Assembly (NCBI GenBank): GCA_022601195.1
Contig: JAHZIX010000008.1
Location: forward strand, 124,001-188,000
DNA from: Deltaproteobacteria bacterium
Lineage (GTDB): Bacteria; Acidobacteriota; Thermoanaerobaculia; Multivoradales; JAHZIX01
Direction of reading: 5' to 3'
DNA length: 64,000 nucleotides
The notes below the pieces were generated by a model. The model was not told where the DNA came from. It did no database searches and saw only the letters and a list, made by a program, of their open reading frames with translations. Positions within the stretch are counted from its first letter, which is position 1, and each line of letters begins with the position of its first letter. This document shows positions 1 to 64,000 of this stretch, piece by piece. Made by a program: the position numbers and the translations under genes.

Positions 1-210
1 CTGTGAACGACCTCGTCGTCACCGATTCCCAACAGGGAAGCACCGAGAAATCGCTCCGCCTCACCGTCCCCTAGCACGTTGATGGATCCCTGGGTCTCCT
101 CACCTCTCCTTGGCTCGGCCGACCCGCTTCAGGCTCATGCGGGCCACGAGCACTTCCCGGCCCGAGTTTCGGGCCTGCTGTTCGGTCATTCGGACCCGGC
201 CCAAAGGGAT
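1..210 (-). pseudogene. Decayed fragment of a flavin disulfide reductase
   Basis: The first ~210 bases align, base for base with scattered substitutions and small indels, to about 1547-1750, the 3' third of the intact reductase gene just downstream. I estimate roughly 75-80% identity by eye. On the minus strand the start of the fragment reads as the family motif MTEQQARNSG and then RVGRAKER, after which a TGA and a frame change break it. Homology stops near 205-210, where kinase/TPR-like sequence begins. The fragment continues beyond the left edge, so its full length is unknown. It is a broken second copy of the neighbouring gene, not an active gene. Confidence 0.8.
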
Positions 211-1400
211 CGAGGATGTCTAGACGTCCCGTGGGAAAGGAGAGCCTGGTAGCTGGCGGCTTCCTCCGGTCGGTCCAGAGCTTGATAGAGCTTAACCAGT
301 TGACCCAAGATTCGACCCTTTTCGTGCTGGTGCGTCGGCTCTTGAGTCACGATAACCCGGAGGATTCCGAGTAGCAGAGTCTCCGCTTCAACATAGTGGC
401 CGAGATCGAGAAGGCGAGCACCAAGACCGATCTGCGCATTGGCAGTCGAGAAATGAGCCGGGCCAAATTTGCGTCGGCGGATGTCCACCGCCTGACGAAA
501 CGCTGGCTCGGCACCACGGGCGTCGCCGACGCATTCGTCGAGAAGCTGCGAGACCGAGCAGGATAGAGCTCGCGTTCGGGTGATTCTCACCCATCGACAC
601 CCGGGCCCTCTCGAAGGCTTCTCGGAAGTAGGCCTCCGCTTCGGCGAACTCTTGATGGAACGTCGCCAGGGCTCCAAGGTTGTTCAGAGTACTGACGACG
701 CTCGGGTGATTCTCGTCCCTGCGCCGAGCGCGCTGGATAGCCAGCGCCTCGAGGAGCAGTGGCTCGAGCTCGCGGTAGTCTCCTCGACCGATCTGCGATG
801 TGGCCAGGTTAGACAGAGCCTCTGGGGTCGCCAGATGATCATTTCCGTACCAGTTCCGGGAGCGTGTGAGGACTTGACGGTACAGATCTTTCGACTTCCC
901 TGGGAGTCATTTCCGAGAGCCGATGTGGTACCCGGCCAGAGAGGAGCTCGTAGAGCAAGACTCCAAGGGAATAGGTATCGCTTGCCGTCGTGATGGCCTT
1001 ACCCTGGAGCTGCTCCGGGCTGGCATAGTCAGGGGTCAGGACTCGATGCCCAGGCCAGGTCCATCTTCTTGGAAGTCAGCTCGGCGTTCAGAAGCTTGGC
1101 GATGCCAAAGTCGAGGAGCTAGGGCTCGCCCCCCTTCGTCACCAGCACCTTACTGGGCTTGAGATCGCGATGGACAACGAGGTTCTAGTGAGCATAGTAG
1201 GCAGCTGCACACAGACGGCGGAGTAGATCCAGTCGTTCCTCGAGGGTTTGTCCATATCGATTGCAGTACTCAGTGATCGACTCGCCCTCGATCAAACTCA
1301 TTATGGCAGCCGAGTGGAGCGCAGGGATGGGGATGAGGCAGATCCCTTAGTAATGTGTGAAGAGCCCAAGAGTTTGGACAAATTTGGCGATGTCGACCTA
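211..1400 (-). pseudogene. Decayed Ser/Thr protein kinase-TPR gene
   Basis: Read on the minus strand, about 1320-925 gives kinase subdomains VI-IX: HRDLKPS (1155-1178 region), then LLDFGIAKLL and SLGVLLYELLSGRVP. The frame is broken by TAG codons at 1185-1187 and 1119-1121. A TPR region follows (about 900-220), ending in LVKLYQALDRPEEAASYQAL, which resembles the C terminus of the intact kinase at 21931-24660. The juxtamembrane and transmembrane part is missing, so the kinase and TPR parts are joined by an internal deletion, and the N-lobe is not recognisable. An open 163-codon stretch at 186-677 is only the surviving TPR part. Its closest relative in the window is the 21931-24660 kinase. Confidence 0.85.
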
Positions 1401-1425
1401 GCGGTTCCGGTCCGCTAGCGTCTTG

Positions 1426-2811
1426 CTACCTAAGAGGTCGCAGCTCTTGCAGCATGGTCGGGATCAATTCGCTCACCGTAGGGTGGATGTGAACCGCCCT
1501 CTGGATTACGGCATAGGGTGCGTCGGCGTACATGATGTCCAAAATGCCGTGAACGACCTCGTCCCCTCCGATTCCCAACAAAGAAGCCCCGAGGATCCGC
1601 TCCGTCTCCCCATCGACGAGCACCTTCATGAAGCCCTGGGTCTCTCCCCGTTCCTTGGCCCGACCTACCCGCTTCATGCTCATGCGGCCCATCAGCACCT
1701 TTCTGCCAGAGTTTCGAGCTTGCTGTTCGGTCATTCCGACTCGGCCCAAGGGCGGGTCGATGAAAAGGCCGTAGCAGGCGATACGGTCCTGAACGGTGCG
1801 GTTCTCGCCGTCCAAAAGGTTCCCTGCAACGATCTCGTAGTCGTTGTAGGCGGTGTGGGTAAACCCTCCGCGGCGATTCACCTCCCCGAGAGCCCATACA
1901 TGAGAAAGGTTGGTGCGCAGCTGATCATCGACCGGAATATAGCCCCGCTTGTCGACCTCGATTCCGGCCTTTTCGAGACCGAGATCGTGAGTATTGGGAA
2001 GCCGGCCCACCGCCATTAGAAGGTGGCTACCGGAAGCCGTGGGAGCTTGTTCAGCACACTCCAAGCCGATAGAGACGCCATCCGAGTGCGCGCTTGCGGA
2101 AAGGCATTCGGCGCCCAGGCGTACCTCGATACCCTCTCCTTCCAAGATCCCGAGTATGGCCTCCGAAACGTCCGGATCTTCCCTCCCCACCAAGCGGTCG
2201 CCTTGTTCGATGACGGTCACCTCGCTGCCAAAGCGGCGGTACATTTGGGCGAACTCCAAGCCGATATAACTGCCGCCAACGACGATCAAATGCTTGGGGA
2301 GGAAATCGAGGTCCAGAATCGTGCTGCTGGTCAAGAAACTGACATCGTCCAACCCTGGTAGGTCGGGAACCCGTGGCCGAGCCCCCACGTTGATGAAGAT
2401 GCGGTCAGCGCTGATCTCACGCTCTCCCACCTGAAGAGTATTGGGACTCAAAAAGCGCCCATGGCCTTCGAGGACCGTCAGCTTCCCCGTCGACCTCAAC
2501 CAACCTTCGACGCCCTCCGTAGACTGCTTGACGATGGCATCTTTTCGCGCTCGCACCTTCGTCATATCCACCTGTACATCGCCTGGAATCGAGACGCCAT
2601 AGGTCTCTGCTTGGCGAGCCATGTGGGCAACTCGGGCACTCGCCACCAAAGCCTTCGTGGGTATACAGCCGACGTTGACACAGGTACCGCCGAAGCGGTG
2701 CCGTTCGACGATCGCGGTCTTCAATCCCTCCCCCGCGAGGCGCACCGCCAAGGAAGGGCCTGCTTGCCCGGTACCGATCACCACAGCGTCGAACGGAGTC
2801 ACTTCGGCCAT
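1426..2811 (-). CDS. FAD-dependent pyridine nucleotide-disulfide oxidoreductase (MerA/Lpd-like)
   Basis: A 461-residue class I flavin disulfide reductase. The FAD-binding site VVIGTGQAGPSLA is at residues 11-23, the redox-active disulfide GGTCVNVGCIPTK is near 41-53, a second dinucleotide-binding site (IVVGGSYIGLEFA) lies near 175-187, and the dimerisation domain ends in HIHPTVSELIP, which supplies the catalytic His-Glu pair in this family. There is no N-terminal metal-binding domain and no C-terminal vicinal Cys pair, so true mercuric reductase is unlikely even though such proteins are often given that name. The gene lies 33 nt after the SenA/EgtB-like gene on the same strand, so the two probably share a transcript. 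A thiol or selenol redox role is inferred from that context only. Confidence 0.9.
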   Translation of the reverse strand: MAEVTPFDAVVIGTGQAGPSLAVRLAGEGLKTAIVERHRFGGTCVNVGCIPTKALVASARVAHMARQAETYGVSIPGDVQVDMTKVRARKDAIVKQSTEGVEGWLRSTGKLTVLEGHGRFLSPNTLQVGEREISADRIFINVGARPRVPDLPGLDDVSFLTSSTILDLDFLPKHLIVVGGSYIGLEFAQMYRRFGSEVTVIEQGDRLVGREDPDVSEAILGILEGEGIEVRLGAECLSASAHSDGVSIGLECAEQAPTASGSHLLMAVGRLPNTHDLGLEKAGIEVDKRGYIPVDDQLRTNLSHVWALGEVNRRGGFTHTAYNDYEIVAGNLLDGENRTVQDRIACYGLFIDPPLGRVGMTEQQARNSGRKVLMGRMSMKRVGRAKERGETQGFMKVLVDGETERILGASLLGIGGDEVVHGILDIMYADAPYAVIQRAVHIHPTVSELIPTMLQELRPLR

Positions 2812-2844
2812 TCTCTCTCCTCAAAGTTCTTTTTGGACCCAGAA

Positions 2845-4155
2845 TCAACGGAGAGCGCAGGTTCGAAACCCTGCCCAAACGTCCCGCCGATCCGGTTGGT
2901 AGAAGTTGCGCCAAGTGTTGCGCAGCATGCGGAAACGAGTTGCCCAACAACCGCCGCGCAACACTTTGTGGTCACCGAACCACGGCTCCGAATAGTCCTT
3001 GTAGGGATCTGCTTCAAAGCCTGGATAAGGGCCGAAATCCGTGGCGGTCCATTCCCAAACGTTGCCCACCATTTGGCGAAGACCGGTCGGTGTATCTCCT
3101 CCCGGCAATGCTGTCACGGCGACCGACCCCTCGTAGAAGCCATTGACGCAGGCTCTTCCCTCCGGGGAAGCTTCCTCGCCCCAAGGATAGGTGTTTTTCT
3201 CCAAGCTCGAGGCCGCCATTTCCCACTCTGCCTCCGTAGGCAGGCGCCGGCCTGCCCAGCGGCAATAGGCATCCGCTTCGTACCACCCCACGTTCATCAT
3301 AGGAAGGAGAGGTTCGATCTCGACGAGGCGATCGTAGGCTCGGCGGCGCCAAGGTTCAGAGCCTTCCCGGCACCACGTAACAGGGTGTCTCGGTTCCGCC
3401 TCTTCCAGCCATTTTCTTCCCTCGTCACACCACAATTCCGGGCGCTGGTACCCGGCGTCCTCGACAAATTCCAGAAACTGCCCTTGGGTCACCGCTGTAG
3501 CTGCCATGGCGAAGGCTTCCACCCGCACCGTGTGAGCCCATTTTTCATTGTCGAAGACGAAGGAAAAACCGGGAGATGCGCCGAGTTGGAACGATCCACC
3601 GGCGAAGCCAACGTCGCCACCTAGGCCAGCCAAGCTAAGGGGGCTGACCGTATCGGGCTCCGGTAGATTCAGCCGGACCCCGAAGGACTCCGGAGGGGGA
3701 GCTGGATAGCCAAGGGTTTGGCGGGTATAGGCGAAAGCCTCAGCATGCATATCCTCATGAAAAAGAGCGAGAATGTGAAAGTAGACCTGCTCCGGGCTCG
3801 GTTCTCCCACCAGATGCTCTAGGGTGTCCTCCAGGGAGTCCTGCATATAGGCCAGGATCTTCTCCCGCCCCACCAGCCTCAAGTCCCAACGGGTGTCGTG
3901 GGGCACCGCCATGGAGTCATAAAGTACATCGGCTCGTTCGAGGAGTGACGCCTTCCCCCTCAGGTGCCGACGGATCCAACGCTCTTGGAACCAAGCAACG
4001 TGACCGATTTCCCACAGCAACGGATTGACTATCGACAGCTGAGGTCCTATGAGCTGCTCGTCATCGAGATCCTCCACCAAGGCGAGGGTTCGCCACCGGG
4101 CATCTTGAAGCGCCTTCGCCAGCTCAGTGGCGGAATAACGAGCCGTACTCTTCAT
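2845..4155 (-). CDS. EgtB/SenA-family nonheme iron enzyme (candidate selenoneine synthase)
   Basis: 436 residues: an N-terminal DinB-like helical domain followed by an FGE/SUMF1-type domain (about 190-436, with [17 protein letters not shown] and RGGCW). The likely iron ligands are H52 (in [13 protein letters not shown]) and H133/H137 (in [10 protein letters not shown]). Classical EgtB carries HEQQHQE at the latter site. As I recall, the HEDMH form with downstream YTRQTLG is typical of SenA, which joins hercynine to a selenosugar. Divergent selD, 168 bp away, supports selenium use. The alternative is an ergothioneine-type sulfoxide synthase. Membership of the EgtB/SenA superfamily is firm; the selenoneine assignment is an inference at moderate confidence. 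The gene is followed by a disulfide reductase in probable operon. Confidence 0.85.
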
Positions 4156-4323
4156 GAGTCTTTATTTCTGCGGTGAGATCGCTTTCCCAAGGTGGATCTG
4201 TTCTCCCAAGGTGAATGAGGGATTCCTTCGACAAGAGTGTACCGAACTCCCATCCCGCCAGGAACCGCGATAGTCTTGGCAAGCCCACTCTCGTGGATCG
4301 AATAGGAAGGGAGGTGATGATCG

Positions 4324-5385
4324 ATGGCAATCAAGAGCTTGTTTCAAAAGGCGACCCTGACCAGTCTGGCCAAGACCTGCGGTTGAGCGGCCAAATTGAG
4401 CCCGGTCGGGCTCGGTGAGCTCCTGGCAAGTCTGCCCAAAAACGAAGATCCCAACCTTCTGGTGGGTTTTTCTACCAGTGACGACGCTGCGGTCTATCGG
4501 CTCAGCGGCGAAACCGCTCTGGTGATGACCGCGGACATCATCACCCCACCGGTGGACGACCCGCACCTCTTCGGTCAGATCGCCGCTGCCAACGCCCTGT
4601 CGGATGTTTTTGCCATGGGAGGCAAGCCCTTGGCCTGCCTCAACCTGATCGGATTTCCCGCGGACAAACTGGGGCCGGAAGTCCTCCACGGCATGGTGGC
4701 TGGTGCTTTGACCAAAGTCACTGAGGCAGGAGCGGTTCTGGCAGGGGGTCACACCACGGAGGACGAAGAACCCAAAATGGGACTCTCCGTTACCGGGGTA
4801 GTGCATCCGGACAAAGTGTGGACCAACGCTGGTGCCCAACCGGGAGACGCCCTGGTGATGACCAAACCCATCGGCAGTGGCGTTCTGTTCAACGCCAACC
4901 TCAAGGGTTGGGTCTCCACAGAGGCTCTGGACACCTGCATCGCCTGGATCACCACCCTCAACAAGAGGGCCGCGGAAATCATGAGTGGGTTCGAGATCCA
5001 CGCCGCTACAGACATCACCGGTTTCGGTCTCGCTGGCCATTGCCTGGAGGTGGCGGAAGGGTCCGAGGCCAGCTTGCGCATCGACATCGATGCCATACCG
5101 GTGATGGACGAAGCTCTGGCCGTGTACCAGCGGGGGATGACCACCGGCGTCAATGCCGTCAATCGCCAGCTGGTGGAATCGAAATGGCGTTTCGAAAGGG
5201 AGTTACCCTTTTGGCACCAGGAGATCTTCATCGATCCCCAGACCTCCGGTCCCTTGCTCGCCGCGGTGCCGCCGGAACAGGCCGACGACCTGGTGGCGGC
5301 GCTACAGGATTCCGGCATCGAAGTCGCCCGCCGGGTCGGTACCGTGGAGCCCTTCGATGGTCGGAGCCGGTTGATCTTCGAGTAG
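4324..5385 (+). CDS. selD: Selenide, water dikinase, selenocysteine-containing
   Basis: SelD makes selenophosphate from selenide and ATP. Read from ATG 4324, preceded by a strong ribosome site (GGAGGTGAT, 4311-4319 region), the protein is 353 residues if the in-frame TGA at 4384-4386 is decoded as selenocysteine: LTSLAKTCGUAAKLSP, Sec21 and Lys24. These match the catalytic Cys/Sec and Lys of SelD (C17/K20 in E. coli). A start at the TTG after the TGA (4396) would drop both catalytic residues and the Gly-rich N terminus. An in-frame TGA at 4318 blocks any longer start. The rest is typical SelD: SDDAAVYRL, GGHT, ATDITGFGLAGH and DPQTSGPLL. It diverges from the SenA-like gene. A standard gene caller would truncate it. 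Confidence 0.95.
4395..4416 (+). promoter_or_regulatory. Bacterial SECIS-like hairpin in selD
   Basis: Directly after the Sec codon, GAGCCC (4398-4403) pairs perfectly with GGGCTC (4408-4413) around the loop GGTC (4404-4407). Two wobble pairs and one A-T pair extend the stem to 4395-4416. The loop begins 17 nt after the TGA. That lies inside the spacing known for bacterial SECIS elements, and the loop GGUC matches the G-U apical feature read by SelB. No bulged U is seen in the upper stem. It would direct Sec insertion. Confidence 0.75.
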
Positions 5386-5583
5386 ACGCCCCTTTCCATT
5401 TGGCTGTCCCCCTCTTTGCCCTAGATTCCCGGACTTCCTCAGACTTCGTTCCAAGTCCCTCGACCGAGCGGTGTCGCCGAAAACGTGGTGGAAGCTTCAC
5501 CGCTGCGCCCTGTCGGCAACCTGTCCTGAAACTGTCCCTTCTCTGGCCTTGCTTCGCAGGGAACGGACGGTTAGCTTAGATCC

Positions 5584-6189
5584 ATGAGAACCGGCAATGA
5601 GCCATCATTGGCACGAAGGATTCGAAGTATTCGCCATCGGCAAGGCCTGAGCCAGTCCGACCTCGCCGAGCTAGCAGGTGTTTCCACCAAAACCATTCAG
5701 CGTTTGGAAGCCGCAAGGGCCATCGCTGGTCGCAGCCGGCGAGCGGTCTTGTCCGCCCTGAAGATTGCTTCCGAGAATCTCGACGGACCCGAGAGTGATA
5801 AAAAAGTAGCTGCTGAGGGCTGCTGGGTCGCGGTAAAGGCAGCTCGAACCCTCATGAAGATCCTCGCCACAGCGCGCTCCTTCGAGATCGAGCTCGATCT
5901 CGAAGGCTGGCGCCGAGAGCTTCGGGATCGACCCTGGTACCGACGTGATCTGGTATTGGCCTCCCATAACCCGACCGATGTGATCCTAGAGATCGTCGAC
6001 CGTGCCCCGGAGATGTCGAGACTGTCACCGGGAAAGGCAGCGAGACAACAACGCGAGCTCTCCGAAGCCATGACAGCCGCAGAAGCCATGGGATGGAGCT
6101 TTGCAACTCGCCTCGACGACCAGCGACACCTTTCCTTGTATCTAGGGTGTCCCTCCACTGTCTCGGAAAGAGCCAAGGGAAGCTCGTGA
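5584..6189 (+). CDS. XRE-family helix-turn-helix regulator
   Basis: 201 residues. An N-terminal Cro/C1-type HTH spans about 8-60 (RQGLSQSDLAELAGVSTKTI, then QRLE), the classical XRE pattern. The C-terminal ~140 residues match no family I recognise and contain a charged region about 95-120 (FEIELDLEGWRRELRDRPWY). It probably binds DNA as a dimer; targets are unknown. It lies 198 bp after selD on the same strand and has its own upstream space, so linkage to selenium metabolism is not shown. The downstream neighbour converges on it from the minus strand. Confidence 0.8.
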   Translation: MRTGNEPSLARRIRSIRHRQGLSQSDLAELAGVSTKTIQRLEAARAIAGRSRRAVLSALKIASENLDGPESDKKVAAEGCWVAVKAARTLMKILATARSFEIELDLEGWRRELRDRPWYRRDLVLASHNPTDVILEIVDRAPEMSRLSPGKAARQQRELSEAMTAAEAMGWSFATRLDDQRHLSLYLGCPSTVSERAKGSS

Positions 6190-6213
6190 GCCAACGATAA
6201 CTCTGCTTCTCAG

Positions 6214-6420
6214 TCAATTCGATCCCTCCGCTGACACGTGCTCTTTCACCCATCCCACCATGGGAGAGAAGTAGGCCTTGGGATAGCCCATGGAAAGAAC
6301 ACGAGTCTGACTGTTGAGAAAGTGACTCAACTCCTCGTAAACCCGCACGGAAATATTGCTCGCACCGCCCGCGATGAGGCTCTCCGGATAGGCGACTCTC
6401 TCAGGAACCTCCTGCTTCAC
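6214..6420 (-). pseudogene. In-frame continuation of the exported protein beyond an amber codon
   Basis: After the TAG at 6423-6421 the same frame stays open for another 68 codons and reads like normal protein (VKQEVPERVAYPESL, YEELSHFLNSQTRV) until TAA at 6214-6216. The first codon after the TAG is GTG with no ribosome site. The simplest reading is that one gene (6214-7035) has been split by a recent nonsense mutation. Independent translation is less likely. Confidence 0.45.
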
Positions 6421-7035
6421 CTAACCAATCGGTTCCCGGGAAACCTCTTCAGGTTCTTGGCTCGGTGCAAAAGGCAAGTAAGAGCCTTTCGGACCTCGTG
6501 GGATGAGGCATCGGGAAAAAGGAATCGTTCTCCAGTATTGGATCTGCCATTTTGAAAAGAGAGGCTTAGGCGGAGGCTGCTCCACGGAAAAACGAATCTC
6601 CCTCCGTTCTACGCCGCCATTGGCTTGGCTATAAAGAACGAGGCTGCCATGATCATTTTTCAGCTCGGCGCCTTCTTCTCTATCAGCCAGGGAGAGCTTC
6701 ACCTCAGCGGTTTCCGCGGCGCCAAGAACGAAGGACTCGGTCGGAAGCTCGATGCCCTGAGGTTGAGCGTCCGTAGTGATTTTGGCGGCCAGAAACTCCC
6801 AGACGGAACCCTCTAGCTTCACCACCAGGGGCACCTCCTCCGCTGAGTCGTTCACAATGTCCAAGGAAGCACTCGGATCCGTGAGGGTCATCTCGAACGG
6901 GGAAGAGTCTTCGAAACGGAACACCGTAGCCGACGCGAGGAAGTCTTCTAGACCCCCCTCACTCACGGTCGCCGCTCCCAACAGCCACGGAAGAGACACG
7001 AGGGAAAAAAGACCACAAGCGAGAGCTTTTTTCAT
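6421..7035 (-). CDS. Exported protein of unknown function, probably truncated by an amber codon
   Basis: About 204 residues from ATG 7035, which has AAGGG nine bases upstream; a second ATG lies at 7044. A signal peptide (MKKALACGLFSLVSLPWLLG) is followed by a region that looks like a beta-sandwich and ends in a Pro/Glu-rich tail (PSQEPEEVSREPIG). No known domain is recognised. It is the last of three minus-strand genes (9016 to 6421) with short gaps, so it is likely co-transcribed with the 509- and 131-residue genes. The frame continues past the TAG at 6421-6423. Confidence 0.6.
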   Translation of the reverse strand: MKKALACGLFSLVSLPWLLGAATVSEGGLEDFLASATVFRFEDSSPFEMTLTDPSASLDIVNDSAEEVPLVVKLEGSVWEFLAAKITTDAQPQGIELPTESFVLGAAETAEVKLSLADREEGAELKNDHGSLVLYSQANGGVERREIRFSVEQPPPKPLFSKWQIQYWRTIPFSRCLIPRGPKGSYLPFAPSQEPEEVSREPIG

Positions 7036-7077
7036 GACCAGCATCCCTTAGTTCGATACCATCAGAGTTCCACAGTG

Positions 7078-8607
7078 CTAATTAGGTGCACCCAGTTGAA
7101 AAGCCACCAAGCTGACGATATCGATCGAATCTTGATCCAGATCGGTTTCTCCCGGCCGAAAGATCCTCTCTCGTTTGAACGGAAATCCGATGCGGAACTG
7201 TGCTGACTTCTTGATCTTGAAGTCGACGAAGGGTGTCACCGCTTGGGTTCGCAAGATTCCCTTTGCACAATCCTCATCCGGGGAGGAGCAATCTCTAGCC
7301 TCGAAGGCAATACCGAAGACAATGGAAGGCACGAAGAGACTCTCTTTGTAGTCATCCGTCTTTTTGTAACCCTTCTCGTTCAGGACCGTAAGGCGACGGC
7401 TCCAAGTAGCTCCAATGCCGTCGTAGTCGGCTATCGGAGCACCCCTCTCGGAGGACTCACGCTCGGTGCTTCGGGAGAGAAGGAAAGAAAGGCCGTTCTT
7501 TTCCCCCAAACGCCAATCCAAAGACAGCGACAGAGACCTCGACTTGGTTTGATGATCGTTGTCATTAAGGCCGTCCCCATCGTTGTCAACCTCACCGCCA
7601 CTAATGACATTGAAAAATGAGTGGATGTAGTTGAGGCTGATCACCGGCTTGCGCGTCCCATAAAGCTCCTCTCGGTAGCCCAAATAGGCCTTGGCAGCGT
7701 AGCTGGCCAGAGCCTTGTCAATAGAGGCTCCGAGAGCTGTGATCTCCGCTCGGATAGCTTCCAGATCAGTGAGACCCGGAAGAGCCGCATGCTCAGCGAT
7801 ATAGGAACGCTCAGCCGTGGAAAGAAAGATGGGAAATGCCTTGTTCCACACTTTCAGTGTTTTCTTTTTCTGCTGCAGATTTTCTGGGTCGGGGCCCTCT
7901 GCAACAAATTCCAGCTGGTGGATTTCATCCTGTAGCTCTGCTCTAGCTGTGTCCAACTCGACCAGGGCGCAGTGGACTCGATACAACAGGTCACCAGAAG
8001 CTGGATGGGCTCTCGCTTCCAAAACCTCTTCTTGTAAGCCTTTGACCCGCGCTCTCTGATCAGGGCAATCAGCGTCCGTCCGGTAGGTTAGCGCGTCGAA
8101 TTCTCGTCTTTGGAGCCTGTTTCGGCGCAACTTCTTGGCGTCGGTGAGAGCCAGGGGAAATGTGCCATGGGGCGACTTCTCCCTCACTCCATCCCAGTAA
8201 TTCTGCCACTTGGCTTTACCATTGGAGCTGACGGGATTCAAAGGGTTGTATTTGAATGACAGCCCAACGGCCGTGACATCGTCTTTCTGGCTGAGTTGCA
8301 ACCGACTTTCGGACCAGAAATTGTAGCTACTGTTCCCTCCCCGAGGTAGCAGGAAGGGAGCCCAGGTTACGGCAGCCGCCTTGTCTTCCACCGCCACGGA
8401 AGCCTCGAGGTAGTCGTACCCCTCGACCTTAGAGTCAGAAAAGAGAGCTGGATGAGGGGTTCCAGACAACAGGCTGGACTCGCCGGATCGGAAAGAAAAG
8501 GGAGCTTCGGCCCCGTCCTGTGCCATGGCTGAAGTCGCCAATGAGCCGAGCCCCAGGAAGGCGATGATGAGACCCACCCTTGGGATGTTCGAAATCGGAT
8601 GCTTCAT
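7078..8607 (-). CDS. Exported protein with a possible outer-membrane beta-barrel end
   Basis: 509 residues with a clear signal peptide (VGLIIAFLGLGSLATSAMAQ, cleavage after AMA). A helical, charged middle (about 170-330) may form a coiled coil. The C-terminal ~150 residues alternate polar and hydrophobic residues in a way typical of barrel strands (RSLSLSLDWRLGEKNGLSFL; TPFVDFKIKKSAQFRIGFPF), though the last residue is Asn, not the usual Phe. A calcium-like Asp/Asn loop, DNDGDGLNDND, sits near 345. I do not recognise the family. It lies 13 nt after the 131-residue gene, so it is in operon with it. Confidence 0.75.
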   Translation of the reverse strand: MKHPISNIPRVGLIIAFLGLGSLATSAMAQDGAEAPFSFRSGESSLLSGTPHPALFSDSKVEGYDYLEASVAVEDKAAAVTWAPFLLPRGGNSSYNFWSESRLQLSQKDDVTAVGLSFKYNPLNPVSSNGKAKWQNYWDGVREKSPHGTFPLALTDAKKLRRNRLQRREFDALTYRTDADCPDQRARVKGLQEEVLEARAHPASGDLLYRVHCALVELDTARAELQDEIHQLEFVAEGPDPENLQQKKKTLKVWNKAFPIFLSTAERSYIAEHAALPGLTDLEAIRAEITALGASIDKALASYAAKAYLGYREELYGTRKPVISLNYIHSFFNVISGGEVDNDGDGLNDNDHQTKSRSLSLSLDWRLGEKNGLSFLLSRSTERESSERGAPIADYDGIGATWSRRLTVLNEKGYKKTDDYKESLFVPSIVFGIAFEARDCSSPDEDCAKGILRTQAVTPFVDFKIKKSAQFRIGFPFKRERIFRPGETDLDQDSIDIVSLVAFQLGAPN

Positions 8608-8620
8608 GGTCAGCGCCTTT

Positions 8621-9016
8621 CTAGCTCAAGTGGGACGACCGAAGGACCACCGGATTCGGCGACCAGGCCACTCCCGCTGCCAGATTGTTCTTGTGCTTTA
8701 GATATTTGAGTTTGCCGTTGAGGGCCAGGAAGGCGCCCATCTTCGGCACGGCTGCATTCGCGACGACCGTCCAGAGCAAGGCTTCCCCAACGCTGAGAGG
8801 CTGGTTGATGGGAACGGCGATCCAGCCACTTGGGGCCGAGACCGGCTGTGGCAACAGACTGACGAAATCCAGCGTCAGGGTCACCAGGGTGATCGATCTC
8901 GAATGACTGGCTCGAACGAGAAAATGGGGGGCGGTAGGCAGGGCGCCAGCGGTGGTCATGGCGCTTCGCAAATCAGCCGTCGCTACGGACCCAGCTCCAA
9001 GTGTTTGGATAGACAT
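8621..9016 (-). CDS. Conserved-looking hypothetical protein
   Basis: 131 residues, no signal peptide. ATG 9016 is preceded by AAGGAAAAGAG. The body is rich in Val, Leu, Ala and Ser, with a beta-type pattern (SITLVTLTLDFVSLLPQPV) and a basic patch (GKLKYLKHKNN). It resembles no family I know. It is the promoter-proximal gene of the minus-strand run ending at 6421, so it may act with the exported proteins that follow it. Confidence 0.65.
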   Translation of the reverse strand: MSIQTLGAGSVATADLRSAMTTAGALPTAPHFLVRASHSRSITLVTLTLDFVSLLPQPVSAPSGWIAVPINQPLSVGEALLWTVVANAAVPKMGAFLALNGKLKYLKHKNNLAAGVAWSPNPVVLRSSHLS

Positions 9017-9374
9017 GCTCTTTTCCTTTCAGCTCTATAACAATGACCTCTGCTAGTCGAGACGGACAGAACCGACCAAATTACCGGTCATGCTGTCCAC
9101 CGTACTCCACAGCGCTCTAGTTTCTTGGTATTAGCGAGGTCTCTCAACAATAGATTCTCCGGGCCGGCCACACCTCGACTCGTTCCCATTCTTCGAACTC
9201 TGCCCCTGGTAACTCCAGCGAGCTCTTCGCAGGATCCAAACCAGTCATGTCCCTTCCCTGCTCACGTTGAGCTTCCTCAGCTGCCCAGCGCCGTGAAGCG
9301 GTAGAATCTCTCCATACGTTGATTTATACGAGCTTTCGAAGCTGAGCCATTCACCCCGCAAGGGTCTGGCGTTC
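9017..9374. other. Divergent intergenic region
   Basis: 358 bp between the minus-strand operon and the kinase gene. It should hold promoters for both directions, but I see no convincing -35/-10 pair, no -24/-12 element and no clear operator palindrome. No coding sequence is supported. Confidence 0.5.
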
Positions 9375-12086
9375 ATGAGGGGACCGATGACAGCCGAAGA
9401 GCGTTCTTCGAAAAACCGCGGCGGCAAGAAGCCGTCCCGAGAGTTGTCCTCCGGAACACGTATCGGTCCCTACGAGATCGAACGGAAGCTGGGCTCCGGC
9501 GGTATGGGAGAAGTTGCCCTGGCCTTCGACCGACGCCTCGGTCGCCAGGTCGCCATCAAACGGATCCGTCACGACTCCAATTCTTCCAAACCGGATCGAC
9601 AGCGGCTTCGACGGGAGGCCAGGGCCGTCGCCGGACTGAGCCACCCAGCCATCGTACAGATCTACGACATCCTCACCGAAGGGGATGAAGACTCCATCGT
9701 CATGGAATACGTCCCGGGCCAATCCATCGCTGAGCGCCTGCGCTCCGGGCCACTCCCTCTCGGCTTGACCTTGGATCTGGCGCAGCAAGTGGCTGAGGGG
9801 CTCAGCGAAGCCCACCGCAGCCATCTGGTGCACCGAGACCTGAAGGCGGAAAACGTCATGATGACGCCCCGGGGAAAGGCCAAGATCCTCGACTTCGGCC
9901 TTGCCAAGCGCCTCGAAAAAATCGACATCGACAACACCTTGACCCAGCGTGGAGTCCTCCTGGGAACGGTGCGGGCCATGTCGCCGGAACAGGCCGCCGG
10001 GGAAGATGTGGACTCGCGATCCGACCTCTTCTCCCTGGGAACTCTGCTATTCGAGATGCTCTTCGCGCGCTCCCCTTTCGTCGGCGCCAACGCCCTCGAA
10101 ACCCTCCGCAATGTGCAGAGCCGCCAGCCCCAGCCGGTGGAAGGGCTGCGACCGGAACTGCCATCGGAGGTAGTACAGCTCCTCTACCGGTTGCTGGAGA
10201 AGGATCCCGGAAAGCGCCCCCAGTCGGCTCAGGAGGTGATCCGGGCTCTCGATCGCGTCCGCGGTAGCTTGCCCGAAGAAGGCCCGCGACTGAACTGGCA
10301 AGACCCTGATGGAAGCCTGGGGGATCAGGAGACGAGCTCCTTCGACGAAAGGCAGGAGGAAGCTCCCGCAGCGAGATTCGAAAAGGCTTCCCCGTCTCCA
10401 GGCTCTCCAGAGGATCGAAATCCATCGGCAACCGGTCGTCGTCGAGTGCGTTGGCTGGCCATCGCGGTTGCTGTGGCGTTTGTCGTCGCGGCTGGCTTGT
10501 GGTTCTTGTCGACCCGCCCTCCAGATCGCCTTAGGGTTGTTGTCTTACCACCGGAGATTCGCGGCGCAGCCCCCTCGCCGGAACTCGAATTTGCTGCGTC
10601 GGGTGCTCTGATAGCTGTTATCCGTACCCTGACCACCCTAGAAGGAGTCGCTCCCGTCGAGCCGGAACAGATCGGTGAGACCTCCGGATCTCCGCGAGAA
10701 GCCGCCCAAGCTGTTGCAGCGGATGAAGTTCTGCGACTGATGCTCGAAAAGCGTTCCGCTGGTTTCTGGATTTCCCTGCAGCGGGTGCGAGGTTCCGATG
10801 GCGAGATCCTCTGGGTCGAGACCTTCGAAATGCCCTTGCGCCAATCCGCAGCGCGGCTGGTGGCCGAATCGCTGGAAATTCGCCTGCGACGTGCCTATTC
10901 CGAAAGACGTTCCCGCCCGGGAATTCGGAAGCTGGAGGTTAGGGACGCCGACTATGTTGAGTTCGTCCGAATCAGCCAGCGCATCGAATCCGGTCAAGCC
11001 TCCTTGGAAGAAGAGATGACACGATTGGAGGCCATCTCGGAGAGCTCTCCTTCGTTCCTGGAGGCCAAGCTTACCGCTGCCAATACAGCTCTCAGCCTTC
11101 ATAGCGATACCCGAGCCAGCGAATACCTGAAGAAGGCCGAAGAACTTCTGCTGCAAGCGAGGCAGCTAGAACCCATGAGCTCCATTGCGATCATGGGACA
11201 GCTTCGACTCGCCCTGGCTCGGAATCAGGAGGAGATGGCCCAACGAGCTCTCGCCGAGCTCGAGAGAGAGAGGCCGAATAGTGTCGAGGTCCTGCTCGCC
11301 CAAAAAAGCCTAGCGATACATCGAGGGGATCAAGATGAAGCCCTCGCGATCCAACAGCGAATGGTCGACCGCTGGCCCAGTTGGCAAGGTCTCTACCAGC
11401 TCGCCGAGCTTCAGAAGCGCGCGGGGAATATCGAGGAAGCCCGCAAGGCCCTTGATACCCTGATCCAGCGCTCCCCGAGGAACTCCTGGGGTTTGGGGAA
11501 GTTAGCTCAATTGGAACTGCTCTTTGGAGACCTGCAACGAGCCCAGGAGCTCTTGGTCCGAGCCATCGAGGTTCGCCCCCATCGCAGTTACTACACCAAT
11601 CTGGGCCTAGCGAGGTTTCTACTCGGTGACTATGCTCACGCGGAGGCCAGTTATCGCGAAGCGCTGAAACTGAGTCCCGACCACTTGACCACCCGCTTGA
11701 ACCTCGCCGATACCGACCTCGCCTTGGGAAACGAGAAGGAGGCCGCTACCGGTTATCGAAACATTTTGGACAGCCTCCAAGGCCACCGAGAAAAACCGAC
11801 AGAGAGGATGACCGTAGCTCAGTGCCTAGCTCGCTTGGATCGACATCGCGAAGCCATCGAGGTGACCTTGGAGACTCTCCAAGAGCACCCGGAACACCCC
11901 GAAGTCCGGTACCAAGCCGCATTGGTCTACGCCATCGTGGGCGAAACCAACTCAGCCCTGGTCAACGTCGAGCAAGCCCTGAGACGGGGAGTCCTGCCTC
12001 GGTGGTTCCACGTACCCGGCTTCGAAGCGTTGGCCTCCAACTCCCGTTTCCAAGCCCTCATCTCACCTGTCGAAGGTTTGCCCTAG
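9375..12086 (+). CDS. Transmembrane Ser/Thr protein kinase with TPR sensor domain
   Basis: 903 residues (ATG 9375; ATG 9387 is also possible). The kinase domain is about 33-295: G-loop GSGGMGEV, K62 in VAIKRI, catalytic HRDLKAEN (D155) and DFG (D173). All key residues are present, so it should be active. A single membrane helix (WLAIAVAVAFVVAAGLWFL) lies near 357-377. The remaining ~500 residues are mostly TPR helices (for example AHAEASYREALKLSPDHLTT). The likely topology is an inner-membrane kinase with the TPR part outside. Unlike the two kinases at 21931-28025, it has no ECF sigma factor beside it. Substrates are unknown. Confidence 0.93.
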   Translation: MRGPMTAEERSSKNRGGKKPSRELSSGTRIGPYEIERKLGSGGMGEVALAFDRRLGRQVAIKRIRHDSNSSKPDRQRLRREARAVAGLSHPAIVQIYDILTEGDEDSIVMEYVPGQSIAERLRSGPLPLGLTLDLAQQVAEGLSEAHRSHLVHRDLKAENVMMTPRGKAKILDFGLAKRLEKIDIDNTLTQRGVLLGTVRAMSPEQAAGEDVDSRSDLFSLGTLLFEMLFARSPFVGANALETLRNVQSRQPQPVEGLRPELPSEVVQLLYRLLEKDPGKRPQSAQEVIRALDRVRGSLPEEGPRLNWQDPDGSLGDQETSSFDERQEEAPAARFEKASPSPGSPEDRNPSATGRRRVRWLAIAVAVAFVVAAGLWFLSTRPPDRLRVVVLPPEIRGAAPSPELEFAASGALIAVIRTLTTLEGVAPVEPEQIGETSGSPREAAQAVAADEVLRLMLEKRSAGFWISLQRVRGSDGEILWVETFEMPLRQSAARLVAESLEIRLRRAYSERRSRPGIRKLEVRDADYVEFVRISQRIESGQASLEEEMTRLEAISESSPSFLEAKLTAANTALSLHSDTRASEYLKKAEELLLQARQLEPMSSIAIMGQLRLALARNQEEMAQRALAELERERPNSVEVLLAQKSLAIHRGDQDEALAIQQRMVDRWPSWQGLYQLAELQKRAGNIEEARKALDTLIQRSPRNSWGLGKLAQLELLFGDLQRAQELLVRAIEVRPHRSYYTNLGLARFLLGDYAHAEASYREALKLSPDHLTTRLNLADTDLALGNEKEAATGYRNILDSLQGHREKPTERMTVAQCLARLDRHREAIEVTLETLQEHPEHPEVRYQAALVYAIVGETNSALVNVEQALRRGVLPRWFHVPGFEALASNSRFQALISPVEGLP

Positions 12087-12371
12087 GCTCCTAGCCCCAA
12101 ACTTCTCACCGAATTCGTTACAAGACACCTTAGGTATCTGGAGATCCAAGGAAGAAGGCGATTTCTGCAACGCAGGCAGAGTCGTACTCTGCCCTAAAGC
12201 AAAAACGCCCTTTGACGCAGGAGATCTAGGCAGATCCGGTGCCGCAGTAGAAGGCCGGTGAGAAGTTCCGGCTAGAGGCCTGTCGCGAATTGACGGTTCG
12301 TCGCTGACGGAGCGCCGAGGGGACCCCGGGCCGCGCGTCCAACGCTTGGCGATTCAAGGCACGAAAGACTC
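12087..12371. other. Convergent intergenic region with a small hairpin
   Basis: 285 bp between convergent genes. A perfect 8-bp hairpin lies at 12175-12193 (GGCAGAGT, loop CGT, ACTCTGCC) about 90 bp after the kinase gene. It lacks a T-run on either strand, so it is a weak terminator candidate. Nothing else is recognised. Confidence 0.45.
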
Positions 12372-13175
12372 CTAGCTCTCCCTCACTTCCCCCGATGGAA
12401 TTGAGGGAATGGGATCCCCTTCATCATCGATGGTGGGATCTCCGCTGCTCTTGCCGAGAACATTTCCCGTCTCTACACAGATCATCTGAAAAAGATATTG
12501 GTACTGACCCGGGGCCGCCCCGGAACCTCCGGCGAGGATCGAGTTATTTCGTGTGTCGAGGCTAGTGAAGGGTCCGTAAAGCCTATTTAGGTTTGCTCTT
12601 CTTTCCGGACCACTGTAGAAGAGGAGTCTTGGGTACCACTTCGGAATGTCCTTGGGGGGCTGCACTACCTCCCAAATCAGGCATTGCCCCGCAGCCAAGC
12701 TCACCTTTTCAGGCCGAACCAAGAGAACCTGTGAGTTGTCAGGATGCTGATAGACTTTGATGGTCGAACTGACTTTGCTGTCTACCTGATTGATGATGGT
12801 CGCCCTCTCAGAACGGATCGGCTTATCTGCCTCCGGGTGCGCTCTACTGGTGGGAGGCTCTAGGACCGCACGGTAGCTATATGTACCCCTGTACCCACTG
12901 TTTCCGCAAGCGATGACCGAATTTCTCGTCGAGCAAAGGTTTGTAAAGGGTCCCGAGTAGCGGGGTACCGGGCCGTTGTCGAGAAGCTTGAACTTGATCG
13001 CAGCAGACCAACCTTGCTCAATCAGCGACTCGACTCCCTCGAATCTCCAAACCGCCGAATGGATCGCAGAGGTCTCTGAATCCAAGGTGATCTCAGGCTC
13101 GCTGATCTCCAACCAGGGTTCGGGATCTTCGATGTACCTGACGCTGATCTCGTACTCTTTCGGCTCTGTTGCCAT
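12372..13175 (-). CDS. Two-repeat protein of unknown function, sigma-54 dependent
   Basis: 267 residues, ATG 13175 with an AAGGAGA ribosome site. There is no signal peptide and no recognised domain, but there is an internal duplication. Copy 1 (about 10-110) and copy 2 (about 135-235) share a Trp-x-phi strand (AVWRFEGV; LIWEVVQPP), then GPFTNLCSTRNSVIACG versus GPFTSLDTRNNSILAGG, then GTYSYRAVL versus GQYQYLFQM. A beta-sandwich fold is likely. A related repeat occurs in the protein at 39253-40197. A near-perfect -24/-12 promoter lies upstream, and the divergent neighbour is a sigma-54 activator, which probably controls it. Confidence 0.75.
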   Translation of the reverse strand: MATEPKEYEISVRYIEDPEPWLEISEPEITLDSETSAIHSAVWRFEGVESLIEQGWSAAIKFKLLDNGPVPRYSGPFTNLCSTRNSVIACGNSGYRGTYSYRAVLEPPTSRAHPEADKPIRSERATIINQVDSKVSSTIKVYQHPDNSQVLLVRPEKVSLAAGQCLIWEVVQPPKDIPKWYPRLLFYSGPERRANLNRLYGPFTSLDTRNNSILAGGSGAAPGQYQYLFQMICVETGNVLGKSSGDPTIDDEGDPIPSIPSGEVRES

Positions 13176-13332
13176 GCTTATCTCCTTCCAAGAAGAATCA
13201 GGTTAATCGCCATGAAAACCCTTTCTCCAAGGGCCAATGAGACCTCCTCCCAAAAGAACCAACTTCCGGGAGAGGCTTTCTTCTCTGGCGACGGTTTCGA
13301 ATCTCTTTCCAGGGACTCTGCGGCTACGAGTG

Positions 13333-13348
13333 AGCAAAGCCTGTGCCA
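13333..13348 (-). promoter_or_regulatory. Sigma-54 (-24/-12) promoter for the 12372-13175 gene
   Basis: The minus strand reads TGGCACAGGCTTTGCT, an exact match to the consensus TGGCACR-N4-TTGCW. It predicts a start site near 13322 and a 5' leader of about 146 nt. The divergent gene encodes a sigma-54 activator. Confidence 0.8.
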
Positions 13349-13463
13349 GCCGCTGGAACCGACAAAGCCTAGGCTTCCACTTCTTATGTCTATCTAATTG
13401 GTGAGACAACTCTATCTCTTTCAATAGACCTCTACAGAAAGCTCCATCAGTCACGATACAATG

Positions 13464-13492
13464 CCGACCGAAATCCGACCCTTCGGTAGACC
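13464..13492. promoter_or_regulatory. Possible activator-binding site near the activator's own start
   Basis: ATCCGA (13473-13478), four bases, then TCGGTAGACC (13483-13492) resembles the site at 15628-15643, where ATCCGA is followed directly by TCGGATAGACC. The inverted pair ACCGAA/TTCGGT also lies here. It sits 20-50 bp before the activator's start and about 145-170 bp upstream of the divergent -24/-12 start site, so it could serve either gene. The match is partial. Confidence 0.35.
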
Positions 13493-13512
13493 ATTTTCTA
13501 GGGAGGCCAAGC

Positions 13513-15507
13513 GTGCAAAAAAACGCTATGGAGCCGAGACTCTTCGTCCTTTCCGGCCCACTGGAAGGCCACACCGCCATCATCGATGCCGAAGAGTTCT
13601 TCATCGGCCGCCATGCCTCCAATTCCTTGGCCCTGCGAGACGTGGCGGTTTCTCGACGCCATGCCGTTATCGCTAGCCATGGCGACGCCCTGACTCTGCG
13701 AGATTTGAACAGTCGTCATGGGGTTTCCGTGAACTCTAGGCCGGTGCAGGAACACTCCTTGACCCACGGTGACCTGGTGGCGATTTGCGGTACGACGTTG
13801 CTCCTTTTGACCCAGGACACAGAGCTACCCGGCGGCGACGCCTCCATTCGCTTCGATGACACGGCGATGCTCGCTGACTCGACGATTGCCCTGGAAGTTC
13901 CGGATGGCCCGGCTGCTCGCTGGCAAGGGGTCGTGGAAACGTTGACCAAGGGGAGCGAGAGCGCCGCCCAGTTGAGTGTGCTGCTACGCGCTGGATCGGA
14001 GCTGGGCAGTTTCGAAAACCTCGACGCGCTGGCCGAGCACCTGCTCCGACTTGCCCTCGAAGCCGTTCCCGCCCAACGCGCCGCCCTCCTCCTATCTCTG
14101 GCCGAGCCCAGTAGCTTCGACCCGATCTTTGTCCGCTACCGGGAGCAGCTAGACCCGGCGGCAGCACCTTCAGCAGCCACCTCTCCTGACGCAGCGCCCC
14201 TCAGTCGAACGGCGGCTCTGCGGGTCCTGCATCACAAGAAGGCCCTCCTTTCTAACGATGTCCGGAGAACCGAAGGCCTGGAGGCTGCCGCCAGTCTCAA
14301 GGCGGCCCGGGTTGGCTCTCTCCTTTGCACTCCTCTCCTGGTGAGCAGCCATGGCAACGGGTTCACCGCGTCGCTAGAACAGCAACCGGCTCGGGCTCTC
14401 GGGGTCCTCTACTTGGACGACCGGCGGGACGGATATTGCTTTTCAGAAGGGGATCTTCGTCTGATGACAGCCTTTGCCGGTATGGCGGCGCCAGCCGTGG
14501 CCAACCTCCAAAACCTGGTGTGGACCGAAGGAGAGCGCCGACGCCTGCAAGCTGAAAAGCTCGACCATGATCTGGTCGGCGAGAGCCCCGCCATGGCCAC
14601 GGCGCTGGACCTCATGGCTCGGGTAGCCCGCACCGCGAGCACAGTCCTGCTTCGCGGTGAAAGCGGCACTGGCAAAGAGTTAGCAGCTCAGGCGATCCAC
14701 CGTGGCAGCTCGAGGAGGGATCGCCCCTTTGTGGCCATTAACTGCGCCAGCCTGTCTGACACGCTGCTCGAAAGCGAACTCTTTGGTCACGAGAAAGGTG
14801 CCTTTACCGGTGCCGTCGCTCGAAAGCTCGGTAAGTTGGAGATCGCTGCTACCGGTACCGTTTTTCTGGACGAGGTCGGGGAGCTGCCTGCCCAGCTCCA
14901 AGCCCGGCTTCTAAGAGTGCTTCAGGAGCGAATGTTCGAGAGGGTAGGCGGTACTCGCCTCCTACGAGCCGATGTGCGAGTGATCGCCGCCACCAATCGG
15001 GATTTGGAGGCAGCCATGGCCAACGGCAGCTTCCGGAGAGACTTGTTCTTTCGCCTCAACGTCATCACCATCACATTGCCCCCTTTGCGGGAGCGCCTTT
15101 CGGACGTGCCATTGCTGGTTCGACACCTGGCAGCTCTCCACGCGGATCGCCTAGGCCGACCGATCCCTCAGTTCTCACCGGATGCCAGGCAGCTATTGGG
15201 CGGTTATTCGTGGCCTGGAAATGTCCGCGAGCTTTCCAACGCGGTCGAACGAGCCCTGGTGCTCAGCCCAGAGGAAATCATCCGCCCCGAAGATCTGCCG
15301 GAAACTCTACTGGAGATCTCGCCTCCCGAGAAAAAGACGGACAATGGATTTCACGAGGCTGTGCGAGAACACAAGAAGCAGCTCATTCTGGCCGCGATAG
15401 AAGAAGCCGATGGCAGAATCGTCAAGGCTGCCAAGGCTCTCGATCTACACCCCAACTACCTACACCGCTTGATTCGAAACCTCGATCTGCGCGCCCAGCT
15501 CCCTTGA
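13513..15507 (+). CDS. FHA-GAF sigma-54 enhancer-binding regulator
   Basis: 664 residues from GTG 13513 (GGGAGG six bases upstream; ATG 13528 is the alternative). Domain order: FHA about 9-100 ([20 protein letters not shown], with the phosphothreonine-binding Arg, Ser and His), GAF about 160-335, AAA+ about 355-590 and a Fis-type HTH about 625-660. The AAA+ domain has Walker A GESGTGKE (382-389), the sigma-54 contact loop GAFTGA (429-434), Walker B FLDEVGE (451-457) and the arginine-finger region, so it should drive sigma-54 open-complex formation. The FHA domain suggests control by a Ser/Thr kinase, of which the window has three. Both flanking genes have -24/-12 promoters, so local control is likely. 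Confidence 0.95.
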
Positions 15508-15625
15508 CGATCGAGAAGGAAGCTATGAGGCAGTCTTCAATGGCTTGGCCCGAGTCCCCAGCCTCAGTTCGTCCCTATTCCTAGCCGACTCCTGCCAGCA
15601 AAGGTTGGGCTCTCGAAGTTTCCAT

Positions 15626-15662
15626 ATCCGATCGGATAGACCGAACTATCGGATCGGTTAGG
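15626..15662. promoter_or_regulatory. Paired palindromes, probable enhancer site
   Basis: Two related sites: the perfect 12-bp palindrome ATCCGATCGGAT (15627-15638) and the imperfect CTATCGGATCGGTTAG (15647-15662). Their centres are 22 bp apart, two helical turns, so they lie on one DNA face. They sit about -117 and -95 from the start site predicted by the -24/-12 promoter, the usual position for sigma-54 activator binding. Confidence 0.6.
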
Positions 15663-15723
15663 TTCCTGGCCGAAATCCCTTTTGAGGGTCCTCGGTCCGT
15701 GCATCTCATCGACAATCCCACCT

Positions 15724-15739
15724 TGGCATCTCTATTGCT
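15724..15739 (+). promoter_or_regulatory. Sigma-54 (-24/-12) promoter for the heme-motif protein gene
   Basis: TGGCATCTCTATTGCT matches TGGCACR-N4-TTGCW except at the sixth and seventh bases; the GG and GC core and their spacing are exact. It predicts a start near 15750, 78 nt before the ATG. The neighbouring activator gene and the upstream palindromes support it. Confidence 0.65.
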
Positions 15740-15827
15740 GTTTAGAGGCTCATTACAGCTAGTCAGCGATATCGCTCGGTTTCGGAAACGAGATCTAAGA
15801 AGAACTCTCAATGCAAGGAGTCTCAGC

Positions 15828-17144
15828 ATGAGGACACTCGTCACGATTCGACCAGAAGAAATTCCTTCGACCAATGAGGTAGCCACGAAATCCTTCACTG
15901 TGGAAAGAGCTGGGCTCGCGGTACTCGGTGTCTTGGTAGGGTCCATCTTTTTGACCATAGCAGCCACCCCTCCGTTGGTAGCCTCGGAAGATCCCATAGG
16001 CGCCGCCAACATGGCCTACAACGATCCGGATCAATTCGCCTGGCATCTCTTCGCAGCGGTCAATCGGCCCGCTCGACCTGGTTCCCGCGTGGCGACTTGG
16101 GAAACCTGGTCCGAGCAGGCAGTGGTCTATGAAGATCCCTGCAAAAAACCGCAATGGCCAGGTCTCGACGGCCCCTTTTCGGCTCACCGCTCCCGGCTGG
16201 TAGTAGACCTGACAAATACCATTGCCAGCCAACAATTGGTCGCCGACGATTTCAACGCTCTCACAGGTGACGAGAACCTGCAGCAGGTCAAACTGAACCG
16301 ACCGTTCTTCAACTACGTAGTCGACAATGATCTTTGGTACCAAGAAGGGGTCATTCGCAAGGCCAGCACCCAAGGCATTGACTTTCCCTCTGGTGCCGTT
16401 GTCTACAAGGCAGATTGGAAAGAAATCTCTCCCGAAGACAAGTCACGTTTCCAATGGCGACAGATAGGCCGCAAGCAATACAACGAGATCTTGGGGTTGG
16501 GGGACAGCTCTGGTCTCGGAAAGGCTGGGGGACAGGCAACGGATTCAGACGAAGAAGAATCCCCCACCGTACTCTTGGGGCTCAGCTCCTTTCACATCGT
16601 CAGCAAAGCCCTCGACAGTTGGGTTTGGACGACCTGGAACCAAGCGGATACTTTGGGACGTTGCGACTACATCGGTTGCCGCGACGACTTTGGCGTCGAG
16701 CCATCCTATCTTCCTCCCAACATCGAGATGGGTCTGCCCTACGCCCCGACAAAGCTGACTCCAGCAGCTCGAAGGATCCTCGACGAAGCCGGTTTGGATG
16801 AGGTCTGGCATCACTATCGGTTGATGGGAACTCAGGTGACCTTCACCGATCACACCGGCCGCCCCACCCTTTTGGGCAACGTCGAATTGGAACCGGGCTT
16901 TGGAAATACCTCCTCCTGCATGACTTGTCATGCCATGGCGACCCTCAGCGCAGTCGCTACCAGTCTGAGTTTCCTCAAGAGCATGCAACCCTTCGAAGGC
17001 TTCGTCGGCACTCCGGACCCCGATTGGTACTACCCTGCCCACACGGGCTCTCCAGTGACTCCCATCGTCTACCAAACGGATTTCATGTGGGAGCTGACGG
17101 AAACCAGCTCACGAGTAGGAAGCAGCTGCGAACCGTCGAGCTGA
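15828..17144 (+). CDS. Exported or membrane-anchored protein with one c-type heme motif
   Basis: 438 residues from ATG 15828, chosen because AAGGAG lies seven bases upstream; an in-frame ATG at 15699 would place the promoter inside the gene. A hydrophobic segment (AGLAVLGVLVGSIFLTIAAT, about 28-47) is a signal anchor or peptide. The single CMTCH (364-368) is a c-type heme-binding motif near the C terminus. The protein is rich in aromatic residues (WVWTTWNQ, WHHYRLMGTQ). It resembles large acidobacterial mono-heme proteins of unknown function. A periplasmic electron-transfer or oxidative role is possible but not shown. Its promoter type points to control by the activator immediately upstream. 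Confidence 0.8.
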   Translation: MRTLVTIRPEEIPSTNEVATKSFTVERAGLAVLGVLVGSIFLTIAATPPLVASEDPIGAANMAYNDPDQFAWHLFAAVNRPARPGSRVATWETWSEQAVVYEDPCKKPQWPGLDGPFSAHRSRLVVDLTNTIASQQLVADDFNALTGDENLQQVKLNRPFFNYVVDNDLWYQEGVIRKASTQGIDFPSGAVVYKADWKEISPEDKSRFQWRQIGRKQYNEILGLGDSSGLGKAGGQATDSDEEESPTVLLGLSSFHIVSKALDSWVWTTWNQADTLGRCDYIGCRDDFGVEPSYLPPNIEMGLPYAPTKLTPAARRILDEAGLDEVWHHYRLMGTQVTFTDHTGRPTLLGNVELEPGFGNTSSCMTCHAMATLSAVATSLSFLKSMQPFEGFVGTPDPDWYYPAHTGSPVTPIVYQTDFMWELTETSSRVGSSCEPSS

Positions 17145-17474
17145 GCAGGATAGACACCACAAAGAATCCCGTTTAGCCGACCAGGTTGTTGATTCAGCGG
17201 GGCCGTGGAGAGCGGCCTCGCGAAACCCTCGACGCCCCCCTTCTGTCTGTTCCCCTTAGCCGGCCCCTCTCAATCCCCGAGGCGGCTTTCCTCCTATTCC
17301 AGGTCTCCATAGACAGGACTCGATCCACCTCCCTTTTCCGGAAGCCGCAGCTACAACCAGCTCTCCAAAAGTGGCAAGAAGCGGCGATGGTCTCTTTTCC
17401 TCTAGAAAGGAACGTTCATAACGACAGCTGATGGCACATTTTCTCGAACGCGTTCACGTACCTGGGAGGTCTGT
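17145..17474. other. Intergenic region with two GAAC/GTTC palindromes
   Basis: 330 bp before the large secreted protein gene. GAACGTTC (17410-17417) and GAACGCGTTC (17446-17455) are perfect palindromes sharing the same half-site, 37 bp centre to centre, placed 20-65 bp before the start codon. They may be operators. A TGGCAC at 17432-17437 lacks a -12 partner. No coding sequence is supported. Confidence 0.4.
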
Positions 17475-20400
17475 ATGCAGTATCAAGGTTCTACTAAGCA
17501 GCAACGATTTCTAGCCCTACTCGTTGCCTTCGCGGTCTTCGCGGTCTTCACGATCTTCGTGTCCGGCACCGTCGCTCGGGCTCAGCCACCGGACACGGAG
17601 AGAACCCCTTTCCGCCAGGCACTGTTGAACGATCCGGCCTGCGACAACCAATCCATGTTCTGTATCGACGAATCCTTCTACTTCACCTACGCCGACTCCC
17701 CTCCCAATCCTGCCGCCATGGAGTTTTGGGTCAACCCTGGGGGCTTGGGGCACGTCAAAGTGGGACCTCGGAGGCCAGACTTAGTTCTCCAGGACCCTCA
17801 GCTGATCTCCTTCACAGACCCAGCCAATCCACCACCCCAACTTCTCGGTCTTTGCCCTCTCCTCGAGCCCGGACCTCCCGCTACCCCGAAGTGCTTTGCC
17901 GACCCCTTCGGAGGCGCCGATATTTGCCCGGTCCGAGAATTGTGGAACATCTTCGGCTACTACGTAACGGTCACCTACGACCCCAACGGGGTCCAAGAGT
18001 TGGAGGACCCCATCGTTCAATTTCAATGCCTGCAGGGGACCTGTCAGCCGAACCCCAGAGTCACCGCTCCCATGATCTCGATCACCACCCCGGCGACCAC
18101 CGGCGGGCCTTACCTCGATCCCGTGGACGGGAATCTAGATGGCGTTCGGGACGGCGTTGCCAGTTTCGCAGAGATTTGTGCCGACTCGACCCTCTCTTTT
18201 CTTCAGGTCGGGCAAATCTCAACTCTCCAAGTCGACGGCGTCGTCATCAACGTGCGCAATGCCAGTCTCGGCGGAAACCACCTCTCCACCGATCTCATCG
18301 CCACCTTGATCGGCGCTCGCTACGGGCAATGGCGATTTTCCAAGTTCAACCAGACGCCGATGATCTTTCACAACGGTGGTTCCTGGGGCACGGGCCCGTG
18401 TTTAGCCACCACCCTCATGCACCCGGAACTGGTCCAAGGTTGCATCGGCTCGGCCAGCTTGCCGGACGTCACCGAATTCAAGAACCACATGATCTGGGAC
18501 TCCAATGCCCAGGGTCTCCTGACCGGCATGAATACTCCGGCCAATGACGGCACCTCGATGACCTCGGGTCTGGACCGAGGGTTGACCTTCGACATCGAAA
18601 ACACCCAGATCCCTCATGTGGCACAAGTGATGTCTCCGGCCCACCGAACCGCCGACATGGAAACAGCCATTTTCATGTGCAACAGCGATGGCGATTTCTC
18701 CAGCGACGCCTACGGGGCCACCAACAAAGCCCTCGAAGCGGAGCTCGCCAACCTAGGAAAAAGCAATATGTATCGCCTCAAGCTAGTTCCCAATCGCGGC
18801 CATGGCATCGCTATCCAAGGATCGGACTTCGTCTCCTTCCTCCTCGACCAGCTCTACCCTCAGTACCTTGATGTACTAGCAAACCCTCCATCGATCGATC
18901 CTTTTGGCACCGACTCCCCGGAAACCGGCGAAGACTCCATCTATCAAGCCAGCCTGCATTTCTCCCCCTTCGCCACTCCCCAGGGCGATTCCAGCCTTCT
19001 CCAAGAGGAATTTCGCATCGAAGATGGTGGCCTCTTTCCAGGGCGGTGGGCCGCTGAGCTCCTCGACCTCAATGGCAGCGGTGAGCCGTCTCATTTCCTC
19101 CTCGGTCATGGCGACGGCAGAGTCCAACTCTTGGAGCTCGTGGAGGACAACTCCAACATGGAGGTGCGAGAAGTCGCTTCGACGGATTCCCAAGGCTTCG
19201 GCCTCAACGGATTGGCGAGCTATGAGAGCGGCACCGGCCAATCCGTGCTTTCCATCGACTCCACCGGCGAGGCAAAAGTCCACAAGCTCAGTGACAACGG
19301 CACCTCTTGGGACCTGACTCTCGAGCTCGCTCTGCCACTCCAAGCTCTGGTCGGTAACGAGGCCAGAATCCGCAAGACCCGAGTATTTGGAGGTGAGTCG
19401 CTGTTTATCTTTGGAAGCCCGCCGCACTTCTACCAACCTGGCGGCACCAACGGACCGATTATCATCGCCGACCCGGTGACCTTGGCCACCACGGTGCTAG
19501 ATGCGGACATCCTCAACGAGGCGATCTCTTACGACGATGACCACGGTCTTCTCCTCCTGAGTGCCAAAGGCTACGTCGGTGACGTCGACCCCAGTCAGCC
19601 CCTGGTGACGGCAAACGGCTCCCAGCATCTCCAATTCCGCAAGATCAGCCCTTATTTGGGGTTCTCTCCCGTGGGCGGAGTGGAGGTCCAGGTCCAGGGC
19701 GCCCGCCATTTCCTCGTGGTCGGTAGCGGCGCCACCCGGCAAGCGGTCCTGTTGGATCAGAACCTAGCCGAGATCGCGGTCTATGATCCCGGTAATCTGG
19801 TCAAGGGGACTCCCTCTCAGGTCTTCGCCCACCCCACCGATCCCGAGCTCGTGCTGCTGCAATTTCCCAGCTCCGTGCAGGCGATGAGAATCGATCCCGC
19901 CGGTCCATTCCTGGTCTTGATCGACCCTCCGGTTTACACCGCATCAGCCCAGATTCAGACCGCTCGTCCCTTGCTATGGCAAGGTCAGGCTACCCTGCTC
20001 ACGGTGAACCGTTACGGTGGGATTCAGGCTCAAACCCTAGGGGCGACCCCGCAGGTGCTCTTCGACTCCACGTCTTCCGTTCGCAGCCTGTTTCATGGCG
20101 TTTCCTGTGACGGTGCCGGCTCCTGTTACACCATCAACCGAACCAACGGCGAGGTCTGGCAGTTGGACGGTCAAGGCAAGCTGGCGACTCTCGTCTCCCA
20201 GGAGGCCTTCGGTAGCTTCTGTCCCGAGGCAACTGAAAGTTGCGCCCAAGCACCTGGAAATGCCCTGAGCCGCTTCGGTGCATTGCGCAGCCTGATCGTC
20301 GATGACGACGGCTCCTTGTACCCCGTGGGCCAACGCGCAGCTCGTCTCGAAGTAATAGATGCTCAAGGTGAGTCCTCACCCGGCAACCGCATCGCTTATT

Positions 20401-21200
20401 CGGAGGGAGGCCTCCTCCTGGTCCGAGATATGCGCTCCGGCGGCTGTCACTACCTGGGTGCGGACACCCCATGGAGCGACTGCGACAGCTTCAACTTCGG
20501 AGTCAATGACAACGTCCTCAATCGAAAAACTCTCGACCCAAGCCTCGGCACCCTCTATGTCGATGTGGCGGATTGGGTCAAGAACGCTGGAAATACCTTC
20601 GGCCACAACCTCCGCTACCTGGAAGTCGACGGGGACGAGATCGTCGTGGCCACCAACGAGGCCGGCTGGATCCGTATATTCCAGCGCCCTTCCGGATCCA
20701 ACGACTTCGATTTGGTGGCCGACAACCGTCCGATCCCAGGCCAAGACATTCACTATGGCCGTGGCTGCCCAGCCCTCGACGTTCGGGTCGACCCAGCCGG
20801 AGCCCATGGAGTGGAGAAGCTGGTCGTCTATCGAGGTTGCTTGGCCCAGAACAACACGGGGGGAAGCCTCGAAGGTTGGTCCCTGGTGGCCTCCGGAGGT
20901 GCGCTGCCCTATGACCTACTCCCTTCCTGGTCTCTGCTCCAGGATCTCTCCCCCACGGCAGTTCATTTCATCGATCAGCCCGGCGACGAGCTTGGCACTT
21001 TGGTGGTTGGGGATATCTGGGGGCACCTCTACCTCTTCGATGCCACCGATCCGTCTGTGCCGCCGACCCAGCTCCTGCGTACTGAAAGCCTCAGGGGTGC
21101 GGTCGCCACCGAGGGCTTCGAGTACTTCCAGGACAGCAGTGGCGACGGCCATCTCTATGTGACCACTGGGCGAGGCCACTACCGGTATCTCTTCAAATAA
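17475..21200 (+). CDS. Large secreted protein: alpha/beta-hydrolase-like domain plus propeller-like repeats
   Basis: 1241 residues; ATG preceded by GGGAGG. A signal peptide ends at VARA (about 36). Residues about 60-470 look like a serine hydrolase: GGSWG (S303) fits GxSxG, with a candidate acid in CNSDGD (about 405-407) and His in NRGHG (H443). The order Ser-Asp-His and the many paired cysteines suggest an extracytoplasmic esterase or depolymerase. Residues about 490-1241 are beta-rich repeats with Asp/Gly turns (LDLNGSGEPSHFLLGHGDGR; VHFIDQPGDELGTLVVGDI), like FG-GAP or propeller blades. The substrate is unknown. The gene stands alone and ends in a strong hairpin. Confidence 0.8.
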   Translation: MQYQGSTKQQRFLALLVAFAVFAVFTIFVSGTVARAQPPDTERTPFRQALLNDPACDNQSMFCIDESFYFTYADSPPNPAAMEFWVNPGGLGHVKVGPRRPDLVLQDPQLISFTDPANPPPQLLGLCPLLEPGPPATPKCFADPFGGADICPVRELWNIFGYYVTVTYDPNGVQELEDPIVQFQCLQGTCQPNPRVTAPMISITTPATTGGPYLDPVDGNLDGVRDGVASFAEICADSTLSFLQVGQISTLQVDGVVINVRNASLGGNHLSTDLIATLIGARYGQWRFSKFNQTPMIFHNGGSWGTGPCLATTLMHPELVQGCIGSASLPDVTEFKNHMIWDSNAQGLLTGMNTPANDGTSMTSGLDRGLTFDIENTQIPHVAQVMSPAHRTADMETAIFMCNSDGDFSSDAYGATNKALEAELANLGKSNMYRLKLVPNRGHGIAIQGSDFVSFLLDQLYPQYLDVLANPPSIDPFGTDSPETGEDSIYQASLHFSPFATPQGDSSLLQEEFRIEDGGLFPGRWAAELLDLNGSGEPSHFLLGHGDGRVQLLELVEDNSNMEVREVASTDSQGFGLNGLASYESGTGQSVLSIDSTGEAKVHKLSDNGTSWDLTLELALPLQALVGNEARIRKTRVFGGESLFIFGSPPHFYQPGGTNGPIIIADPVTLATTVLDADILNEAISYDDDHGLLLLSAKGYVGDVDPSQPLVTANGSQHLQFRKISPYLGFSPVGGVEVQVQGARHFLVVGSGATRQAVLLDQNLAEIAVYDPGNLVKGTPSQVFAHPTDPELVLLQFPSSVQAMRIDPAGPFLVLIDPPVYTASAQIQTARPLLWQGQATLLTVNRYGGIQAQTLGATPQVLFDSTSSVRSLFHGVSCDGAGSCYTINRTNGEVWQLDGQGKLATLVSQEAFGSFCPEATESCAQAPGNALSRFGALRSLIVDDDGSLYPVGQRAARLEVIDAQGESSPGNRIAYSEGGLLLVRDMRSGGCHYLGADTPWSDCDSFNFGVNDNVLNRKTLDPSLGTLYVDVADWVKNAGNTFGHNLRYLEVDGDEIVVATNEAGWIRIFQRPSGSNDFDLVADNRPIPGQDIHYGRGCPALDVRVDPAGAHGVEKLVVYRGCLAQNNTGGSLEGWSLVASGGALPYDLLPSWSLLQDLSPTAVHFIDQPGDELGTLVVGDIWGHLYLFDATDPSVPPTQLLRTESLRGAVATEGFEYFQDSSGDGHLYVTTGRGHYRYLFK

Positions 21201-21204
21201 AAAA

Positions 21205-21243
21205 CGCCTCCCTGCTGCGGAGCTCGGCTCGGGCAGGGAGGCG
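21205..21243. terminator. Bidirectional hairpin terminator
   Basis: An 11-bp perfect stem, CGCCTCCCTGC (21205-21215) with GCAGGGAGGCG (21233-21243), loop 17 nt. It starts four bases after the secreted hydrolase gene. On the minus strand it is followed by TTTTTTAT, so it should also terminate transcripts coming from 21847. Confidence 0.75.
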
Positions 21244-21382
21244 CTACTTTGATGGAATCCGGGACCCGATTTCTCTGCCTCGGTCATGCCCATCAATTAC
21301 CCACTCTGAACAACGAATAAGTTCCTCTGGTCACCGCAGCTTTCTGATCACTGGGTCAAAGGGCATCAAATTATGGGCACCC

Positions 21383-21847
21383 CTATGCGCAAAATTGCCC
21401 AGGGCAAATCTTGCAGACGACATCTGCATTTCCGGGAGTATCGCAAGTTTCCAGATCGCAGGTCCCCACATGGATGTTCGTCAGCCCAATGACGATGTCC
21501 GGGCAGATTTGGTAGGCCGCGGCGTTGAGCTGGGAGATAAGATTCGCCTCCGCTGCGGCACAGTTGGCGCCAGTGCCGACTTTGGTCCCCGTGTTCTCGC
21601 ACACCATGCTCCTGCAACCCGCTTTCCAAGCAGGCCCGTTGTTGAGCATCGATTCCAAGGATACAACCGGGACTCCTTCCTCCTCCGTCTTAGTCTCCAC
21701 CTGGACCTGCTTCTGATCCTCTACCCCTTCCGCCGCCGAAGAGTCGTCTGCACTCGTTGGCTGAGCCCACATTCCGGCCGCAACCAAGGCTCCCAAGGCC
21801 AACCCACAGACACTCCATTTCCAAGAATTCAAATTCAAAGACCTCAT
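21383..21847 (-). CDS. Small exported cysteine-rich protein
   Basis: 154 residues. A signal peptide (WKWSVCGLALGALVAAGMWA) and an acidic linker (EGVEDQKQVQVETKTEEEGV) precede a C-terminal ~75-residue domain with ten cysteines (CRSMVC, TGANC, YQICP, GTCDLETC, VVCKICPGQFC). The pattern suggests disulfide bonding outside the cytoplasm. The family is not recognised. The gene lies just after the ECF/kinase operon on the same strand, 83 bp from its end. Two other small exported Cys-rich proteins in the window (44910 and 53353) have a similar plan but no clear sequence identity. Confidence 0.75.
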   Translation of the reverse strand: MRSLNLNSWKWSVCGLALGALVAAGMWAQPTSADDSSAAEGVEDQKQVQVETKTEEEGVPVVSLESMLNNGPAWKAGCRSMVCENTGTKVGTGANCAAAEANLISQLNAAAYQICPDIVIGLTNIHVGTCDLETCDTPGNADVVCKICPGQFCA

Positions 21848-21930
21848 CTCAATACTCCTCCGTTGGTTTCGAACATCTGCTTCTTGCAGGCGCTCTCAAC
21901 CTCTTACGCACGAAGGTCATCAAAAACGTA

Positions 21931-24660
21931 TCAAGATGGGAAATCTTTCTTCAGAACGGATCTGAACTCGCTAGCTTCGTCAGGCCGATGCCAAGCTTGA
22001 TAGAGAACGATGATGCGCTCCAGAGAACGCTTGGAACGCCGACTCTGCACCCCCCGCTTCTCCCGAATGAGTCGATAGCTACGCAAGAGGAGAGACTCCG
22101 CTTCCTCGAACTCCTCGAGTCTGGTGAGGCAATCCCCCAAAACACTTTCGGCGAGGGCAACGTCGAGGTGCCCATCCGGCCAGGTACGGTGCTCCATCTC
22201 CACCGCATCTCTTAGCAGAGGTAGGGCTTCTTGCGGCTTACCCTCCTGTAACAAGATCTCACCAAGTCCCCAGCGAGGGTGAGCCAGAAAGTGGTGTTCC
22301 GGAGGCAGAGCTCGGCTCAGAGACTCCAGAGACTCCCGGAACAAAGCTCTGGATTCGGTAAAATCACCCTTCCCGCTCAGCACCTCCGCCAACTGGAGAC
22401 GATCGACGGCGCTCCAGAGGTGCTCACGGCCGATACTTCCCTGCCACAGGTTGAGGGCTTGGCGAAGATATGCTTCCGCCTCCTCGAACTCGCCTTGGGA
22501 GTCCAACAGGCCGCCAAGATTCTTCATCACCATGGCCACGTCCGGGTGCTCTTCTCCGACCAAATCGCGCTGGTATTCGAGAGCCTCCAACAACTTTTCT
22601 TTAGCGGCCTCGATATCACCGTTGGCTTGGAGAATGAGGCCTAGGTTACTCAAGGTCTTGGCTAACTCGGGATGTGGTTGCAGAAAGATTCGCCGTTGCG
22701 TCTCGAGAGCTTCCTGAAACGCAGACTCCGCTCCAGCGTAGTCTCCGGCTTGCGCCAAAGAAGTAGCCAGATTGTTCAGGGAAAGAGCCACGTAGCGATG
22801 ATCCCCTCCAAAAACCCTTCGATTCAGTTCGAGGCTGTCTCGAAATGCTGTTTCAGCAGCACCATAGGACCCTCGGTTCTGTTGAATGAGGCCGAGATTA
22901 TTAATGGTCTCGGCAACCTCTGAATGCTCCTCCCCAAAACTAGCCTTGCGAATCCTGAGAGCGCGCTCGAGGAGTTTTTCGGCAGCATCGAACTCCCCCT
23001 GATCAATCAACAAAAGAGAAAGATCATTCAAGCTCTCCGCAACGTCCTGGTGAGAGGAGCCCAAGGTGGCTTCCCGAACTTCCAATGCTCCCTCGAGGAG
23101 CTCCTCTCCCCTCTCATAGAGACCCAGGTTGCGATGAATGTTGCCCAGAGAATTCATCACACTGGCTTCCACCTGAGGCGGATTCTTGGAGTCTTCCAGA
23201 ACTCTGGCAGCTCGAACCACGATCTGCTTTGCCGTGAGCTCCTCCCCTTCCGTCGGTAGAGACTTGGCTTCGGCAAAGACCTCTTCGAGAAACCGCAGGG
23301 CAAGCTGGCTCTTGTCGCGCTCGAAGCGAGCTTCGTCCCGCTCCCTCGTCACCCGCGCCGCCTGCACTCCCATCATGGCCACGAAACCGGCCAACAAGAC
23401 CAAGACCAGGGAAGCGATGGCGACAGCGACCCGGTGGCGGCGAAGAAACTTCGCGCACCGGTAGCCCAAGGCGTCGCCCCGTGCCAACACCGGAAGACCT
23501 TTGAGATGAAGACGAATATCCTCTGCCAGCTGCTCCACAGAGCTATACCGTCGCTGGGGTTCCTGACGCAGAGCCTTGAGGACAATGTTGTCCAAATCTC
23601 CAGCAAGCTGCCGGCGGAGAGACTCCGGCTCGAAACTTCCGACGCGATTGACTACTGCCCCCTGAGCATCGACCCGAGCTTCGGCTCCTGCCCCCAGTTC
23701 GGAGCTGATCACCTGACTCGGCAGAGTAGGCTCTTGTTCTCCCAGGGCACTATCGATCTCCTGCGGCGATTTTCGGTTACGATCGAAAGGCAGGCGACCG
23801 CACAGCAACTGGTACAGCAAGACCCCTAGAGAGTAGACGTCACTGGCGGTGGTGATGGCTTTGCCTTGAATCTGCTCCGGGCTGGCGTAGTTTGGAGTCA
23901 GCATCCGATGCCAGGTGACCGTGGGTTGTAGGTTGGGCAAGCTCAACTCGGGATTGAGCAGTTTTGCGATACCAAAGTCCAGAAGCTTGGGCACTCCATC
24001 TGCCGTTACCAAAATATTGCTCGGCTTCAGATCTCGATGAACCACCAGGTTTTGGTGGGCGTAGTGAACCGCCGAACAAACCACTCGGAACAGCTCCAGG
24101 CGCTCCCGAATCAGCAGTCGGTTGCGGTCACAATAGCTATCTATGGCCTCACCCTCAACGTACTCCATGACGAAATAGGGAAGGCCTTCCTCCGTAGCTC
24201 CGGCATCGAAGAGGTTGGCGATGTGGGGATGAGCCAGGCTCGCTAGAATGTGACGCTCAGTGCGAAACCGGCGCAGGTGCTCGGAGCTCACCAGGGCATT
24301 CGGAGCCAACTTGATGGCCACTCGCTTGCGGTATTGGTCGTCAGCACGAGAGGCCAGGAACACCGTGCTCATGCCGCCTTCGCCGAGCTTCGTCAGGAGA
24401 CGATAGGGACCGATCATGCGGCCCGGCGCTACCCCCTGGAAATCAACCAACTCTGAGTCGACTTCCAGCTGGTTCAGAAAATCTCCCATTTCTTCCTCAG
24501 CTCGAAGAAGAGAGTCGACCTCCCCCTTCAAGGCGGCGTTGTCACCGCAGGCTTGGCGAAGAAAGGCCTCTCTTTCACCGAAAGGAAGGCCGGAGGCTCT
24601 CTCGAGAAGGCTCTCTACTTCCTCCTCGCTGTAACGGCCAGCTGAATCGAGCTCGCTCAT
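21931..24660 (-). CDS. Transmembrane Ser/Thr protein kinase with TPR repeats
   Basis: 909 residues from ATG 24660, whose ATGA overlaps the stop of the ECF sigma gene, so translation is coupled. An N-terminal ~75-residue helical segment precedes the kinase domain (about 75-350): GEGGMSTVF, Lys in RVAIKLAPN, HRDLKPSN and LLDFGIAKLL are all intact. A membrane helix (VAVAIASLVLVLLAGFVAMM) lies near 410. The C-terminal half is a regular array of kinesin-light-chain-type TPRs of about 42 residues (LNNLGLIQQNRGSYGAAETA). The decayed gene at 211-1400 is a relative. ECF sigma plus kinase in one operon is a common acidobacterial and planctomycete arrangement; the signal is unknown. Confidence 0.94.
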   Translation of the reverse strand: MSELDSAGRYSEEEVESLLERASGLPFGEREAFLRQACGDNAALKGEVDSLLRAEEEMGDFLNQLEVDSELVDFQGVAPGRMIGPYRLLTKLGEGGMSTVFLASRADDQYRKRVAIKLAPNALVSSEHLRRFRTERHILASLAHPHIANLFDAGATEEGLPYFVMEYVEGEAIDSYCDRNRLLIRERLELFRVVCSAVHYAHQNLVVHRDLKPSNILVTADGVPKLLDFGIAKLLNPELSLPNLQPTVTWHRMLTPNYASPEQIQGKAITTASDVYSLGVLLYQLLCGRLPFDRNRKSPQEIDSALGEQEPTLPSQVISSELGAGAEARVDAQGAVVNRVGSFEPESLRRQLAGDLDNIVLKALRQEPQRRYSSVEQLAEDIRLHLKGLPVLARGDALGYRCAKFLRRHRVAVAIASLVLVLLAGFVAMMGVQAARVTRERDEARFERDKSQLALRFLEEVFAEAKSLPTEGEELTAKQIVVRAARVLEDSKNPPQVEASVMNSLGNIHRNLGLYERGEELLEGALEVREATLGSSHQDVAESLNDLSLLLIDQGEFDAAEKLLERALRIRKASFGEEHSEVAETINNLGLIQQNRGSYGAAETAFRDSLELNRRVFGGDHRYVALSLNNLATSLAQAGDYAGAESAFQEALETQRRIFLQPHPELAKTLSNLGLILQANGDIEAAKEKLLEALEYQRDLVGEEHPDVAMVMKNLGGLLDSQGEFEEAEAYLRQALNLWQGSIGREHLWSAVDRLQLAEVLSGKGDFTESRALFRESLESLSRALPPEHHFLAHPRWGLGEILLQEGKPQEALPLLRDAVEMEHRTWPDGHLDVALAESVLGDCLTRLEEFEEAESLLLRSYRLIREKRGVQSRRSKRSLERIIVLYQAWHRPDEASEFRSVLKKDFPS

Positions 24661-25259
24661 GACTCGCCATGGAGGTATCGGTACAGCCAAATGCGAGCCA
24701 CCCGAAGGCGCCGGGCGATGGTAGGGCGGGATAGCCCCAAGGACTCGCCGATCTCATCTCTATTCAAGCCGCCGAAATACCGCAGCTCCACCACCTTTGC
24801 CTGCTGGGGATGAACCGCCGCTAGGGCCCCGAGGGCTTCGTCGACAGCGATGCACTCTTCGGGACGATCCATGGGCAGGCAAACCGATTCTTCCAAAGGA
24901 AGATGCTCCACTCCCCCTCCCCGCTTTGCACAAACGCGATCGCGGGCATGATTCACCAGGATTCGACGCATCATGCGAGCCGCCATGGCAAAGAAGTGTC
25001 CCCGATCCTGCCAACTGACTTGCTTTTGGCCCAACAATCGAAGATAGGCCTCGTGTACCAAAGCCGATGTCTGGAGGGTGTGGTCACTACGCTCCTGACG
25101 GAGCCGGGAGGAGGCCAGGCGACACAACTCCCCATAGATCAGCTCCATGAGCTGAGTATGGGTTTCTTCATTCCCCTCCGCCCAATCCTGAAGGAGTCCG
25201 GTTATCTCCCCAGCTTCTGGCCGCTCACCGAGCGATCGTATCTGCCGCCCCCTTCCCAT
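24657..25259 (-). CDS. ECF-type RNA polymerase sigma factor (kinase-linked family)
   Basis: 200 residues. Region 2 is about 25-100 (SALVHEAYLRLLGQ, FFAMAARMMRRILVNHARD) and region 4 about 130-195 (VVELRYFGGLNRDEIGESLG, followed by a HTH). The combination LVHEAYLRL with FGGL is typical of the ECF family that accompanies Ser/Thr kinases (TIGR02999-like). It overlaps the downstream kinase gene by 4 nt. There is no anti-sigma gene. In this family control is thought to come through the kinase, which is an inference here. The start is uncertain because no good ribosome site precedes ATG 25259. Confidence 0.92.
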   Translation of the reverse strand: MGRGRQIRSLGERPEAGEITGLLQDWAEGNEETHTQLMELIYGELCRLASSRLRQERSDHTLQTSALVHEAYLRLLGQKQVSWQDRGHFFAMAARMMRRILVNHARDRVCAKRGGGVEHLPLEESVCLPMDRPEECIAVDEALGALAAVHPQQAKVVELRYFGGLNRDEIGESLGLSRPTIARRLRVARIWLYRYLHGES

Positions 25260-25316
25260 CTACAAAAAGAATTGCATGGCCTCATTGTAGCCAAAATCCT
25301 TCAGTGACCAGGTGAG

Positions 25317-28025
25317 CTAGCCGGAGGCCCTCCCTCGCCAGAGCTCTTGATCTTCGAATCGACCCCAAGCGCCGTAGAGTACGGCAAGCTGTTTGGCGCT
25401 CTCCCGGCTCCGCTCGTGGTCGGGACCGTGGAAATCTACGAAGATCGTCCGGCAAGCGAGCAGCAGCTCCTCACCTTCCTCGAATCTCTCCTGGCGGACC
25501 AAGTTGCGGCCGAGAATGAGCTGAGCCTCGCCGATCTGGCGATGCCCCTTCGGCAAAGCGGAAATTCGAATCTCCAGGGCTTCCCGAACCGACTCCTCAC
25601 CGTCCGAGTATCGCCCCCTCAATTCGAGTAGATACCCCAACATCACCAGAGTACTGGCCAATTGAGGGTGCTGGTCAGGAAGGACACGGCGCTCGGCGGC
25701 GAGGATCTCCCACAGCACCGGCTCGGCTAAATCGATCTGACCACTACGCAGTAGCATCTCCCCCCGGTTGTGGCGCACCTTGAGGGTCGTCGGATGATCC
25801 TCCCCGAGAGCAACCTCCTGGATCGCGACCGCTCGCTGGGAGAATTCGAGAGCCAGCTCGACCTCGTGCTGGCTGAAATAGAGATTTGCCAGGTTGGAGA
25901 GGGGGCTAGCTAGATGCGGGTGGTCCGGGCCCAGCGTCTCCTTCCAGATATCCAGGGCTTGGTGATAGAGACTGGCAGCAGCTTCGGTCTCCCCCATACG
26001 GTCCAGAGCCCGACCGAGATTGTTGGAGCTCGCTGCGACCGTCGGGTGAACCAGTCCGAACTCGGCGCGCCGCAGCTCCAGGGCTCTTCGCTGAAAGTCC
26101 GCGGCGGCCTCCAACTTCCCCTCCGCAAGCCTGAGGGCACCCAGGTTGTTGAGGCTCTGGGCGACCTCGCCGTGGTTCGGGTTCGCCTGGGTCTGCCGCA
26201 AGGCGAGAGCTTCCGTCAGCAGTCGATCCGCCTCGGCGAGATTTCCGCTTCGCAAGGACAGGGTACCCAACTGATGCAGGGTGGCAGCGATATCCAGCAT
26301 CTGCCCATCTCCCCCCTGGCGTCGCAAAGCGAGAGCTTCCCTCAGCACCTGATCGGCCGGCCCGAAGGAGCCGGAGCGGGCCAACTCGGCGCCCAACGCG
26401 TGGAGACTCGCGCCCAGCTCCAGGGGATCTGCCGAGGACTGTCGTCGACGCTCCTCGACAATGCGTTCCAAATGCCCGATGGAGCTCTGGGAAAGACCGA
26501 GCTTGGAGTAGACGGTGGCGATCACTTCCATCAACCGTAGCCGCAACTCCGGCTCGCTAGCCAGCCCCTCATCAATGCGGGCCGAGCCCCGGTCGAGAAC
26601 CTCCCGGGCGGTGACGGTCCTTCCGTGACTCGAGCTGGGGTCCGACACCTCGAAACTCTCAATGAGGAAGTCCGTGACCGCTTCGGCCCGCCGGTTTTCT
26701 TCTTCTGCAATGCTCAAAGCCCAATGTAGCCGCACCGAGGAAACCAGTAGGCCAATACCCAAGACGAGGGTTAGGGTCCCCGCTACGGCAGCGACTGCGA
26801 AGGCCAGACGATTGCGCAACACCAGCTTGCGGAATCGATAGAAGGCACTGGGAGGACCCGCTAAGACTGGCTCGAGATTGAGGAAACGGTCGATATCCGC
26901 AGCCAACTCTGCCGACGAGGAATAGCGGAACTCTCGACCGGCGGCCATGGCTTTGGCAACGATCCAATCCAGATCTCCCTTGAGCTCTCGGGTGAGACGA
27001 TCCCGGGAGGTACTCCGCAGGCGAGCAGCTTCTTCCGCTTCCGAGACCTCGAGCCGACTCAACAGGGCGCTGGTGGTAGGTGAGTCACCCTCGGTGGCCC
27101 GAGCCGAGGTGGAGGCCGAAGCCCTCTCTCTCGACCTATGGGGTAGGACTCCCGTCAAGATCTCGAAGAGAAAGACACCTAGAGAGTAAATGTCTGAACG
27201 AGTATCGATATCACCTTCGGCGCCCTGCCTCTGCTCGGGGCTCATGTAGTCAGGGGTTCCCACCCGCCCCCCCGCGGAAGTGAGTTGGCCGATCTCCCCT
27301 CCGGCCGGATCCATGGCCTTGGCGACCCCGAAGTCGATCACTTTGGGAATGGGAACCCCTTCCTGATGAGTGATCAAAGCATTGGAAGGCTTGAGGTCTC
27401 GATGGACGATCCCCTTTTGATGAGCGTGGTGGACTCCTTTACAAACATCCCGGAACAATTCCAAACGCTGCCGGACGGAAAGCCGATGACTGTCGCAGTA
27501 GGTAGTAAAGGGAACCCCTTCTACCAATTCCATGGCGAAGTAGGGCCGCCCCTCAGCGGTAGCTCCGGCATCGAGAGCAACGGCGATGTTGGGATGGCTC
27601 ATCATCGCTAAGGCTTGACGCTCCCGTTGAAATCGCGCCACGACCTCGCGGGTGTCCATGCCGAATTTGATCACCTTGAGAGCGACTCGACGCTGCACCG
27701 GCTCGAGCTGTTCGGCGAGATACACCGCGCCCATGCCCCCTTCTCCGAGATGCTCGAGTATCCGGTACACCCCCACCCTTTGGCCTGCCTTGAACTGGCC
27801 GTCGGGGCCCAATTCATCGAAGACCGGTGGCCGGTCGAGAACATGATCCGTGGCGACGTGAGAGGCCAGAAGCTCCTCGATGCGCCCTTCGAGCTCTCCG
27901 TTGTCCCCACAGGCGTCCGCCACCCAAGCGGCTCGTTCTGATTCTTCGATCTCTAGAGCATCATGGAAAATCGACCACAGTTTGTCCCAGTCCGGATCTG
28001 GTTCGGTCGACGGCGAATCCGTCAC
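25317..28025 (-). CDS. Transmembrane Ser/Thr protein kinase with TPR repeats
   Basis: 902 residues from GTG 28025; the GTGA overlaps the stop of its ECF sigma gene. A short N-terminal helical region is followed by the kinase domain (about 80-385) with GEGGMGAVY, Lys in RVALKVIKFG, HRDLKPSNAL and IDFGVAKAM, all catalytic residues present. A membrane helix (AFAVAAVAGTLTLVLGIGLL) lies near 425. The C-terminal ~450 residues are KLC-type TPRs (LNNLGALRLAEGKLEAAADF). It is closely similar in plan to the 21931-24660 kinase, which follows it with its own sigma gene, so the two units look like an old tandem duplication. Confidence 0.94.
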   Translation of the reverse strand: MTDSPSTEPDPDWDKLWSIFHDALEIEESERAAWVADACGDNGELEGRIEELLASHVATDHVLDRPPVFDELGPDGQFKAGQRVGVYRILEHLGEGGMGAVYLAEQLEPVQRRVALKVIKFGMDTREVVARFQRERQALAMMSHPNIAVALDAGATAEGRPYFAMELVEGVPFTTYCDSHRLSVRQRLELFRDVCKGVHHAHQKGIVHRDLKPSNALITHQEGVPIPKVIDFGVAKAMDPAGGEIGQLTSAGGRVGTPDYMSPEQRQGAEGDIDTRSDIYSLGVFLFEILTGVLPHRSRERASASTSARATEGDSPTTSALLSRLEVSEAEEAARLRSTSRDRLTRELKGDLDWIVAKAMAAGREFRYSSSAELAADIDRFLNLEPVLAGPPSAFYRFRKLVLRNRLAFAVAAVAGTLTLVLGIGLLVSSVRLHWALSIAEEENRRAEAVTDFLIESFEVSDPSSSHGRTVTAREVLDRGSARIDEGLASEPELRLRLMEVIATVYSKLGLSQSSIGHLERIVEERRRQSSADPLELGASLHALGAELARSGSFGPADQVLREALALRRQGGDGQMLDIAATLHQLGTLSLRSGNLAEADRLLTEALALRQTQANPNHGEVAQSLNNLGALRLAEGKLEAAADFQRRALELRRAEFGLVHPTVAASSNNLGRALDRMGETEAAASLYHQALDIWKETLGPDHPHLASPLSNLANLYFSQHEVELALEFSQRAVAIQEVALGEDHPTTLKVRHNRGEMLLRSGQIDLAEPVLWEILAAERRVLPDQHPQLASTLVMLGYLLELRGRYSDGEESVREALEIRISALPKGHRQIGEAQLILGRNLVRQERFEEGEELLLACRTIFVDFHGPDHERSRESAKQLAVLYGAWGRFEDQELWRGRASG

Positions 28026-28615
28026 GACTGTCGTTTTCCCGGTGCCTGACCAGCAACTTCCAGGTGGAGCCAGGAGCGTGCCGCGGTCCAGTAGCGGTTG
28101 ACTGTGCGGGGAGCCAGGTCGAGAGCCCGGGCAGTCTCGGAAACGGTCAGGCCGGCGAAGTAACGCAACTTGACCACCTTCGCCATCCTGGGGTCCTTGA
28201 TCTCTAGACGATCCAGGGCCCGGTTCAAGGCTAGAAGCTCGATATCCAATTGCCCGCTTCCCGCGGCCCTTCCTACATCGTCACCGAGAGTGACTTTGAT
28301 CTGACCGCCTCCGTGGCGCGCCCGCTGGGAGCGGCGAGCTTTCTCGATGAGGATCCGCCGCATGGCCTCGGCGGCAGCGCCATAGAAATGCCAACGGTTG
28401 TCCCATAGGGGCTCTTCCTGCCTCCCGAGGCGGAGAAAGGCCTCGTGAACCAAAGCGGTGGGCTGGAGAGTTTGCCCCGGCCGCTCGCCGCTGAGCCTCT
28501 TGCGAGCTAGCTGGCGCAGCTGTTGGTAGACCAGAGGAAGCAGGACATCGGCAGATTGACGGTCTTCTGGCATCCCGCTAGCAAGTCTGGGCTCGGTGTC
28601 GGAGTGTTTCACCAT
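28022..28615 (-). CDS. ECF-type RNA polymerase sigma factor (kinase-linked family)
   Basis: About 197 residues from ATG 28615. The frame is open further, to GTG 28828, but the added 71 residues do not look like a sigma factor. Region 2 shows TALVHEAFLRLG and WHFYGAAAEAMRRILIEKAR. Region 4 shows VVKLRYFAGLTVSETARALD plus a HTH (LAPRTVNRYWTAARSWL). It overlaps the kinase gene by 4 nt and no anti-sigma gene is present. It presumably recruits RNA polymerase to promoters controlled by the kinase signal; targets are unknown. Confidence 0.9.
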   Translation of the reverse strand: MVKHSDTEPRLASGMPEDRQSADVLLPLVYQQLRQLARKRLSGERPGQTLQPTALVHEAFLRLGRQEEPLWDNRWHFYGAAAEAMRRILIEKARRSQRARHGGGQIKVTLGDDVGRAAGSGQLDIELLALNRALDRLEIKDPRMAKVVKLRYFAGLTVSETARALDLAPRTVNRYWTAARSWLHLEVAGQAPGKRQS

Positions 28616-29160
28616 GAAGGTTTGTTCCGGTATTGGGGGCGCAGGCCAGCGTATCAGAGCGGTTTCCGGCGACCGGAATCGAACTTCTCCCGGCGTCGGC
28701 GGCACATCCCCCGACTCTTCCCCCAAAAAATGCGTGACCTGGACGGTCTCTTCCACCGAAGACAGCCTGAGGTAAGAGTCGTCCGTTGACGAGATCGAGG
28801 AATTCAACAGTGACGTTTGGACCACCACAGAGGTTGCCGAAAGCAGCAGACCAACCCAGAAAATAGCCGAGATACGACGCCTGAGACGATTCGTGGAATT
28901 CCCCTCCCAAGGCTAGCCAGATCGAATGGATTTCTCGGGAATGCGATATTTCGTCGTGGATCACGCCAACCTTTGTAGGGTGTGGATCGGCTATCCGTAG
29001 CGACCTCCAGGACGACCATCAGGGACTCTTGGCGCAGCGAGGCCTTCCCCGTCGAGTCAGCTGGGCTAGGCTTTCGCAACCGACCAGGGCATGGTAATCT
29101 GGACGTTTACGCGCTCTAGCTCGACTGAATATCAATGCAGAATCTTCGAGGTGAAATGTT
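28616..29160. other. Divergent intergenic region with an in-frame N-terminal extension
   Basis: 545 bp upstream of both the ECF sigma gene and the membrane-protein operon. On the minus strand, the sigma gene's frame is open back to about 28900 and reads as a basic, hydrophobic signal-like stretch (RISAIFWVGLLLSATSVVV) and then a fibronectin-III-like edge (PPTPGEVRFRSPETALIRWP). This could be debris of an exported protein. No -35/-10 pair is convincing. Confidence 0.35.
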
Positions 29161-29874
29161 TTGACCTTTGGAACTTTGCTGCGTCGCTCCTTTGAGGTTA
29201 CCTTCCGGCAGCCGGGGGTCTTTTTTCCCATCGCGCTGATGGTCAATATCCCGCTGATTCTGATCACTATCTTCTCCGGAACGGAAGTAGCAGGAGACGC
29301 GGCCTCGCTAGAAGCCATCGGGGGCCCCCTCTTGGTCGTGTCTATGGCCACTTGGCTGCTCCTTCAACCTCTCCAGACCGGGGCCATGGCCTACGGCGTG
29401 TTCAAGCAAATGAGTGGCGAGTCTGCCACTCTCAGCGAGTGCCTCGGGGCCGCGAGTCAACGATTGATCCCTCTCTTGGGAACTACTTTGCTGGCCGGGC
29501 TAGTGACGATACTAGGTATGTTGATGTGCATTATTCCCGGCATCCTGCTCTCCTTTGGCCTCTTCGTTGCCATACCGGTGGTCATGGTGGAGCGCAACCT
29601 CGGTATCGTCGACACTCTCAAGCGGAGCTGGGATCTGACGGATGGGTACAAGGTGACGCTCTTCGTCTTCTTGCTGGTCCTGGGCATCATCAGTTTCATT
29701 CCCTCTTTCCTCCTAGAACTGGCACCCATCCCGGTGGTTAGCACCCTCCTTCCCTTGGCGCTTCAAGTGGGTCTCGGAACAGTCCAATCCGTAGGTCAGG
29801 GAGTGGCCTACAAGGAGATGAGAACCGCTAAGGAGGGTACCGACACGGATGATCTCCTCGCGGTCTTCGAATGA
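29161..29874 (+). CDS. Multi-span membrane protein (YciC/DUF975-like)
   Basis: 237 residues. TTG 29161 is the only plausible start: GAGGTG lies 8 nt upstream and an in-frame TGA precedes it. About five membrane segments are visible (VFFPIALMVNIPLILITIF; LLVVSMATWLLLQPLQTGAM; LLAGLVTILGMLMCIIPGIL; VTLFVFLLVLGIISFI). The cytosolic loop VMVERNLGIVDTLKRSWDLT is typical of the glycerophosphoryl-diester-phosphodiesterase membrane domain and YciC-like families. The function is not known. It is the first gene of a run reaching to 36179, overlapping the next gene by 26 nt. Confidence 0.8.
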   Translation: MTFGTLLRRSFEVTFRQPGVFFPIALMVNIPLILITIFSGTEVAGDAASLEAIGGPLLVVSMATWLLLQPLQTGAMAYGVFKQMSGESATLSECLGAASQRLIPLLGTTLLAGLVTILGMLMCIIPGILLSFGLFVAIPVVMVERNLGIVDTLKRSWDLTDGYKVTLFVFLLVLGIISFIPSFLLELAPIPVVSTLLPLALQVGLGTVQSVGQGVAYKEMRTAKEGTDTDDLLAVFE

Positions 29875-30547
29875 TCTGATCTCCAGACTGCTAGCCATCT
29901 CGGTCGTCCTCTGGCTGGTCGCCGCCGTGGGTACGGCGAGGGCCGAGCCGAACCCGGAGAGCCTGAAGCGGCAGGCACAGGAGATTCTCTCCGACTCGGA
30001 CTATCAAACCGAGTGGCCGGATGGTGAAGACGCACGACGGAGGGGGCGGCGGCGTAGTGGCTCCCTGGGACCCGCCGGCGGAGTCGCCATGGGGACCATC
30101 ACTTGGGCCATAGCCTGGGCTCTCGTCGCGGTGGTGGTCGTCGTATTGCTCTTTCTGCTCGTCCAAGAGGTGGCGAAACGAAGGCGGAACGCCGAAGCCG
30201 ACGCGACGATGGCTCAGAGCGAGCCTGCCGAGCCCTCTTCGGGGTCCCGGCCGGTACTAGCGGAGGTAGACCGGCTAGCCGCAGCCGGTCGCTATGGCGA
30301 AGCGGTCCACCTCCTTTTGCTGATCGCTGTGGACCGCCTGATGAGGCGGAGAGCTCAACCCCTGGAAGACAGCCTTACCAGCCGAGAGATCCTACGGCGT
30401 CTGCGCCTACCACCTCCTGGAAAGGCCGCTCTGGAGCGCTTGGTATTGGGCACGGAGAGATTCCTTTTCGCCAAAAAAGAGGTCGATCGTCAGGAGCTCG
30501 ATGCTTGCCGCGAGGCCTTTGAGCTTTTGGAAGGGACCCCTCTATGA
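29849..30547 (+). CDS. DUF4129-domain membrane protein
   Basis: 232 residues. An N-terminal signal segment (LLAISVVLWLVAAVGTARA) is followed by a short periplasmic region, one membrane helix (TITWAIAWALVAVVVVVLLF, about 85-105) and a cytosolic C terminus with the DUF4129 pattern (GRYGEAVHLLLLIAVDRLM; LTSREILRRLRLP; LERFLF-like LGTERFLFAKKEVD). DUF4129 proteins accompany MoxR/DUF58/transglutaminase modules; their function is unproven. It overlaps the next gene by 4 nt (ATGA at 30544). Confidence 0.85.
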   Translation: MISSRSSNDLISRLLAISVVLWLVAAVGTARAEPNPESLKRQAQEILSDSDYQTEWPDGEDARRRGRRRSGSLGPAGGVAMGTITWAIAWALVAVVVVVLLFLLVQEVAKRRRNAEADATMAQSEPAEPSSGSRPVLAEVDRLAAAGRYGEAVHLLLLIAVDRLMRRRAQPLEDSLTSREILRRLRLPPPGKAALERLVLGTERFLFAKKEVDRQELDACREAFELLEGTPL

Positions 30548-31824
30548 AGGATCCCTTTGGCGGTCGTGGCGGTTGGATCCTAGGAGCCGCCGTCTTGGGG
30601 CTGGCGGTCACGATGGGCTTCGGTCTCTTTTCCAGTGCCCCCTCCGCCATCCTCTCCCCCGAAGCGGACGGCTTCAGCAGGTCTGTGATCGGCTACCACG
30701 GCCTGGTGGCTTTTCTGGAAGCCATGGAGCTCCCAGTCCACATCAGCCGCTATCAGACCGCTGAGCGGCTCGCTCCCGGTACCGCTCTGATGATCTTGGC
30801 CCCCCCATTGGAAGGGGAAGGACTAGAACGAGCCACCACCTTGATGACGGAAGCTCGGGAGAAACAGATCCCCGTCGTCCTCGTCGCCCCTCAATGGAGA
30901 GTTCAGGATCTTCACAAGAAGGGATCTAGCTGGGTAGGGCGCATAGGCCAGTTATCCCAGAGTTCCGTCGAGGCCACCCTGGCAACCGTTTTGGAGTTGG
31001 AGTCGGAGGACATGTTGCGCATCGAGCGCACCACGGCTACAAGGCCTGCGGAAGCCAACTCGAGGCCACCTCTTCCAGAGGCTCTCGAGGACGAATCCAT
31101 CGCAGGGAATGGCCTGGTGGCCGAACTGCCTCGTCCCCAGTTGCTGCACCGCAAGGGCACTTTCGACAACCACCTCGGCAACGAATACTTCAGCCTGATC
31201 GCCCAGCTGTTCGAAGAGGACGTTTGGATCATCTCGGACCCCGATCTGGTCAATAACAATGGACTCGGTCTGGGAGACAACGCCGCCATCATTCACCGCT
31301 TCCTCACCCAGGAAATAGGCGCCCGGGCCGTCATGATCGATGAGACTCACCACGGTTTTCTCTCACCGCCCTCGATTTGGCGTGAGCTGGCCTCCTTTCC
31401 CCTGATCCTGGTGTCCCTCCACCTCCTGGCCATGTTTCTCGCCTTGGTCTGGGCTGCCTCCACCCGCTTTGGCCGGCCTCAGCCGGCGCCACCAAGGGTC
31501 GCCGCCGGGGCCGGAACTCTGATCGACAACACCGCCCGCCTGATTCGCCTGGCGGGCCATACGGGAGATACCGTACAGCGGTATTTTCAACTGACTGTGC
31601 GGGACGCCGCCCAGCGTTGCGCTCTGCCACCGAATCTCGAATTTTCCCAACAGGTCCAGCGCCTTCAAAAGCTAGGGCAAGCCCGCGGCCTGGCAACAGA
31701 CCTAACGCGGATAGCCCGCCGCGTCGATACCATCCCGGCAAAACCCCAGGATCCCCGCCGAGCCCTCAGCCTGTGCCGAGAGCTAGCGACCTGGCGAAAG
31801 GAGATCACGAATGGATTTCGTTGA
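30544..31824 (+). CDS. DUF4350-domain membrane protein
   Basis: 426 residues with a membrane helix at the N terminus ([18 protein letters not shown]) and another near 290 ([20 protein letters not shown]). The region between them has the alpha/beta features of DUF4350 ([43 protein letters not shown]). DUF4350 resembles the GATase-like periplasmic sensor domains found next to MoxR genes. It overlaps MoxR by 14 nt, so expression is coupled. The cytosolic tail is helical. Confidence 0.85.
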
Positions 31825-32767
31825 AGCCCAGCACCTTACCCAGCAGCTACGCGACAAGATCGGCCGAGTCGTCATCGGTCAAGAGGCAGTCGTCGAAGGG
31901 CTGCTGGTGGCTCTCTTAAGCGGCGGCCATGCCCTTTTGGAAGGCCCCCCAGGGAGTGCGAAGACCTTGTTGGCCCGCTCCTTCGCCAGCTGTTTGGGGC
32001 TCATATTCAATCGAGTCCAATTCACTCCGGACCTCATGCCCGGTGATCTGATCGGCACCAATCTCTACAACTTCCAGACCAATGCCTTTACTTTGACCCG
32101 AGGTCCGATCTTCACCGATTTCCTGTTAGCCGACGAGATCAATCGGACGCCTCCGAAGACTCAAGCCGCCCTTCTCCAAGCGATGCAGGAGCGGACCGTG
32201 ACTCTCGACGGGAAAAATCACACCCTCTCCGAGAGCTTTCTGGTGGTCGCCACCCAGAACCCCATTGAGCACGAAGGGACCTACCCTCTTCCGGAAGCCC
32301 AACTGGATCGATTTCTGCTCAAGATCGAAGTTCCCTATCCGCAACGGGACGACGAGATCGAGGTGGTGCGGCTCCATGGCCACCGCAGCACCATGCCCAA
32401 TCTGGCTGACTTCGACCTGGCACCGGTGGCGAATCTGGAGAGCCTGAGGGAACTGCGTCAGCTAGTTCAAACCGTCACCCTCAGCGAGGAGATGGTGGTC
32501 TATATCGTCGACCTGGTACGCGCGACTCGGGAGCACCCCTCTATCTTGCACGGTGCCTCGCCCCGGGCCGCCACCATGCTGGCCACGGCGGCTCGCTCTC
32601 TCGCTACCCTGCGAGGCAGAGAATTCGCGATTCCAGATGACATCAAGGAGCTCTTCCTGCCCGCTCTTCATCACCGAGTGATTCTCGCTCCGAGTGCCGA
32701 GGTAGAAGGTCAGACGCCAGATGGAGTGCTGAAGCTGGTCCTCGAATCCGTGGCAGCGCCTCGATAG
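31811..32767 (+). CDS. MoxR-family AAA+ ATPase
   Basis: 318 residues. Walker A GPPGSAKT (about 43-50), Walker [21 protein letters not shown] (about 104), sensor 1 [20 protein letters not shown] and the C-terminal lid are all present. MoxR ATPases act as chaperones that activate or assemble partner proteins, commonly the VWA or DUF58 proteins encoded next to them. Here DUF58 follows 78 bp later and DUF4129/DUF4350 precede it. Complete and typical in length. Confidence 0.95.
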
Positions 32768-32845
32768 CCCCCCAGGACAGAAAGAAGTTCCAGGTACCCA
32801 AAAAACCATCGGATCCAGGAAAATCGAAGGAACCCCAAGAGCCCT

Positions 32846-34156
32846 ATGATTCAACCCGCCCCTCGAGCCCTTGCTCTATTTGCTCTCGGCTTGCCGTTGG
32901 CAGCCCTGCCGTCGCTGGCCTGGCCCCAACTGTGGCCTCTCTGGGTCCTCTTCGGGGCAATCTCCCTAGCTGCTTGGGGCATCGACGCGGCTCTCTGCCC
33001 TCGCAGTCTGAGCTGGCGCCTGGAATCCCCGGACACTCTCGCCATGGCAGCTACTGGGGAAGCCGTGATGCACCTCGAGGCCCCGGGAGGCTTGGCGAGC
33101 AATCTGGCCACGGAATTGCGCCTCGAGCTCTCAGAAACCATGCAACCATCACCCTCCGTGGCTGGCCGGTTGGTAGCGGGAGGCTCCAAGCTACGAGTCC
33201 CCCTGGTGGCCAAGCGCCGGGGACGCGCTGCCATCGAAGAAGCTTGGGTACGCACCCTCGGGCCCTTGGGTCTGATGCGCAGCACGCTGCGCTTGGCTTT
33301 GCGACGCCCCCTAGAAGTCGTTCCCAACCTGACCCCGGTCCATGCAGCCGCCTTGGCCTTTGCCAATCCTCGCGAGACCATGGCGGGTCTCAAGATCGAA
33401 CGCTTCGTCGGTGACGGTTCGGAGTTCGAAGCGCTGAGGGAATACCAAGCCGGGATGGACCCGCGCTCCATCGACTGGAAATCATCCGCCCGCCATACCC
33501 GTCTGCTGAGCCGGGAGTTACGGGCCGAACGCAATCACCAGGTCGTCCTGGCCCTGGACACCGGCTGGCTCATGGCGGAACCCATCCATGGGGTCCCCCG
33601 TATCGATCACGCCATTCACGCCGCGCTTCTGACCGCATACGTAGGTCTACGCCATGGCGACCGCGTGCGCCTATTCTCATTTGATCAACGCCCAGGGCGA
33701 CTGACTCCCCCGCGAGGTGGCGTTGGGGCCCTGGCTCACCTGATCCGCTACACCGGAGAGCTCGCCTACAGCGATGCTGAAACCAATTTCACCCTGGCTC
33801 TGACAGATTTGACCAGTCGCCTCCGGCGGCGCTCCTTGGTCGTCGTGATGACGGAATTGGTCGACACGGTTTCCGCCGAGTTGATGGTGGAGAACGTTCT
33901 GCGCTTGGCTCGCCGTCACCTGGTGATCTTCGTCGCTCTGCGCAACCCCTATCTGGAGGAGCTGGCCACTGCCGAGCCACATCGTATGGAACAGGTCGAA
34001 CGAGCGGTGATCGCCGACAGCATCGCCCGCGAGAGACAGTTGGTACTGCGCCGGCTACGTCGCCGCGGAGTCACCTGCATCGATGAACAGCCCGACCGCC
34101 TCAATGCCGCGCTGCTCAACCACTACCTGGAAATCAAACGCAGGGAGCGCATCTGA
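32846..34156 (+). CDS. DUF58-domain protein (MoxR partner)
   Basis: 436 residues. Two N-terminal membrane helices (ALALFALGLPLAALPSLAWP; LWVLFGAISLAAWGIDAAL) are followed by the DUF58 signature, GDGSEFEALREYQAGMDPR then IDWKSSARH (about 190-220), and a VWA-like fold with a MIDAS-like VLALDTG. DUF58 proteins are the usual partner of MoxR ATPases; a client role is inferred from that. Its last base is shared with the start of the next gene (ATGATGG context at 34156), so it is tightly coupled. Confidence 0.9.
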   Translation: MIQPAPRALALFALGLPLAALPSLAWPQLWPLWVLFGAISLAAWGIDAALCPRSLSWRLESPDTLAMAATGEAVMHLEAPGGLASNLATELRLELSETMQPSPSVAGRLVAGGSKLRVPLVAKRRGRAAIEEAWVRTLGPLGLMRSTLRLALRRPLEVVPNLTPVHAAALAFANPRETMAGLKIERFVGDGSEFEALREYQAGMDPRSIDWKSSARHTRLLSRELRAERNHQVVLALDTGWLMAEPIHGVPRIDHAIHAALLTAYVGLRHGDRVRLFSFDQRPGRLTPPRGGVGALAHLIRYTGELAYSDAETNFTLALTDLTSRLRRRSLVVVMTELVDTVSAELMVENVLRLARRHLVIFVALRNPYLEELATAEPHRMEQVERAVIADSIARERQLVLRRLRRRGVTCIDEQPDRLNAALLNHYLEIKRRERI

Positions 34157-35148
34157 TGGCTGACTACCGGTTGAAATCCTATGAGTTTCGCCGCGAGCGG
34201 CAAAGCGATTGGGAGGAACTGTCCGAGCTCTTGGACCGTGCCGCCAAAGGGCTGGGCACTTTGACTAGCGCCGAGCTCTATCGACTTCCCGCCCTCTACC
34301 GCGCGGTCCTGTCCTCCTTATCCGTGGCTCGGGCCATCTCTCTGGACAAGAATGTCGTGGCCTACCTGGAAGATCTGGCAGCCAGGGCCTTCGTAGTCCT
34401 GTATGGCACCCAGCACGGCCTCCTGCAGGCCATCAGAACCTTTTTCACTCACTGGTTTCCCAGGCGGGTGAGGAGCTTGTCCTGGGGGGTCCTACTGTCC
34501 ATCGGCCTGCTCATCCTCGGCGCTGCCTCCGGATTCATGATGACGATTCACGATAGTGAGCGCTTTTATAGCTTCGTCCCTTCCCACCTTGCCGGTGACC
34601 GGACTCCCGCCAGCACCGCGGAAGATCTGCTGGATGCTCTGAAAGGGCGCGGCGTCGCCGAGGAGCTCACTCTCTTTGCAACCTCTTTGTTTACCCACAA
34701 CACCAGTGTCGGCTTTCTGTGCTTCGCAATAGGAGTCGCCTTCGGAGTACCCGTGGCCCTGCTGGTGTTCTATAACGGTTTGATCTTGGGAGCCTTCGCT
34801 GCCATCTATTACCAGCAGGGGCTAGCTTTGCCTTTTTGGGCCTGGGTACTTCCCCATGGAGTCACCGAGCTGCTCGCCGTGTGCATCTGCGGCGCCACGG
34901 GCTTTGCCATCGGTCAGAGCCTGATCTTTCCTGGGCCCTATAGCCGCCTCGAGAACCTCGCCCGTCGCGGCCGGGATGCAGCCAGTGTTGCCGCTGGCGC
35001 TGCTGCGCTCTTTTTTCTAGCGGCCCTCCTAGAGGGATTCTTCCGTCAAATGGTTCACCATGAAGCGGTGCGACTGACCGTGGCCTTGGCAACAGCCATC
35101 GGGTGGGTCGCCTATTTCTCTCTCGCCGGTCGCGGAGAAGAGCCTTGA
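34156..35148 (+). CDS. SpoIIM-like (stage II sporulation protein M family) membrane protein
   Basis: 330 residues. The N-terminal cytosolic helical region has FRRERQSDWEELSELLDRAA and LYRAVLSSLSVARAISLDKN, characteristic of this family, followed by about six membrane segments (LLSIGLLILGAASGFMMTIH; GVAFGVPVALLVFYNGLILG; LPFWAWVLPHGVTELLAVCI). The name does not imply sporulation: such genes are widespread in Gram-negative MoxR clusters, usually beside an RDD protein as here. The exact function is unknown. Confidence 0.88.
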   Translation: MADYRLKSYEFRRERQSDWEELSELLDRAAKGLGTLTSAELYRLPALYRAVLSSLSVARAISLDKNVVAYLEDLAARAFVVLYGTQHGLLQAIRTFFTHWFPRRVRSLSWGVLLSIGLLILGAASGFMMTIHDSERFYSFVPSHLAGDRTPASTAEDLLDALKGRGVAEELTLFATSLFTHNTSVGFLCFAIGVAFGVPVALLVFYNGLILGAFAAIYYQQGLALPFWAWVLPHGVTELLAVCICGATGFAIGQSLIFPGPYSRLENLARRGRDAASVAAGAAALFFLAALLEGFFRQMVHHEAVRLTVALATAIGWVAYFSLAGRGEEP

Positions 35149-36179
35149 GGACCAAGAAAGAGCCGTGGCACCCGATCAGCGGACTGCGACGATTCCAGTT
35201 ATCCACTCCGGAAAACGTCTCCCTGCGCTTCGACCTGGCTGATGTGGGAGTGCGCCTGGGCGGTGTGCTGCTGGACTATCTCTTCCTCATGTTGCCCATC
35301 TTCGTCGGCGCCTTTTTGGTCAACATTCTCAGCTTGGGTGGGGGCGCTGCGCTGTGGATTTCCATCTTCCTGCTGACTGCCTTCCTACTTCGCAACGCCT
35401 ACTTCCCATGGTTTGAGCTGCGCTGGCAAGGTAGAACTCCGGGCAAGAGGCTCACCGGTACGCGAGTCATCGCTCGAGACGGCGGCCCCCTAACTCCGGG
35501 TATGGTGTTCGCTCGCAACCTAACGCGGGAGCTCGAGCTGTTCATCCCCATCATGGCGATCTTCGCGCCGGAATCGGTGGCAGCCAAGGTGCCCGCTTGG
35601 CTGGTCCCCATTAGTTTGCTGTGGGTGTTGGTGATCGTCCTACTCCCCATGGCCAATCAATACAACTCCCGCCTCGGGGATCTCTTGGCGGGCACCTTGG
35701 TGGTCCGCGAGCCGCGGCAGGAGCTGCTACCAGACCTCGCTCAAGGCCTTTCCAACACCCGACCGTCCGCCAGCCCCGGGCTAGAGAAAGCTGGAGCTCA
35801 ACAAGGCGATGCTCCGGCCCCTGACCAACAGCGCTCCCGGAATCCCACCTTCACGGCCGAGCAACTGACCATGTACGGCATCCGGGAGCTACAGGTGCTG
35901 GAAGACGTTCTGCGTCGCGATCTCTCGCCGGAAACTCTCGAAGTCATGGGGCAAATCACCGAGCGCATTCAACGGAAGATCGCCTGGGAGCCGGCATCCC
36001 CCGAGGGTACTTCCATGCCACCGGTCGTTTTTCTGAAAGCCTTCTACACCGCCCAAAGGGCTCACCTGGAACACAAAATGCTCCTGGGCCAGCGCCAGGA
36101 AAGAAAGCGGAGCGGTCGATTGGAAAAGAACCAAGAACCCCAAGATCTCCAAGAACCAGGACCTACAAAGGTATCCTGA
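35145..36179 (+). CDS. RDD-family membrane protein
   Basis: 344 residues from TTG 35145, which overlaps the stop of the previous gene (TTGA). An earlier ATG (35103) would overlap by 46 nt. The RDD domain (about 20-190) shows LRFDLADVGVRLGGVLLDYL, with the expected Arg, then membrane segments and GRTPGKRLTGTRVIARDGGP, then DLLAGTLVV. The C-terminal ~150 residues are hydrophilic and end in a charged tail (ERKRSGRLEKNQEPQDLQEP). RDD proteins are poorly defined; some transport ions. It is the last gene of the cluster. Confidence 0.85.
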   Translation: MRTKKEPWHPISGLRRFQLSTPENVSLRFDLADVGVRLGGVLLDYLFLMLPIFVGAFLVNILSLGGGAALWISIFLLTAFLLRNAYFPWFELRWQGRTPGKRLTGTRVIARDGGPLTPGMVFARNLTRELELFIPIMAIFAPESVAAKVPAWLVPISLLWVLVIVLLPMANQYNSRLGDLLAGTLVVREPRQELLPDLAQGLSNTRPSASPGLEKAGAQQGDAPAPDQQRSRNPTFTAEQLTMYGIRELQVLEDVLRRDLSPETLEVMGQITERIQRKIAWEPASPEGTSMPPVVFLKAFYTAQRAHLEHKMLLGQRQERKRSGRLEKNQEPQDLQEPGPTKVS

Positions 36180-36483
36180 CAGGCGCGACTTGCCGACAAG
36201 GGCCCGGCACCCAAAACGCCAAACGAAGAGGCTCGAGGCAAGATAGGCTAACCTTTGCTTCTCCCCAGCGCCGCTGCGAAAGACTCGTGGCATCTTGGGG
36301 TATAGGTGCCCAGCTCAGGAACATAGCGCAGGTACTCAGTGCCCAGAATTCGCCCTGACACTCACCGAGTCGGGCTGTCAGCCTGCCGGGGACGGAGCGA
36401 GACCAAGCCTCGCGGTTTCCGAGTAGAGGTGTGGAGCAGGAAAGGCACAGACTCTCATCAAGACTTCTGAGAAGGACTCCGAT
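36180..36483 (+). other. Intergenic region, nothing recognised
   Basis: 304 bp between the RDD gene and the wHTH-TPR regulator. I find no terminator with a T-run, no clear promoter and no supported coding sequence. Confidence 0.5.
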
Positions 36484-37962
36484 TTGTCTGCAGGTAAGAC
36501 ACCCAAAGAGGAAGACCTCGCTGGCTCCCCGCCCACCAAAGCGAGGTTGCCCTATCATTTTGCCGACTTTGAACTCCGCACCAGCCCCACGGAGCTGTTC
36601 CACCGGGGGGAACGGCTGGAATTGGCACCGCAGCCGGCAAGGTTGCTCGAGCTATTGGTCAGTCAAGCCGGGCGAACTGTTCGTCGAGAAGAGATCCGAA
36701 AGGCCATCTGGGGAGACGACGTCCACGTCGACTTCGAACGGGGTATCAACTTCAATATCCGGCAGATTCGCTCGGTTCTCGGCGACAATCCCAACCGACC
36801 CCGCTTTATTCAAACCGTCCCACGACAGGGCTACTGTTTCGTGGCGAAACTCGAACCAGAAAAGCCAGCTCGACCCAAAGGACTGCTGGCAGCTGGAGTC
36901 GTGCTGGCGACTTTGTGCACCCTCGTTCTGGCGTTGAAGGGCTCTGGTGGCAGAGAAAGGCCTCTCCAGGCCCCGCCCCAAGAAGATCTCTCCGAGCTCT
37001 CCCCGGCCGCATTGGATCACTACCAGATCGCTCGCCGGCTCCTGCAAAGCGACGACTCCATCGACCGAGAAAAAGCCCTGGGCGCCTTCGGGGCGACTTT
37101 GGCATCGTCGCCAGATTTCGCTCCCGCCCATGCCGGCCTCGCCAAGGCTCATTCAACTCTCTTCGAAGTCCCTGAGGCGCAGCGGGCAGCGAAAGATGCC
37201 TTGGCTCTCGACCCAGAATCCGTTGAGGCCCACCTCGTCCTGGTAGAAACCTCCATGCACCAGAACCTCCAGGCCGAAGAGCATCTGCGTACTCTGGAGA
37301 GAGTTTGGGCAGTCAGCCCAGACAACTACGAGGCCCTCCAACTGGGGACCCTACTACTCGCCTCCCAGGGCGAAACGGCCGCAGCGGTCAAGATGAGCTT
37401 TCGGTTTCAGGAGAAAGACCCTCTCGCGTGGATAGGGCGCTGGACCGTCGCCTGGGCTCTCTTTCAAGACCGCCAATACGAAGCCGCAGCGACCCAGATC
37501 CGAGCGACCACTCAGCTCTATCCCCGCCATGCCGCTACTCCCTACCACCTGCTGATTCACTCTCTGATCCGCCTCGGTCGCTCCGAAGAAGCTCTGCAAG
37601 CGGCGAATCTCTACCTATCGAGCCAGGACTGGGCGACAGACGAGGCGAAAACCATCGACGATTGGTGGCGGCTCTTTCTCGATGGCTTCGGGGAGATCGG
37701 GGATCGCCCCGGAAGCCAGCAGCGATCTCAGAAGGCGATTCTCCACATCGGACTGGGAGAGACCGCAGAAGCCCTGGCCTTACTCCAGGACGCCTGCGAA
37801 AAGCACACCGTCTGGGACCTTCGCTTTCTCCGCGTGGACCCTCGCTACGATTCCCTTCGCTTGGAACCGGAATTCCAAGAGATCCTTCGTTGCCTGAACT
37901 CGGCACCTCCTGAAGGAGCACCCATAGAAGGGTCACTCGGTACCAGTGAGGTCGACTCCTAA
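36484..37962 (+). CDS. Membrane-bound winged-helix (OmpR/CadC-type) regulator with TPRs
   Basis: 492 residues from TTG 36484 (AAGGA about 8 nt upstream). An OmpR/PhoB-type winged helix spans about 22-122 (LLVSQAGRTVRREEIRKAIW; FNIRQIRSVLGDN; FIQTVPRQGYCF). A single membrane helix (GLLAAGVVLATLCTLVLALK) lies at 133-152, then periplasmic TPR-like helices (FAPAHAGLAKAHSTLF; ALDPESVEAHLVLVETSM). This plan is like CadC/ToxR, in which a membrane-bound protein senses outside and binds DNA inside. The regulated genes are unknown. It resembles the regulator at 51153-53054, which has an extra TolB-like domain. Confidence 0.88.
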   Translation: MSAGKTPKEEDLAGSPPTKARLPYHFADFELRTSPTELFHRGERLELAPQPARLLELLVSQAGRTVRREEIRKAIWGDDVHVDFERGINFNIRQIRSVLGDNPNRPRFIQTVPRQGYCFVAKLEPEKPARPKGLLAAGVVLATLCTLVLALKGSGGRERPLQAPPQEDLSELSPAALDHYQIARRLLQSDDSIDREKALGAFGATLASSPDFAPAHAGLAKAHSTLFEVPEAQRAAKDALALDPESVEAHLVLVETSMHQNLQAEEHLRTLERVWAVSPDNYEALQLGTLLLASQGETAAAVKMSFRFQEKDPLAWIGRWTVAWALFQDRQYEAAATQIRATTQLYPRHAATPYHLLIHSLIRLGRSEEALQAANLYLSSQDWATDEAKTIDDWWRLFLDGFGEIGDRPGSQQRSQKAILHIGLGETAEALALLQDACEKHTVWDLRFLRVDPRYDSLRLEPEFQEILRCLNSAPPEGAPIEGSLGTSEVDS

Positions 37963-38012
37963 CTCGAGGTGCGCAGCCGTAGATAGGTGGCGAGCCGTCT
38001 CTTGGTCGTGGA

Positions 38013-38507
38013 CTAATGGGACTTCGCATTGGGTCCGACGGGCCACATGCGCCCCAACCGGATGGGCAAGGCCCGATCGAAGGTCACCTCCCGCCCTTCT
38101 CCGAACCGGCTCCAAAGCAATTTGTAGCCGCGCGTCCACCGGACCAAGCGGACGCGGCGCTCGAAAAGCTCCTGCTCCCGGGCCGTCGCCTCGCGTCGAG
38201 CCCCTGCCAGACCGCTCAGGCGAATACCCGGTGCTCTAGGGAACTGCCCTGAGACCAGAGCTCGCCCCCACAGACTCAACCGTGTATCCACTGCCATGGC
38301 GCAGAGACGGGAATCTCTATCGAGATTGCTGGGCAGGTGAGTGGTGAAGATCTCGAACCAGAATCCCCGACCGGGCTCACGATGTAGAAGCAGGGACCCA
38401 ATGGGGGTCACGTGGGGAAAGCCGTCCTCGTTGACCGTCGCCATAGAAGCATAGAAGGAACGGGCAAAGATCCGACGAATCTCGGGCCAATCATCATAAA
38501 GATTCAA
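38013..38507 (-). CDS. Pyridoxamine 5'-phosphate oxidase-fold protein
   Basis: 164 residues. The N-terminal half has the split-barrel flavin-binding pattern (FYASMATVNEDGFPHVTPIG; FTTHLPSNLDRDSRLCAMAV). The C terminus is basic (RVRLVRWTRGYKLLWSRFGE) and ends near a PIRLG strand. Such proteins bind FMN, F420 or heme; the cofactor cannot be told from the sequence. The gene overlaps the TetR regulator by 4 nt (ATGA), so both are under the same operator, and the regulator probably controls it. Confidence 0.8.
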   Translation of the reverse strand: MNLYDDWPEIRRIFARSFYASMATVNEDGFPHVTPIGSLLLHREPGRGFWFEIFTTHLPSNLDRDSRLCAMAVDTRLSLWGRALVSGQFPRAPGIRLSGLAGARREATAREQELFERRVRLVRWTRGYKLLWSRFGEGREVTFDRALPIRLGRMWPVGPNAKSH

Positions 38508-39109
38508 GATACCTCCTCGGAATCATCCATTTCGGCAAGCTCGGTAGCCTCGACGGCAGGAGCTAGGCCCAGGAAATCGACGAAGGAATAGATCCGACTC
38601 AATTCATCTCGGGATAGATGCTGGTAGAGCATCTGGGTGCCCACCAGGATGGCCAGGTGAGCACGGGCTGCGGCTGCCGACTGGTCCGAATCTTGGGTAG
38701 CGGCAGCGAATTGATCGCGCATATAGGATTCGCGGACCTGGTCCACCCGAGTCAAGACAACCTTCACGGTGGAGTTTCGATCGCTCCAAATACGAATCGC
38801 CCGCTCCAGCCTCGAGTCGACCTCCCGCACGGTTCTGGCAGCGAGGCCCAGGAGCCGTTTCCGTGGATCGCCTAGTGGCTCGAGGTCGTCGATAATGCTT
38901 CCCGTGTAGACGCTCTCCCAATGTTCTAGGAGCCGGGCAACAAAGCCCTCGCGCCCAGGAAAGTGGTGGTAAAAAGAACCCTTGGTCTTTTCCAAGCGGG
39001 TACACAAAGCCTCGATCGTCAGGCCGGAATCCCCTTCCTCGGCCAGGACTTTCAAGCCCTCTTCCAACCAATCCTTCCGGGTCGATCTCGATCTACCAGT
39101 GATTTTCAT
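38504..39109 (-). CDS. TetR-family transcriptional repressor
   Basis: 201 residues. The N-terminal HTH (about 10-57) reads LKVLAEEGDSGLTIEALCTR, LEKTKGSFYHHFPGREG, a standard TetR signature. The C-terminal helical ligand domain is divergent. A perfect 22-bp inverted repeat lies 10 bp before the start codon, the expected place for autorepression. It is translationally coupled to the PPOX-fold gene, which may act on or modify its inducer. The ligand is unknown. Confidence 0.9.
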   Translation of the reverse strand: MKITGRSRSTRKDWLEEGLKVLAEEGDSGLTIEALCTRLEKTKGSFYHHFPGREGFVARLLEHWESVYTGSIIDDLEPLGDPRKRLLGLAARTVREVDSRLERAIRIWSDRNSTVKVVLTRVDQVRESYMRDQFAAATQDSDQSAAAARAHLAILVGTQMLYQHLSRDELSRIYSFVDFLGLAPAVEATELAEMDDSEEVS

Positions 39110-39119
39110 ATACCAAACA

Positions 39120-39141
39120 TACCATACCGAATGGTATGGTA
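39120..39141. promoter_or_regulatory. Probable TetR operator
   Basis: TACCATACC (39120-39128) and GGTATGGTA (39133-39141) are perfect 9-base inverted arms around GAAT. The site lies just upstream of the TetR start codon at 39109, where a repressor would block its own promoter. Confidence 0.75.
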
Positions 39142-39252
39142 CCGAAAACCACCAAACTGGAAACCGGAATCGAAGCTCACAGGCGCCAGACCCCTGGGAT
39201 TGGCGACCTTCTGGGACACCTCTTGGAGCCCAGCCCGTAGGCCGGCTTGTTG

Positions 39253-40197
39253 TTATCGAAGGTCTTTAACGCCCGGGGAAGGGATTCCCTCATTGTGCAG
39301 TTGAGAATCACCGGTGGAGAACATCTGCACCGACAGCGGCCAGCTACTCAGAGTCACCGCTTCGTAGTAAAAGCGACCACTCTTCGCCTTGAAATCCCAG
39401 GCTTCAACCCCCGTACGATGCAACCGCATGCGGCGGCAAGGTGCGAAATATTGGTTCTTCCTATGGGGCTCCAGGGCGTGCTGGTTCTGATCACTGCATT
39501 TCTCTTCGAAATGGGAGAAGAGAATCAAAGGGAGAAGAGGGTCCAGGTTCTGGTCGAAGCGCCAACGCACCACCGAGTTTGCGAAGACGCTTTCCGGCTC
39601 TTTTGGTTCGAGAGTCAGACGAGGCTTGTCAGGAGAGCAGCGACGCACCGAAAGCTCCACCGAGTGCTCCTCTGGCGATAAGGGACGATGATAGAGAGTG
39701 CCAACCGTTTCAGTCGCTCGAAGGGAAAGCGTTTGCCTCGAAGTGCTGAGTCGGGAGAGGGCCTTGTGCTGCTCGAAACCCTGACCTCGATGCAGCATGG
39801 CGATGTAGGGAAAATCTTTCTTGGCTGGAGGTACAGAGCACCCACCCGGCCACTCGCCGACCAGGTCCATCAAAAGAGCCTCCCCCTCTCCTGCCAGGCC
39901 GATCTGCAAGAAGCTCTCGAAGGGGCCAAAAGGCGAGGAGGCAATCCCTCCGTCCTCCGCATCGAAAGCCAGCGCCGGCGACCACCCTGCCGGCAAAGGA
40001 CCGATCACCCCATCTGATCGGCGACTACGAAACCGCCACCGCACCGGCCACCCCACAGGAACGGGCAAGCCTGGGGTCTCCACCTCGAGGGTCGCCGTTT
40101 CCGGATCAAAGAAGACCCAAATGTCGATCCAAGGGCGCTCTCCGAGACTGGTGAGTTTTTGGTATTCCAGAGGTTCGAGACTCGCAGGACGGGACAT
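39253..40197 (-). CDS. Unknown protein related to the 12372-13175 repeat protein
   Basis: 314 residues, no signal peptide, no recognised domain. Two diverged repeats are visible. The first has PVRWRFRSR, WSPALAFDAE and FGPFESFLQIGLAGEG; the second has VVRWRFDQNL, LILFSHFEEK and SGRFYYEAVTL. The same Trp-x-Phe strand, GPF turn and G-x-Y-Y/S-Y end strand occur in the protein at 12372-13175, so both probably belong to one beta-sandwich family. No -24/-12 promoter is seen upstream here. It stands alone on the minus strand between the TetR operator and the TonB operon. Confidence 0.7.
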   Translation of the reverse strand: MSRPASLEPLEYQKLTSLGERPWIDIWVFFDPETATLEVETPGLPVPVGWPVRWRFRSRRSDGVIGPLPAGWSPALAFDAEDGGIASSPFGPFESFLQIGLAGEGEALLMDLVGEWPGGCSVPPAKKDFPYIAMLHRGQGFEQHKALSRLSTSRQTLSLRATETVGTLYHRPLSPEEHSVELSVRRCSPDKPRLTLEPKEPESVFANSVVRWRFDQNLDPLLPLILFSHFEEKCSDQNQHALEPHRKNQYFAPCRRMRLHRTGVEAWDFKAKSGRFYYEAVTLSSWPLSVQMFSTGDSQLHNEGIPSPGVKDLR

Positions 40198-40456
40198 TTG
40201 ACCTCCGTTCTTGAGAAAGCAAGGCTACCAAGCGATTCATACGCATCTGCAGAACGGCCCTTCTTGACGCCGCAACTGACCGCTCTCGCCGCGGAGTTGG
40301 AGGTTCCAGAAGTTGTCTTGCGCCACCGCATGACCCAACAGGAACTTCGTACCCCCAACTCCTCAGACAAGTGACGCCACTATGTCGGAGAGTCTACCCG
40401 CCTGAATGGCCCACCAGATAGGTCCACCGGAGGAGCAAAGAGCTGCTCTTCCAACC

Positions 40457-41350
40457 CTACGACTCCTTGTTCTTGTCGGGAAGAGTGAAGTTGATGGTCA
40501 GGTTGTAGTAGACGTCCACCGCCACCCCGTCGAGGGTAGCCGGTTCGAAGCGCCACTGGCGGATCGCATCCACGGCCGCCTCGTCGAGGCTATTGGAGAG
40601 ACTCTTTAGAATCTTGACTTCGCGGACCTCACCCGCCTTGTCGATCACCGCTTGAAGGATCACTAGCCCTTCGACGCCCTCTTTCCGGGCTTCCTCGGTG
40701 TATTGAGGTGGGTCTTTGAAAATGGCTCGAGGTGGAACGATATCGTCCGTGATCTTGAGCGGTCCTCCGGGGATGAATTCTTCGAGAACCGAGACCACCA
40801 GAAAAATGTAGGGAGCATCGTCGCCATCCAAACCCCCGACCACCGCCGACGCTCCTCGCTCTAGGGTCAAGGGAGAATTGGCGATCACCTCGGAGCCGTC
40901 GAAGAGTTTGACTCGGTAAGATGCGGTGCTGGCGTTATGGCCCAGCAACTCGATTTGCAGCGAGACAGGAGATTCGCTCGATGGGCCTTCCAGCGGCAGT
41001 TCCTCTCCAAGCTCGAGAGATAGCACTTGGGTGTAGGCGAATTCCAAGCTGGCCAGGCGCAGTGACATGGCCAACTTGCTTCTCAACAGCGCAAGCTGAT
41101 GGCTACTTGCCAGCAGGCTGTCTGCGTCGGCAGCCAACGGCCGAGTCCCGACATCGAGAGGAATGACGGTTCCGGGTACCAAAAGGGAGCCCTCCTCTGC
41201 CATTTCAGATTCGGCTTCGGGAAAACCGATCAACAGGCTAACGCGAGTCTGAACGGTAGCCCCTTGGGCCAGGCTCGGTAGTAGGCAGAGACAGAGATAG
41301 AAGGCAAGGATCCAATATCTTCCTGGGCTCAGTTCTTTTCCTCGGCTCAT
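40457..41350 (-). CDS. Exported TonB C-terminal-domain protein
   Basis: 297 residues with an N-terminal signal peptide (ILAFYLCLCLLPSLAQGATV) and, at about 205-290, a TonB C-terminal domain (EEARKEGVEGLVILQAVIDK; LDEAAVDAIRQWRFEPATLD; VDVYYNLTINFTLP). The YxEEAR, G-V/I-LQAVID and WRFEPA motifs are diagnostic. There is no long Pro-rich linker or N-terminal anchor as in true TonB, so energy transduction is unlikely. The middle region resembles secretin-partner or DUF-type beta domains. It overlaps the small membrane protein gene by 4 nt and ends an ECF operon. Confidence 0.85.
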   Translation of the reverse strand: MSRGKELSPGRYWILAFYLCLCLLPSLAQGATVQTRVSLLIGFPEAESEMAEEGSLLVPGTVIPLDVGTRPLAADADSLLASSHQLALLRSKLAMSLRLASLEFAYTQVLSLELGEELPLEGPSSESPVSLQIELLGHNASTASYRVKLFDGSEVIANSPLTLERGASAVVGGLDGDDAPYIFLVVSVLEEFIPGGPLKITDDIVPPRAIFKDPPQYTEEARKEGVEGLVILQAVIDKAGEVREVKILKSLSNSLDEAAVDAIRQWRFEPATLDGVAVDVYYNLTINFTLPDKNKES

Positions 41351-41736
41351 AGCAGACCTCCGGAGTTCGACTCCGCCGGCCGACCGTCTGGGTCGGAAGC
41401 GAGAGTCAGGTACAGTGGTGTTTCGGAGTCGAGCCAGATCACCAACACATCATCGCCAAGGGATGGCAACGAGAGCTCGTTTGCTGCTGCCATGACCTTG
41501 GGCTTCTGCTCCTTCCAGGGCACCCAAAGCCAGACGGCAGCTACCGCAATCAACAAGGCGGCCACAGCCACGAGAGGACGCCAAAGCCAAACCCAGGACT
41601 CCCGATTCGCCGGAGCCTTCGAACTCGAAAGGCGGTCACTGACCGCTCTGGCTGCCTGCTCCGGTGATTTCCGGGGTGGGCGATCCAGCCAGACGCGCCA
41701 AGCGTCTTCCCAATCTTCTCCAGGTTTCTTGCTCAT
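41347..41736 (-). CDS. Single-span membrane protein, probable anti-sigma factor
   Basis: 129 residues from ATG 41736, whose ATGA overlaps the stop of the ECF sigma gene; its own stop overlaps the TonB-domain gene in the same way. It has a short cytosolic N terminus (WEDAWRVWLDRPPRKSPEQA), one membrane helix (LVAVAALLIAVAAVWLWVPW) and a periplasmic C terminus. There is no zinc-binding anti-sigma motif (HxxxCxxC). The anti-sigma role is inferred from operon position and topology. Reading the frame further upstream gives only shadow sequence of the sigma gene. Confidence 0.7.
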   Translation of the reverse strand: MSKKPGEDWEDAWRVWLDRPPRKSPEQAARAVSDRLSSSKAPANRESWVWLWRPLVAVAALLIAVAAVWLWVPWKEQKPKVMAAANELSLPSLGDDVLVIWLDSETPLYLTLASDPDGRPAESNSGGLL

Positions 41737-42272
41737 GATCCTCTCCCCGCCGCGACCCGTTGCTGTTGTTGGTGAATCCGTTCCAGGCTCTGCCGAGCCC
41801 GGCGTCGATGCGACCTGACCGAGGCAGCTGTAATGCTCATAAGATCGGCGATCTCCCGATCGGTCATGCCTTCGATGACCGTCAAGTGCAACACGGCTCT
41901 CTGCCGTGGAGCCAGTCCTAGGAGCATACGCTGAATATCGATGGTGTCCTCCGGACGACTCTCGACGCTGCCTTCGGGCGCCTCTTCCAAAGGCAACCAC
42001 CGCCAGCGCCAACGAGCTCGCCGCAGGCAAGTGCGCAATGCGATTCGGTTCAGCCAAGCGGCACAACTTTCCAAGTCCCGCAGCTTGCTGAGTTGATTCC
42101 AGGCCACCACGAGGGCATCCTGCACCGCATCTTCGGCATCGCCGTCCCCCACCACCGATCGGGCCAATCGGACCAACGACCCCCAACGTGCTTGGACAAT
42201 CGCTGCAAAGGCATCGCGATCCCCCTCACGAGCACGTTGGACAATAGCTGGCTCGACTCCACTCATGCCCAT
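41733..42272 (-). CDS. ECF RNA polymerase sigma factor
   Basis: 179 residues. Region 2 (about 10-75) has GDRDAFAAIVQARWGSLVRL and DAEDAVQDALVVAW; region 4 (about 115-170) has LGLAPRQRAVLHLTVIEGMT, DREIADLMSITAASVRSHRR. This is the standard RpoE-like ECF class, different from the kinase-linked sigma factors at 24657, 28022 and 45541. It is the first gene of a coupled three-gene operon with a membrane protein (probable anti-sigma) and a TonB-domain protein. Confidence 0.93.
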   Translation of the reverse strand: MGMSGVEPAIVQRAREGDRDAFAAIVQARWGSLVRLARSVVGDGDAEDAVQDALVVAWNQLSKLRDLESCAAWLNRIALRTCLRRARWRWRWLPLEEAPEGSVESRPEDTIDIQRMLLGLAPRQRAVLHLTVIEGMTDREIADLMSITAASVRSHRRRARQSLERIHQQQQRVAAGRGS

Positions 42273-42717
42273 AGGAGACAGTGTAGAGGGCTGGGCGTGT
42301 ACAACGAGGAAAAGAAAAGGATTCGAGGAGGCTCTCGGTCAACTTGGTGGTCCTCACGGCGAGGGTGCGCTTCCGTTGCTCGGCCTTTCCCACTTCGACG
42401 CTCTTGGTCTGATGGAAAACCAGGGTTCTCTTCTCCACCATCCACCACCCCTTTGAAACTAAGTTGAATCCGAAAATATTAGAGCTTCTGGTGTAGCTGC
42501 CGTCGCTCATCGACTCGAAATCCGTGTCGGTGTCATCCAACGAGCCGTCCCAGCATCCGATGAGGTGTTGAGTCCAAGGGCTATCGTCTCCCTCCCCTGC
42601 CTCCCCCGAAGGAGTTTCAAGATTGTCGTCGGTCAGGACGAAGGCCGATCTGCCGGGACTGGCCTTGCTGGAATTTGGCGATTGACGAGACCTGTTTTGA
42701 ATCGTATAGTTCAGAAC
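42273..42717. other. Divergent intergenic region
   Basis: 445 bp between the ECF operon and a TetR gene. A long minus-strand frame covers it (42226-42747), but it overlaps the sigma start and the TetR promoter, has no ribosome site and matches nothing known, so I do not call it. Apart from the TetR promoter at its right end, nothing is recognised. Confidence 0.5.
42682..42717 (+). promoter_or_regulatory. Sigma-70 promoter with overlapping inverted repeat; probably leaderless
   Basis: TTGACG (42682-42687), a 17-bp spacer and TATAGT (42705-42710) form a good promoter. Transcription would start near 42717, at or next to the ATG at 42718, so the mRNA would be leaderless; no ribosome site is present. 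TTTGAA (42696-42701) and TTCAGA (42710-42715), an imperfect inverted repeat, overlap the -10 and may be the TetR operator. Confidence 0.55.
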
Positions 42718-43305
42718 ATGGCTCGACCCAAGGAATTCGACGAGCAAGTAGCCGTAGCGGAAGCTATGGATCTATTTTGGGAACGCGGTTTCGGAGCAGC
42801 GTCCTTGGATGCCCTCGAGGCCAAGACCGGTCTGAATCGCTCCAGTCTCTACAACACCTTTGGCGGCAAGGTCGAATTGTTCTGCAAGGCCCTCGATGCC
42901 TACCGTGAAGGACCCTGCCGACAATTGCACCTTCCCTTGAAAGAGCGAGAGGGTGCTGAAGCGCTCCGCGGTTACCTCCAGGGGCTTCGGTCTTTCGTCC
43001 GCTCTCGAGAGGTTAGGAATGGGTGCTTGATGGTCAACACCGGCCTAGAGCCGGGCCTCGAGGAGGAACCTCGAAAGCGAGTGGAAGCCCATTTCAAAGC
43101 TCTACGGGCTGACTTCTTTCGTGCCTATCAGATCGGCGTGGCAGCAGGAAAAGTAAACCAGGAGCTAACGCCAAGGGAGGCAGCAGACTGGCTGCTGACG
43201 ATGGTACGAGGAGTCTTGGTCGGTGCCGTCTCCGGGGAGACGGTCACCGCCCTGGAGCGATCGATTCAAACGACATCAAAATACTTGGGGCTCGAGCCGG
43301 TCTAG
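42718..43305 (+). CDS. TetR-family transcriptional regulator
   Basis: 195 residues from ATG 42718 (MARPKEFDEQ). The HTH (about 8-55) has AMDLFWERGFGAASLDALEA and LNRSSLYNTFGGKVELFCKA, typical of the AcrR/TetR class whose helix ends in LYxxFGGK. The C-terminal domain has the TetR_C-like helices (LMVNTGLEP; WLLTMVRGVLVGA). It is first in an operon with a membrane protein and an alpha/beta hydrolase, which it probably controls. An in-frame extension back to 42565 would run through the promoter and is rejected. Confidence 0.92.
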   Translation: MARPKEFDEQVAVAEAMDLFWERGFGAASLDALEAKTGLNRSSLYNTFGGKVELFCKALDAYREGPCRQLHLPLKEREGAEALRGYLQGLRSFVRSREVRNGCLMVNTGLEPGLEEEPRKRVEAHFKALRADFFRAYQIGVAAGKVNQELTPREAADWLLTMVRGVLVGAVSGETVTALERSIQTTSKYLGLEPV

Positions 43306-43367
43306 CTTTTTTTACTCCATTCTGAACTGACCGATTCAAAAAAATTTACCAAAAGGAAACCACGCTG

Positions 43368-43874
43368 ATGACGAGAGAAATACAGCATGTAGCCATGGGA
43401 GACGGGGACGGCTCCATCTCTTCCCTGGCAGCCGGAACCCGTTCCAGATTCCAGCTGAAACGCAACCTATTACTGGCCCTGACCTTGATTCTCTCGGGCC
43501 GGGCCATGACCCTGATCTTCATTGGGCAAGCCGGGGGAGCAGGCCCTGGTGATCCTCCAGCAGCATGGCTCATGCCCCTGGTCGGCGATGCTGTCATCGG
43601 GACCACTGCCCTCCTCGTAGTGCTATCGATCTGGCGTCCGTGGGGAGTCTTCGCATGGACGACAGCTATCGTGTGGAACTCCCTCGGCATTTGGGATGCA
43701 CTGTCGGCATTCTTGATTCACAAGACAGCGCCATGGCCGACCTTCTTCATGATCGAGATCTTTGGCTCCTCCATGTTCTTTGCCGCCTCCGGGATGCATG
43801 TCTTGTGTATCTATCTGCTGTGCCACAAAGAGATTCGCAATAACTTCTTTCGCCTCGCCTCCCCCAGCCCCTAG
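43368..43874 (+). CDS. Four-span membrane protein of unknown function
   Basis: 168 residues, ATG preceded by AAAAGGAAA. About four membrane segments are visible (LLLALTLILSGRAMTLIFIG; PLVGDAVIGTTALLVVLSIW; VFAWTTAIVWNSLGIWDALS; MFFAASGMHVLCIYLLCH). No family is recognised with certainty. It lies 62 bp after the TetR gene and 44 bp before the hydrolase gene on the same strand, so all three are probably co-transcribed. Confidence 0.78.
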   Translation: MTREIQHVAMGDGDGSISSLAAGTRSRFQLKRNLLLALTLILSGRAMTLIFIGQAGGAGPGDPPAAWLMPLVGDAVIGTTALLVVLSIWRPWGVFAWTTAIVWNSLGIWDALSAFLIHKTAPWPTFFMIEIFGSSMFFAASGMHVLCIYLLCHKEIRNNFFRLASPSP

Positions 43875-43918
43875 AAAGCCCCAAAAACAGCAAAGCCCAT
43901 AAAGAAAAGAGGTAACCC

Positions 43919-44716
43919 GTGACCATTCAGTGTGAGATATGCGGAAACGGCCCGGAAAAAGTGATCGCCCTCCACGATTGGATGTCGACCCATCGTAGCT
44001 TCGAAGATGTGCAGCCCTACCTGAGCCAGGATCGATTTACCTATGCATTCGCCGATCTGCGAGGCTACGGCAAGTCCCGAGATCTCCAAGGGAAATACAG
44101 TGTGCAAGAAGCCGTAGGAGATGTCGTCGATTTGGCCGCATTCTTGGGATGGGAGAAATTCCATGTCCTAGGGCATTCCATGAGCGGCATGGTCGCTCAG
44201 AGACTCTCCTTGGTGATACCGGATCGTCTCGAGTCTCAGGTCCTGGTAACACCGGTCACCGCCTCGGGAGTGCCTCTCGACGAGGAGGGCAGAAAATTGT
44301 TCGAGGGGGCAGTGAACGATGATGAGCTTTGGGAAGCTGTCGCCCGTGCTGTCACCGGCGATCGCCTGGGGGCTGGCTTCTACCAACGAAAACTCGAGCA
44401 ACATCGCGCCGCCGTCGATCCGGAGGCCTTTGGCTGCTACCTGGAGATGTGGACTGAAACCAATTTTTCCGCCGAGATGAAAGGGTTGAAAACCCCAACT
44501 TTGGTGATTGCGGGGGCTCATGACTTTCCTACTTTTTCGAAGGAAGGCTATGAGCAGAGCATTGGGCAGTGGTATCTCGACTCACGGATCGATCTATTCG
44601 CCAATGCCGGGCACTACCCCATGAGTGAGACTCCACCGTATTTCGCTCAGACGGTAGAGGCATTCTTTCAAGCGAGCTCCGGGCGAGCCTCTTCAACGAG
44701 ACAAACCCACTCCTAG
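43919..44716 (+). CDS. Alpha/beta-fold hydrolase
   Basis: 265 residues from GTG 43919 (AAGAGG upstream). The oxyanion strand is ALHDWMSTHRSFEDV, the nucleophile elbow GHSMSG (Ser about 85), the acid lies in VIAGAHDFPTF (about 200) and the His in NAGHYPMSE (about 240), so the catalytic triad is complete. It is of the small-molecule ester/C-C hydrolase type; no signal peptide, so it is cytosolic. The TetR gene and membrane protein upstream suggest handling of a small inducing compound. The substrate cannot be told. Confidence 0.88.
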   Translation: MTIQCEICGNGPEKVIALHDWMSTHRSFEDVQPYLSQDRFTYAFADLRGYGKSRDLQGKYSVQEAVGDVVDLAAFLGWEKFHVLGHSMSGMVAQRLSLVIPDRLESQVLVTPVTASGVPLDEEGRKLFEGAVNDDELWEAVARAVTGDRLGAGFYQRKLEQHRAAVDPEAFGCYLEMWTETNFSAEMKGLKTPTLVIAGAHDFPTFSKEGYEQSIGQWYLDSRIDLFANAGHYPMSETPPYFAQTVEAFFQASSGRASSTRQTHS

Positions 44717-44812
44717 AAAGGGGTCGGCTGTGAGCTTGCCCAGGCTTCCGGTGAGAAATGAATCGTTGTGATGCTGTGGTCGAAGGGCTCCGCAAAGTCC
44801 TACTAGCGGTGC

Positions 44813-44874
44813 CGGAGATATCTCCGAAGGGGAAGAGAGCCTGCCCCACTTCGAGCTGCTCTCTCCCCCCCCCC
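44813..44874. other. Palindrome, GC hairpin and poly-C run after the hydrolase gene
   Basis: A perfect palindrome CGGAGATATCTCCG (44813-44826) is followed by a hairpin, GGGG-A-AGAGAGC (44829-44840) pairing with GCTCTCTCCCC (44858-44868), and a run of ten C (44865-44874). There is no T-run, so it is at best an atypical terminator between convergent genes. Confidence 0.4.
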
Positions 44875-44909
44875 TTCACGCTAGTCAACAAAAGGGCAAT
44901 TCCTGCCTA

Positions 44910-45209
44910 CTAGCACCACTTGCTCACTACGCAGCTCTGAGAGAGGATGCACTCCCCATGCCTGGATGCTTGAGCCTCCAGTTCGGGCAAAGTCTCATTC
45001 TCACAGATGCTCTCGTTCGGCGCATTGAGAGACCGAAAGGCACCATTCGGCAGCCCAGTCTCACAGTCCTTCAGGACGAGAGTGGCTTTCCAATGGCAGC
45101 TTCCACTCGGTTCCGGTACCGCGCTTGCCACGGTCGGGCGCAAAGCCAGACCGCCCCCAATCATCATCACCACCAGACTCAATAGAACCAGCGTTTTCCA
45201 ACTCTTCAT
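44910..45209 (-). CDS. Small exported cysteine-rich protein
   Basis: 99 residues from ATG 45209, chosen because GGAGGAGGAAT precedes it; a start at 45254 would place the ribosome site inside the gene. A signal peptide (TLVLLSLVVMMIGGGLALRP, cleaved near ASA) is followed by about 65 residues with seven cysteines (GSCHWKATLVLKDCETG, SICENE, GECILSQSCVVSKWC), the last being the C-terminal residue. It is probably disulfide bonded outside the cytoplasm. The family is unknown. It lies downstream of an ECF sigma gene on the same strand but 331 bp away. Confidence 0.72.
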   Translation of the reverse strand: MKSWKTLVLLSLVVMMIGGGLALRPTVASAVPEPSGSCHWKATLVLKDCETGLPNGAFRSLNAPNESICENETLPELEAQASRHGECILSQSCVVSKWC

Positions 45210-45540
45210 AGCTATTCCTCCTCCAGAGAAAAGAGCCACTCCTCGATGGAGCAACCCCGAGAGCTCAACTCGCGCTCCTCTGAAGAGCGCTTCCTAGAGC
45301 CCCCTACATCGAGTTTTGGTCGGTGGCTTTACATCGCCCCCAACCTCGAAGAAAGGCGTCTATATGAAAGAACGGGAAAGTGAAGTGAAACTCATCAACT
45401 GACTTGAAAAATTTCGCATAAGAAGTCAGATTCACTAGAACCTTGAGCGGGCAGTATCCTTGCCGTCGAAGGTTCGGTTCGCACGAACCTGTAATATTGG
45501 AACGGAGACCGAAGGGCCGGAAACACCGCGCTCAGGAGCG
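45210..45540. other. Intergenic region upstream of the Cys-rich protein gene
   Basis: 331 bp between the ECF sigma gene and the Cys-rich protein gene, both minus strand. It is long enough for a separate promoter. I see no -24/-12 element and no terminator with a T-run. Confidence 0.45.
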
Positions 45541-46107
45541 CTAGTGCAGCTCGCTCCGCAACCAGGCCCTGGCCATCTGCCACCGGCGTGAAACCGTAGC
45601 TGTCCCTAAACCCAGAAAATCGGCAATTTCCGGAATCGTTAGACCGCCGAAATAGCGGAGCTCGACAAACTGCGCCGCTTCAGGATCGAGGTCCGCGAGA
45701 CGCTCGAGGGCTTGATCCAAAGCCAGAAAGTCGAGGTCTACGGCGGGCAGTTCCACTTCTTCGAGGGCCACCGTTTTGCAAGCGCTACCCCGCTTCAGAG
45801 TCGCCTTGTTCCGAAAACGATCAACCAGAATCTGACGCAAGATCTTCGCTGCTAGAGCAAAGAATTGGAGCCGATTTTCCCAGCGAAGGGAACCGTTTGC
45901 TTCCAACTTCAGATAGGCCTCGTTGACTAGCTCCGTTGGCTGAAAGGTGACGTTCTCCCGCAAGCGCAGTTGACGGTCAGCGATCCTGCGCAGCTCCGGG
46001 TAAATTCGCTCGAACAGCCGGTCCGCGGCCCCCGACTCACCCTCTTGCCACGCCTGCAGCAAGATCGTGATGTCCCTGGATTCCACCTCGTCCTCATCGC
46101 CCGCCAA
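45541..46107 (-). CDS. ECF-type RNA polymerase sigma factor (kinase-linked family, no kinase beside it)
   Basis: About 188 residues from TTG 46107, chosen because GGGAGGGAAG lies just upstream; the frame is open to 46305, but that part does not read as sigma. Region 2 has TELVNEAYLKLEANGSLRWE and FFALAAKILRQILVDRFRN; region 4 has FVELRYFGGLTIPEIADFLG with a HTH (GTATVSRRWQMARAWL). It belongs to the same TIGR02999-like family as the sigma genes at 24657 and 28022, but no kinase gene adjoins it. The nearest downstream gene encodes a small exported Cys-rich protein. Confidence 0.9.
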   Translation of the reverse strand: MAGDEDEVESRDITILLQAWQEGESGAADRLFERIYPELRRIADRQLRLRENVTFQPTELVNEAYLKLEANGSLRWENRLQFFALAAKILRQILVDRFRNKATLKRGSACKTVALEEVELPAVDLDFLALDQALERLADLDPEAAQFVELRYFGGLTIPEIADFLGLGTATVSRRWQMARAWLRSELH

Positions 46108-46497
46108 TGGCTTCCCTCCCCAACTTGCTCGCTGAAGCTCTCGCTGCCAACAACCCCCATGGTCAGCTCTTGCTGCCGAGAACCGCTTCCCAATCAGCAA
46201 GGAAGGATTCTCTAACCTGAAAGATAGCCGGAATATAGCAGGCTTCGAATACAGGGGGCGAGGCAGACCATATTGGAAACCGTTTTCCTGAAGAGAGTAG
46301 TCCAACAGAAGAATCTCGACCGTCTGCTGTCGTCACCGAAAGGAGTTTCTGCAGGAAAACTGTAGATTCCAGGGCCTTGTTGACTAAGCGACTCGACCTC
46401 TCCGTTGAACCCCACCTCGACCCAAAAGAGAATCTGCGCCCCTTGAGCAGGCCAGGACGAACCAGGAGAATCTCTATATTCTTGGAAAGTTGGAATG
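46108..46497. other. Intergenic region between ECF sigma gene and tRNA
   Basis: 390 bp. A frame continuous with the sigma gene covers the left half but looks non-coding (no start with a ribosome site). Nothing else is recognised. Confidence 0.45.
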
Positions 46498-46575
46498 GTA
46501 CCGAGAGGCGGGCTCGAACCGCCGACCTCCTGATCCACAGTCAGGCGCTCTAACCAGACTGAGCTACCTCGGCAC
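46498..46575 (-). tRNA. tRNA-His (GTG)
   Basis: The minus strand folds as a full cloverleaf: acceptor GTGCCGAG/CTCGGTAC including the extra G-1 paired with C73, which is the tRNA-His identity mark; anticodon stem CCTGA/TCAGG with loop CTGTGGA (anticodon GTG); T-arm GGCGG-TTCGAGC-CCGCC. The 3' CCA is not encoded. It lies 91 bp after the egtD gene on the same strand. Confidence 0.96.
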
Positions 46576-46666
46576 AGGAGGGGAATCCTAATCTTTTGCC
46601 TTTTCCATGTCAAAGTCTCCGGGAGGGATCGGCTCACAGGGGAGCCGGAAGGGATCGAGATGGAGC

Positions 46667-47719
46667 TTAGGGGGCCGCAGGGACCGCTTCGAGGAGATTC
46701 TCGGAAAATCGGCATCCGGAGTCGAGCCAGTGGCGCTGAAATCGAAACCCTCCTCGAGTAGCGAGGGTGCTCAGCTGGTCGAGATCGTATTTGTGGGAGC
46801 TCTCCGTATGGATGCTCTCGCCGGCTTCGAAGCTGACTTCCAAGCTGAGCTCGCGGATCGGCACCTTTTGGGCCTTCCGGCTCACCAGATAGGCTTCTAC
46901 CCGCCCTAGAGAGACGTCATAGCGGACTTTGTAGTCGAATTGGGTGATATCGAACTCTCCCCCCAACTCCCGGTTGATGCGCACCAACAAATTGAGGGTG
47001 AACGCACGGGTGATCCCAAGGGTGTCGTCGTAGGCCGCCAGGAGCTCGCCTTGATCCTTCTTGAGGTCGGCTCCGAGCAGGAAGTGCTCCCCCGGGGCAA
47101 GGGCGCGGCGTACCTCCTCGAGGAGGCCCAAAGCGCTCGCTGCATTCAGATTGCCGATGGAAGAGCCCAGAAAGAGAACTAGATTATGGGTTCCATCGGG
47201 AGATCGCTCTTCTTTAGCCAGATAGTCCAAGGCTCGCTGGTAGTCCGACACGAACCCAGTGATGGAAAGACCGGGAAAAGCGGTCAACAACTCTCGGGAG
47301 CTTTTTTCGAGAGCGGACTCGGAAACGTCGATCGGTAGGTAGCGAAGGCTCCCTTGACGCTTCAGGATGGCCTCGATGAGGAATTTCGTCTTGGTGGAGC
47401 TCCCACTACCGAGTTCGATGAGGCGCAAGGGAGAGGGAAGGCAGTCCACTAGATCGCCACTGGAGGTTTCTAGGATCTCGCTCTCGGCCCGCGTCAAATA
47501 GTACTCCGGCACCAAAGTGATGGCGTCGAAGAGAATCGAGCCCAAAGAGTCGTAGAGTAACCGAGGGGGAAGTTTCTTGGGAGAGCGGCTCAGACCAATG
47601 CGCACGTCTTCTGCGAACCCTCCGGGAGCCTGCGAGGTCTCCAGCCGGAAGAGAGTCAAGCGATCGGAAACCTGTCGCCGTCTGCCTGGCGAGCGGGAAG
47701 ACTCCCTCGAGCCCGTCAT
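46667..47719 (-). CDS. egtD: L-histidine N-alpha-methyltransferase (hercynine synthase)
   Basis: 350 residues from ATG 47719; the ATGA overlaps the stop of the aroDE gene. It is typical of EgtD (DUF2260-type SAM methyltransferase): PKKLPPRLLYDSLGSILFDA, PEYYLTRAESEIL, LIELGSGSSTKTKFLIEA (SAM site), LPIDVS, LFLGSSIGNL and LLGADLKKD. EgtD trimethylates histidine to hercynine, the precursor of both ergothioneine and selenoneine. A SenA/EgtB-like enzyme at 2845-4155, over 40 kb away, could use it. No other pathway gene adjoins it. Confidence 0.92.
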   Translation of the reverse strand: MTGSRESSRSPGRRRQVSDRLTLFRLETSQAPGGFAEDVRIGLSRSPKKLPPRLLYDSLGSILFDAITLVPEYYLTRAESEILETSSGDLVDCLPSPLRLIELGSGSSTKTKFLIEAILKRQGSLRYLPIDVSESALEKSSRELLTAFPGLSITGFVSDYQRALDYLAKEERSPDGTHNLVLFLGSSIGNLNAASALGLLEEVRRALAPGEHFLLGADLKKDQGELLAAYDDTLGITRAFTLNLLVRINRELGGEFDITQFDYKVRYDVSLGRVEAYLVSRKAQKVPIRELSLEVSFEAGESIHTESSHKYDLDQLSTLATRGGFRFQRHWLDSGCRFSENLLEAVPAAP

Positions 47720-49194
47720 TTGGAAAGGCCCGCTGCCAGGCCAAGAGCTTCGCTGACAGCTTCCCGGGGCAACTCCCTCCCGGTCATCAGCCGGAATTGA
47801 ACCACCGCCTGGTGGAAGAGCACTTCCCGACCATCTACGGTGATCCACCCTCGCTCTTGGCTCTCCTGTACTAGAGCCGTCGGGGACTCGCCGTAAACCA
47901 TATCCACCACCATGGCCCTTTTTGGTAACCGATCCAGGTCGAAAGGTAGAGGATCTTCCTCGGAGCGACCCAATGGCGTAGCGTTGATGAACAGATCAAA
48001 GGCCTGGGGTTCCAGGTCCTCTAGCAGCAAGAAGGGAAGCCCTAAGTCGTAGGCTGCCCGCCTCCCCCGTTCGGCACTGCGATTTGCCATCACCACCTCC
48101 GCCTGTGCATGCAGCAGACCGACCGCTGCGGATCGACCAGCACCGCCGCAACCGACGACCACCGCTCGGCGCCCCTCGAGGGAAATACCTCTCAACCGCA
48201 ATGGCTCGACAATGCCCGCGGGATCGGTAGATTCGGCCTCCCACACTCCACTATTCCAAACCAGAGTGTTGGCTGCTCCAATGCGCTCCGCAAGGGGGCT
48301 CGACGCGCCGGCTACCGCCAGGGCTACTCGTTTGAAGGGGGAGGTGACGCTCAGGCCCCGTAATGGCAGACCGATGGCGCTCAAGGCCTCGCTCTCCACC
48401 ACCTCCAACCAAAAGTCGCCAAAAGACTCAGCATGAAAGGGGATGTAGAGAGCCGGTAAGCCCAACATGGAGTAGGCACGATTGTGAATCAGGGGTGACA
48501 ACGAGTGCTCCACCGGGCAACCGGCAATACCGAAGAGGACCTCTACCGTCGGAAGGTTGGGCAATCCGAAGTGACTCCGGAGTCGCTCTACCGTGGGCTG
48601 CCCTGGCGCTCCCGGCGCTCCTCCGGCAGCACCGTAGACCACTGGGGCCCCTAGATGGGGCGCCACCAGCCGGCTCCAAGCTCCACTCGCACCCGAAGCA
48701 AAGGACACGACATCCGAGCGCTTCAGTTGAGCCAGCATCTGTAGGGGCGCCAGCTCTTGTCCGGCCTGCTGAGCCTGAGGAATCAACTTGTAAAGCAGGG
48801 CTGGAGTCCCAGCCATTTTCGAGCAACGACGAGCCAAGTCGATGGGATCAGCAGCCGATCCGTGCCAGGACAGGATTCTCTGGGGTCCAGGAATGGCCGC
48901 CAACACTTCGGCACCGAGATCTCTATCCGCCTCTAGGTCGATCAAGTCGAATCCTGCCCGAGCTGCGGACACTAGGGCCTCAGCTCGGCGGGCCGCACCA
49001 CCACTGAACTGCCCGCCTTCGGCGGAGCTACGGAGGGTGTACAGCAACTGGCCTGGAAACTGGCTCCGGAGCCACTCCAAAGAGAGCTCACCCGTTAGAT
49101 CCGCCCGCACCTCCAGGATCGCAACCTCGTCGAGGTTCGCGGATGCCAAGGTATCGGCAGAGGTAAGGGTCGCAACAAGCTTAGGTTTTTGCAC
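47716..49194 (-). CDS. aroDE: Bifunctional 3-dehydroquinate dehydratase (type I) / shikimate dehydrogenase
   Basis: About 492 residues from GTG 49194, where the conserved part (KLVATLTSADTL) begins; TTG 49314 would add 40 unlike residues and the ribosome site decides neither. The N-terminal half (to about 215) is type I AroD: ILEVRADL, SWHG (His) and LLYKLIP (Schiff-base Lys). The C-terminal half is AroE: HSLSPLIHNRAY, VTSPFK (catalytic Lys), GAANTLV, VVVGCGGAGRSAAVGLLHA (NADP site) and INATPLG. It catalyses steps 3 and 4 of the shikimate pathway. Plants and some bacteria have this fusion. It is coupled to egtD by a 4-nt overlap. Confidence 0.93.
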   Translation of the reverse strand: MQKPKLVATLTSADTLASANLDEVAILEVRADLTGELSLEWLRSQFPGQLLYTLRSSAEGGQFSGGAARRAEALVSAARAGFDLIDLEADRDLGAEVLAAIPGPQRILSWHGSAADPIDLARRCSKMAGTPALLYKLIPQAQQAGQELAPLQMLAQLKRSDVVSFASGASGAWSRLVAPHLGAPVVYGAAGGAPGAPGQPTVERLRSHFGLPNLPTVEVLFGIAGCPVEHSLSPLIHNRAYSMLGLPALYIPFHAESFGDFWLEVVESEALSAIGLPLRGLSVTSPFKRVALAVAGASSPLAERIGAANTLVWNSGVWEAESTDPAGIVEPLRLRGISLEGRRAVVVGCGGAGRSAAVGLLHAQAEVVMANRSAERGRRAAYDLGLPFLLLEDLEPQAFDLFINATPLGRSEEDPLPFDLDRLPKRAMVVDMVYGESPTALVQESQERGWITVDGREVLFHQAVVQFRLMTGRELPREAVSEALGLAAGLSK

Positions 49195-49416
49195 AGGGGA
49201 AGAGCCGGAGAGTTTGACGGCATTACACCAGGGGTCCCACAAGCTGTCAAGGAGACCGTCACCCGTGGGCGCTTCCCAAAATCGGCCAAAACCCAAATCG
49301 GGCCCCCAAGGCAACAGCTAGGAGAATAGGTAAGGTCCTTGGGACGGACCGCCTCGTGGTACCATCTCCCGGTTCCGCCAACCGCTATATCTGCCAAGAC
49401 TAAGGAGAAATTCGTG

Positions 49417-51093
49417 ATGAGCGAGGAGGCCCGGGAAATCCTTGAGCTCGACGTCGTTTTCGTCGGCGCTGGGCCAGCCAGTATGGCCGGCGCCTACCAC
49501 CTGGGGCGACTAGTTCAGCAGCACAACGAGACCGCAGAGAAGGCTCTCGAAGTCGAGATCGCCATTCTGGAGAAGGGCAAGGAAGTTGGAAGCCACGCTC
49601 TCTCCGGCGCCGTCGTTGACCCCAGGGCCCTCAAGGAATTGTTTCCGGAGGACTGGCAGAGCGCTCCCTTCGAAGGCGAGGTGGCGAGCGACAAGTTGTG
49701 GTGGATGACTCGGGGCAAGGCCTTTCCCATGCCGGTGCCACCGATGCTCAACAACTCAGGGAAGTATGTCGCCTCCTTGGGCAAGCTGCTCAAATGGATG
49801 GAGAGTAAGCTCGAAGACGTTGGCGTCGACGTATTCTGTGAATTCCCTGCAACCCAAGCACTCTTCGACGGAGATCGCGTCATCGGAGTCCGAACCGGTG
49901 ACAAGGGGGTCGACGAGCACGGCGAGCAAAAAGCCAATTACGAGCCAGGAGTCGACATCCACGCCAATGCCGTCGTTCTCGGCGAAGGCCCTCGTGGCAC
50001 CCTGGCCAAGCAACTGGAATCCAAGCTCAATTTGGGAGACGGCAAGAACCCACAGATTTACGCCATCGGCATCAAGGAAGTCTGGGATCTGCCCCCCGGC
50101 AGAATCAAGGCCGGCGAGGTGATCCACACCATGAACTGGCCCCTCGGGTTTAGCACCTTCGGCGGCGGCTTCATCTATGGCATGAAGGACGACCAGCTGA
50201 TCGTCGGCCTGGTCGTGGGCCTGGACTACAAGAATCCCTTGCTGGATCCTCACGAGGAGTTTCAGCGATTCAAGACTCACCCTCGCCTGCGCGCCCTGCT
50301 CGAAGGAGGCAAGATGGCCTTCTACGGCGCCAAGGCTCTTCCGGAAGGGGGTTGGTGGTCCATGCCCAAGCTCTCCGGCGACGGTTTTGTGCTCTGTGGC
50401 GACTCGGGAGGTTTTCTCAACAGCCAGAGACTCAAGGGAATTCACCTGGCCATGAAATCGGGCATGTTGGCAGCCGAGACGATCTTCGAAGGCCTGGTCC
50501 AGGGGGAAGTCTCCGCAACTTGCCTGGAGGGCTACCAGCAACGCGTCGACGAGAGCTGGATCAAGAAGGAGCTCTTCCCGGTCCGTAACTTCCACCAGGC
50601 CTTCGACAAGGGACTCCTGGCCGGCATGGTTCAGGCGGGACTGGGCATGGTAACCGGTGGCCGAGGCTGGGGGTTCAAGGATCGCCTGACCACCGAGGCG
50701 GGGCACGAGCGCTTACAACGATTGGACCAGCCGGGAGCACCACCGGAACCTCAGCGACTGGCCTTCGATGGTCAGCTCACCTTTGACAAGCTATCGGACC
50801 TCTACAACTCCGGGACCAGCCACGAGGAAGACCAGCCGGTTCACCTGTTGGTCGAAGACACCAACATCTGCGTCGATCGCTGCGCCAAAGAATTCGGCAA
50901 CCCTTGCCAGCATTTCTGCCCGGCTCAGGTCTACGAGATGGTCGAGGACGAGTCCACCGCTTCCGGAAAGCGACTGCAGATCAACGCCAGCAACTGCGTT
51001 CATTGCAAGACCTGTGATGTCATGGACCCGTATCAGATCATCACTTGGGTTCCCCCGGAAGGGGGAGGCGGGCCGAACTACAGCAAGATGTAG
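49417..51093 (+). CDS. Electron transfer flavoprotein-ubiquinone oxidoreductase
   Basis: 558 residues from ATG 49417 (AAGGAG about nine bases upstream). The N-terminal FAD site is VVFVGAGPASMAGAYHLGRL. The middle quinone-binding region has GGFIYGMKDDQLIVGLVVGL and CGDSGGFLNSQRLKGIHLAM. The C-terminal 4Fe-4S domain has cysteines in CVDRCAKEFGNPCQHFCPAQ and CVHCKTCDVMDPYQIITWV, all four cluster ligands present. It passes electrons from ETF, reduced by acyl-CoA and other dehydrogenases, to quinone at the inner membrane. No etfAB lies in the window. It indicates respiratory fatty-acid or amino-acid oxidation. Confidence 0.95.
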   Translation: MSEEAREILELDVVFVGAGPASMAGAYHLGRLVQQHNETAEKALEVEIAILEKGKEVGSHALSGAVVDPRALKELFPEDWQSAPFEGEVASDKLWWMTRGKAFPMPVPPMLNNSGKYVASLGKLLKWMESKLEDVGVDVFCEFPATQALFDGDRVIGVRTGDKGVDEHGEQKANYEPGVDIHANAVVLGEGPRGTLAKQLESKLNLGDGKNPQIYAIGIKEVWDLPPGRIKAGEVIHTMNWPLGFSTFGGGFIYGMKDDQLIVGLVVGLDYKNPLLDPHEEFQRFKTHPRLRALLEGGKMAFYGAKALPEGGWWSMPKLSGDGFVLCGDSGGFLNSQRLKGIHLAMKSGMLAAETIFEGLVQGEVSATCLEGYQQRVDESWIKKELFPVRNFHQAFDKGLLAGMVQAGLGMVTGGRGWGFKDRLTTEAGHERLQRLDQPGAPPEPQRLAFDGQLTFDKLSDLYNSGTSHEEDQPVHLLVEDTNICVDRCAKEFGNPCQHFCPAQVYEMVEDESTASGKRLQINASNCVHCKTCDVMDPYQIITWVPPEGGGGPNYSKM

Positions 51094-51152
51094 GAAGGCA
51101 GGTGGGGGTGAGGCAGCAGGGACAGAGCAAGTCCGGAAAAGCTCTTCTGCGC

Positions 51153-53054
51153 TCATTTCCTAGTTGCCGAGACGACCTCGAGTAGGTTCATACCTCGGCG
51201 AGACCCTCTCAAAGGGTCGAACCGAGGATCCTGACTCAACCAAAGCAGCCTCCAATCGGAGCGCTCCGCTGCAGCCGCTTCAAAGAGATCCAAGGCCGCC
51301 TCCTGGTCTCCTGCTGCCAGGGCTGCGTAGGCCAACTCCCCAGGAGCGACGAAAAACTGCGCTCCCAGTTGCTGGAGGGCTCGATAACGCCGATCGGCGT
51401 AGTCCTCGAGAGCTACCTTCGCCGCCAATCGCGAAAAGTTCTCCAATCGCTCCGAAGACGCTCCTGCGAGCTCCAAGACCCGCTTCGCTTGCTCTGCCGC
51501 TGCCTCTGCCTTGCCTTGGTGGGAGAGGCTCATTTGTAACATCAGGTGCCCTCCCATGTAATTGGGAGAAATGCTCACCGAAGTCCGAGCAACGGCCTCG
51601 GCTTTCTCGAATTTCCGAAACACGAAGTAGAGCCAGGCAGAATCTGTCGTGATCACTGGAGAGAGGGGGTCGAGGTTCCTCGCCAATTCAAATTCCGCCA
51701 CCGCTTCCTCCTGGTGTCCAAGGGCTGAAATCAATAGCGCTTGAGCATGATGAGCAGAGGCTAGGGATGAATTGAGCTCCAGGGCACGGCGAAGGGACTC
51801 GCCAGCGGCGACCAGGTCCCAGTCATAGAGCATCTGGATCCGCCCAAGGAGCACCCAGGCGGAAGCTAGGTTCGGGTCCAATTCCAAAGCTCGTTGCGTA
51901 GCGAGGCGAGCCGACGGAACTCTCTTCGCAGGATGGACAAGCTCCCTCAGGTGCGCCTCCCCTAGTACCACGTGCGCCGGTGCCAGCCCCGGGAAGACCG
52001 CCAGGGCTTTCTCGCTGGCTTCCACTGCAGATAGATTTCCCTCTCGGGTTCTCTGAGCGAGGAAACGCCGAGCGGTGAGAAAATAACCATAAGCTTCCGG
52101 GGGAGCGATGCGTTCCCAGGGCTGCGGTTGCTGAGAGGTCTTGGGGAGCTCCAGGGAAAGCGCCCGAACCGTCCCTCTCCCTACCTCTGCAGGCAGGTGA
52201 AAACGCTCTTCCCAGGATCGCTCGAAGAGCCCTGCCCAAACTTGGACCTGATCTTGGGCTCGGATGAGCTGAATTGCTGCTCGAACACGGCTTCCTCGCC
52301 GCTGAACCGTGCCCTCGATGATGTAACTGACCCCAAAACGCTGGCGAAGCTCCGGCAGAGGCGGAACGGCCGACTGGAGACGCATGGAAGTGGAACGGGC
52401 GAGCACTCCGACCTTCGGGGAAAAAGCGACTCCCAACTGCGCAATCAGCTCATCGGTGAGCAAGTTCGGTAGCTGATGACCGAGGGGCTCCAAGCCCGTG
52501 CTCTCGAGGGGCAACACGATGAGTCGAGGCATCTCTGGGGGAAGCTCTGCTGGGCCGCCAGCTCGGTACTCGGCTAGAAAGGGGCCACGGAAAACGACCA
52601 CCACGAGAAAGACTAGCAAGCCCCCGAGAGCCACCCCCCAACTCCTGCGGTTCCGGCCTTGGTCGGGAGAATGATCTGGCGAGGCAATGCCTTCTTCCGC
52701 TGGTCTCCATTCTGCAGCGGCGAGAAACCGGTACCCTCTCCTGGGCACGGTTTCCAGCCATTTCGGATCTTGGGCAGTGTCTCCAAGAGCAATTCGAATT
52801 TGCCGAATACAGACATTGAGACTCTGATCGAAGTCCAAGTGGGTGTCTGGCCCCCAGACCTCTCGACGAATGTCGTCCCGGGAGACCAAGGCACCGGCTC
52901 GGCTCAGCAGGACGGCCAGCACTTGGGCAGGTTTCGGCTGCAGCGAAATCCACTCTTCACCTCGGCGTAGCCGCAAGGTGTCCAACTCCAACAGAAAATC
53001 GCCGAATGCCATGGTTCCACGGAGGACTTCGCTGCTCGTTCTAGCTGGCTTCAT
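51153..53054 (-). CDS. Membrane-bound winged-helix regulator with TolB-like and TPR domains
   Basis: 633 residues. An OmpR-type winged helix spans about 15-115 (LLSRAGALVSRDDIRREVWG; VCIRQIRIALGDTAQD; ETVPRRGYRFLAAAE). A membrane helix (GVALGGLLVFLVVVVFRGPF) lies near 140-160, then a FlgO/TolB-like alpha/beta domain (IVLPLESTGLEPLGHQLPNL; GVSYIIEGTVQRRGSRVRAA) and C-terminal TPRs (ATQRALELDPNLASAWVLLG). The plan fits a CadC-like one-component sensor. It is divergent from the small Cys-rich exported protein at 53353, a possible target, and converges with ETF-QO. Confidence 0.9.
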   Translation of the reverse strand: MKPARTSSEVLRGTMAFGDFLLELDTLRLRRGEEWISLQPKPAQVLAVLLSRAGALVSRDDIRREVWGPDTHLDFDQSLNVCIRQIRIALGDTAQDPKWLETVPRRGYRFLAAAEWRPAEEGIASPDHSPDQGRNRRSWGVALGGLLVFLVVVVFRGPFLAEYRAGGPAELPPEMPRLIVLPLESTGLEPLGHQLPNLLTDELIAQLGVAFSPKVGVLARSTSMRLQSAVPPLPELRQRFGVSYIIEGTVQRRGSRVRAAIQLIRAQDQVQVWAGLFERSWEERFHLPAEVGRGTVRALSLELPKTSQQPQPWERIAPPEAYGYFLTARRFLAQRTREGNLSAVEASEKALAVFPGLAPAHVVLGEAHLRELVHPAKRVPSARLATQRALELDPNLASAWVLLGRIQMLYDWDLVAAGESLRRALELNSSLASAHHAQALLISALGHQEEAVAEFELARNLDPLSPVITTDSAWLYFVFRKFEKAEAVARTSVSISPNYMGGHLMLQMSLSHQGKAEAAAEQAKRVLELAGASSERLENFSRLAAKVALEDYADRRYRALQQLGAQFFVAPGELAYAALAAGDQEAALDLFEAAAAERSDWRLLWLSQDPRFDPLRGSRRGMNLLEVVSATRK

Positions 53055-53352
53055 GGGTGAACTCAGGAACCGCTTAGGGAATCCTCAGCCTCTCTTAATG
53101 GATTCATCTGCCGAGCCTTTCTACGGTCGAGACATGACGACAGCGAACGCAAGCAGGGATCACCATTCGGACCAATTCCACCCTTCGACCCACTCCCCGG
53201 TAGCACCAGGAGGGGGCAGCACCCTGCCTTCATCTCCGTCGACTCACCTCGGAGCAGTCTTCCAGGGTCCAGGCACCAAGATCCTTCGCCGCGTCGCCTC
53301 CCAACCACCGTGCCCCGGCTTTCGCGGCACAAAGAGAAAGGACCGAAGCCTC

Positions 53353-53691
53353 ATGAAAACTCGTACCCTCTGTTGCCTGACTGTATTCGCCTTAGCCATC
53401 GTCCTCGGTTTCAACACCTACGCTGAGCTACCAAATTCCGAATCGGTCCCAGGGGTCGTGGCGGAAGCGGTGACGGAAGCCCCTGGAGTCAACGCACAAC
53501 CGGATGCAGTGAACACGCCCGCCCCCTTTTTAGGGAATCAACAACCCGTCTTTCTGGGAAGTACTGCTGAATGTGATCAAGCTTGCCAGAATCAACTCGA
53601 GAGCTGCTTGCGGAACTGTGGCACCAGCGGGCCTGCCTGCGGATGCCTTTCCCAGTACATCTCCTGCACCTTGGCCTGTTGCGGTCCCTGA
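53353..53691 (+). CDS. Small exported cysteine-rich protein
   Basis: 112 residues from ATG 53353. Signal peptide TLCCLTVFALAIVLGFNTYA, then an acidic Pro/Val/Ala linker and a C-terminal ~38-residue domain with nine cysteines (ECDQACQNQLESCLRNCG; ACGCLSQYISCTLACCGP). The CxxxC and CxxxxxxCxxxC spacings suggest a helical hairpin held by disulfides. The family is unknown. The gene is divergent from the wHTH/TolB/TPR regulator and ends in its own strong terminator, so it is a one-gene unit. It has no close sequence match to the Cys-rich proteins at 21383 and 44910, only the same plan. Confidence 0.78.
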   Translation: MKTRTLCCLTVFALAIVLGFNTYAELPNSESVPGVVAEAVTEAPGVNAQPDAVNTPAPFLGNQQPVFLGSTAECDQACQNQLESCLRNCGTSGPACGCLSQYISCTLACCGP

Positions 53692-53725
53692 GCTCCAGCT
53701 CGCACCTCGACAGATCTAACGAAAT

Positions 53726-53765
53726 AAGGGCGGTGTCGACCCTCGCGCCGACACCGCCCTTGTTT
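53726..53765 (+). terminator. Rho-independent terminator after the Cys-rich protein gene
   Basis: A 13-bp perfect stem, AAGGGCGGTGTCG (53726-53738) with CGACACCGCCCTT (53749-53761), loop 10 nt, followed by GTTTT. It starts 34 bp after the stop codon. Confidence 0.85.
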
Positions 53766-53790
53766 TGGGCTCGTTGTGTTCAGATGAGAC

Positions 53791-54984
53791 CTAAGCCGGA
53801 CCGACGACGCAATCTCCGCTGCCCGTATCGACACGAATGCGGGCTCCCCCGGAACCCCGGGAAGCACCGATGACTTCTCTGCCGCCGGAGGTCCGTAAGC
53901 GTGCGTCCTCGTAGCGCACCGATAGGTCTCCGCTCCCGGAGTCCAATTCCACATCGAAGCTCGCCTCCTGGGAGCTGAGGATCCTGACGTCACCGCTACC
54001 GGTGTCGATGAGGACCGTCTCTGTGTCTGCCAGGGGGCCTTCCAGGACCACATTGCCACTGCCCGTATCAGCTTCGAAGGACCGCACCGCAACTCGTAAG
54101 GCTTTGACCTCTCCGGAACCGGTGTCGACCCCGAGCTCACCGATGGAACCGTCTTCTACCAAGACGTCGCCGGAACCGGTGTCCACACTCAAGCGGCCAA
54201 GAGCAGCCTTGAGAATTTCGACGTCACCGCTACCGGTATCCACCTCACCGTTGCCGATCATCTCGCGGGCTCTGACATCGCCAGAACCGGTGCTGATCAT
54301 CGTTTCCCCGCGAATGGTGCCGAGCTCCACATCGCCGCTGCCCGTATCGACAGCTAGCTCGCCTTCAAATCCACTCAAGCGAACATCACCACTACCGGTA
54401 TCGAGGGAGAGATCTCCACTCAACTCACCACCGACGATGTTGCCCACGAAGTTTTTTAGCTCGACTCGGCTGCCGAGAGGCAGGGTGACTTTGAGATTCG
54501 CATAGAGAGTCGGGTGGGAGCCTTTTCGGCTGGTGACCTTGATCTTACGGCCACGATAGCGGATCGAGCTGTTGTATCCCCAGCCGCTCTTCGGGCGGTT
54601 GAAATGAAACGTCTTGAATTCCTCCACCGGGTAGGAGAGGAACCACTCTTTTCCTCCCCCACGGCTCTTTTCTTCTACCCAACTCATGTCGTCCAATAGC
54701 CTCTGGGTTTGGTCGCTGTCCTTGCCGGCGGCATGGACTTCGGCCTCGACGACGACTTCGTCCCCTGAACCCGCGATGAGCTCGACTTCCCCAACCAAAT
54801 TTGCCAAACGCAGCGGTTCGCCCCCGGATAGGGAAAAGGATTCAGTGAAGGTCCGAGTTTCAGTATCCCGAAGACTCCCCTCCACTTGCTGGCAAGCTGT
54901 CAGGGTCAAGGTCAGAGCGATACACAACAACGGCAGATGCAAGGATTCCAGACGAAAACGGCGATGCGAATTTTGTAAGGTCAT
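53791..54984 (-). CDS. Lipoprotein with DUF4097-type beta-helix repeats
   Basis: 397 residues from ATG 54984; the frame is open to 55041 but the extra part has no signal character. A lipoprotein signal (LPLLCIALTLTLTAC) has the lipobox LTAC. About 150 residues follow, then roughly ten copies of an 18-20-residue repeat built on (V)DTGSGDV (for example LAVDTGSGDVELGTIRGE), the hallmark of DUF4097/DUF4098 adhesin-like beta-helices. It is probably anchored in the outer membrane or periplasm. The function is unknown; such genes often sit near envelope-stress regulators. It is divergent from the peptidase gene at 55080. Confidence 0.87.
   Translation of the reverse strand: MTLQNSHRRFRLESLHLPLLCIALTLTLTACQQVEGSLRDTETRTFTESFSLSGGEPLRLANLVGEVELIAGSGDEVVVEAEVHAAGKDSDQTQRLLDDMSWVEEKSRGGGKEWFLSYPVEEFKTFHFNRPKSGWGYNSSIRYRGRKIKVTSRKGSHPTLYANLKVTLPLGSRVELKNFVGNIVGGELSGDLSLDTGSGDVRLSGFEGELAVDTGSGDVELGTIRGETMISTGSGDVRAREMIGNGEVDTGSGDVEILKAALGRLSVDTGSGDVLVEDGSIGELGVDTGSGEVKALRVAVRSFEADTGSGNVVLEGPLADTETVLIDTGSGDVRILSSQEASFDVELDSGSGDLSVRYEDARLRTSGGREVIGASRGSGGARIRVDTGSGDCVVGPA
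53794..54415 (-). repeat. In-gene tandem repeats of about 54-60 bp
   Basis: The DTGSGD-coding unit recurs about ten times with period roughly 54-60 bp. The DNA core is seen on the plus strand as variants of ACCGGTGTCGAC or CCCGTATCGAC. Copies differ at many third codon positions, so the array is old and under protein-level selection. Confidence 0.8.
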
Positions 54985-55079
54985 AACGTTCTCCTCTTCG
55001 GTTCCTAGTCTCCTACCACTCTGCAGGGGAAATTGTTTCACTCACTGGTAGACTTCGCGGGAATTCTAAGGAGATCGTC

Positions 55080-57290
55080 ATGAAGAGATTCTCGAGCCCC
55101 CGGTGGTTTGCCGCCTCGATATTCTGCATCGCATTGTCAAACTTCGCCCTGATGGCGGAAGAAATCCCCTTTGCCCAGCTGTTCGAACCGGAAAAGCAGT
55201 TCCAACAAGCTGACCGTTTGGCCTGGAGCCCCGACGGAGATCGCTTGGCCTACCGTTTTGACGACGGAGAAGGCACAGGTCTGTGGTTGCTGGATCCCCA
55301 GGAGCAGACCTCGAGGCTGTTGGTGCGAACGGTGGAAAGCGATGGGGAAGGCAGTACTGATGGGCTCGAGGAGATCACCACTCCTCGCTGGTCTCCGGAC
55401 GGAAAGTCCATTGTGCTGACAGACCAGGGAGATCTTTTCCTGCTGAGTGTAGGAACCGCGAAATTGCGCCGACTGACCTCCACGGAAGCCGACGAGGAGG
55501 ATCCCAAGTTTTCCCCGGACGGCAAACGAATCGCCTTCGTCCGGGAGAGCAACCTTCATATCTACTACTTGCGCGATGACCGCGAGAGGGCTCTGACCAC
55601 CGATGGTGAGGGAGACCGAATCCTCAACGGCAAGACAGATTGGGTCTATTGGGAGGAGCTTTGGGGACGGGATTCCACCGGCTTCTGGTGGAGCCCGGAC
55701 GGCAAACGAATCGCCTTCTACCGTTTCGATGAAAGCGAAGTTGAAGCGTATGCCCTGGTGAATTTCCAACCCACCTATCCGGAAGTGACCTGGCAGAAAT
55801 ACCCCAAGGCTGGCCAGACGAACCCCACCGTTCGGGTCGGCGTGATCCCGGCAGCTGGAGGGGAATCCGTGTGGCTCGAGACTGGGGACCCGCAGCTAGG
55901 TTACTTGCCGAGGGTGGATTGGACCTCGAAAGATAGCCTGGCTATCCAGCACCTCAACCGGGAACAAAACCGCATCGATCTACTGAGCTGCAACGCACGC
56001 CAGGGGGACTGCACCAACCTGCTCACGGAAGAGCTGACTACCTGGGTCAACGTCGAGGATGACTATGCGTTCCTGAAGGACGGCCGCTTCATTTGGGGGT
56101 CGGAACGAAGTGGATGGCGTCACCTTTACCTCTATGATGCCAAGGGTACTTTGATTCGCCAACTCACTTCCGGCAAAGGTCATGTCACCTCTCTCGACGC
56201 CGTCCAGGAGGACCGCGGCAAGATCATCCTCACCCGTCACCGGGAAGGCCCTCTAGGCGCCAAGGATCGCCGAATAGAGGCAGTGCACCTCGACGGTAGT
56301 GGCAAGAAGGAGCTGACTTCCGGAGAGGGCTGGAACGGAGCGGAGGTCTCTTCCAGCGGTCTCTGGGTACATACCTGGAGCGATAGCGACCATCCCCCGG
56401 TCCGCACCGTTCGGAGCCCTGCCGGCGAGGCTCTCACCAGCCTGCCGAGGCAGCTCTCTCAGGGCCCAGACCTGAACTTGCTCCCCAAGTGGGAGTTTCT
56501 GACTCTTCCCGGACCGGAGGGTGTACCCTTGCCGGCGCGCCTCCTCAAACCCGACGGCTTCGATCCTGCCAAGCGCTATCCGGTAGTGATGTACCACTAC
56601 GGCGGCCCCCAATCCCAAGTGGTGCAAAACAGCTGGGGGGGCCGCAACCGAGATCTCTGGCACAGATGGATGGCTCATCGGGGCTATGTCGTCCTCATGG
56701 CCGACAATCAGGCCTCGAACTTCTTCGGCAAGACCGGCGGAGACCGAGTCCACCGCCGCTTCGGCCCTACCAATCTGGCTGCCCAGCTGGCTGCCGTGGA
56801 ATACCTCAAAGGTCTGAGTTGGGTCGACCCGGAGAGGATCGGCCTCTGGGGATGGTCCGGGGGCGGCTCCAATACTCTCTACGCCCTATTCAACAGCCCA
56901 GGAACCTGGAGAGCTGGAGTCTCGGGAGCACCGGTTACGAATTGGACCCTCTACGACAGCATTTGGACCGAGCGTTACTTAGATCACCCAGAGGACAATG
57001 AGCAAGGCTACCTACTCTCCTCCTCGACCACCCATGCGAAGCACCTGAAAGATGCCCTGCTTATCGTCCACGGTACTGGGGATGACAACGTACATCCCCA
57101 GAACACTTTCGCCCTCACCAAGGTGCTGATCGATGAAGGCATTCCCTTCGAGGAAGCGATCTACCCTCGGCAGAAACATGGCTTCAAAAAAGCCGAGTAC
57201 CGCCACTTTCTACGCCGCATGACAGAGTTCTTTGACCGCCATTTGGGCCCGCCGGGCGGGAGTTCACCGGGCGAAGTAGAGGCGCCGTGA
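55080..57290 (+). CDS. Exported S9-family prolyl peptidase (DPP IV type)
   Basis: 736 residues, strong ribosome site (AAGGAGA) before ATG 55080. A signal peptide (WFAASIFCIALSNFALMAEE) is followed by an eight-bladed DPP-IV N-terminal propeller (about 45-480; repeated WSPDGKRIAF units such as WSPDGDRLAY) and a C-terminal alpha/beta-hydrolase domain. The catalytic Ser is in GWSGGG (about 595), Asp in GTGDDNVH (about 670) and His in RQKHGF (about 700). The DPP-IV helper Glu pair is probably YWEELWGRD (about 190). It releases N-terminal dipeptides, usually Xaa-Pro, in the periplasm. It overlaps the next gene by 4 nt (GTGA). Confidence 0.94.
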   Translation: MKRFSSPRWFAASIFCIALSNFALMAEEIPFAQLFEPEKQFQQADRLAWSPDGDRLAYRFDDGEGTGLWLLDPQEQTSRLLVRTVESDGEGSTDGLEEITTPRWSPDGKSIVLTDQGDLFLLSVGTAKLRRLTSTEADEEDPKFSPDGKRIAFVRESNLHIYYLRDDRERALTTDGEGDRILNGKTDWVYWEELWGRDSTGFWWSPDGKRIAFYRFDESEVEAYALVNFQPTYPEVTWQKYPKAGQTNPTVRVGVIPAAGGESVWLETGDPQLGYLPRVDWTSKDSLAIQHLNREQNRIDLLSCNARQGDCTNLLTEELTTWVNVEDDYAFLKDGRFIWGSERSGWRHLYLYDAKGTLIRQLTSGKGHVTSLDAVQEDRGKIILTRHREGPLGAKDRRIEAVHLDGSGKKELTSGEGWNGAEVSSSGLWVHTWSDSDHPPVRTVRSPAGEALTSLPRQLSQGPDLNLLPKWEFLTLPGPEGVPLPARLLKPDGFDPAKRYPVVMYHYGGPQSQVVQNSWGGRNRDLWHRWMAHRGYVVLMADNQASNFFGKTGGDRVHRRFGPTNLAAQLAAVEYLKGLSWVDPERIGLWGWSGGGSNTLYALFNSPGTWRAGVSGAPVTNWTLYDSIWTERYLDHPEDNEQGYLLSSSTTHAKHLKDALLIVHGTGDDNVHPQNTFALTKVLIDEGIPFEEAIYPRQKHGFKKAEYRHFLRRMTEFFDRHLGPPGGSSPGEVEAP

Positions 57291-57655
57291 ATCTGAGCCC
57301 GAATCTCGGACTCCTCAACCTCCTGTTCGCAGCAAGCTTTGTCTTTGCTGGCTTACTGGTGGTCGCTGTGAGCATTCCCCTCTTTCTGGGGAAAGTTCCG
57401 AGGAACCGTCACTACGGCGTGAGGATCCGCAAGGCCTTCGTCTCCGACGCCAATTGGTACGCCATCAACCGGCATGGTTCCGTGTTGCTGATGATTTTCG
57501 GAGGAGCCGTGGCGGCTGCCGGGATGGCTAGCCTATTCGTTTCTCTCGAGCCGCCGGGCTGGCCCTTGGTGATGCTGATTCTCGCACCCTTGATCCTCAT
57601 CGGACCGGTGGTCGTGGGAATCTACCGTTTTGCCCGCAAGCTGCCGGATTCTTGA
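57287..57655 (+). CDS. SdpI-family small membrane protein
   Basis: 122 residues from GTG 57287, overlapping the peptidase stop. Three membrane segments (LNLLFAASFVFAGLLVVAVS; VLLMIFGGAVAAAGMASLFV; LVMLILAPLILIGPVVVGIY) flank the family motif RNRHYGVRIRKAFVSDANWY, then AINRHGS. SdpI proteins are known as immunity proteins against the B. subtilis SdpC toxin, but most homologues have no defined role. Coupling to a peptidase is unusual and may mean joint function in peptide handling, which is speculation. Confidence 0.75.
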   Translation: MNLSPNLGLLNLLFAASFVFAGLLVVAVSIPLFLGKVPRNRHYGVRIRKAFVSDANWYAINRHGSVLLMIFGGAVAAAGMASLFVSLEPPGWPLVMLILAPLILIGPVVVGIYRFARKLPDS

Positions 57656-57687
57656 ATCGATTCCCGTCTCAGGAATCAAGACCCGTC

Positions 57688-58956
57688 TCAGGAGTCAACT
57701 CCATTGCGCCAGCGACGCATGATCACAGCGCCGTTGGTGCCGCCAAAGCCGAAGGAGTTGGTCAAGGCGTACTCGAAATCCGCAGATCGGGGCTCGTGGG
57801 GAACGAAATCCAAGTCACAACCCTCATCGGGATTGTCTAGATTCAAGGTAGCAGGAAGTATCTGTTCCTGGAGTGCCAAAGCCAGCAGACCGCTTTCCAG
57901 ACCTCCAGCGGCTCCTAGGAGATGCCCGGTCGTGCTCTTCGTGGAAGACACTGCCAATCGGTAGGCATGATCCCCAAAAACTCGCTTGATGGCTTTGACC
58001 TCTGCTAGGTCTCCAAGTCCCGTGGAGGTACCGTGGGCGTTGATGTAGCCGATGGCCTCCGGCTCCAGCTCTGCATCGTCCAAAGCCGCGATCATCACTC
58101 TTGCCGCGCCGTCCCCTTCCGGGTGCGGAGCAGAGATGTGATACGCATCCGCGCTCATGCCGTAGCCGATGACTTCGGCGTGAATCCGCGCTCCTCTGGC
58201 CCTCGCCTGCTCGAGCTCTTCGAGCACGACGATGCCAGATCCCTCAGAGATGACAAAACCGTCCCGGTCCCGATCCCAGGGCCGGGAAGCTCGCAAGGGA
58301 TCGTCGTTCCTCTTGGAGAGAGCCTTCATGGAGCAGAAACCACCCAGACCCAGCTCCGCGACCTCCCCTTCGGTCCCTCCAGCGAGCATGATGTCGGCGT
58401 AGCCCAGTTGAATTTGCCGAAAAGCATCTCCCACTGCATGGAGTCCGGTCGTGCAGGCGGTACAAGGAGTGGTATTGGGTCCTTTGGCTCCGTACTTGAT
58501 GGAAACCTGACCGGCTGCCATATTGGAAATGAGCCCAGGAATGAAGAAAGGCGAGATGCGGCTCGGACCACGCTTCAGATGAACTTGGTGGGTCCGCTCG
58601 ATCAAGGGCAAGCCGCCGATCCCCGAACCGATAATCACGCCCGTGCGTTCGGAGTGCTCCTCACCGATGATCAAAGCGGCATCTTCCAGGGCGAAATGAG
58701 CTGCCCCGAGGGCATAGTGAATAAAACTATCGCCCTTTTTGACTTCTTTCTTCTCGATATAGTCCGCCGGGTCGAATCCTTCGACCTGACCGGCGATCTG
58801 GGTCGGAAAGGCGGAGGGGTCGAATCGCGTGATCCGCCCGATCCCGCTCTTGCCGGCCAAAAGAGCCTGCCAATTCGCCTGGGTTCCCACCCCGAGAGGG
58901 GAAACTAGGCCAACTCCGGTGAGAACTACCCGACGCCGTTCGATCAATCTGGGCAC
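57688..58956 (-). CDS. fabF: Beta-ketoacyl-ACP synthase II
   Basis: 422 residues from GTG 58956 (GGAAGG upstream). The elongating condensing enzyme of fatty acid synthesis. The catalytic Cys is in TACTTGLHAVGDAF (about 170), the His residues are in NAHGTST (about 310) and TKSTTGHLLGAAG (about 345), and the C terminus carries NSFGFGGTNGAV. Length and motifs are those of FabF rather than FabB. It is downstream of acpP in the fab cluster, with 163 bp between them. Confidence 0.96.
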   Translation of the reverse strand: MPRLIERRRVVLTGVGLVSPLGVGTQANWQALLAGKSGIGRITRFDPSAFPTQIAGQVEGFDPADYIEKKEVKKGDSFIHYALGAAHFALEDAALIIGEEHSERTGVIIGSGIGGLPLIERTHQVHLKRGPSRISPFFIPGLISNMAAGQVSIKYGAKGPNTTPCTACTTGLHAVGDAFRQIQLGYADIMLAGGTEGEVAELGLGGFCSMKALSKRNDDPLRASRPWDRDRDGFVISEGSGIVVLEELEQARARGARIHAEVIGYGMSADAYHISAPHPEGDGAARVMIAALDDAELEPEAIGYINAHGTSTGLGDLAEVKAIKRVFGDHAYRLAVSSTKSTTGHLLGAAGGLESGLLALALQEQILPATLNLDNPDEGCDLDFVPHEPRSADFEYALTNSFGFGGTNGAVIMRRWRNGVDS

Positions 58957-59119
58957 GAAATGGGCCTTCCGTTCTTAGATGTCTGGGTGCCACAGGCTAG
59001 GCCAACAGCCCCTGCGAAATCAAAATCAATAGGAGGAAACTCGGAAAGTGGCGACCGGTACCGAAAAGGTCCCGGTGGACCCGGACGCCCTTCCCAAAAA
59101 AAGGATGAATACCTGGGAC

Positions 59120-59377
59120 TTAGTTCCCGTCCTCGGCGCTCCCGTCCTTGGCCTGACTATCAATATAGGCAACGGCATCCTGTACCTTGCTTATCTTCTC
59201 CGCTTCTTCATCAGGAATCTCGATATTGAACTCTTCTTCGAAGGCCATCACGAGTTCCATGATATCCAGAGAATCGGCTCCCAAATCATCCGTGAAGCTG
59301 GCTTCCGTCGTCACTTCGCCTTCATCCACTCCCAGCTGCTCCACGATGATGCTTTTTACCTTGTCACTTGCAGACAT
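59120..59377 (-). CDS. acpP: Acyl carrier protein
   Basis: 85 residues, AGGAGGGA upstream of ATG 59377. The phosphopantetheine site is Ser36 in [20 protein letters not shown], and helix II/III residues are as usual. The C terminus is a little longer than in E. coli ACP (77 residues) and ends in a charged tail ([10 protein letters not shown]). It carries the growing acyl chain for FabD, FabG, FabF and PlsX, all encoded alongside. Confidence 0.97.
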
Positions 59378-59451
59378 GGATTCGATCCCTCCTATCCGTT
59401 CGCCTTTTGGAAACTTCCGATTTGTAACACAGCGGCCCGAAGCCGTCCATG

Positions 59452-60195
59452 CTAGATATAGAGGCCACCTGAAACGTTAAGTACGTGCCCGGTAATGTAG
59501 CCCGCTTCCTCAGAAGCAAGAAATACCACCGAACTAGCGATGTCATCAACGACGCCGAAACGCTTCAGGACAATGCCATCTGACAGAGCCGTTCGGCTCT
59601 TTTCAGGCAACTCCGACGTCATGGCTGTTTCTATATAGCCGGGAGCCACGACATTGACTGTGATGTTGCGGCCCCCCAACTCTCGAGCCACACTCTTGCT
59701 GAAACCGATCAAACCCGCTTTACTGGCAGCGTAGTTGGCCTGCCCCGCATTCCCCATCACACCCACTACGGAAGAGACGGAGATGATCCGCCCCCAGCGC
59801 CGACGCATCATCCCTCGAATAACTTGTTTCGTGAGAGCAAAAGCGCCTGTAAGGTTAGTGTCGAGGACCCGTTGCCAATCTTCCAACTTGAGCCGTGCCA
59901 ACAAGCTGTCGGCAGTGATACCCGCATTATTCACCAGAACGTCGATCTCAGCAAAGCCCTCCGGGAGTTCAGAAAGCCTCTCCGGGAGGGATTCCGGCTG
60001 GCTGACATCCAGAGCCAAGGGGAAAGCCGCTCCACCAGCTGACTGGATCTCCGAGACCAGGCTGTCTAGCTTATCCTTCGATCTCGCTGCCACCACCACC
60101 TGAGCTCCGCGACTCGCCAGTTGGCGGGCAATAGCTTCTCCAATCCCCTGCGAGGCTCCCGTCACCAGGGCTGTCTTGCCATCCAAACGAAACAT
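59452..60195 (-). CDS. fabG: 3-oxoacyl-ACP reductase
   Basis: 247 residues from ATG 60195 (AGGAGGGA upstream); the frame extends to 60216 but that includes the ribosome site. An SDR fold with GASQGIG (NADP site), NNAG, catalytic Ser in SVVG and YAASKAG (Tyr/Lys), ending in [13 protein letters not shown], as in FabG. It reduces beta-ketoacyl-ACP. It lies 22 nt after fabD. Confidence 0.96.
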
Positions 60196-60217
60196 CGGCG
60201 TCCCTCCTAACTCCACA

Positions 60218-61156
60218 TCAAGCGTCCGCGAGAGCCTTCTCTAGACTCTCGGGCTTCGCCAAACTCCAGCATTTTGTTCCACGGGCGATGCGTCGGTTGA
60301 GGCCGGTCAGTACCTTACCGTGACCGATCTCCGCGAAGCTCTCGATCTTCCCTTCCGTCGCCATGAAAGCGACACTCTCGGTCCACCGGACCGTCGCATC
60401 CACTTGGCGAACCAAAGCATCCCGAGCCTCCGCTCCGCTCGACACCGGACGGGCATCCACGTTGCAGATCATCGGTACTCGCGGGGTGCGGAATTCCGTC
60501 TCTGCTAGGAGAGGAGCCAATGCCTCCCTCACCGGTGCCATGAGCGGTGAATGGAAAGGGGCAGACACGGTCAGGAGCACCGCCTTGCGGGCCCCCCGTT
60601 CCCGAGCCAGGTCCACGGCCCTTTCGACAGCGCCACGGTGGCCAGCAATAACGGTCTGCCCCTCGCTGTTGAGATTGGCCAAAGCGCAGACTTCGTCTTG
60701 AGCCGCTTCCTGCGCCAGCTGGGAGACCGTCTCCACATCGAGGGCGATGATCGCCGCCATGGCTCCTTCTCCCACCGGCACCGCATCTTGCATCAATTGG
60801 CCGCGACGGCGCACTAGGCGAAGGGCATCGCCGAAATCCAGGGCGCCCGCGGCGACCAAGGCGGAATACTCTCCCAAACTATGGCCCGCCATGGCCGCAG
60901 CCTCCAGGCCAGCCTCTTTCACAGCTCGATAGATTGCTATGGAGGTGGCCAATAGCGCCGGCTGGGTGTTGGCGGTGAGGTTCAATTCCTCTTCCGGGCC
61001 TTGCCAACAAAGCTCCGACAATCTCATCCCGAGAGCGTCGTCAGCTTCTTCAAAGGTCCGCTTGGACGCTTCGAAGGAGTCCGCCCAGGCGCGCCCCATT
61101 CCCACCTCCTGGGAGCCCTGGCCGGGGAAAACAAATGCGATCTTGTCCTGATTCAT
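60218..61156 (-). CDS. fabD: Malonyl-CoA:ACP transacylase
   Basis: 312 residues, GAGGAAG before ATG 61156. It contains FPGQGSQEVGMG, the nucleophile GHSLGEYSALVAAG (Ser about 92), the Arg in LRLVRRRGQLMQ (about 117), and His in SAPFHSPLM (about 200), the full malonyltransferase set. It loads malonyl groups onto ACP. It sits between plsX and fabG, where fabH would often lie as well. Confidence 0.96.
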   Translation of the reverse strand: MNQDKIAFVFPGQGSQEVGMGRAWADSFEASKRTFEEADDALGMRLSELCWQGPEEELNLTANTQPALLATSIAIYRAVKEAGLEAAAMAGHSLGEYSALVAAGALDFGDALRLVRRRGQLMQDAVPVGEGAMAAIIALDVETVSQLAQEAAQDEVCALANLNSEGQTVIAGHRGAVERAVDLARERGARKAVLLTVSAPFHSPLMAPVREALAPLLAETEFRTPRVPMICNVDARPVSSGAEARDALVRQVDATVRWTESVAFMATEGKIESFAEIGHGKVLTGLNRRIARGTKCWSLAKPESLEKALADA

Positions 61157-61214
61157 ACAATCTTCCTCGCAAACTCTCGGGGCGCTCTGGGGCCCTCTCG
61201 AAAACTCAGTGGGT

Positions 61215-62246
61215 TCAAAGTTCCGAGTCGCCCAACAGTCGCTTCTCTTCGTTGTGCAACTGAGCCACCTTGGCCCGAATCTTCTCCGGAGTCTCGGCAG
61301 CTACGAATTCCTCAGCGCGACGAATTGAATTCTTGATGGCAGTGGAGTTGGACCGCCCGTGAGCGATGAAACAACCTCCTCGTAAGCCCAGCAGAGGAGC
61401 TGCTCCGTACTCCCGGTAGTCAGTTCGCTTTGCTAGATCTTCGAAAGCCGGTCGGGCCAACAGAGCTCCGATCTGCCTCAAAGGACTCTTCTGGAGCTCT
61501 CTGCGCAACATGGTCTTGATGAGCTCGGCCACGGCCTCGGCACTCTTGAGTAGAACATTGCCCACGAAACCGTCACAGACGATCACGTCTACAGAACCAC
61601 TGAAGACGTCTCGCCCTTCGACGTTGCCTACGAAATTGAGGCCCGTTTCTTGGAGTACCTGGAACGCCACTCGCGTTTTACCGGTTCCCTTCGTTTCTTC
61701 TTCACCGATGGACATCAGTCCAATCCTCGGCGAGTGGATCCCATTGATTTCTTGGGAATAGAAGTGGCCCATGACGGCGAACTCTCTCAGCTGAGATGGC
61801 TTGGTGTCGACGTTGGCGCCGACATCGAGGACGACGGTCCGGCCCTGAGGATTCGGAAACTCTGCCGCCAGGGCTGGTCGATCCACTCCTTCGATGGTAC
61901 CGAGGACCATCTTGGCGGAGATCATCACCGCACCGGTATTGCCAGCGGAGACCATCGCCTGAGCCCGGCCTTTCTTGACCAGATCGGCGCAGATGCGGAT
62001 AGACGAACGTTTCTTCTTGCGCAGAGGAGTCACAGCCGGCTCGTCCATGCCGACCACCTCTTCTGCATGAACGATCTCTATCTCTTTTAGAGACGAAGCA
62101 CCGAGCCGCCGAAGCTCGCTTTCTAGGAGGGCAGAATTTCCTACCAGCAGGATCTGCGTCCCTTGCTCCCGAGCCACCTGAACGGCTCCGGAAACGACCT
62201 CCCGGGGAGCGTGGTCTCCCCCCATGGCATCGACGGCAATGAACAT
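61215..62246 (-). CDS. plsX: Phosphate acyltransferase
   Basis: 343 residues. It begins MFIAVDAMGGDHAP, the PlsX signature, and continues with VSAGNTGAVMISAKMVLG, LLDVGANVD-like VLDVGANVDTKPSQL and VVCDGFVGNVLLKSAEA-like motifs. PlsX makes acyl-phosphate from acyl-ACP as the first step of the PlsX/PlsY route to phospholipid. It is 58 bp upstream of fabD and downstream of rpmF, the classic order. Confidence 0.96.
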   Translation of the reverse strand: MFIAVDAMGGDHAPREVVSGAVQVAREQGTQILLVGNSALLESELRRLGASSLKEIEIVHAEEVVGMDEPAVTPLRKKKRSSIRICADLVKKGRAQAMVSAGNTGAVMISAKMVLGTIEGVDRPALAAEFPNPQGRTVVLDVGANVDTKPSQLREFAVMGHFYSQEINGIHSPRIGLMSIGEEETKGTGKTRVAFQVLQETGLNFVGNVEGRDVFSGSVDVIVCDGFVGNVLLKSAEAVAELIKTMLRRELQKSPLRQIGALLARPAFEDLAKRTDYREYGAAPLLGLRGGCFIAHGRSNSTAIKNSIRRAEEFVAAETPEKIRAKVAQLHNEEKRLLGDSEL

Positions 62247-62484
62247 GACTTTCCCCTGGACTATCCGCAGTCGAGAGCGTCTTTGAGGTTAGATTCCAAC
62301 GGAGACGCCGGCAGTCTAGCAGACGTTAGCACGGGGAAAGCGGCTGCCCATGAGAGGTCTCCACCGGCGCTGAAAGATAATGAACCGGCCACCGGCGTGG
62401 GCCCTCCGAAGAGAGCCGCTCTGAACAAAGTACCTCTGAAAAGACGTGGTGATTGCCTTGAGCAGCCACGGGAGCTCGATTCAC

Positions 62485-62670
62485 TCAGATGAGTGACTTG
62501 CCTTCGATGACTTCACGTTCCTTGTAGAAACCGCACTGACGGCAAGCGCGGTGGGGCAACTTGACCTCGCCGCAGTTGGCGCAGGTGGAACCTGCGGGTC
62601 GATCCAGGGCATCGTGAGCCCGGCGCCGGTCACGGCGGGCACTCGAATGACGTCGTTTTGGATTGGGCAT
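62485..62670 (-). CDS. rpmF: 50S ribosomal protein L32
   Basis: 61 residues, MPNPKRRHSSARRDRRRAHD, with a zinc-ribbon Cys set (CANC ... CRQCGFY) of the Zn-binding L32 form. AGAGGTAG precedes ATG 62670. It sits between yceD and plsX, as in many bacteria, linking ribosome and lipid synthesis genes. 238 bp separate it from plsX, so plsX may have its own promoter. Confidence 0.97.
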   Translation of the reverse strand: MPNPKRRHSSARRDRRRAHDALDRPAGSTCANCGEVKLPHRACRQCGFYKEREVIEGKSLI

Positions 62671-62701
62671 GGTACTACCTCTATTTTCTCGTTACTGACT
62701 C

Positions 62702-63232
62702 TCAATCGTTCCCAAGAGTGCCTCGAAGCCCTTTGAGCGCCGCCCATCTTGGGTCGACAACCTGGCTTTCGCAAGAGCAGGAAACCTTGTTTCGGTTCTC
62801 TCCGCAATGGGGACACAGCCCCTGACAATCTTCCCGACACAACGGTTTCATGGGAACATTGAGTTGCATTTGTTCCAAAAAGATGGGAGCTGTATCCAAC
62901 TCCTCGCCTACCAGATGGACCACATTGAGATCCTGCTCGTCCAACTGCTGTTCTTCCTCTTCTGGTTTCCCAGGTCGAGAAATAATTAGCAGATTCACTG
63001 CCGTAGAAATCGCCTCTTCAACCTCCCCGAGACATCGGCCACAAGCCAAGGTTTGCCGATAATCCAAACTGCCGCTCAAATAGTGACCGGGGTCGGTAAA
63101 ATCGCACCGTCCTTGCCAGCGCGGAGCGCTGAGGGCGACGAGACCTGCATCTGCGAGGAACTCAGGAGCGATCTCCAGGGTTTCCTCCCATTCAAGAGGC
63201 TGGTCGCGAATGCGGTCGAGCTGAATAAGCAT
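62702..63232 (-). CDS. yceD: YceD/DUF177-family protein
   Basis: 176 residues. The family pattern is clear: SLDYRQTLACGRCLGEVEEA and, near the end, PLCREDCQGLCPHCGENRNK, with the paired cysteines of DUF177. It lies 31 bp upstream of rpmF, the usual position. YceD has been linked to 23S rRNA or large-subunit maturation; the mechanism is not settled. Confidence 0.9.
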   Translation of the reverse strand: MLIQLDRIRDQPLEWEETLEIAPEFLADAGLVALSAPRWQGRCDFTDPGHYLSGSLDYRQTLACGRCLGEVEEAISTAVNLLIISRPGKPEEEEQQLDEQDLNVVHLVGEELDTAPIFLEQMQLNVPMKPLCREDCQGLCPHCGENRNKVSCSCESQVVDPRWAALKGLRGTLGND

Positions 63233-63391
63233 AGGCGCAGTCTCCCCAGAGACAAGATGGCAGCTTACGCGAAGGTCTCTCGAGTGTCAATCCGGCAGGC
63301 CTAGAGAAATAGCCTTGCAGAAGCTGACTCAAGAAGTCGTCGCATCCCTCGCCAGAACCTCCTGGCTGCTCTCAGGGCTCGAAAAGGAAGC

Positions 63392-64000
63392 CTATGGAGG
63401 AGTAAGACGCAACTCTACGAAAGCGGGTCTCGGCGAAATCACCAAACTTGCCTCAGCGAAGCGCCCAACAGGCTCGAGGAGCTGCCGAAGGGCCTGAAGG
63501 CGATCCAGCTCGGTACGAGTCAACGGCAGTAGAGACTCAAGGGCCGCTTCGACCTCTCCTAGGTTCCTCAACACTCCTGCCGGTCTCGCTCGAGCGGAAA
63601 GGCCGAGGGATACCCCTTGCCAGGATTCGAGAACCTTCTCAAGCCCTGGTACCAAGAAAGCTGCGGTATCGAAGTTCGATTGCCCACTGGCCAACACATA
63701 CCAACCGGAAGCGCGACCGCTATAGCTATCTTCCCCAAGCAAAGCAGAAACTCCAAGACCGGTCATGGGGAGCCGCCGCGACGGATCCCCATTGAGAATC
63801 GCAAAACCACCCGTCTGTCCGCTTTGCTCCCCGTCGAACAACACCAATGCCTGGGCGCCTGGAGATGGAGCGTCTAAGGATTGAGTGCCTGAGGATTGGG
63901 CACTGGCAGACGAGACTCGAGCGAGCCCCAATAAGGCAAGGGTACTGCCAAACAGCTCTTTCGGCAGGGCCGAGACGGCCGAACTCGCGTCGAGAGCGCG
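63392..64000 (-). CDS. Hypothetical protein, 5' end beyond the window
   Basis: The frame is open from the stop at 63392-63394 to the right edge (at least 202 residues), so the N terminus lies outside. The visible part starts in a hydrophobic stretch (LFGSTLALLGLARVSSASAQ) that could be a signal segment, followed by Gly-rich beta-type sequence (LVLFDGEQSGQTGGFAILNG; GWYVLASGQSNFD) and a helical C-terminal part (LTRTELDRLQALRQLL). No family is recognised. It is upstream of yceD on the same strand with a 159-bp gap. Confidence 0.7.
   Translation of the reverse strand, partial: RALDASSAVSALPKELFGSTLALLGLARVSSASAQSSGTQSLDAPSPGAQALVLFDGEQSGQTGGFAILNGDPSRRLPMTGLGVSALLGEDSYSGRASGWYVLASGQSNFDTAAFLVPGLEKVLESWQGVSLGLSARARPAGVLRNLGEVEAALESLLPLTRTELDRLQALRQLLEPVGRFAEASLVISPRPAFVELRLTPP

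Follow-up and report, generated by a model that had tools for sequence, protein, structure and literature searches.

Two questions are raised by the gene at 4324–5385 of the window, the whole 64,000-nucleotide stretch of DNA that we analyzed: is its product, a selenophosphate synthetase (SelD), itself a selenoprotein, and which use of selenium would such an enzyme serve? The original prediction held that an in-frame TGA replaces the catalytic residue and that a normal start call truncates the gene. Sec-containing SelD is an already well-known selenoprotein type. As the prediction had stated, some SelDs carry Sec at the catalytic site; in one survey these were 19%, always with Sec at this single position (PMC4561486). 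The less expected part of our finding is that a Sec-selD stands back-to-back with senA, a gene for synthesis of the selenium antioxidant selenoneine. The features are collected in Table 1. The genome of the window is a draft assembly of 8.0 Mb in 52 contigs and is 94% complete.

Table 1. Coordinates of the selD gene, its decoding elements and the associated selenoneine genes in the window.
Feature	Position	Strand	Basis
selD, Sec-containing selenophosphate synthetase (predicted), 353 aa with U21	4324–5385	+	family match
Sec codon UGA (TGA in DNA; predicted), codon 21	4384–4386	+	aligns with Cys17 of E. coli SelD
ribosome-binding site GGAGGTGA	4310–4317	+	sequence and position conserved in relatives
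truncated ORF of the mechanical start call, TTG start, 329 aa	4396–5385	+	start not conserved
bacterial SECIS hairpin, core stem 4398–4403/4408–4413, apical loop GGUC 4404–4407	4395–4416	+	covariation, folding
senA, selenoneine synthase, divergent from selD, 168 bp between the genes	2845–4155	-	NF041186, 499 bits, cut-off 420
FAD-containing disulfide-reductase-type oxidoreductase (PRK06370.1-4), 33 bp downstream of senA	1426–2811	-	family match
egtD, hercynine synthase (match 46703–47614)	46667–47848	-	family match

The selD gene and its Sec codon

The TGA lies in frame with ATG 4324 and with the stop TAG 5383–5385, and the frame is otherwise open. Reading through the TGA as Sec yields a SelD with the N-terminus MAIKSLFQKATLTSLAKTCGUAAKLSP, which matches the NCBIfam selD family TIGR00476 over its full length (363 bits, cut-off 125) and NF002098 with 319 bits (cut-off 299). 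In E. coli SelD we take Cys17 to be the catalytic cysteine. Solved SelD structures align along the whole window SelD, and the TGA falls opposite this Cys17 (PDB 3u0o), in agreement with the predicted replacement of the catalytic residue.

With TTG 4396 as its start, a mechanical ORF call drops 24 residues, which is indeed the truncation that had been foreseen, and the gene needs to be corrected where ordinary annotation shortens it in this way. Taken at face value, the call would make the TGA a real stop and let SelD start downstream as a protein without its catalytic residue. We regard this as highly improbable, because the TTG is not conserved: the aligned codon is ATC, GTC, CTG, ATT, TTC or others in the relatives, with 10 different codons among the 40 rows of the alignment. 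The conserved start after the TGA, which the prediction itself had named as an argument against it, is absent from these 40 rows, while the upstream frame, the ribosome site and the TGA are all conserved. The covarying hairpin behind the TGA and the Sec machinery in the genome, both described below, speak against a downstream start as well. The strong ribosome site that had been noticed before the ATG is conserved in the window and four relatives; the in-frame stop seen just upstream at 4318 is present, though it is itself a TGA (TGATGA, 4315–4320) that overlaps the end of the ribosome site. In the five senA-selD intergenic regions of the same genomes, which are otherwise unalignable, GGAGGTGAT before the selD start is the sole long conserved block.

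For the conservation of the TGA we scanned species genomes with peptide patterns that avoid the Sec site, which gave 80 loci. The Sec codon is TGA in all 39 aligned relatives, which come from several phyla, and the motif CGU is invariant. Among the SelD loci with 57–82% identity (record titles: Acidobacteriota, Latescibacterota, Gemmatimonadota, Poribacteria, Desulfobacterales, Verrucomicrobiales and others) the codon is TGA without exception and stands within the motif CGUA[AS]K, and in the order to which the genome belongs each SelD of at least 67% identity contains exactly one TGA. A Cys-type SelD was looked for among the members of the CGU clade in tree and alignment, and none was found. 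Apart from the stop itself, nothing favors the reading of selD as a pseudogene, or of the TGA as a sequencing error or recent Cys-to-stop mutation. The codon is shared by 39 of 39 relatives from independent assemblies, was found with patterns that do not contain the Sec site, and stands in an otherwise intact frame. Chance, sequencing error and pseudogene are thereby excluded, and we consider this explanation refuted.

The window SelD resembles the known Sec-SelD/SPS2 proteins, for example those of Pasteurellales, in having Sec at the catalytic site with a bacterial SECIS directly downstream (PMC4561486). It differs from them in its clade, where the second residue before Sec is always Cys (CGU, residues 19–21, 4378–4386); the other aligned SelDs lack a Cys at this place. 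A Cys-Sec redox pair in this motif is possible.

The SECIS hairpin

The hairpin behind the UGA comprises 9 bp. The SECIS of the E. coli formate dehydrogenase is the comparison for GGUC-type loops, and the window hairpin is like it in this respect. Bacterial SECIS elements have a small apical loop with G in the first positions, 16–37 nt from the UGA (PMC13188914); the window hairpin, with its small G-start loop beginning 17 nt after the UGA, lies within this range. In isolation it folds with -14.3 kcal/mol (z -4.0), but in its 51-nt context it is not singled out by fold energy alone (z -0.8). Because fold energy is uninformative in the longer context, we used covariation. In the 40-row alignment 88% of the stem cells pair, and 24 cells show a double change, where shuffling gives 9.5 on average. 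The score for covariation is 0.308, compared with 0.183 in shuffles; none of 500 shuffles reached it, and slid controls of the stem gave far lower covariation. In each of the 25 rows where Ser precedes Pro, pairing is 6/6. Among the 15 rows with Asp or Glu at this place, 12 regain all six pairs through a one-base bulge; the Asp-type relatives depart from the consensus (PMC13188914) in that the lower stem is shifted by this bulge.

The Sec machinery of the genome

The prediction had implied that the whole Sec system must exist elsewhere in the genome, and this is what we found. The genome contains selA with 544 bits on contig C33, together with selB (337 bits, C24) and tRNA-Sec (69 bits, anticodon TCA (UCA), C13), each on a separate contig and unlinked to selD. 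The alpha subunit of formate dehydrogenase (FdhA), near C28:182954 (-), carries a TGA in frame where Sec normally stands (CAATUHAPTVAGL), followed by a GGUCU-loop hairpin that is placed as expected and, like that of selD in its longer context, not singled out by fold energy alone. With FdhA as a second Sec protein, we rejected SelD as the only selenoprotein of the genome; formate dehydrogenase was the one further case examined.

From the frame, the covarying hairpin and the machinery we conclude that selD is very probably a true selenoprotein gene with Sec at the catalytic position. SelB, bound to the hairpin just after the codon, would bring Sec-tRNA(UCA) to codon 21, the UGA, so that Sec would take the place of the catalytic Cys of Cys-type SelDs, and the resulting Sec-SelD would make selenophosphate from selenide and ATP. 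In the literature searched, which covers the field in part, we found neither a SenC with Sec nor any selenoprotein from Thermoanaerobaculia described.

The selenoneine genes around selD

What the original prediction had missed is that the divergent neighbor is SenA, i.e. that this is the selD of a selenoneine locus. SenB (409 bits, cut-off 300) is encoded on the same contig about 12 kb to the left of selD, outside the window, and the gene set of a sen locus, SenA, SenB and a SelD-type protein, is complete. The senB gene ends a gene run at C31:111516-116023 (L140:1516-6023) for a selenate-type ABC transporter, with a binding protein of TIGR04553 ('putative selenate') and genes resembling PhnC/PhnE; a transporter of this type also adjoins Sec-selD in other genomes (L153, L156, L157).

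Clusters of sen genes with a SelD-type enzyme are known, namely SenA-SenB-SenC in Variovorax paradoxus (PMC9814287, PMC10702425). As in this cluster, the genome of the window has SenA and SenB together with an enzyme of the SelD type, and EgtD is available for hercynine. The layout is different: senA and selD diverge, and senB belongs to a transporter operon at a distance of 12 kb. On the side of the window, the selenophosphate synthetase would itself be a selenoprotein, which may be a further difference. No EgtB above the cut-off was found in the genome, the sole high match being SenA itself, and SelU was likewise not found in the draft assembly, which at 94% completeness could miss it. Because SenA, SenB and EgtD are present and neither EgtB nor SelU was found, the hercynine made by EgtD most plausibly goes to selenoneine.

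The pairing of senA and Sec-selD recurs in five genomes of the order, that of the window and four others, in most of them with senB nearby, and in a sixth genome of the order senB adjoins Sec-selD. Loci titled Latescibacteria, Poribacteria and Gemmatimonadetes also have Sec-selD by senA-senB. A genome of the same genus contains two Sec-SelDs, one beside senA-senB and the other beside selB-selA. In a short-search tree the window selD clusters with the sen-linked copies (support 98), apart from the sel-linked copy. All members of the order with a sen-linked Sec-selD have selA. In other Acidobacteriota sen loci the stretches examined contained senA, in most cases together with senB, and no selD.

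Could the Sec-SelD lie near senA by accident and serve Sec synthesis only, with selenoneine not made at all or made from another source of selenophosphate? The distance of 12 kb to SenB and the unlinked selA and selB would fit such a view, as would the many members of the SelD clade that have no sen genes within the flanks examined. We nevertheless think it unlikely, given the divergent senA/selD pair in five genomes, mostly with senB, and the separate Sec-SelD beside selB-selA in the same-genus genome. SenA, SenB and EgtD all score above their cut-offs with no EgtB found, and no other gene above the SelD cut-off was found in the draft genome, in which a second SelD could be missed at 94% completeness.

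By its position selD would be the selenophosphate synthetase ('SenC') of the selenoneine locus, and a role of the window Sec-SelD in selenoneine synthesis is likely, judged from gene content and neighborhood. Because only one SelD was found, the enzyme is probably shared by SelA and SenB/SenA: most likely one Sec-SelD supplies both pathways. It would feed SelA, for the Sec-tRNA needed by SelD itself and by formate dehydrogenase, and equally SenB/SenA, for selenoneine from the hercynine that EgtD would provide as acceptor for SenA. Two uses of selenium, in protein and in a small molecule, would then meet at one selenium-requiring enzyme, and whether the syntheses of Sec and selenoneine compete and feed back on each other becomes testable, with the two Sec-SelDs of the same-genus genome as a natural comparison. 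One may speculate further, and here we are tentative and incline to doubt, that this Acidobacteriota group needs Sec decoding for its selenoneine pathway, the selenophosphate synthetase of which is a selenoprotein, that the Sec-SelD of the same-genus genome has diverged into two Sec enzymes, one copy for selenoneine and one for Sec synthesis, and that CGU forms a redox-sensitive Cys-Sec bond.

Two smaller observations concern the neighboring genes. A gene similar to that of the oxidoreductase downstream of senA occurs close to senA at one further locus from Acidobacteriota (L196), and the oxidoreductase may possibly act in selenide or selenoneine reduction. Finally, a tRNA-His gene (46496–46573, -) lies just downstream of egtD, histidine being the substrate of EgtD; this adjacency is probably a coincidence.

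Follow-up and report, generated by a model that had tools for sequence, protein, structure and literature searches.

A small Asp-Pro protein family co-encoded with TPR kinases and sigma-54 activators in Thermoanaerobaculia

Protein A, a 267-residue protein encoded on the minus strand at 12372..13175 of the window (the whole 64,000-nt stretch of DNA analysed here), belongs to a cassette that recurs in Thermoanaerobaculia (Acidobacteriota) and in which a small protein stands between a Ser/Thr kinase (KIN) and a sigma-54 activator (EBP). This recurrence is well supported. Our best reading, to which we assign a probability of roughly 0.45, is that a self-contained switch, running from kinase to activator to sigma-54 promoter, controls A as its output, that A is a sandwich that may process itself, and that its paralogue, protein B, has been left without partners, promoter and the proline of the motif. 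The whole is based on an internal duplication, the gene layout and its recurrence, the enrichment of sigma-54 sites and the conservation of an Asp-Pro bond. Kinases, FHA activators and DP-EP proteins were each known already; the novelty lies in their combination, of which a search of open-licence PubMed Central found no description by title or abstract.

KIN (9375..12086, plus strand) is convergent with A and comprises a kinase domain (residues 33-287), a strongly hydrophobic segment near residues 360-380 and a C-terminal TPR half. EBP (13513..15507, plus strand) is divergent from A and has the domain order FHA-GAF-Sigma54_activat-HTH_8 (PF00158, E = 1.5e-68; FHA, 2.2e-15; GAF, 2.6e-8; HTH_8, 6.5e-5). 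A Sigma54_activat AAA+ domain and a C-terminal HTH identify it as a sigma-54 enhancer-binding protein; a GAFTGA motif can be read in its sequence. Outside the window, sequence similarity yielded 22 homologue loci, with a weak match in genome G010 left out (E = 0.0096, one stop, at locus L023, which has neither KIN nor EBP). A convergent KIN-type or kinase neighbour was found in 19 of the 22; L142 and L146 show none, and at L021 the contig ends too early to tell. Among the 22, the kinase ORF of L015 lacks its middle and that of L141 is similar to KIN in its kinase domain only. In 9 of these loci, the family gene has an EBP next to it. In the window, no homologue of KIN or EBP adjoins B, and the B orthologue in genome G023 carries both, in the same cassette. 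At L016 (2768-4759), a Trans_reg_C winged-helix domain takes the place of the kinase domain in an apparent module swap that leaves the C-terminal TPR half, and the small protein convergent with it, in place, which suggests that the cassette association follows the sensor half.

A search with the C-terminal half of KIN, followed by inspection of the 3' side of the matches for small convergent ORFs, uncovered many such ORFs that end in DPx[IV]xN. The unit HMMs described below recognise few of them below E = 0.001 (L081, L087, L088, L091 and L099), and the remaining partners were placed by position and motif only. When a C-terminal [DS]Px(x)[IVLM] in a convergent small ORF was counted, 38 of all 48 KIN-type genes had such a neighbour, compared with 34 of 265 control genes. 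Because some of the 48 loci had been found through A itself, the count was repeated for the 29 kinase genes to which KIN alone had led, and a motif ORF was present at 20 of these (p = 2e-10 against the same controls). An EBP lies within 2.5 kb of 22 of the 48 KINs, compared with about 3.4% expected from the 36 strong EBPs of the window's own 8.01-Mb genome; the other 26 have no EBP nearby, and some of the contigs end early. In that genome, a strong EBP is found near four of the five best KIN matches (C31, C52, C50 and C2, not C39), and a small partner ending in Asp-Pro at C31, C39, C52 and C2, with none seen at C50. The C2 locus has the order EBP-small-KIN, as in the window, with a lipoprotein-like small protein and an EBP that has GAF and lacks FHA.

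Judged from N-terminal sequences, the localisation of the family looks mixed. The small protein of genome G289 has an apparent signal peptide, as does, unlike A, a relative outside the class (L141, 6040-6558). A relative in the window's own genome (L117, 3600-4199; this locus fell below the BLAST filter and is not among the 48) has a lipoprotein-like start, again unlike A. A crude check found no N-terminal hydrophobic stretch in A, so contact between A and a TPR half lying outside would need export.

Ten further EBPs were scanned for domains. All ten have the sigma-54-interaction domain and six have FHA, these six being the ones beside A- and B-type genes; the seven FHA activators that were aligned all show the signature GR...SRxH. 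FHA was absent from the other four (L117, L115, L097 and L151), and a relay through FHA therefore cannot be general. Sigma-54 control recurs more widely than FHA input. At L115 (750-5034), L097 (3955-8222) and L151 (3393-7690), the FHA-less activator sits directly upstream of KIN on the same strand, with gaps of 15-47 bp, a position that replaces the divergent placement beside the small gene. FHA-domain sigma-54 activators associated with Ser/Thr kinases are known in Myxococcus. The window's EBP resembles them in its FHA-GAF-AAA+-HTH organisation and in having a Ser/Thr kinase two genes away, but differs in that a dedicated, recurring third gene with a sigma-54 promoter is placed divergently from the activator.

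Within the cassette, the small protein evolves fastest. Across seven cassettes, its mean pairwise identity is 28%, compared with 52% (kinase domain), 40% (C-terminal half of KIN), 42% (FHA region) and 63% (AAA+), and a divergence of this kind would fit a role in recognition or at a surface. In a mirror-tree comparison, small-protein identity correlated significantly with AAA+ identity only (rho = 0.69, p = 5e-4); no significant correlation was found with the kinase domain, the C-terminal half of KIN or the FHA region. The output family is large, and because of this fast divergence it is nearly invisible to sequence libraries.

The preliminary description had placed one of the two proteins under a sigma-54 promoter, and A indeed has a perfect -24/-12 match, TGGCACAGGCTTTGCT (13333..13348, minus strand), 173 nt upstream of its ATG; B has no site (best score 1.5). 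With one mismatch allowed, the window holds two sigma-54 sites against 1.5 expected by chance, so the weight of A's site lies in its position and recurrence. A score of at least 6.5 was found upstream of 8 of 38 family genes, compared with 10 of 395 other ORFs from the same loci, a control set that includes spurious ORFs (p = 4e-5), and upstream of 5 of 20 genes in the KIN-derived subset (p = 3e-4). The remaining 30 of the 38 have no strong site; L081 counts as a miss through a wrongly picked ORF, its true family ORF (3783-4220) scoring 6.3. Several start codons (L015, L018, L020, L021 and others) were chosen by hand, and the distances to the sigma-54 sites shift accordingly. Among the repeats in 13176-13520, upstream of A, no convincing activator palindrome was seen. 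The second site of the window, TGGCATCTCTATTGCT (15724-15739, plus strand, one mismatch), lies just downstream of the EBP gene, within the start of an ORF at 15699-17144. EBP may act on this site as well, although 1.5 such sites would be expected in the window by chance.

The duplication within A and B is real, each protein having two homologous units of about 110 residues. In A, the N-terminal unit (residues 1-133; 12777..13175) carries W43xF45, GPF at 75-77 and GTYSY, and the C-terminal unit (residues 134-267; 12375..12776) carries IWEV, GPF at 201-203, GQYQY and Asp246-Pro247; both are predicted beta-sandwiches, and the Asp-Pro bond joins the two halves, SSGD and PTIDDEGDP, of the C-terminal motif. 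B, a paralogue of 314 residues (39253..40197), is likewise encoded on the minus strand, with its N-terminal unit at 39673..40197 and its C-terminal unit at 39256..39672. The ORFs proposed earlier for the two proteins are present on that strand, and the kinship claimed between them, together with the two units in each, was confirmed by BLASTP (21% identity, E = 2e-6, over most of the length) and by a cross-search of unit HMMs. For the latter, 12 two-unit proteins (A, B and ten relatives) were split into N- and C-terminal units and searched against a background of all units, 1,029 decoy ORFs and 960 shuffled units. With the N-unit HMM, 11 of the 12 C-units were recovered at E values between 4e-16 and 4e-4 and the twelfth at 0.73; with the C-unit HMM, all 12 N-units were recovered (E ≤ 1.6e-3), whereas the best shuffle reached E = 0.16 and the best decoy 1.4. 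The described pattern of W-x-F, GPF and G-x-Y-x-Y is visible in the units, except that the second unit of B has FAPC in place of GPF (FEPC in the orthologue of B). The preliminary description missed the kinase and activator cassette, the C-terminal Asp-Pro motif and the size of the family.

Neither A nor B matched Pfam or NCBIfam (E ≤ 10) or PADLOC (E ≤ 0.1), and a scan of PHROGs with the unit alignment A3 gave single-member matches only (E ≥ 0.0066). The fold of A may be an Ig-like or cupredoxin-like sandwich at most, and this is uncertain. A was predicted, from three sequences in the alignment, as a pair of beta-sandwiches with a mean pLDDT of 57; the model of B (pLDDT 40) was unusable for fold comparison, so that the units of A and B could be set against each other only with a low-confidence model on one side and an unusable one on the other. 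With the low-confidence A model, Foldseek returned 840 matches at E ≤ 10 and none at E ≤ 0.001, and VIA-align gave a best Z of 6.4, mostly to antibody domains and over residues 150-255. The Ig-like family He_PIG matched 2 of 28 units (best E = 6e-4), with no match to A or B themselves. Likeness to cupredoxins, CopC and CrdA consists of weak plastocyanin profile matches (E = 0.01-0.03) and, for the low-confidence model, a Z of 6.2 to CrdA; unlike cupredoxins, the unit alignment shows no conserved His/Cys copper ligands of the His-Cys-His type.

What the family conserves best is a single bond. The Asp of Asp-Pro is the sole invariant column in 18 of 18 homology-defined C termini, a set not chosen by motif, and the Pro is present in 17, with B alone having Asp-Ser. 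In a wider, partly motif-chosen set of 47, in which the DPs selected automatically at L081, L086 and L090 are dubious, Asp-Pro occurs within the last 50 residues of 45 members, compared with 140 of 959 control ORFs, and DPx[IVLM] in 41, compared with 30 of 959. A Ser two positions before Asp-Pro is found in 17 of 45 members but in 10 of the 12 two-unit proteins. A carries the (S)xDPxIxN motif; B has DS.

This element resembles the cleavage site of SO1698, a resemblance of weak significance read from sequence profiles. We take PDB entries 3n55 and 3njf-3njn to be Shewanella oneidensis SO1698, of the DUF1888/DP-EP family (PF08985). SO1698 has a beta-sandwich fold, and Osipiuk and colleagues reportedly described it in 2012 as 'self-cleaving and self-assembling', with a Lys-Asp bond. 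The chains of 3n55/3njn, 3njf, 3njg and 3njj end at the Asp of the motif, at 119 residues, whereas 3njh and the forms reading APDP, SPAP and SPDA (3nji, 3njk/3njl and 3njm) run to 128 residues; from these deposited chains we deduce that cleavage takes place at Asp-Pro and needs the Ser, the Asp and the Pro. For FrpC, autoproteolysis at Asp-Pro by way of an anhydride has been described (PMC7846742).

Matches to this family were local and faint. A profile of 24 C-terminal units found 3njh (E = 0.013) and 3nji (E = 0.07) in the PDB alongside plastocyanins, and with a 30-protein profile 3njh came first (E = 0.04); the match to 3njh covers about 35-45 residues around the ending SPDPQIINRP. PF08985 matched 2 of the 30 proteins of alignment A7 (best E = 2e-4, 22.1 bits, below the 25-bit cut-off) and neither A nor B at E ≤ 10; across 396 genomes of the phylum, none exceeded the cut-off and two weak matches lay inside very long frames. 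The preliminary description knew of no family with this pattern; by its own standard, under which a match to a described family would refute it, these matches count partly against it. The homology-defined profiles A3 and A9 (18 C termini) did not list 3njh at E ≤ 10, with A9 yielding no DP-EP structure at all at that threshold, and 3njh was not among the structural matches listed for the low-confidence A model. When A3 and A9 were aligned to the SO1698 fragment, 0 of 2,000 full shuffles scored as well, compared with 19 and 26 of 2,000 when the motif was kept; the motif therefore carries most of the DP-EP signal. With A7 and A8, the fragment beats all shuffles, motif kept or not, which has little weight as the fragment was chosen via A8, and hhalign gave a probability of 90% for A8 and 10% for A3. 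No match to the fragment was found in plasmids. The family and DP-EP proteins share an SPDPxIxN-type C-terminal motif and a local similarity, but differ in that the residue aligned to the Lys of SO1698 (Lys98) is mostly not Lys, that A and B are tandem proteins, that the family is tied to a kinase and sigma-54 cassette, and that the match stays below the Pfam cut-off.

The switch we propose is read from gene order, domain content and promoters. KIN would receive a signal, probably through its TPR half, which we infer to lie outside the membrane; the FHA domain of EBP would read the phosphorylation state of KIN, and EBP would then switch on A from its sigma-54 promoter. Protein A and the relatives that have diverged from it would be small Ig- or cupredoxin-like sandwiches, mostly of one unit and, through duplication, of two in A and B. 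By analogy with SO1698 they may process themselves at the Asp-Pro bond, for which, on the motif and this analogue, we see about one chance in three, and they may work by binding or by assembling, not as enzymes of the classical kind. If cleavage at Asp-Pro is the function, B is expected to be inactive because it has Asp-Ser; it may be an orphaned, non-cleaving relic that has lost partners, promoter and motif Pro. A bolder version, which we regard as improbable, is a phospho-controlled system with a self-cleaving and possibly cross-linking output, in which a hypervariable Asp-Pro family is co-encoded with TPR kinases across Acidobacteriota and has become tandem in the lineage of the window. TPR-repeat Ser/Thr kinases are numerous in these genomes and, to our knowledge, their targets are mostly unknown. 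Here, a pathway of kinase, activator, promoter and dedicated output protein can be read from the genome and tested directly, and the one constant of the output family is a bond resembling the one where the chains of SO1698 stop. A few constructs would suffice to test pathway and chemistry alike.

An unlikely, though serious, alternative is that A is a non-cleaving sandwich that binds or regulates, for example as a feedback inhibitor or as a scaffold of kinase and activator, with Asp-Pro only a structural turn that closes the sandwich. Apart from the Asp, the positions that are conserved (W, F, GPF and Y) are hydrophobic or form turns, the best PDB sequence matches apart from DP-EP are the plastocyanins, mainly over the first strands, the weak A model resembles Ig and CrdA sandwiches at Z of about 6, and the tight genetic linkage to KIN would suit a kinase regulator. 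A turn of this kind does not readily account for an Asp that is the only invariant column of the 18 C termini, nor for the chains of the presumed analogue ending at that very bond.

We attach little probability to an antisense role, in which the sigma-54 transcript would run into the 3' end of the kinase gene and repress it as feedback, the protein being secondary. It is favoured by the convergence of the genes, an order that the choice of ORFs partly dictates, by stop codons that share 4 nt in 8 of the 45 KIN/ORF pairs chosen (7 among the 38 with the motif; the other a non-family ORF), and by the small protein being the one that evolves fastest. In the window, however, 286 bp separate KIN from A, and Asp-Pro is kept at the amino-acid level despite strong divergence.

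Still less probable is a role in conflict or in defence against phages, in which KIN would be an abortive-infection kinase. KIN matches the PD-T4-6 models of PADLOC with E values down to 1e-86, and the small protein diversifies fast, but in the 25 PADLOC matches listed the best stretches span about residues 7-385, the kinase domain plus linker, and look generic; moreover, A and B have no PADLOC match, and searches of plasmids and viral contigs found, within their sensitivity, no relatives of A. The C terminus of PF12306 proteins carries a DPTI-like motif. This resemblance and the mostly beta model of a PixA-family protein (PMC9060813) are what could make A a distant PixA/AidA-type inclusion-body protein, which we consider very improbable: PF12306 was absent at E ≤ 10 from A, B, 28 units and the 30 proteins of A7. 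It was also not found in 199 genomes, in a search that was silent in the control genomes too.

The distribution of the family was mapped at several depths. One of two named relatives, in a Thermoanaerobaculia bacterium (Acidobacteriota; record JALXFE01), has 53% identity. A-type proteins were found in 9 of 59 genomes searched, the window's own (8.0 Mb) included, and B-type proteins in 3 of 59, with one very weak case among the three. When the first 11 proteins were combined into a profile, it detected the family in 11 genomes out of 72 from the order and in 15 out of 148 from the class; the class-wide search added proteins with a single unit, about 110-120 residues long, and an HMM built from these recognises the units of the two-unit proteins as well. 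Across the phylum, the unit profile found matches in 9 of 347 sampled genomes, one of which, a single contig with 85% completeness, lies outside the class.

Several other genes of the window were noted. Two successive pairs of a Sigma70_ECF sigma factor and a Ser/Thr kinase-TPR protein lie at 21931-25259 and 25317-28828 (minus strand), their kinases being of a different type from KIN. A 1,241-residue protein at 17475-21200 (plus strand) has no Pfam match at E ≤ 1e-5. A Trans_reg_C-TPR protein is encoded at 36484-37962 (plus strand), 1.3 kb from B; it has no detectable kinship to KIN, and we do not claim it as the lost partner of B.
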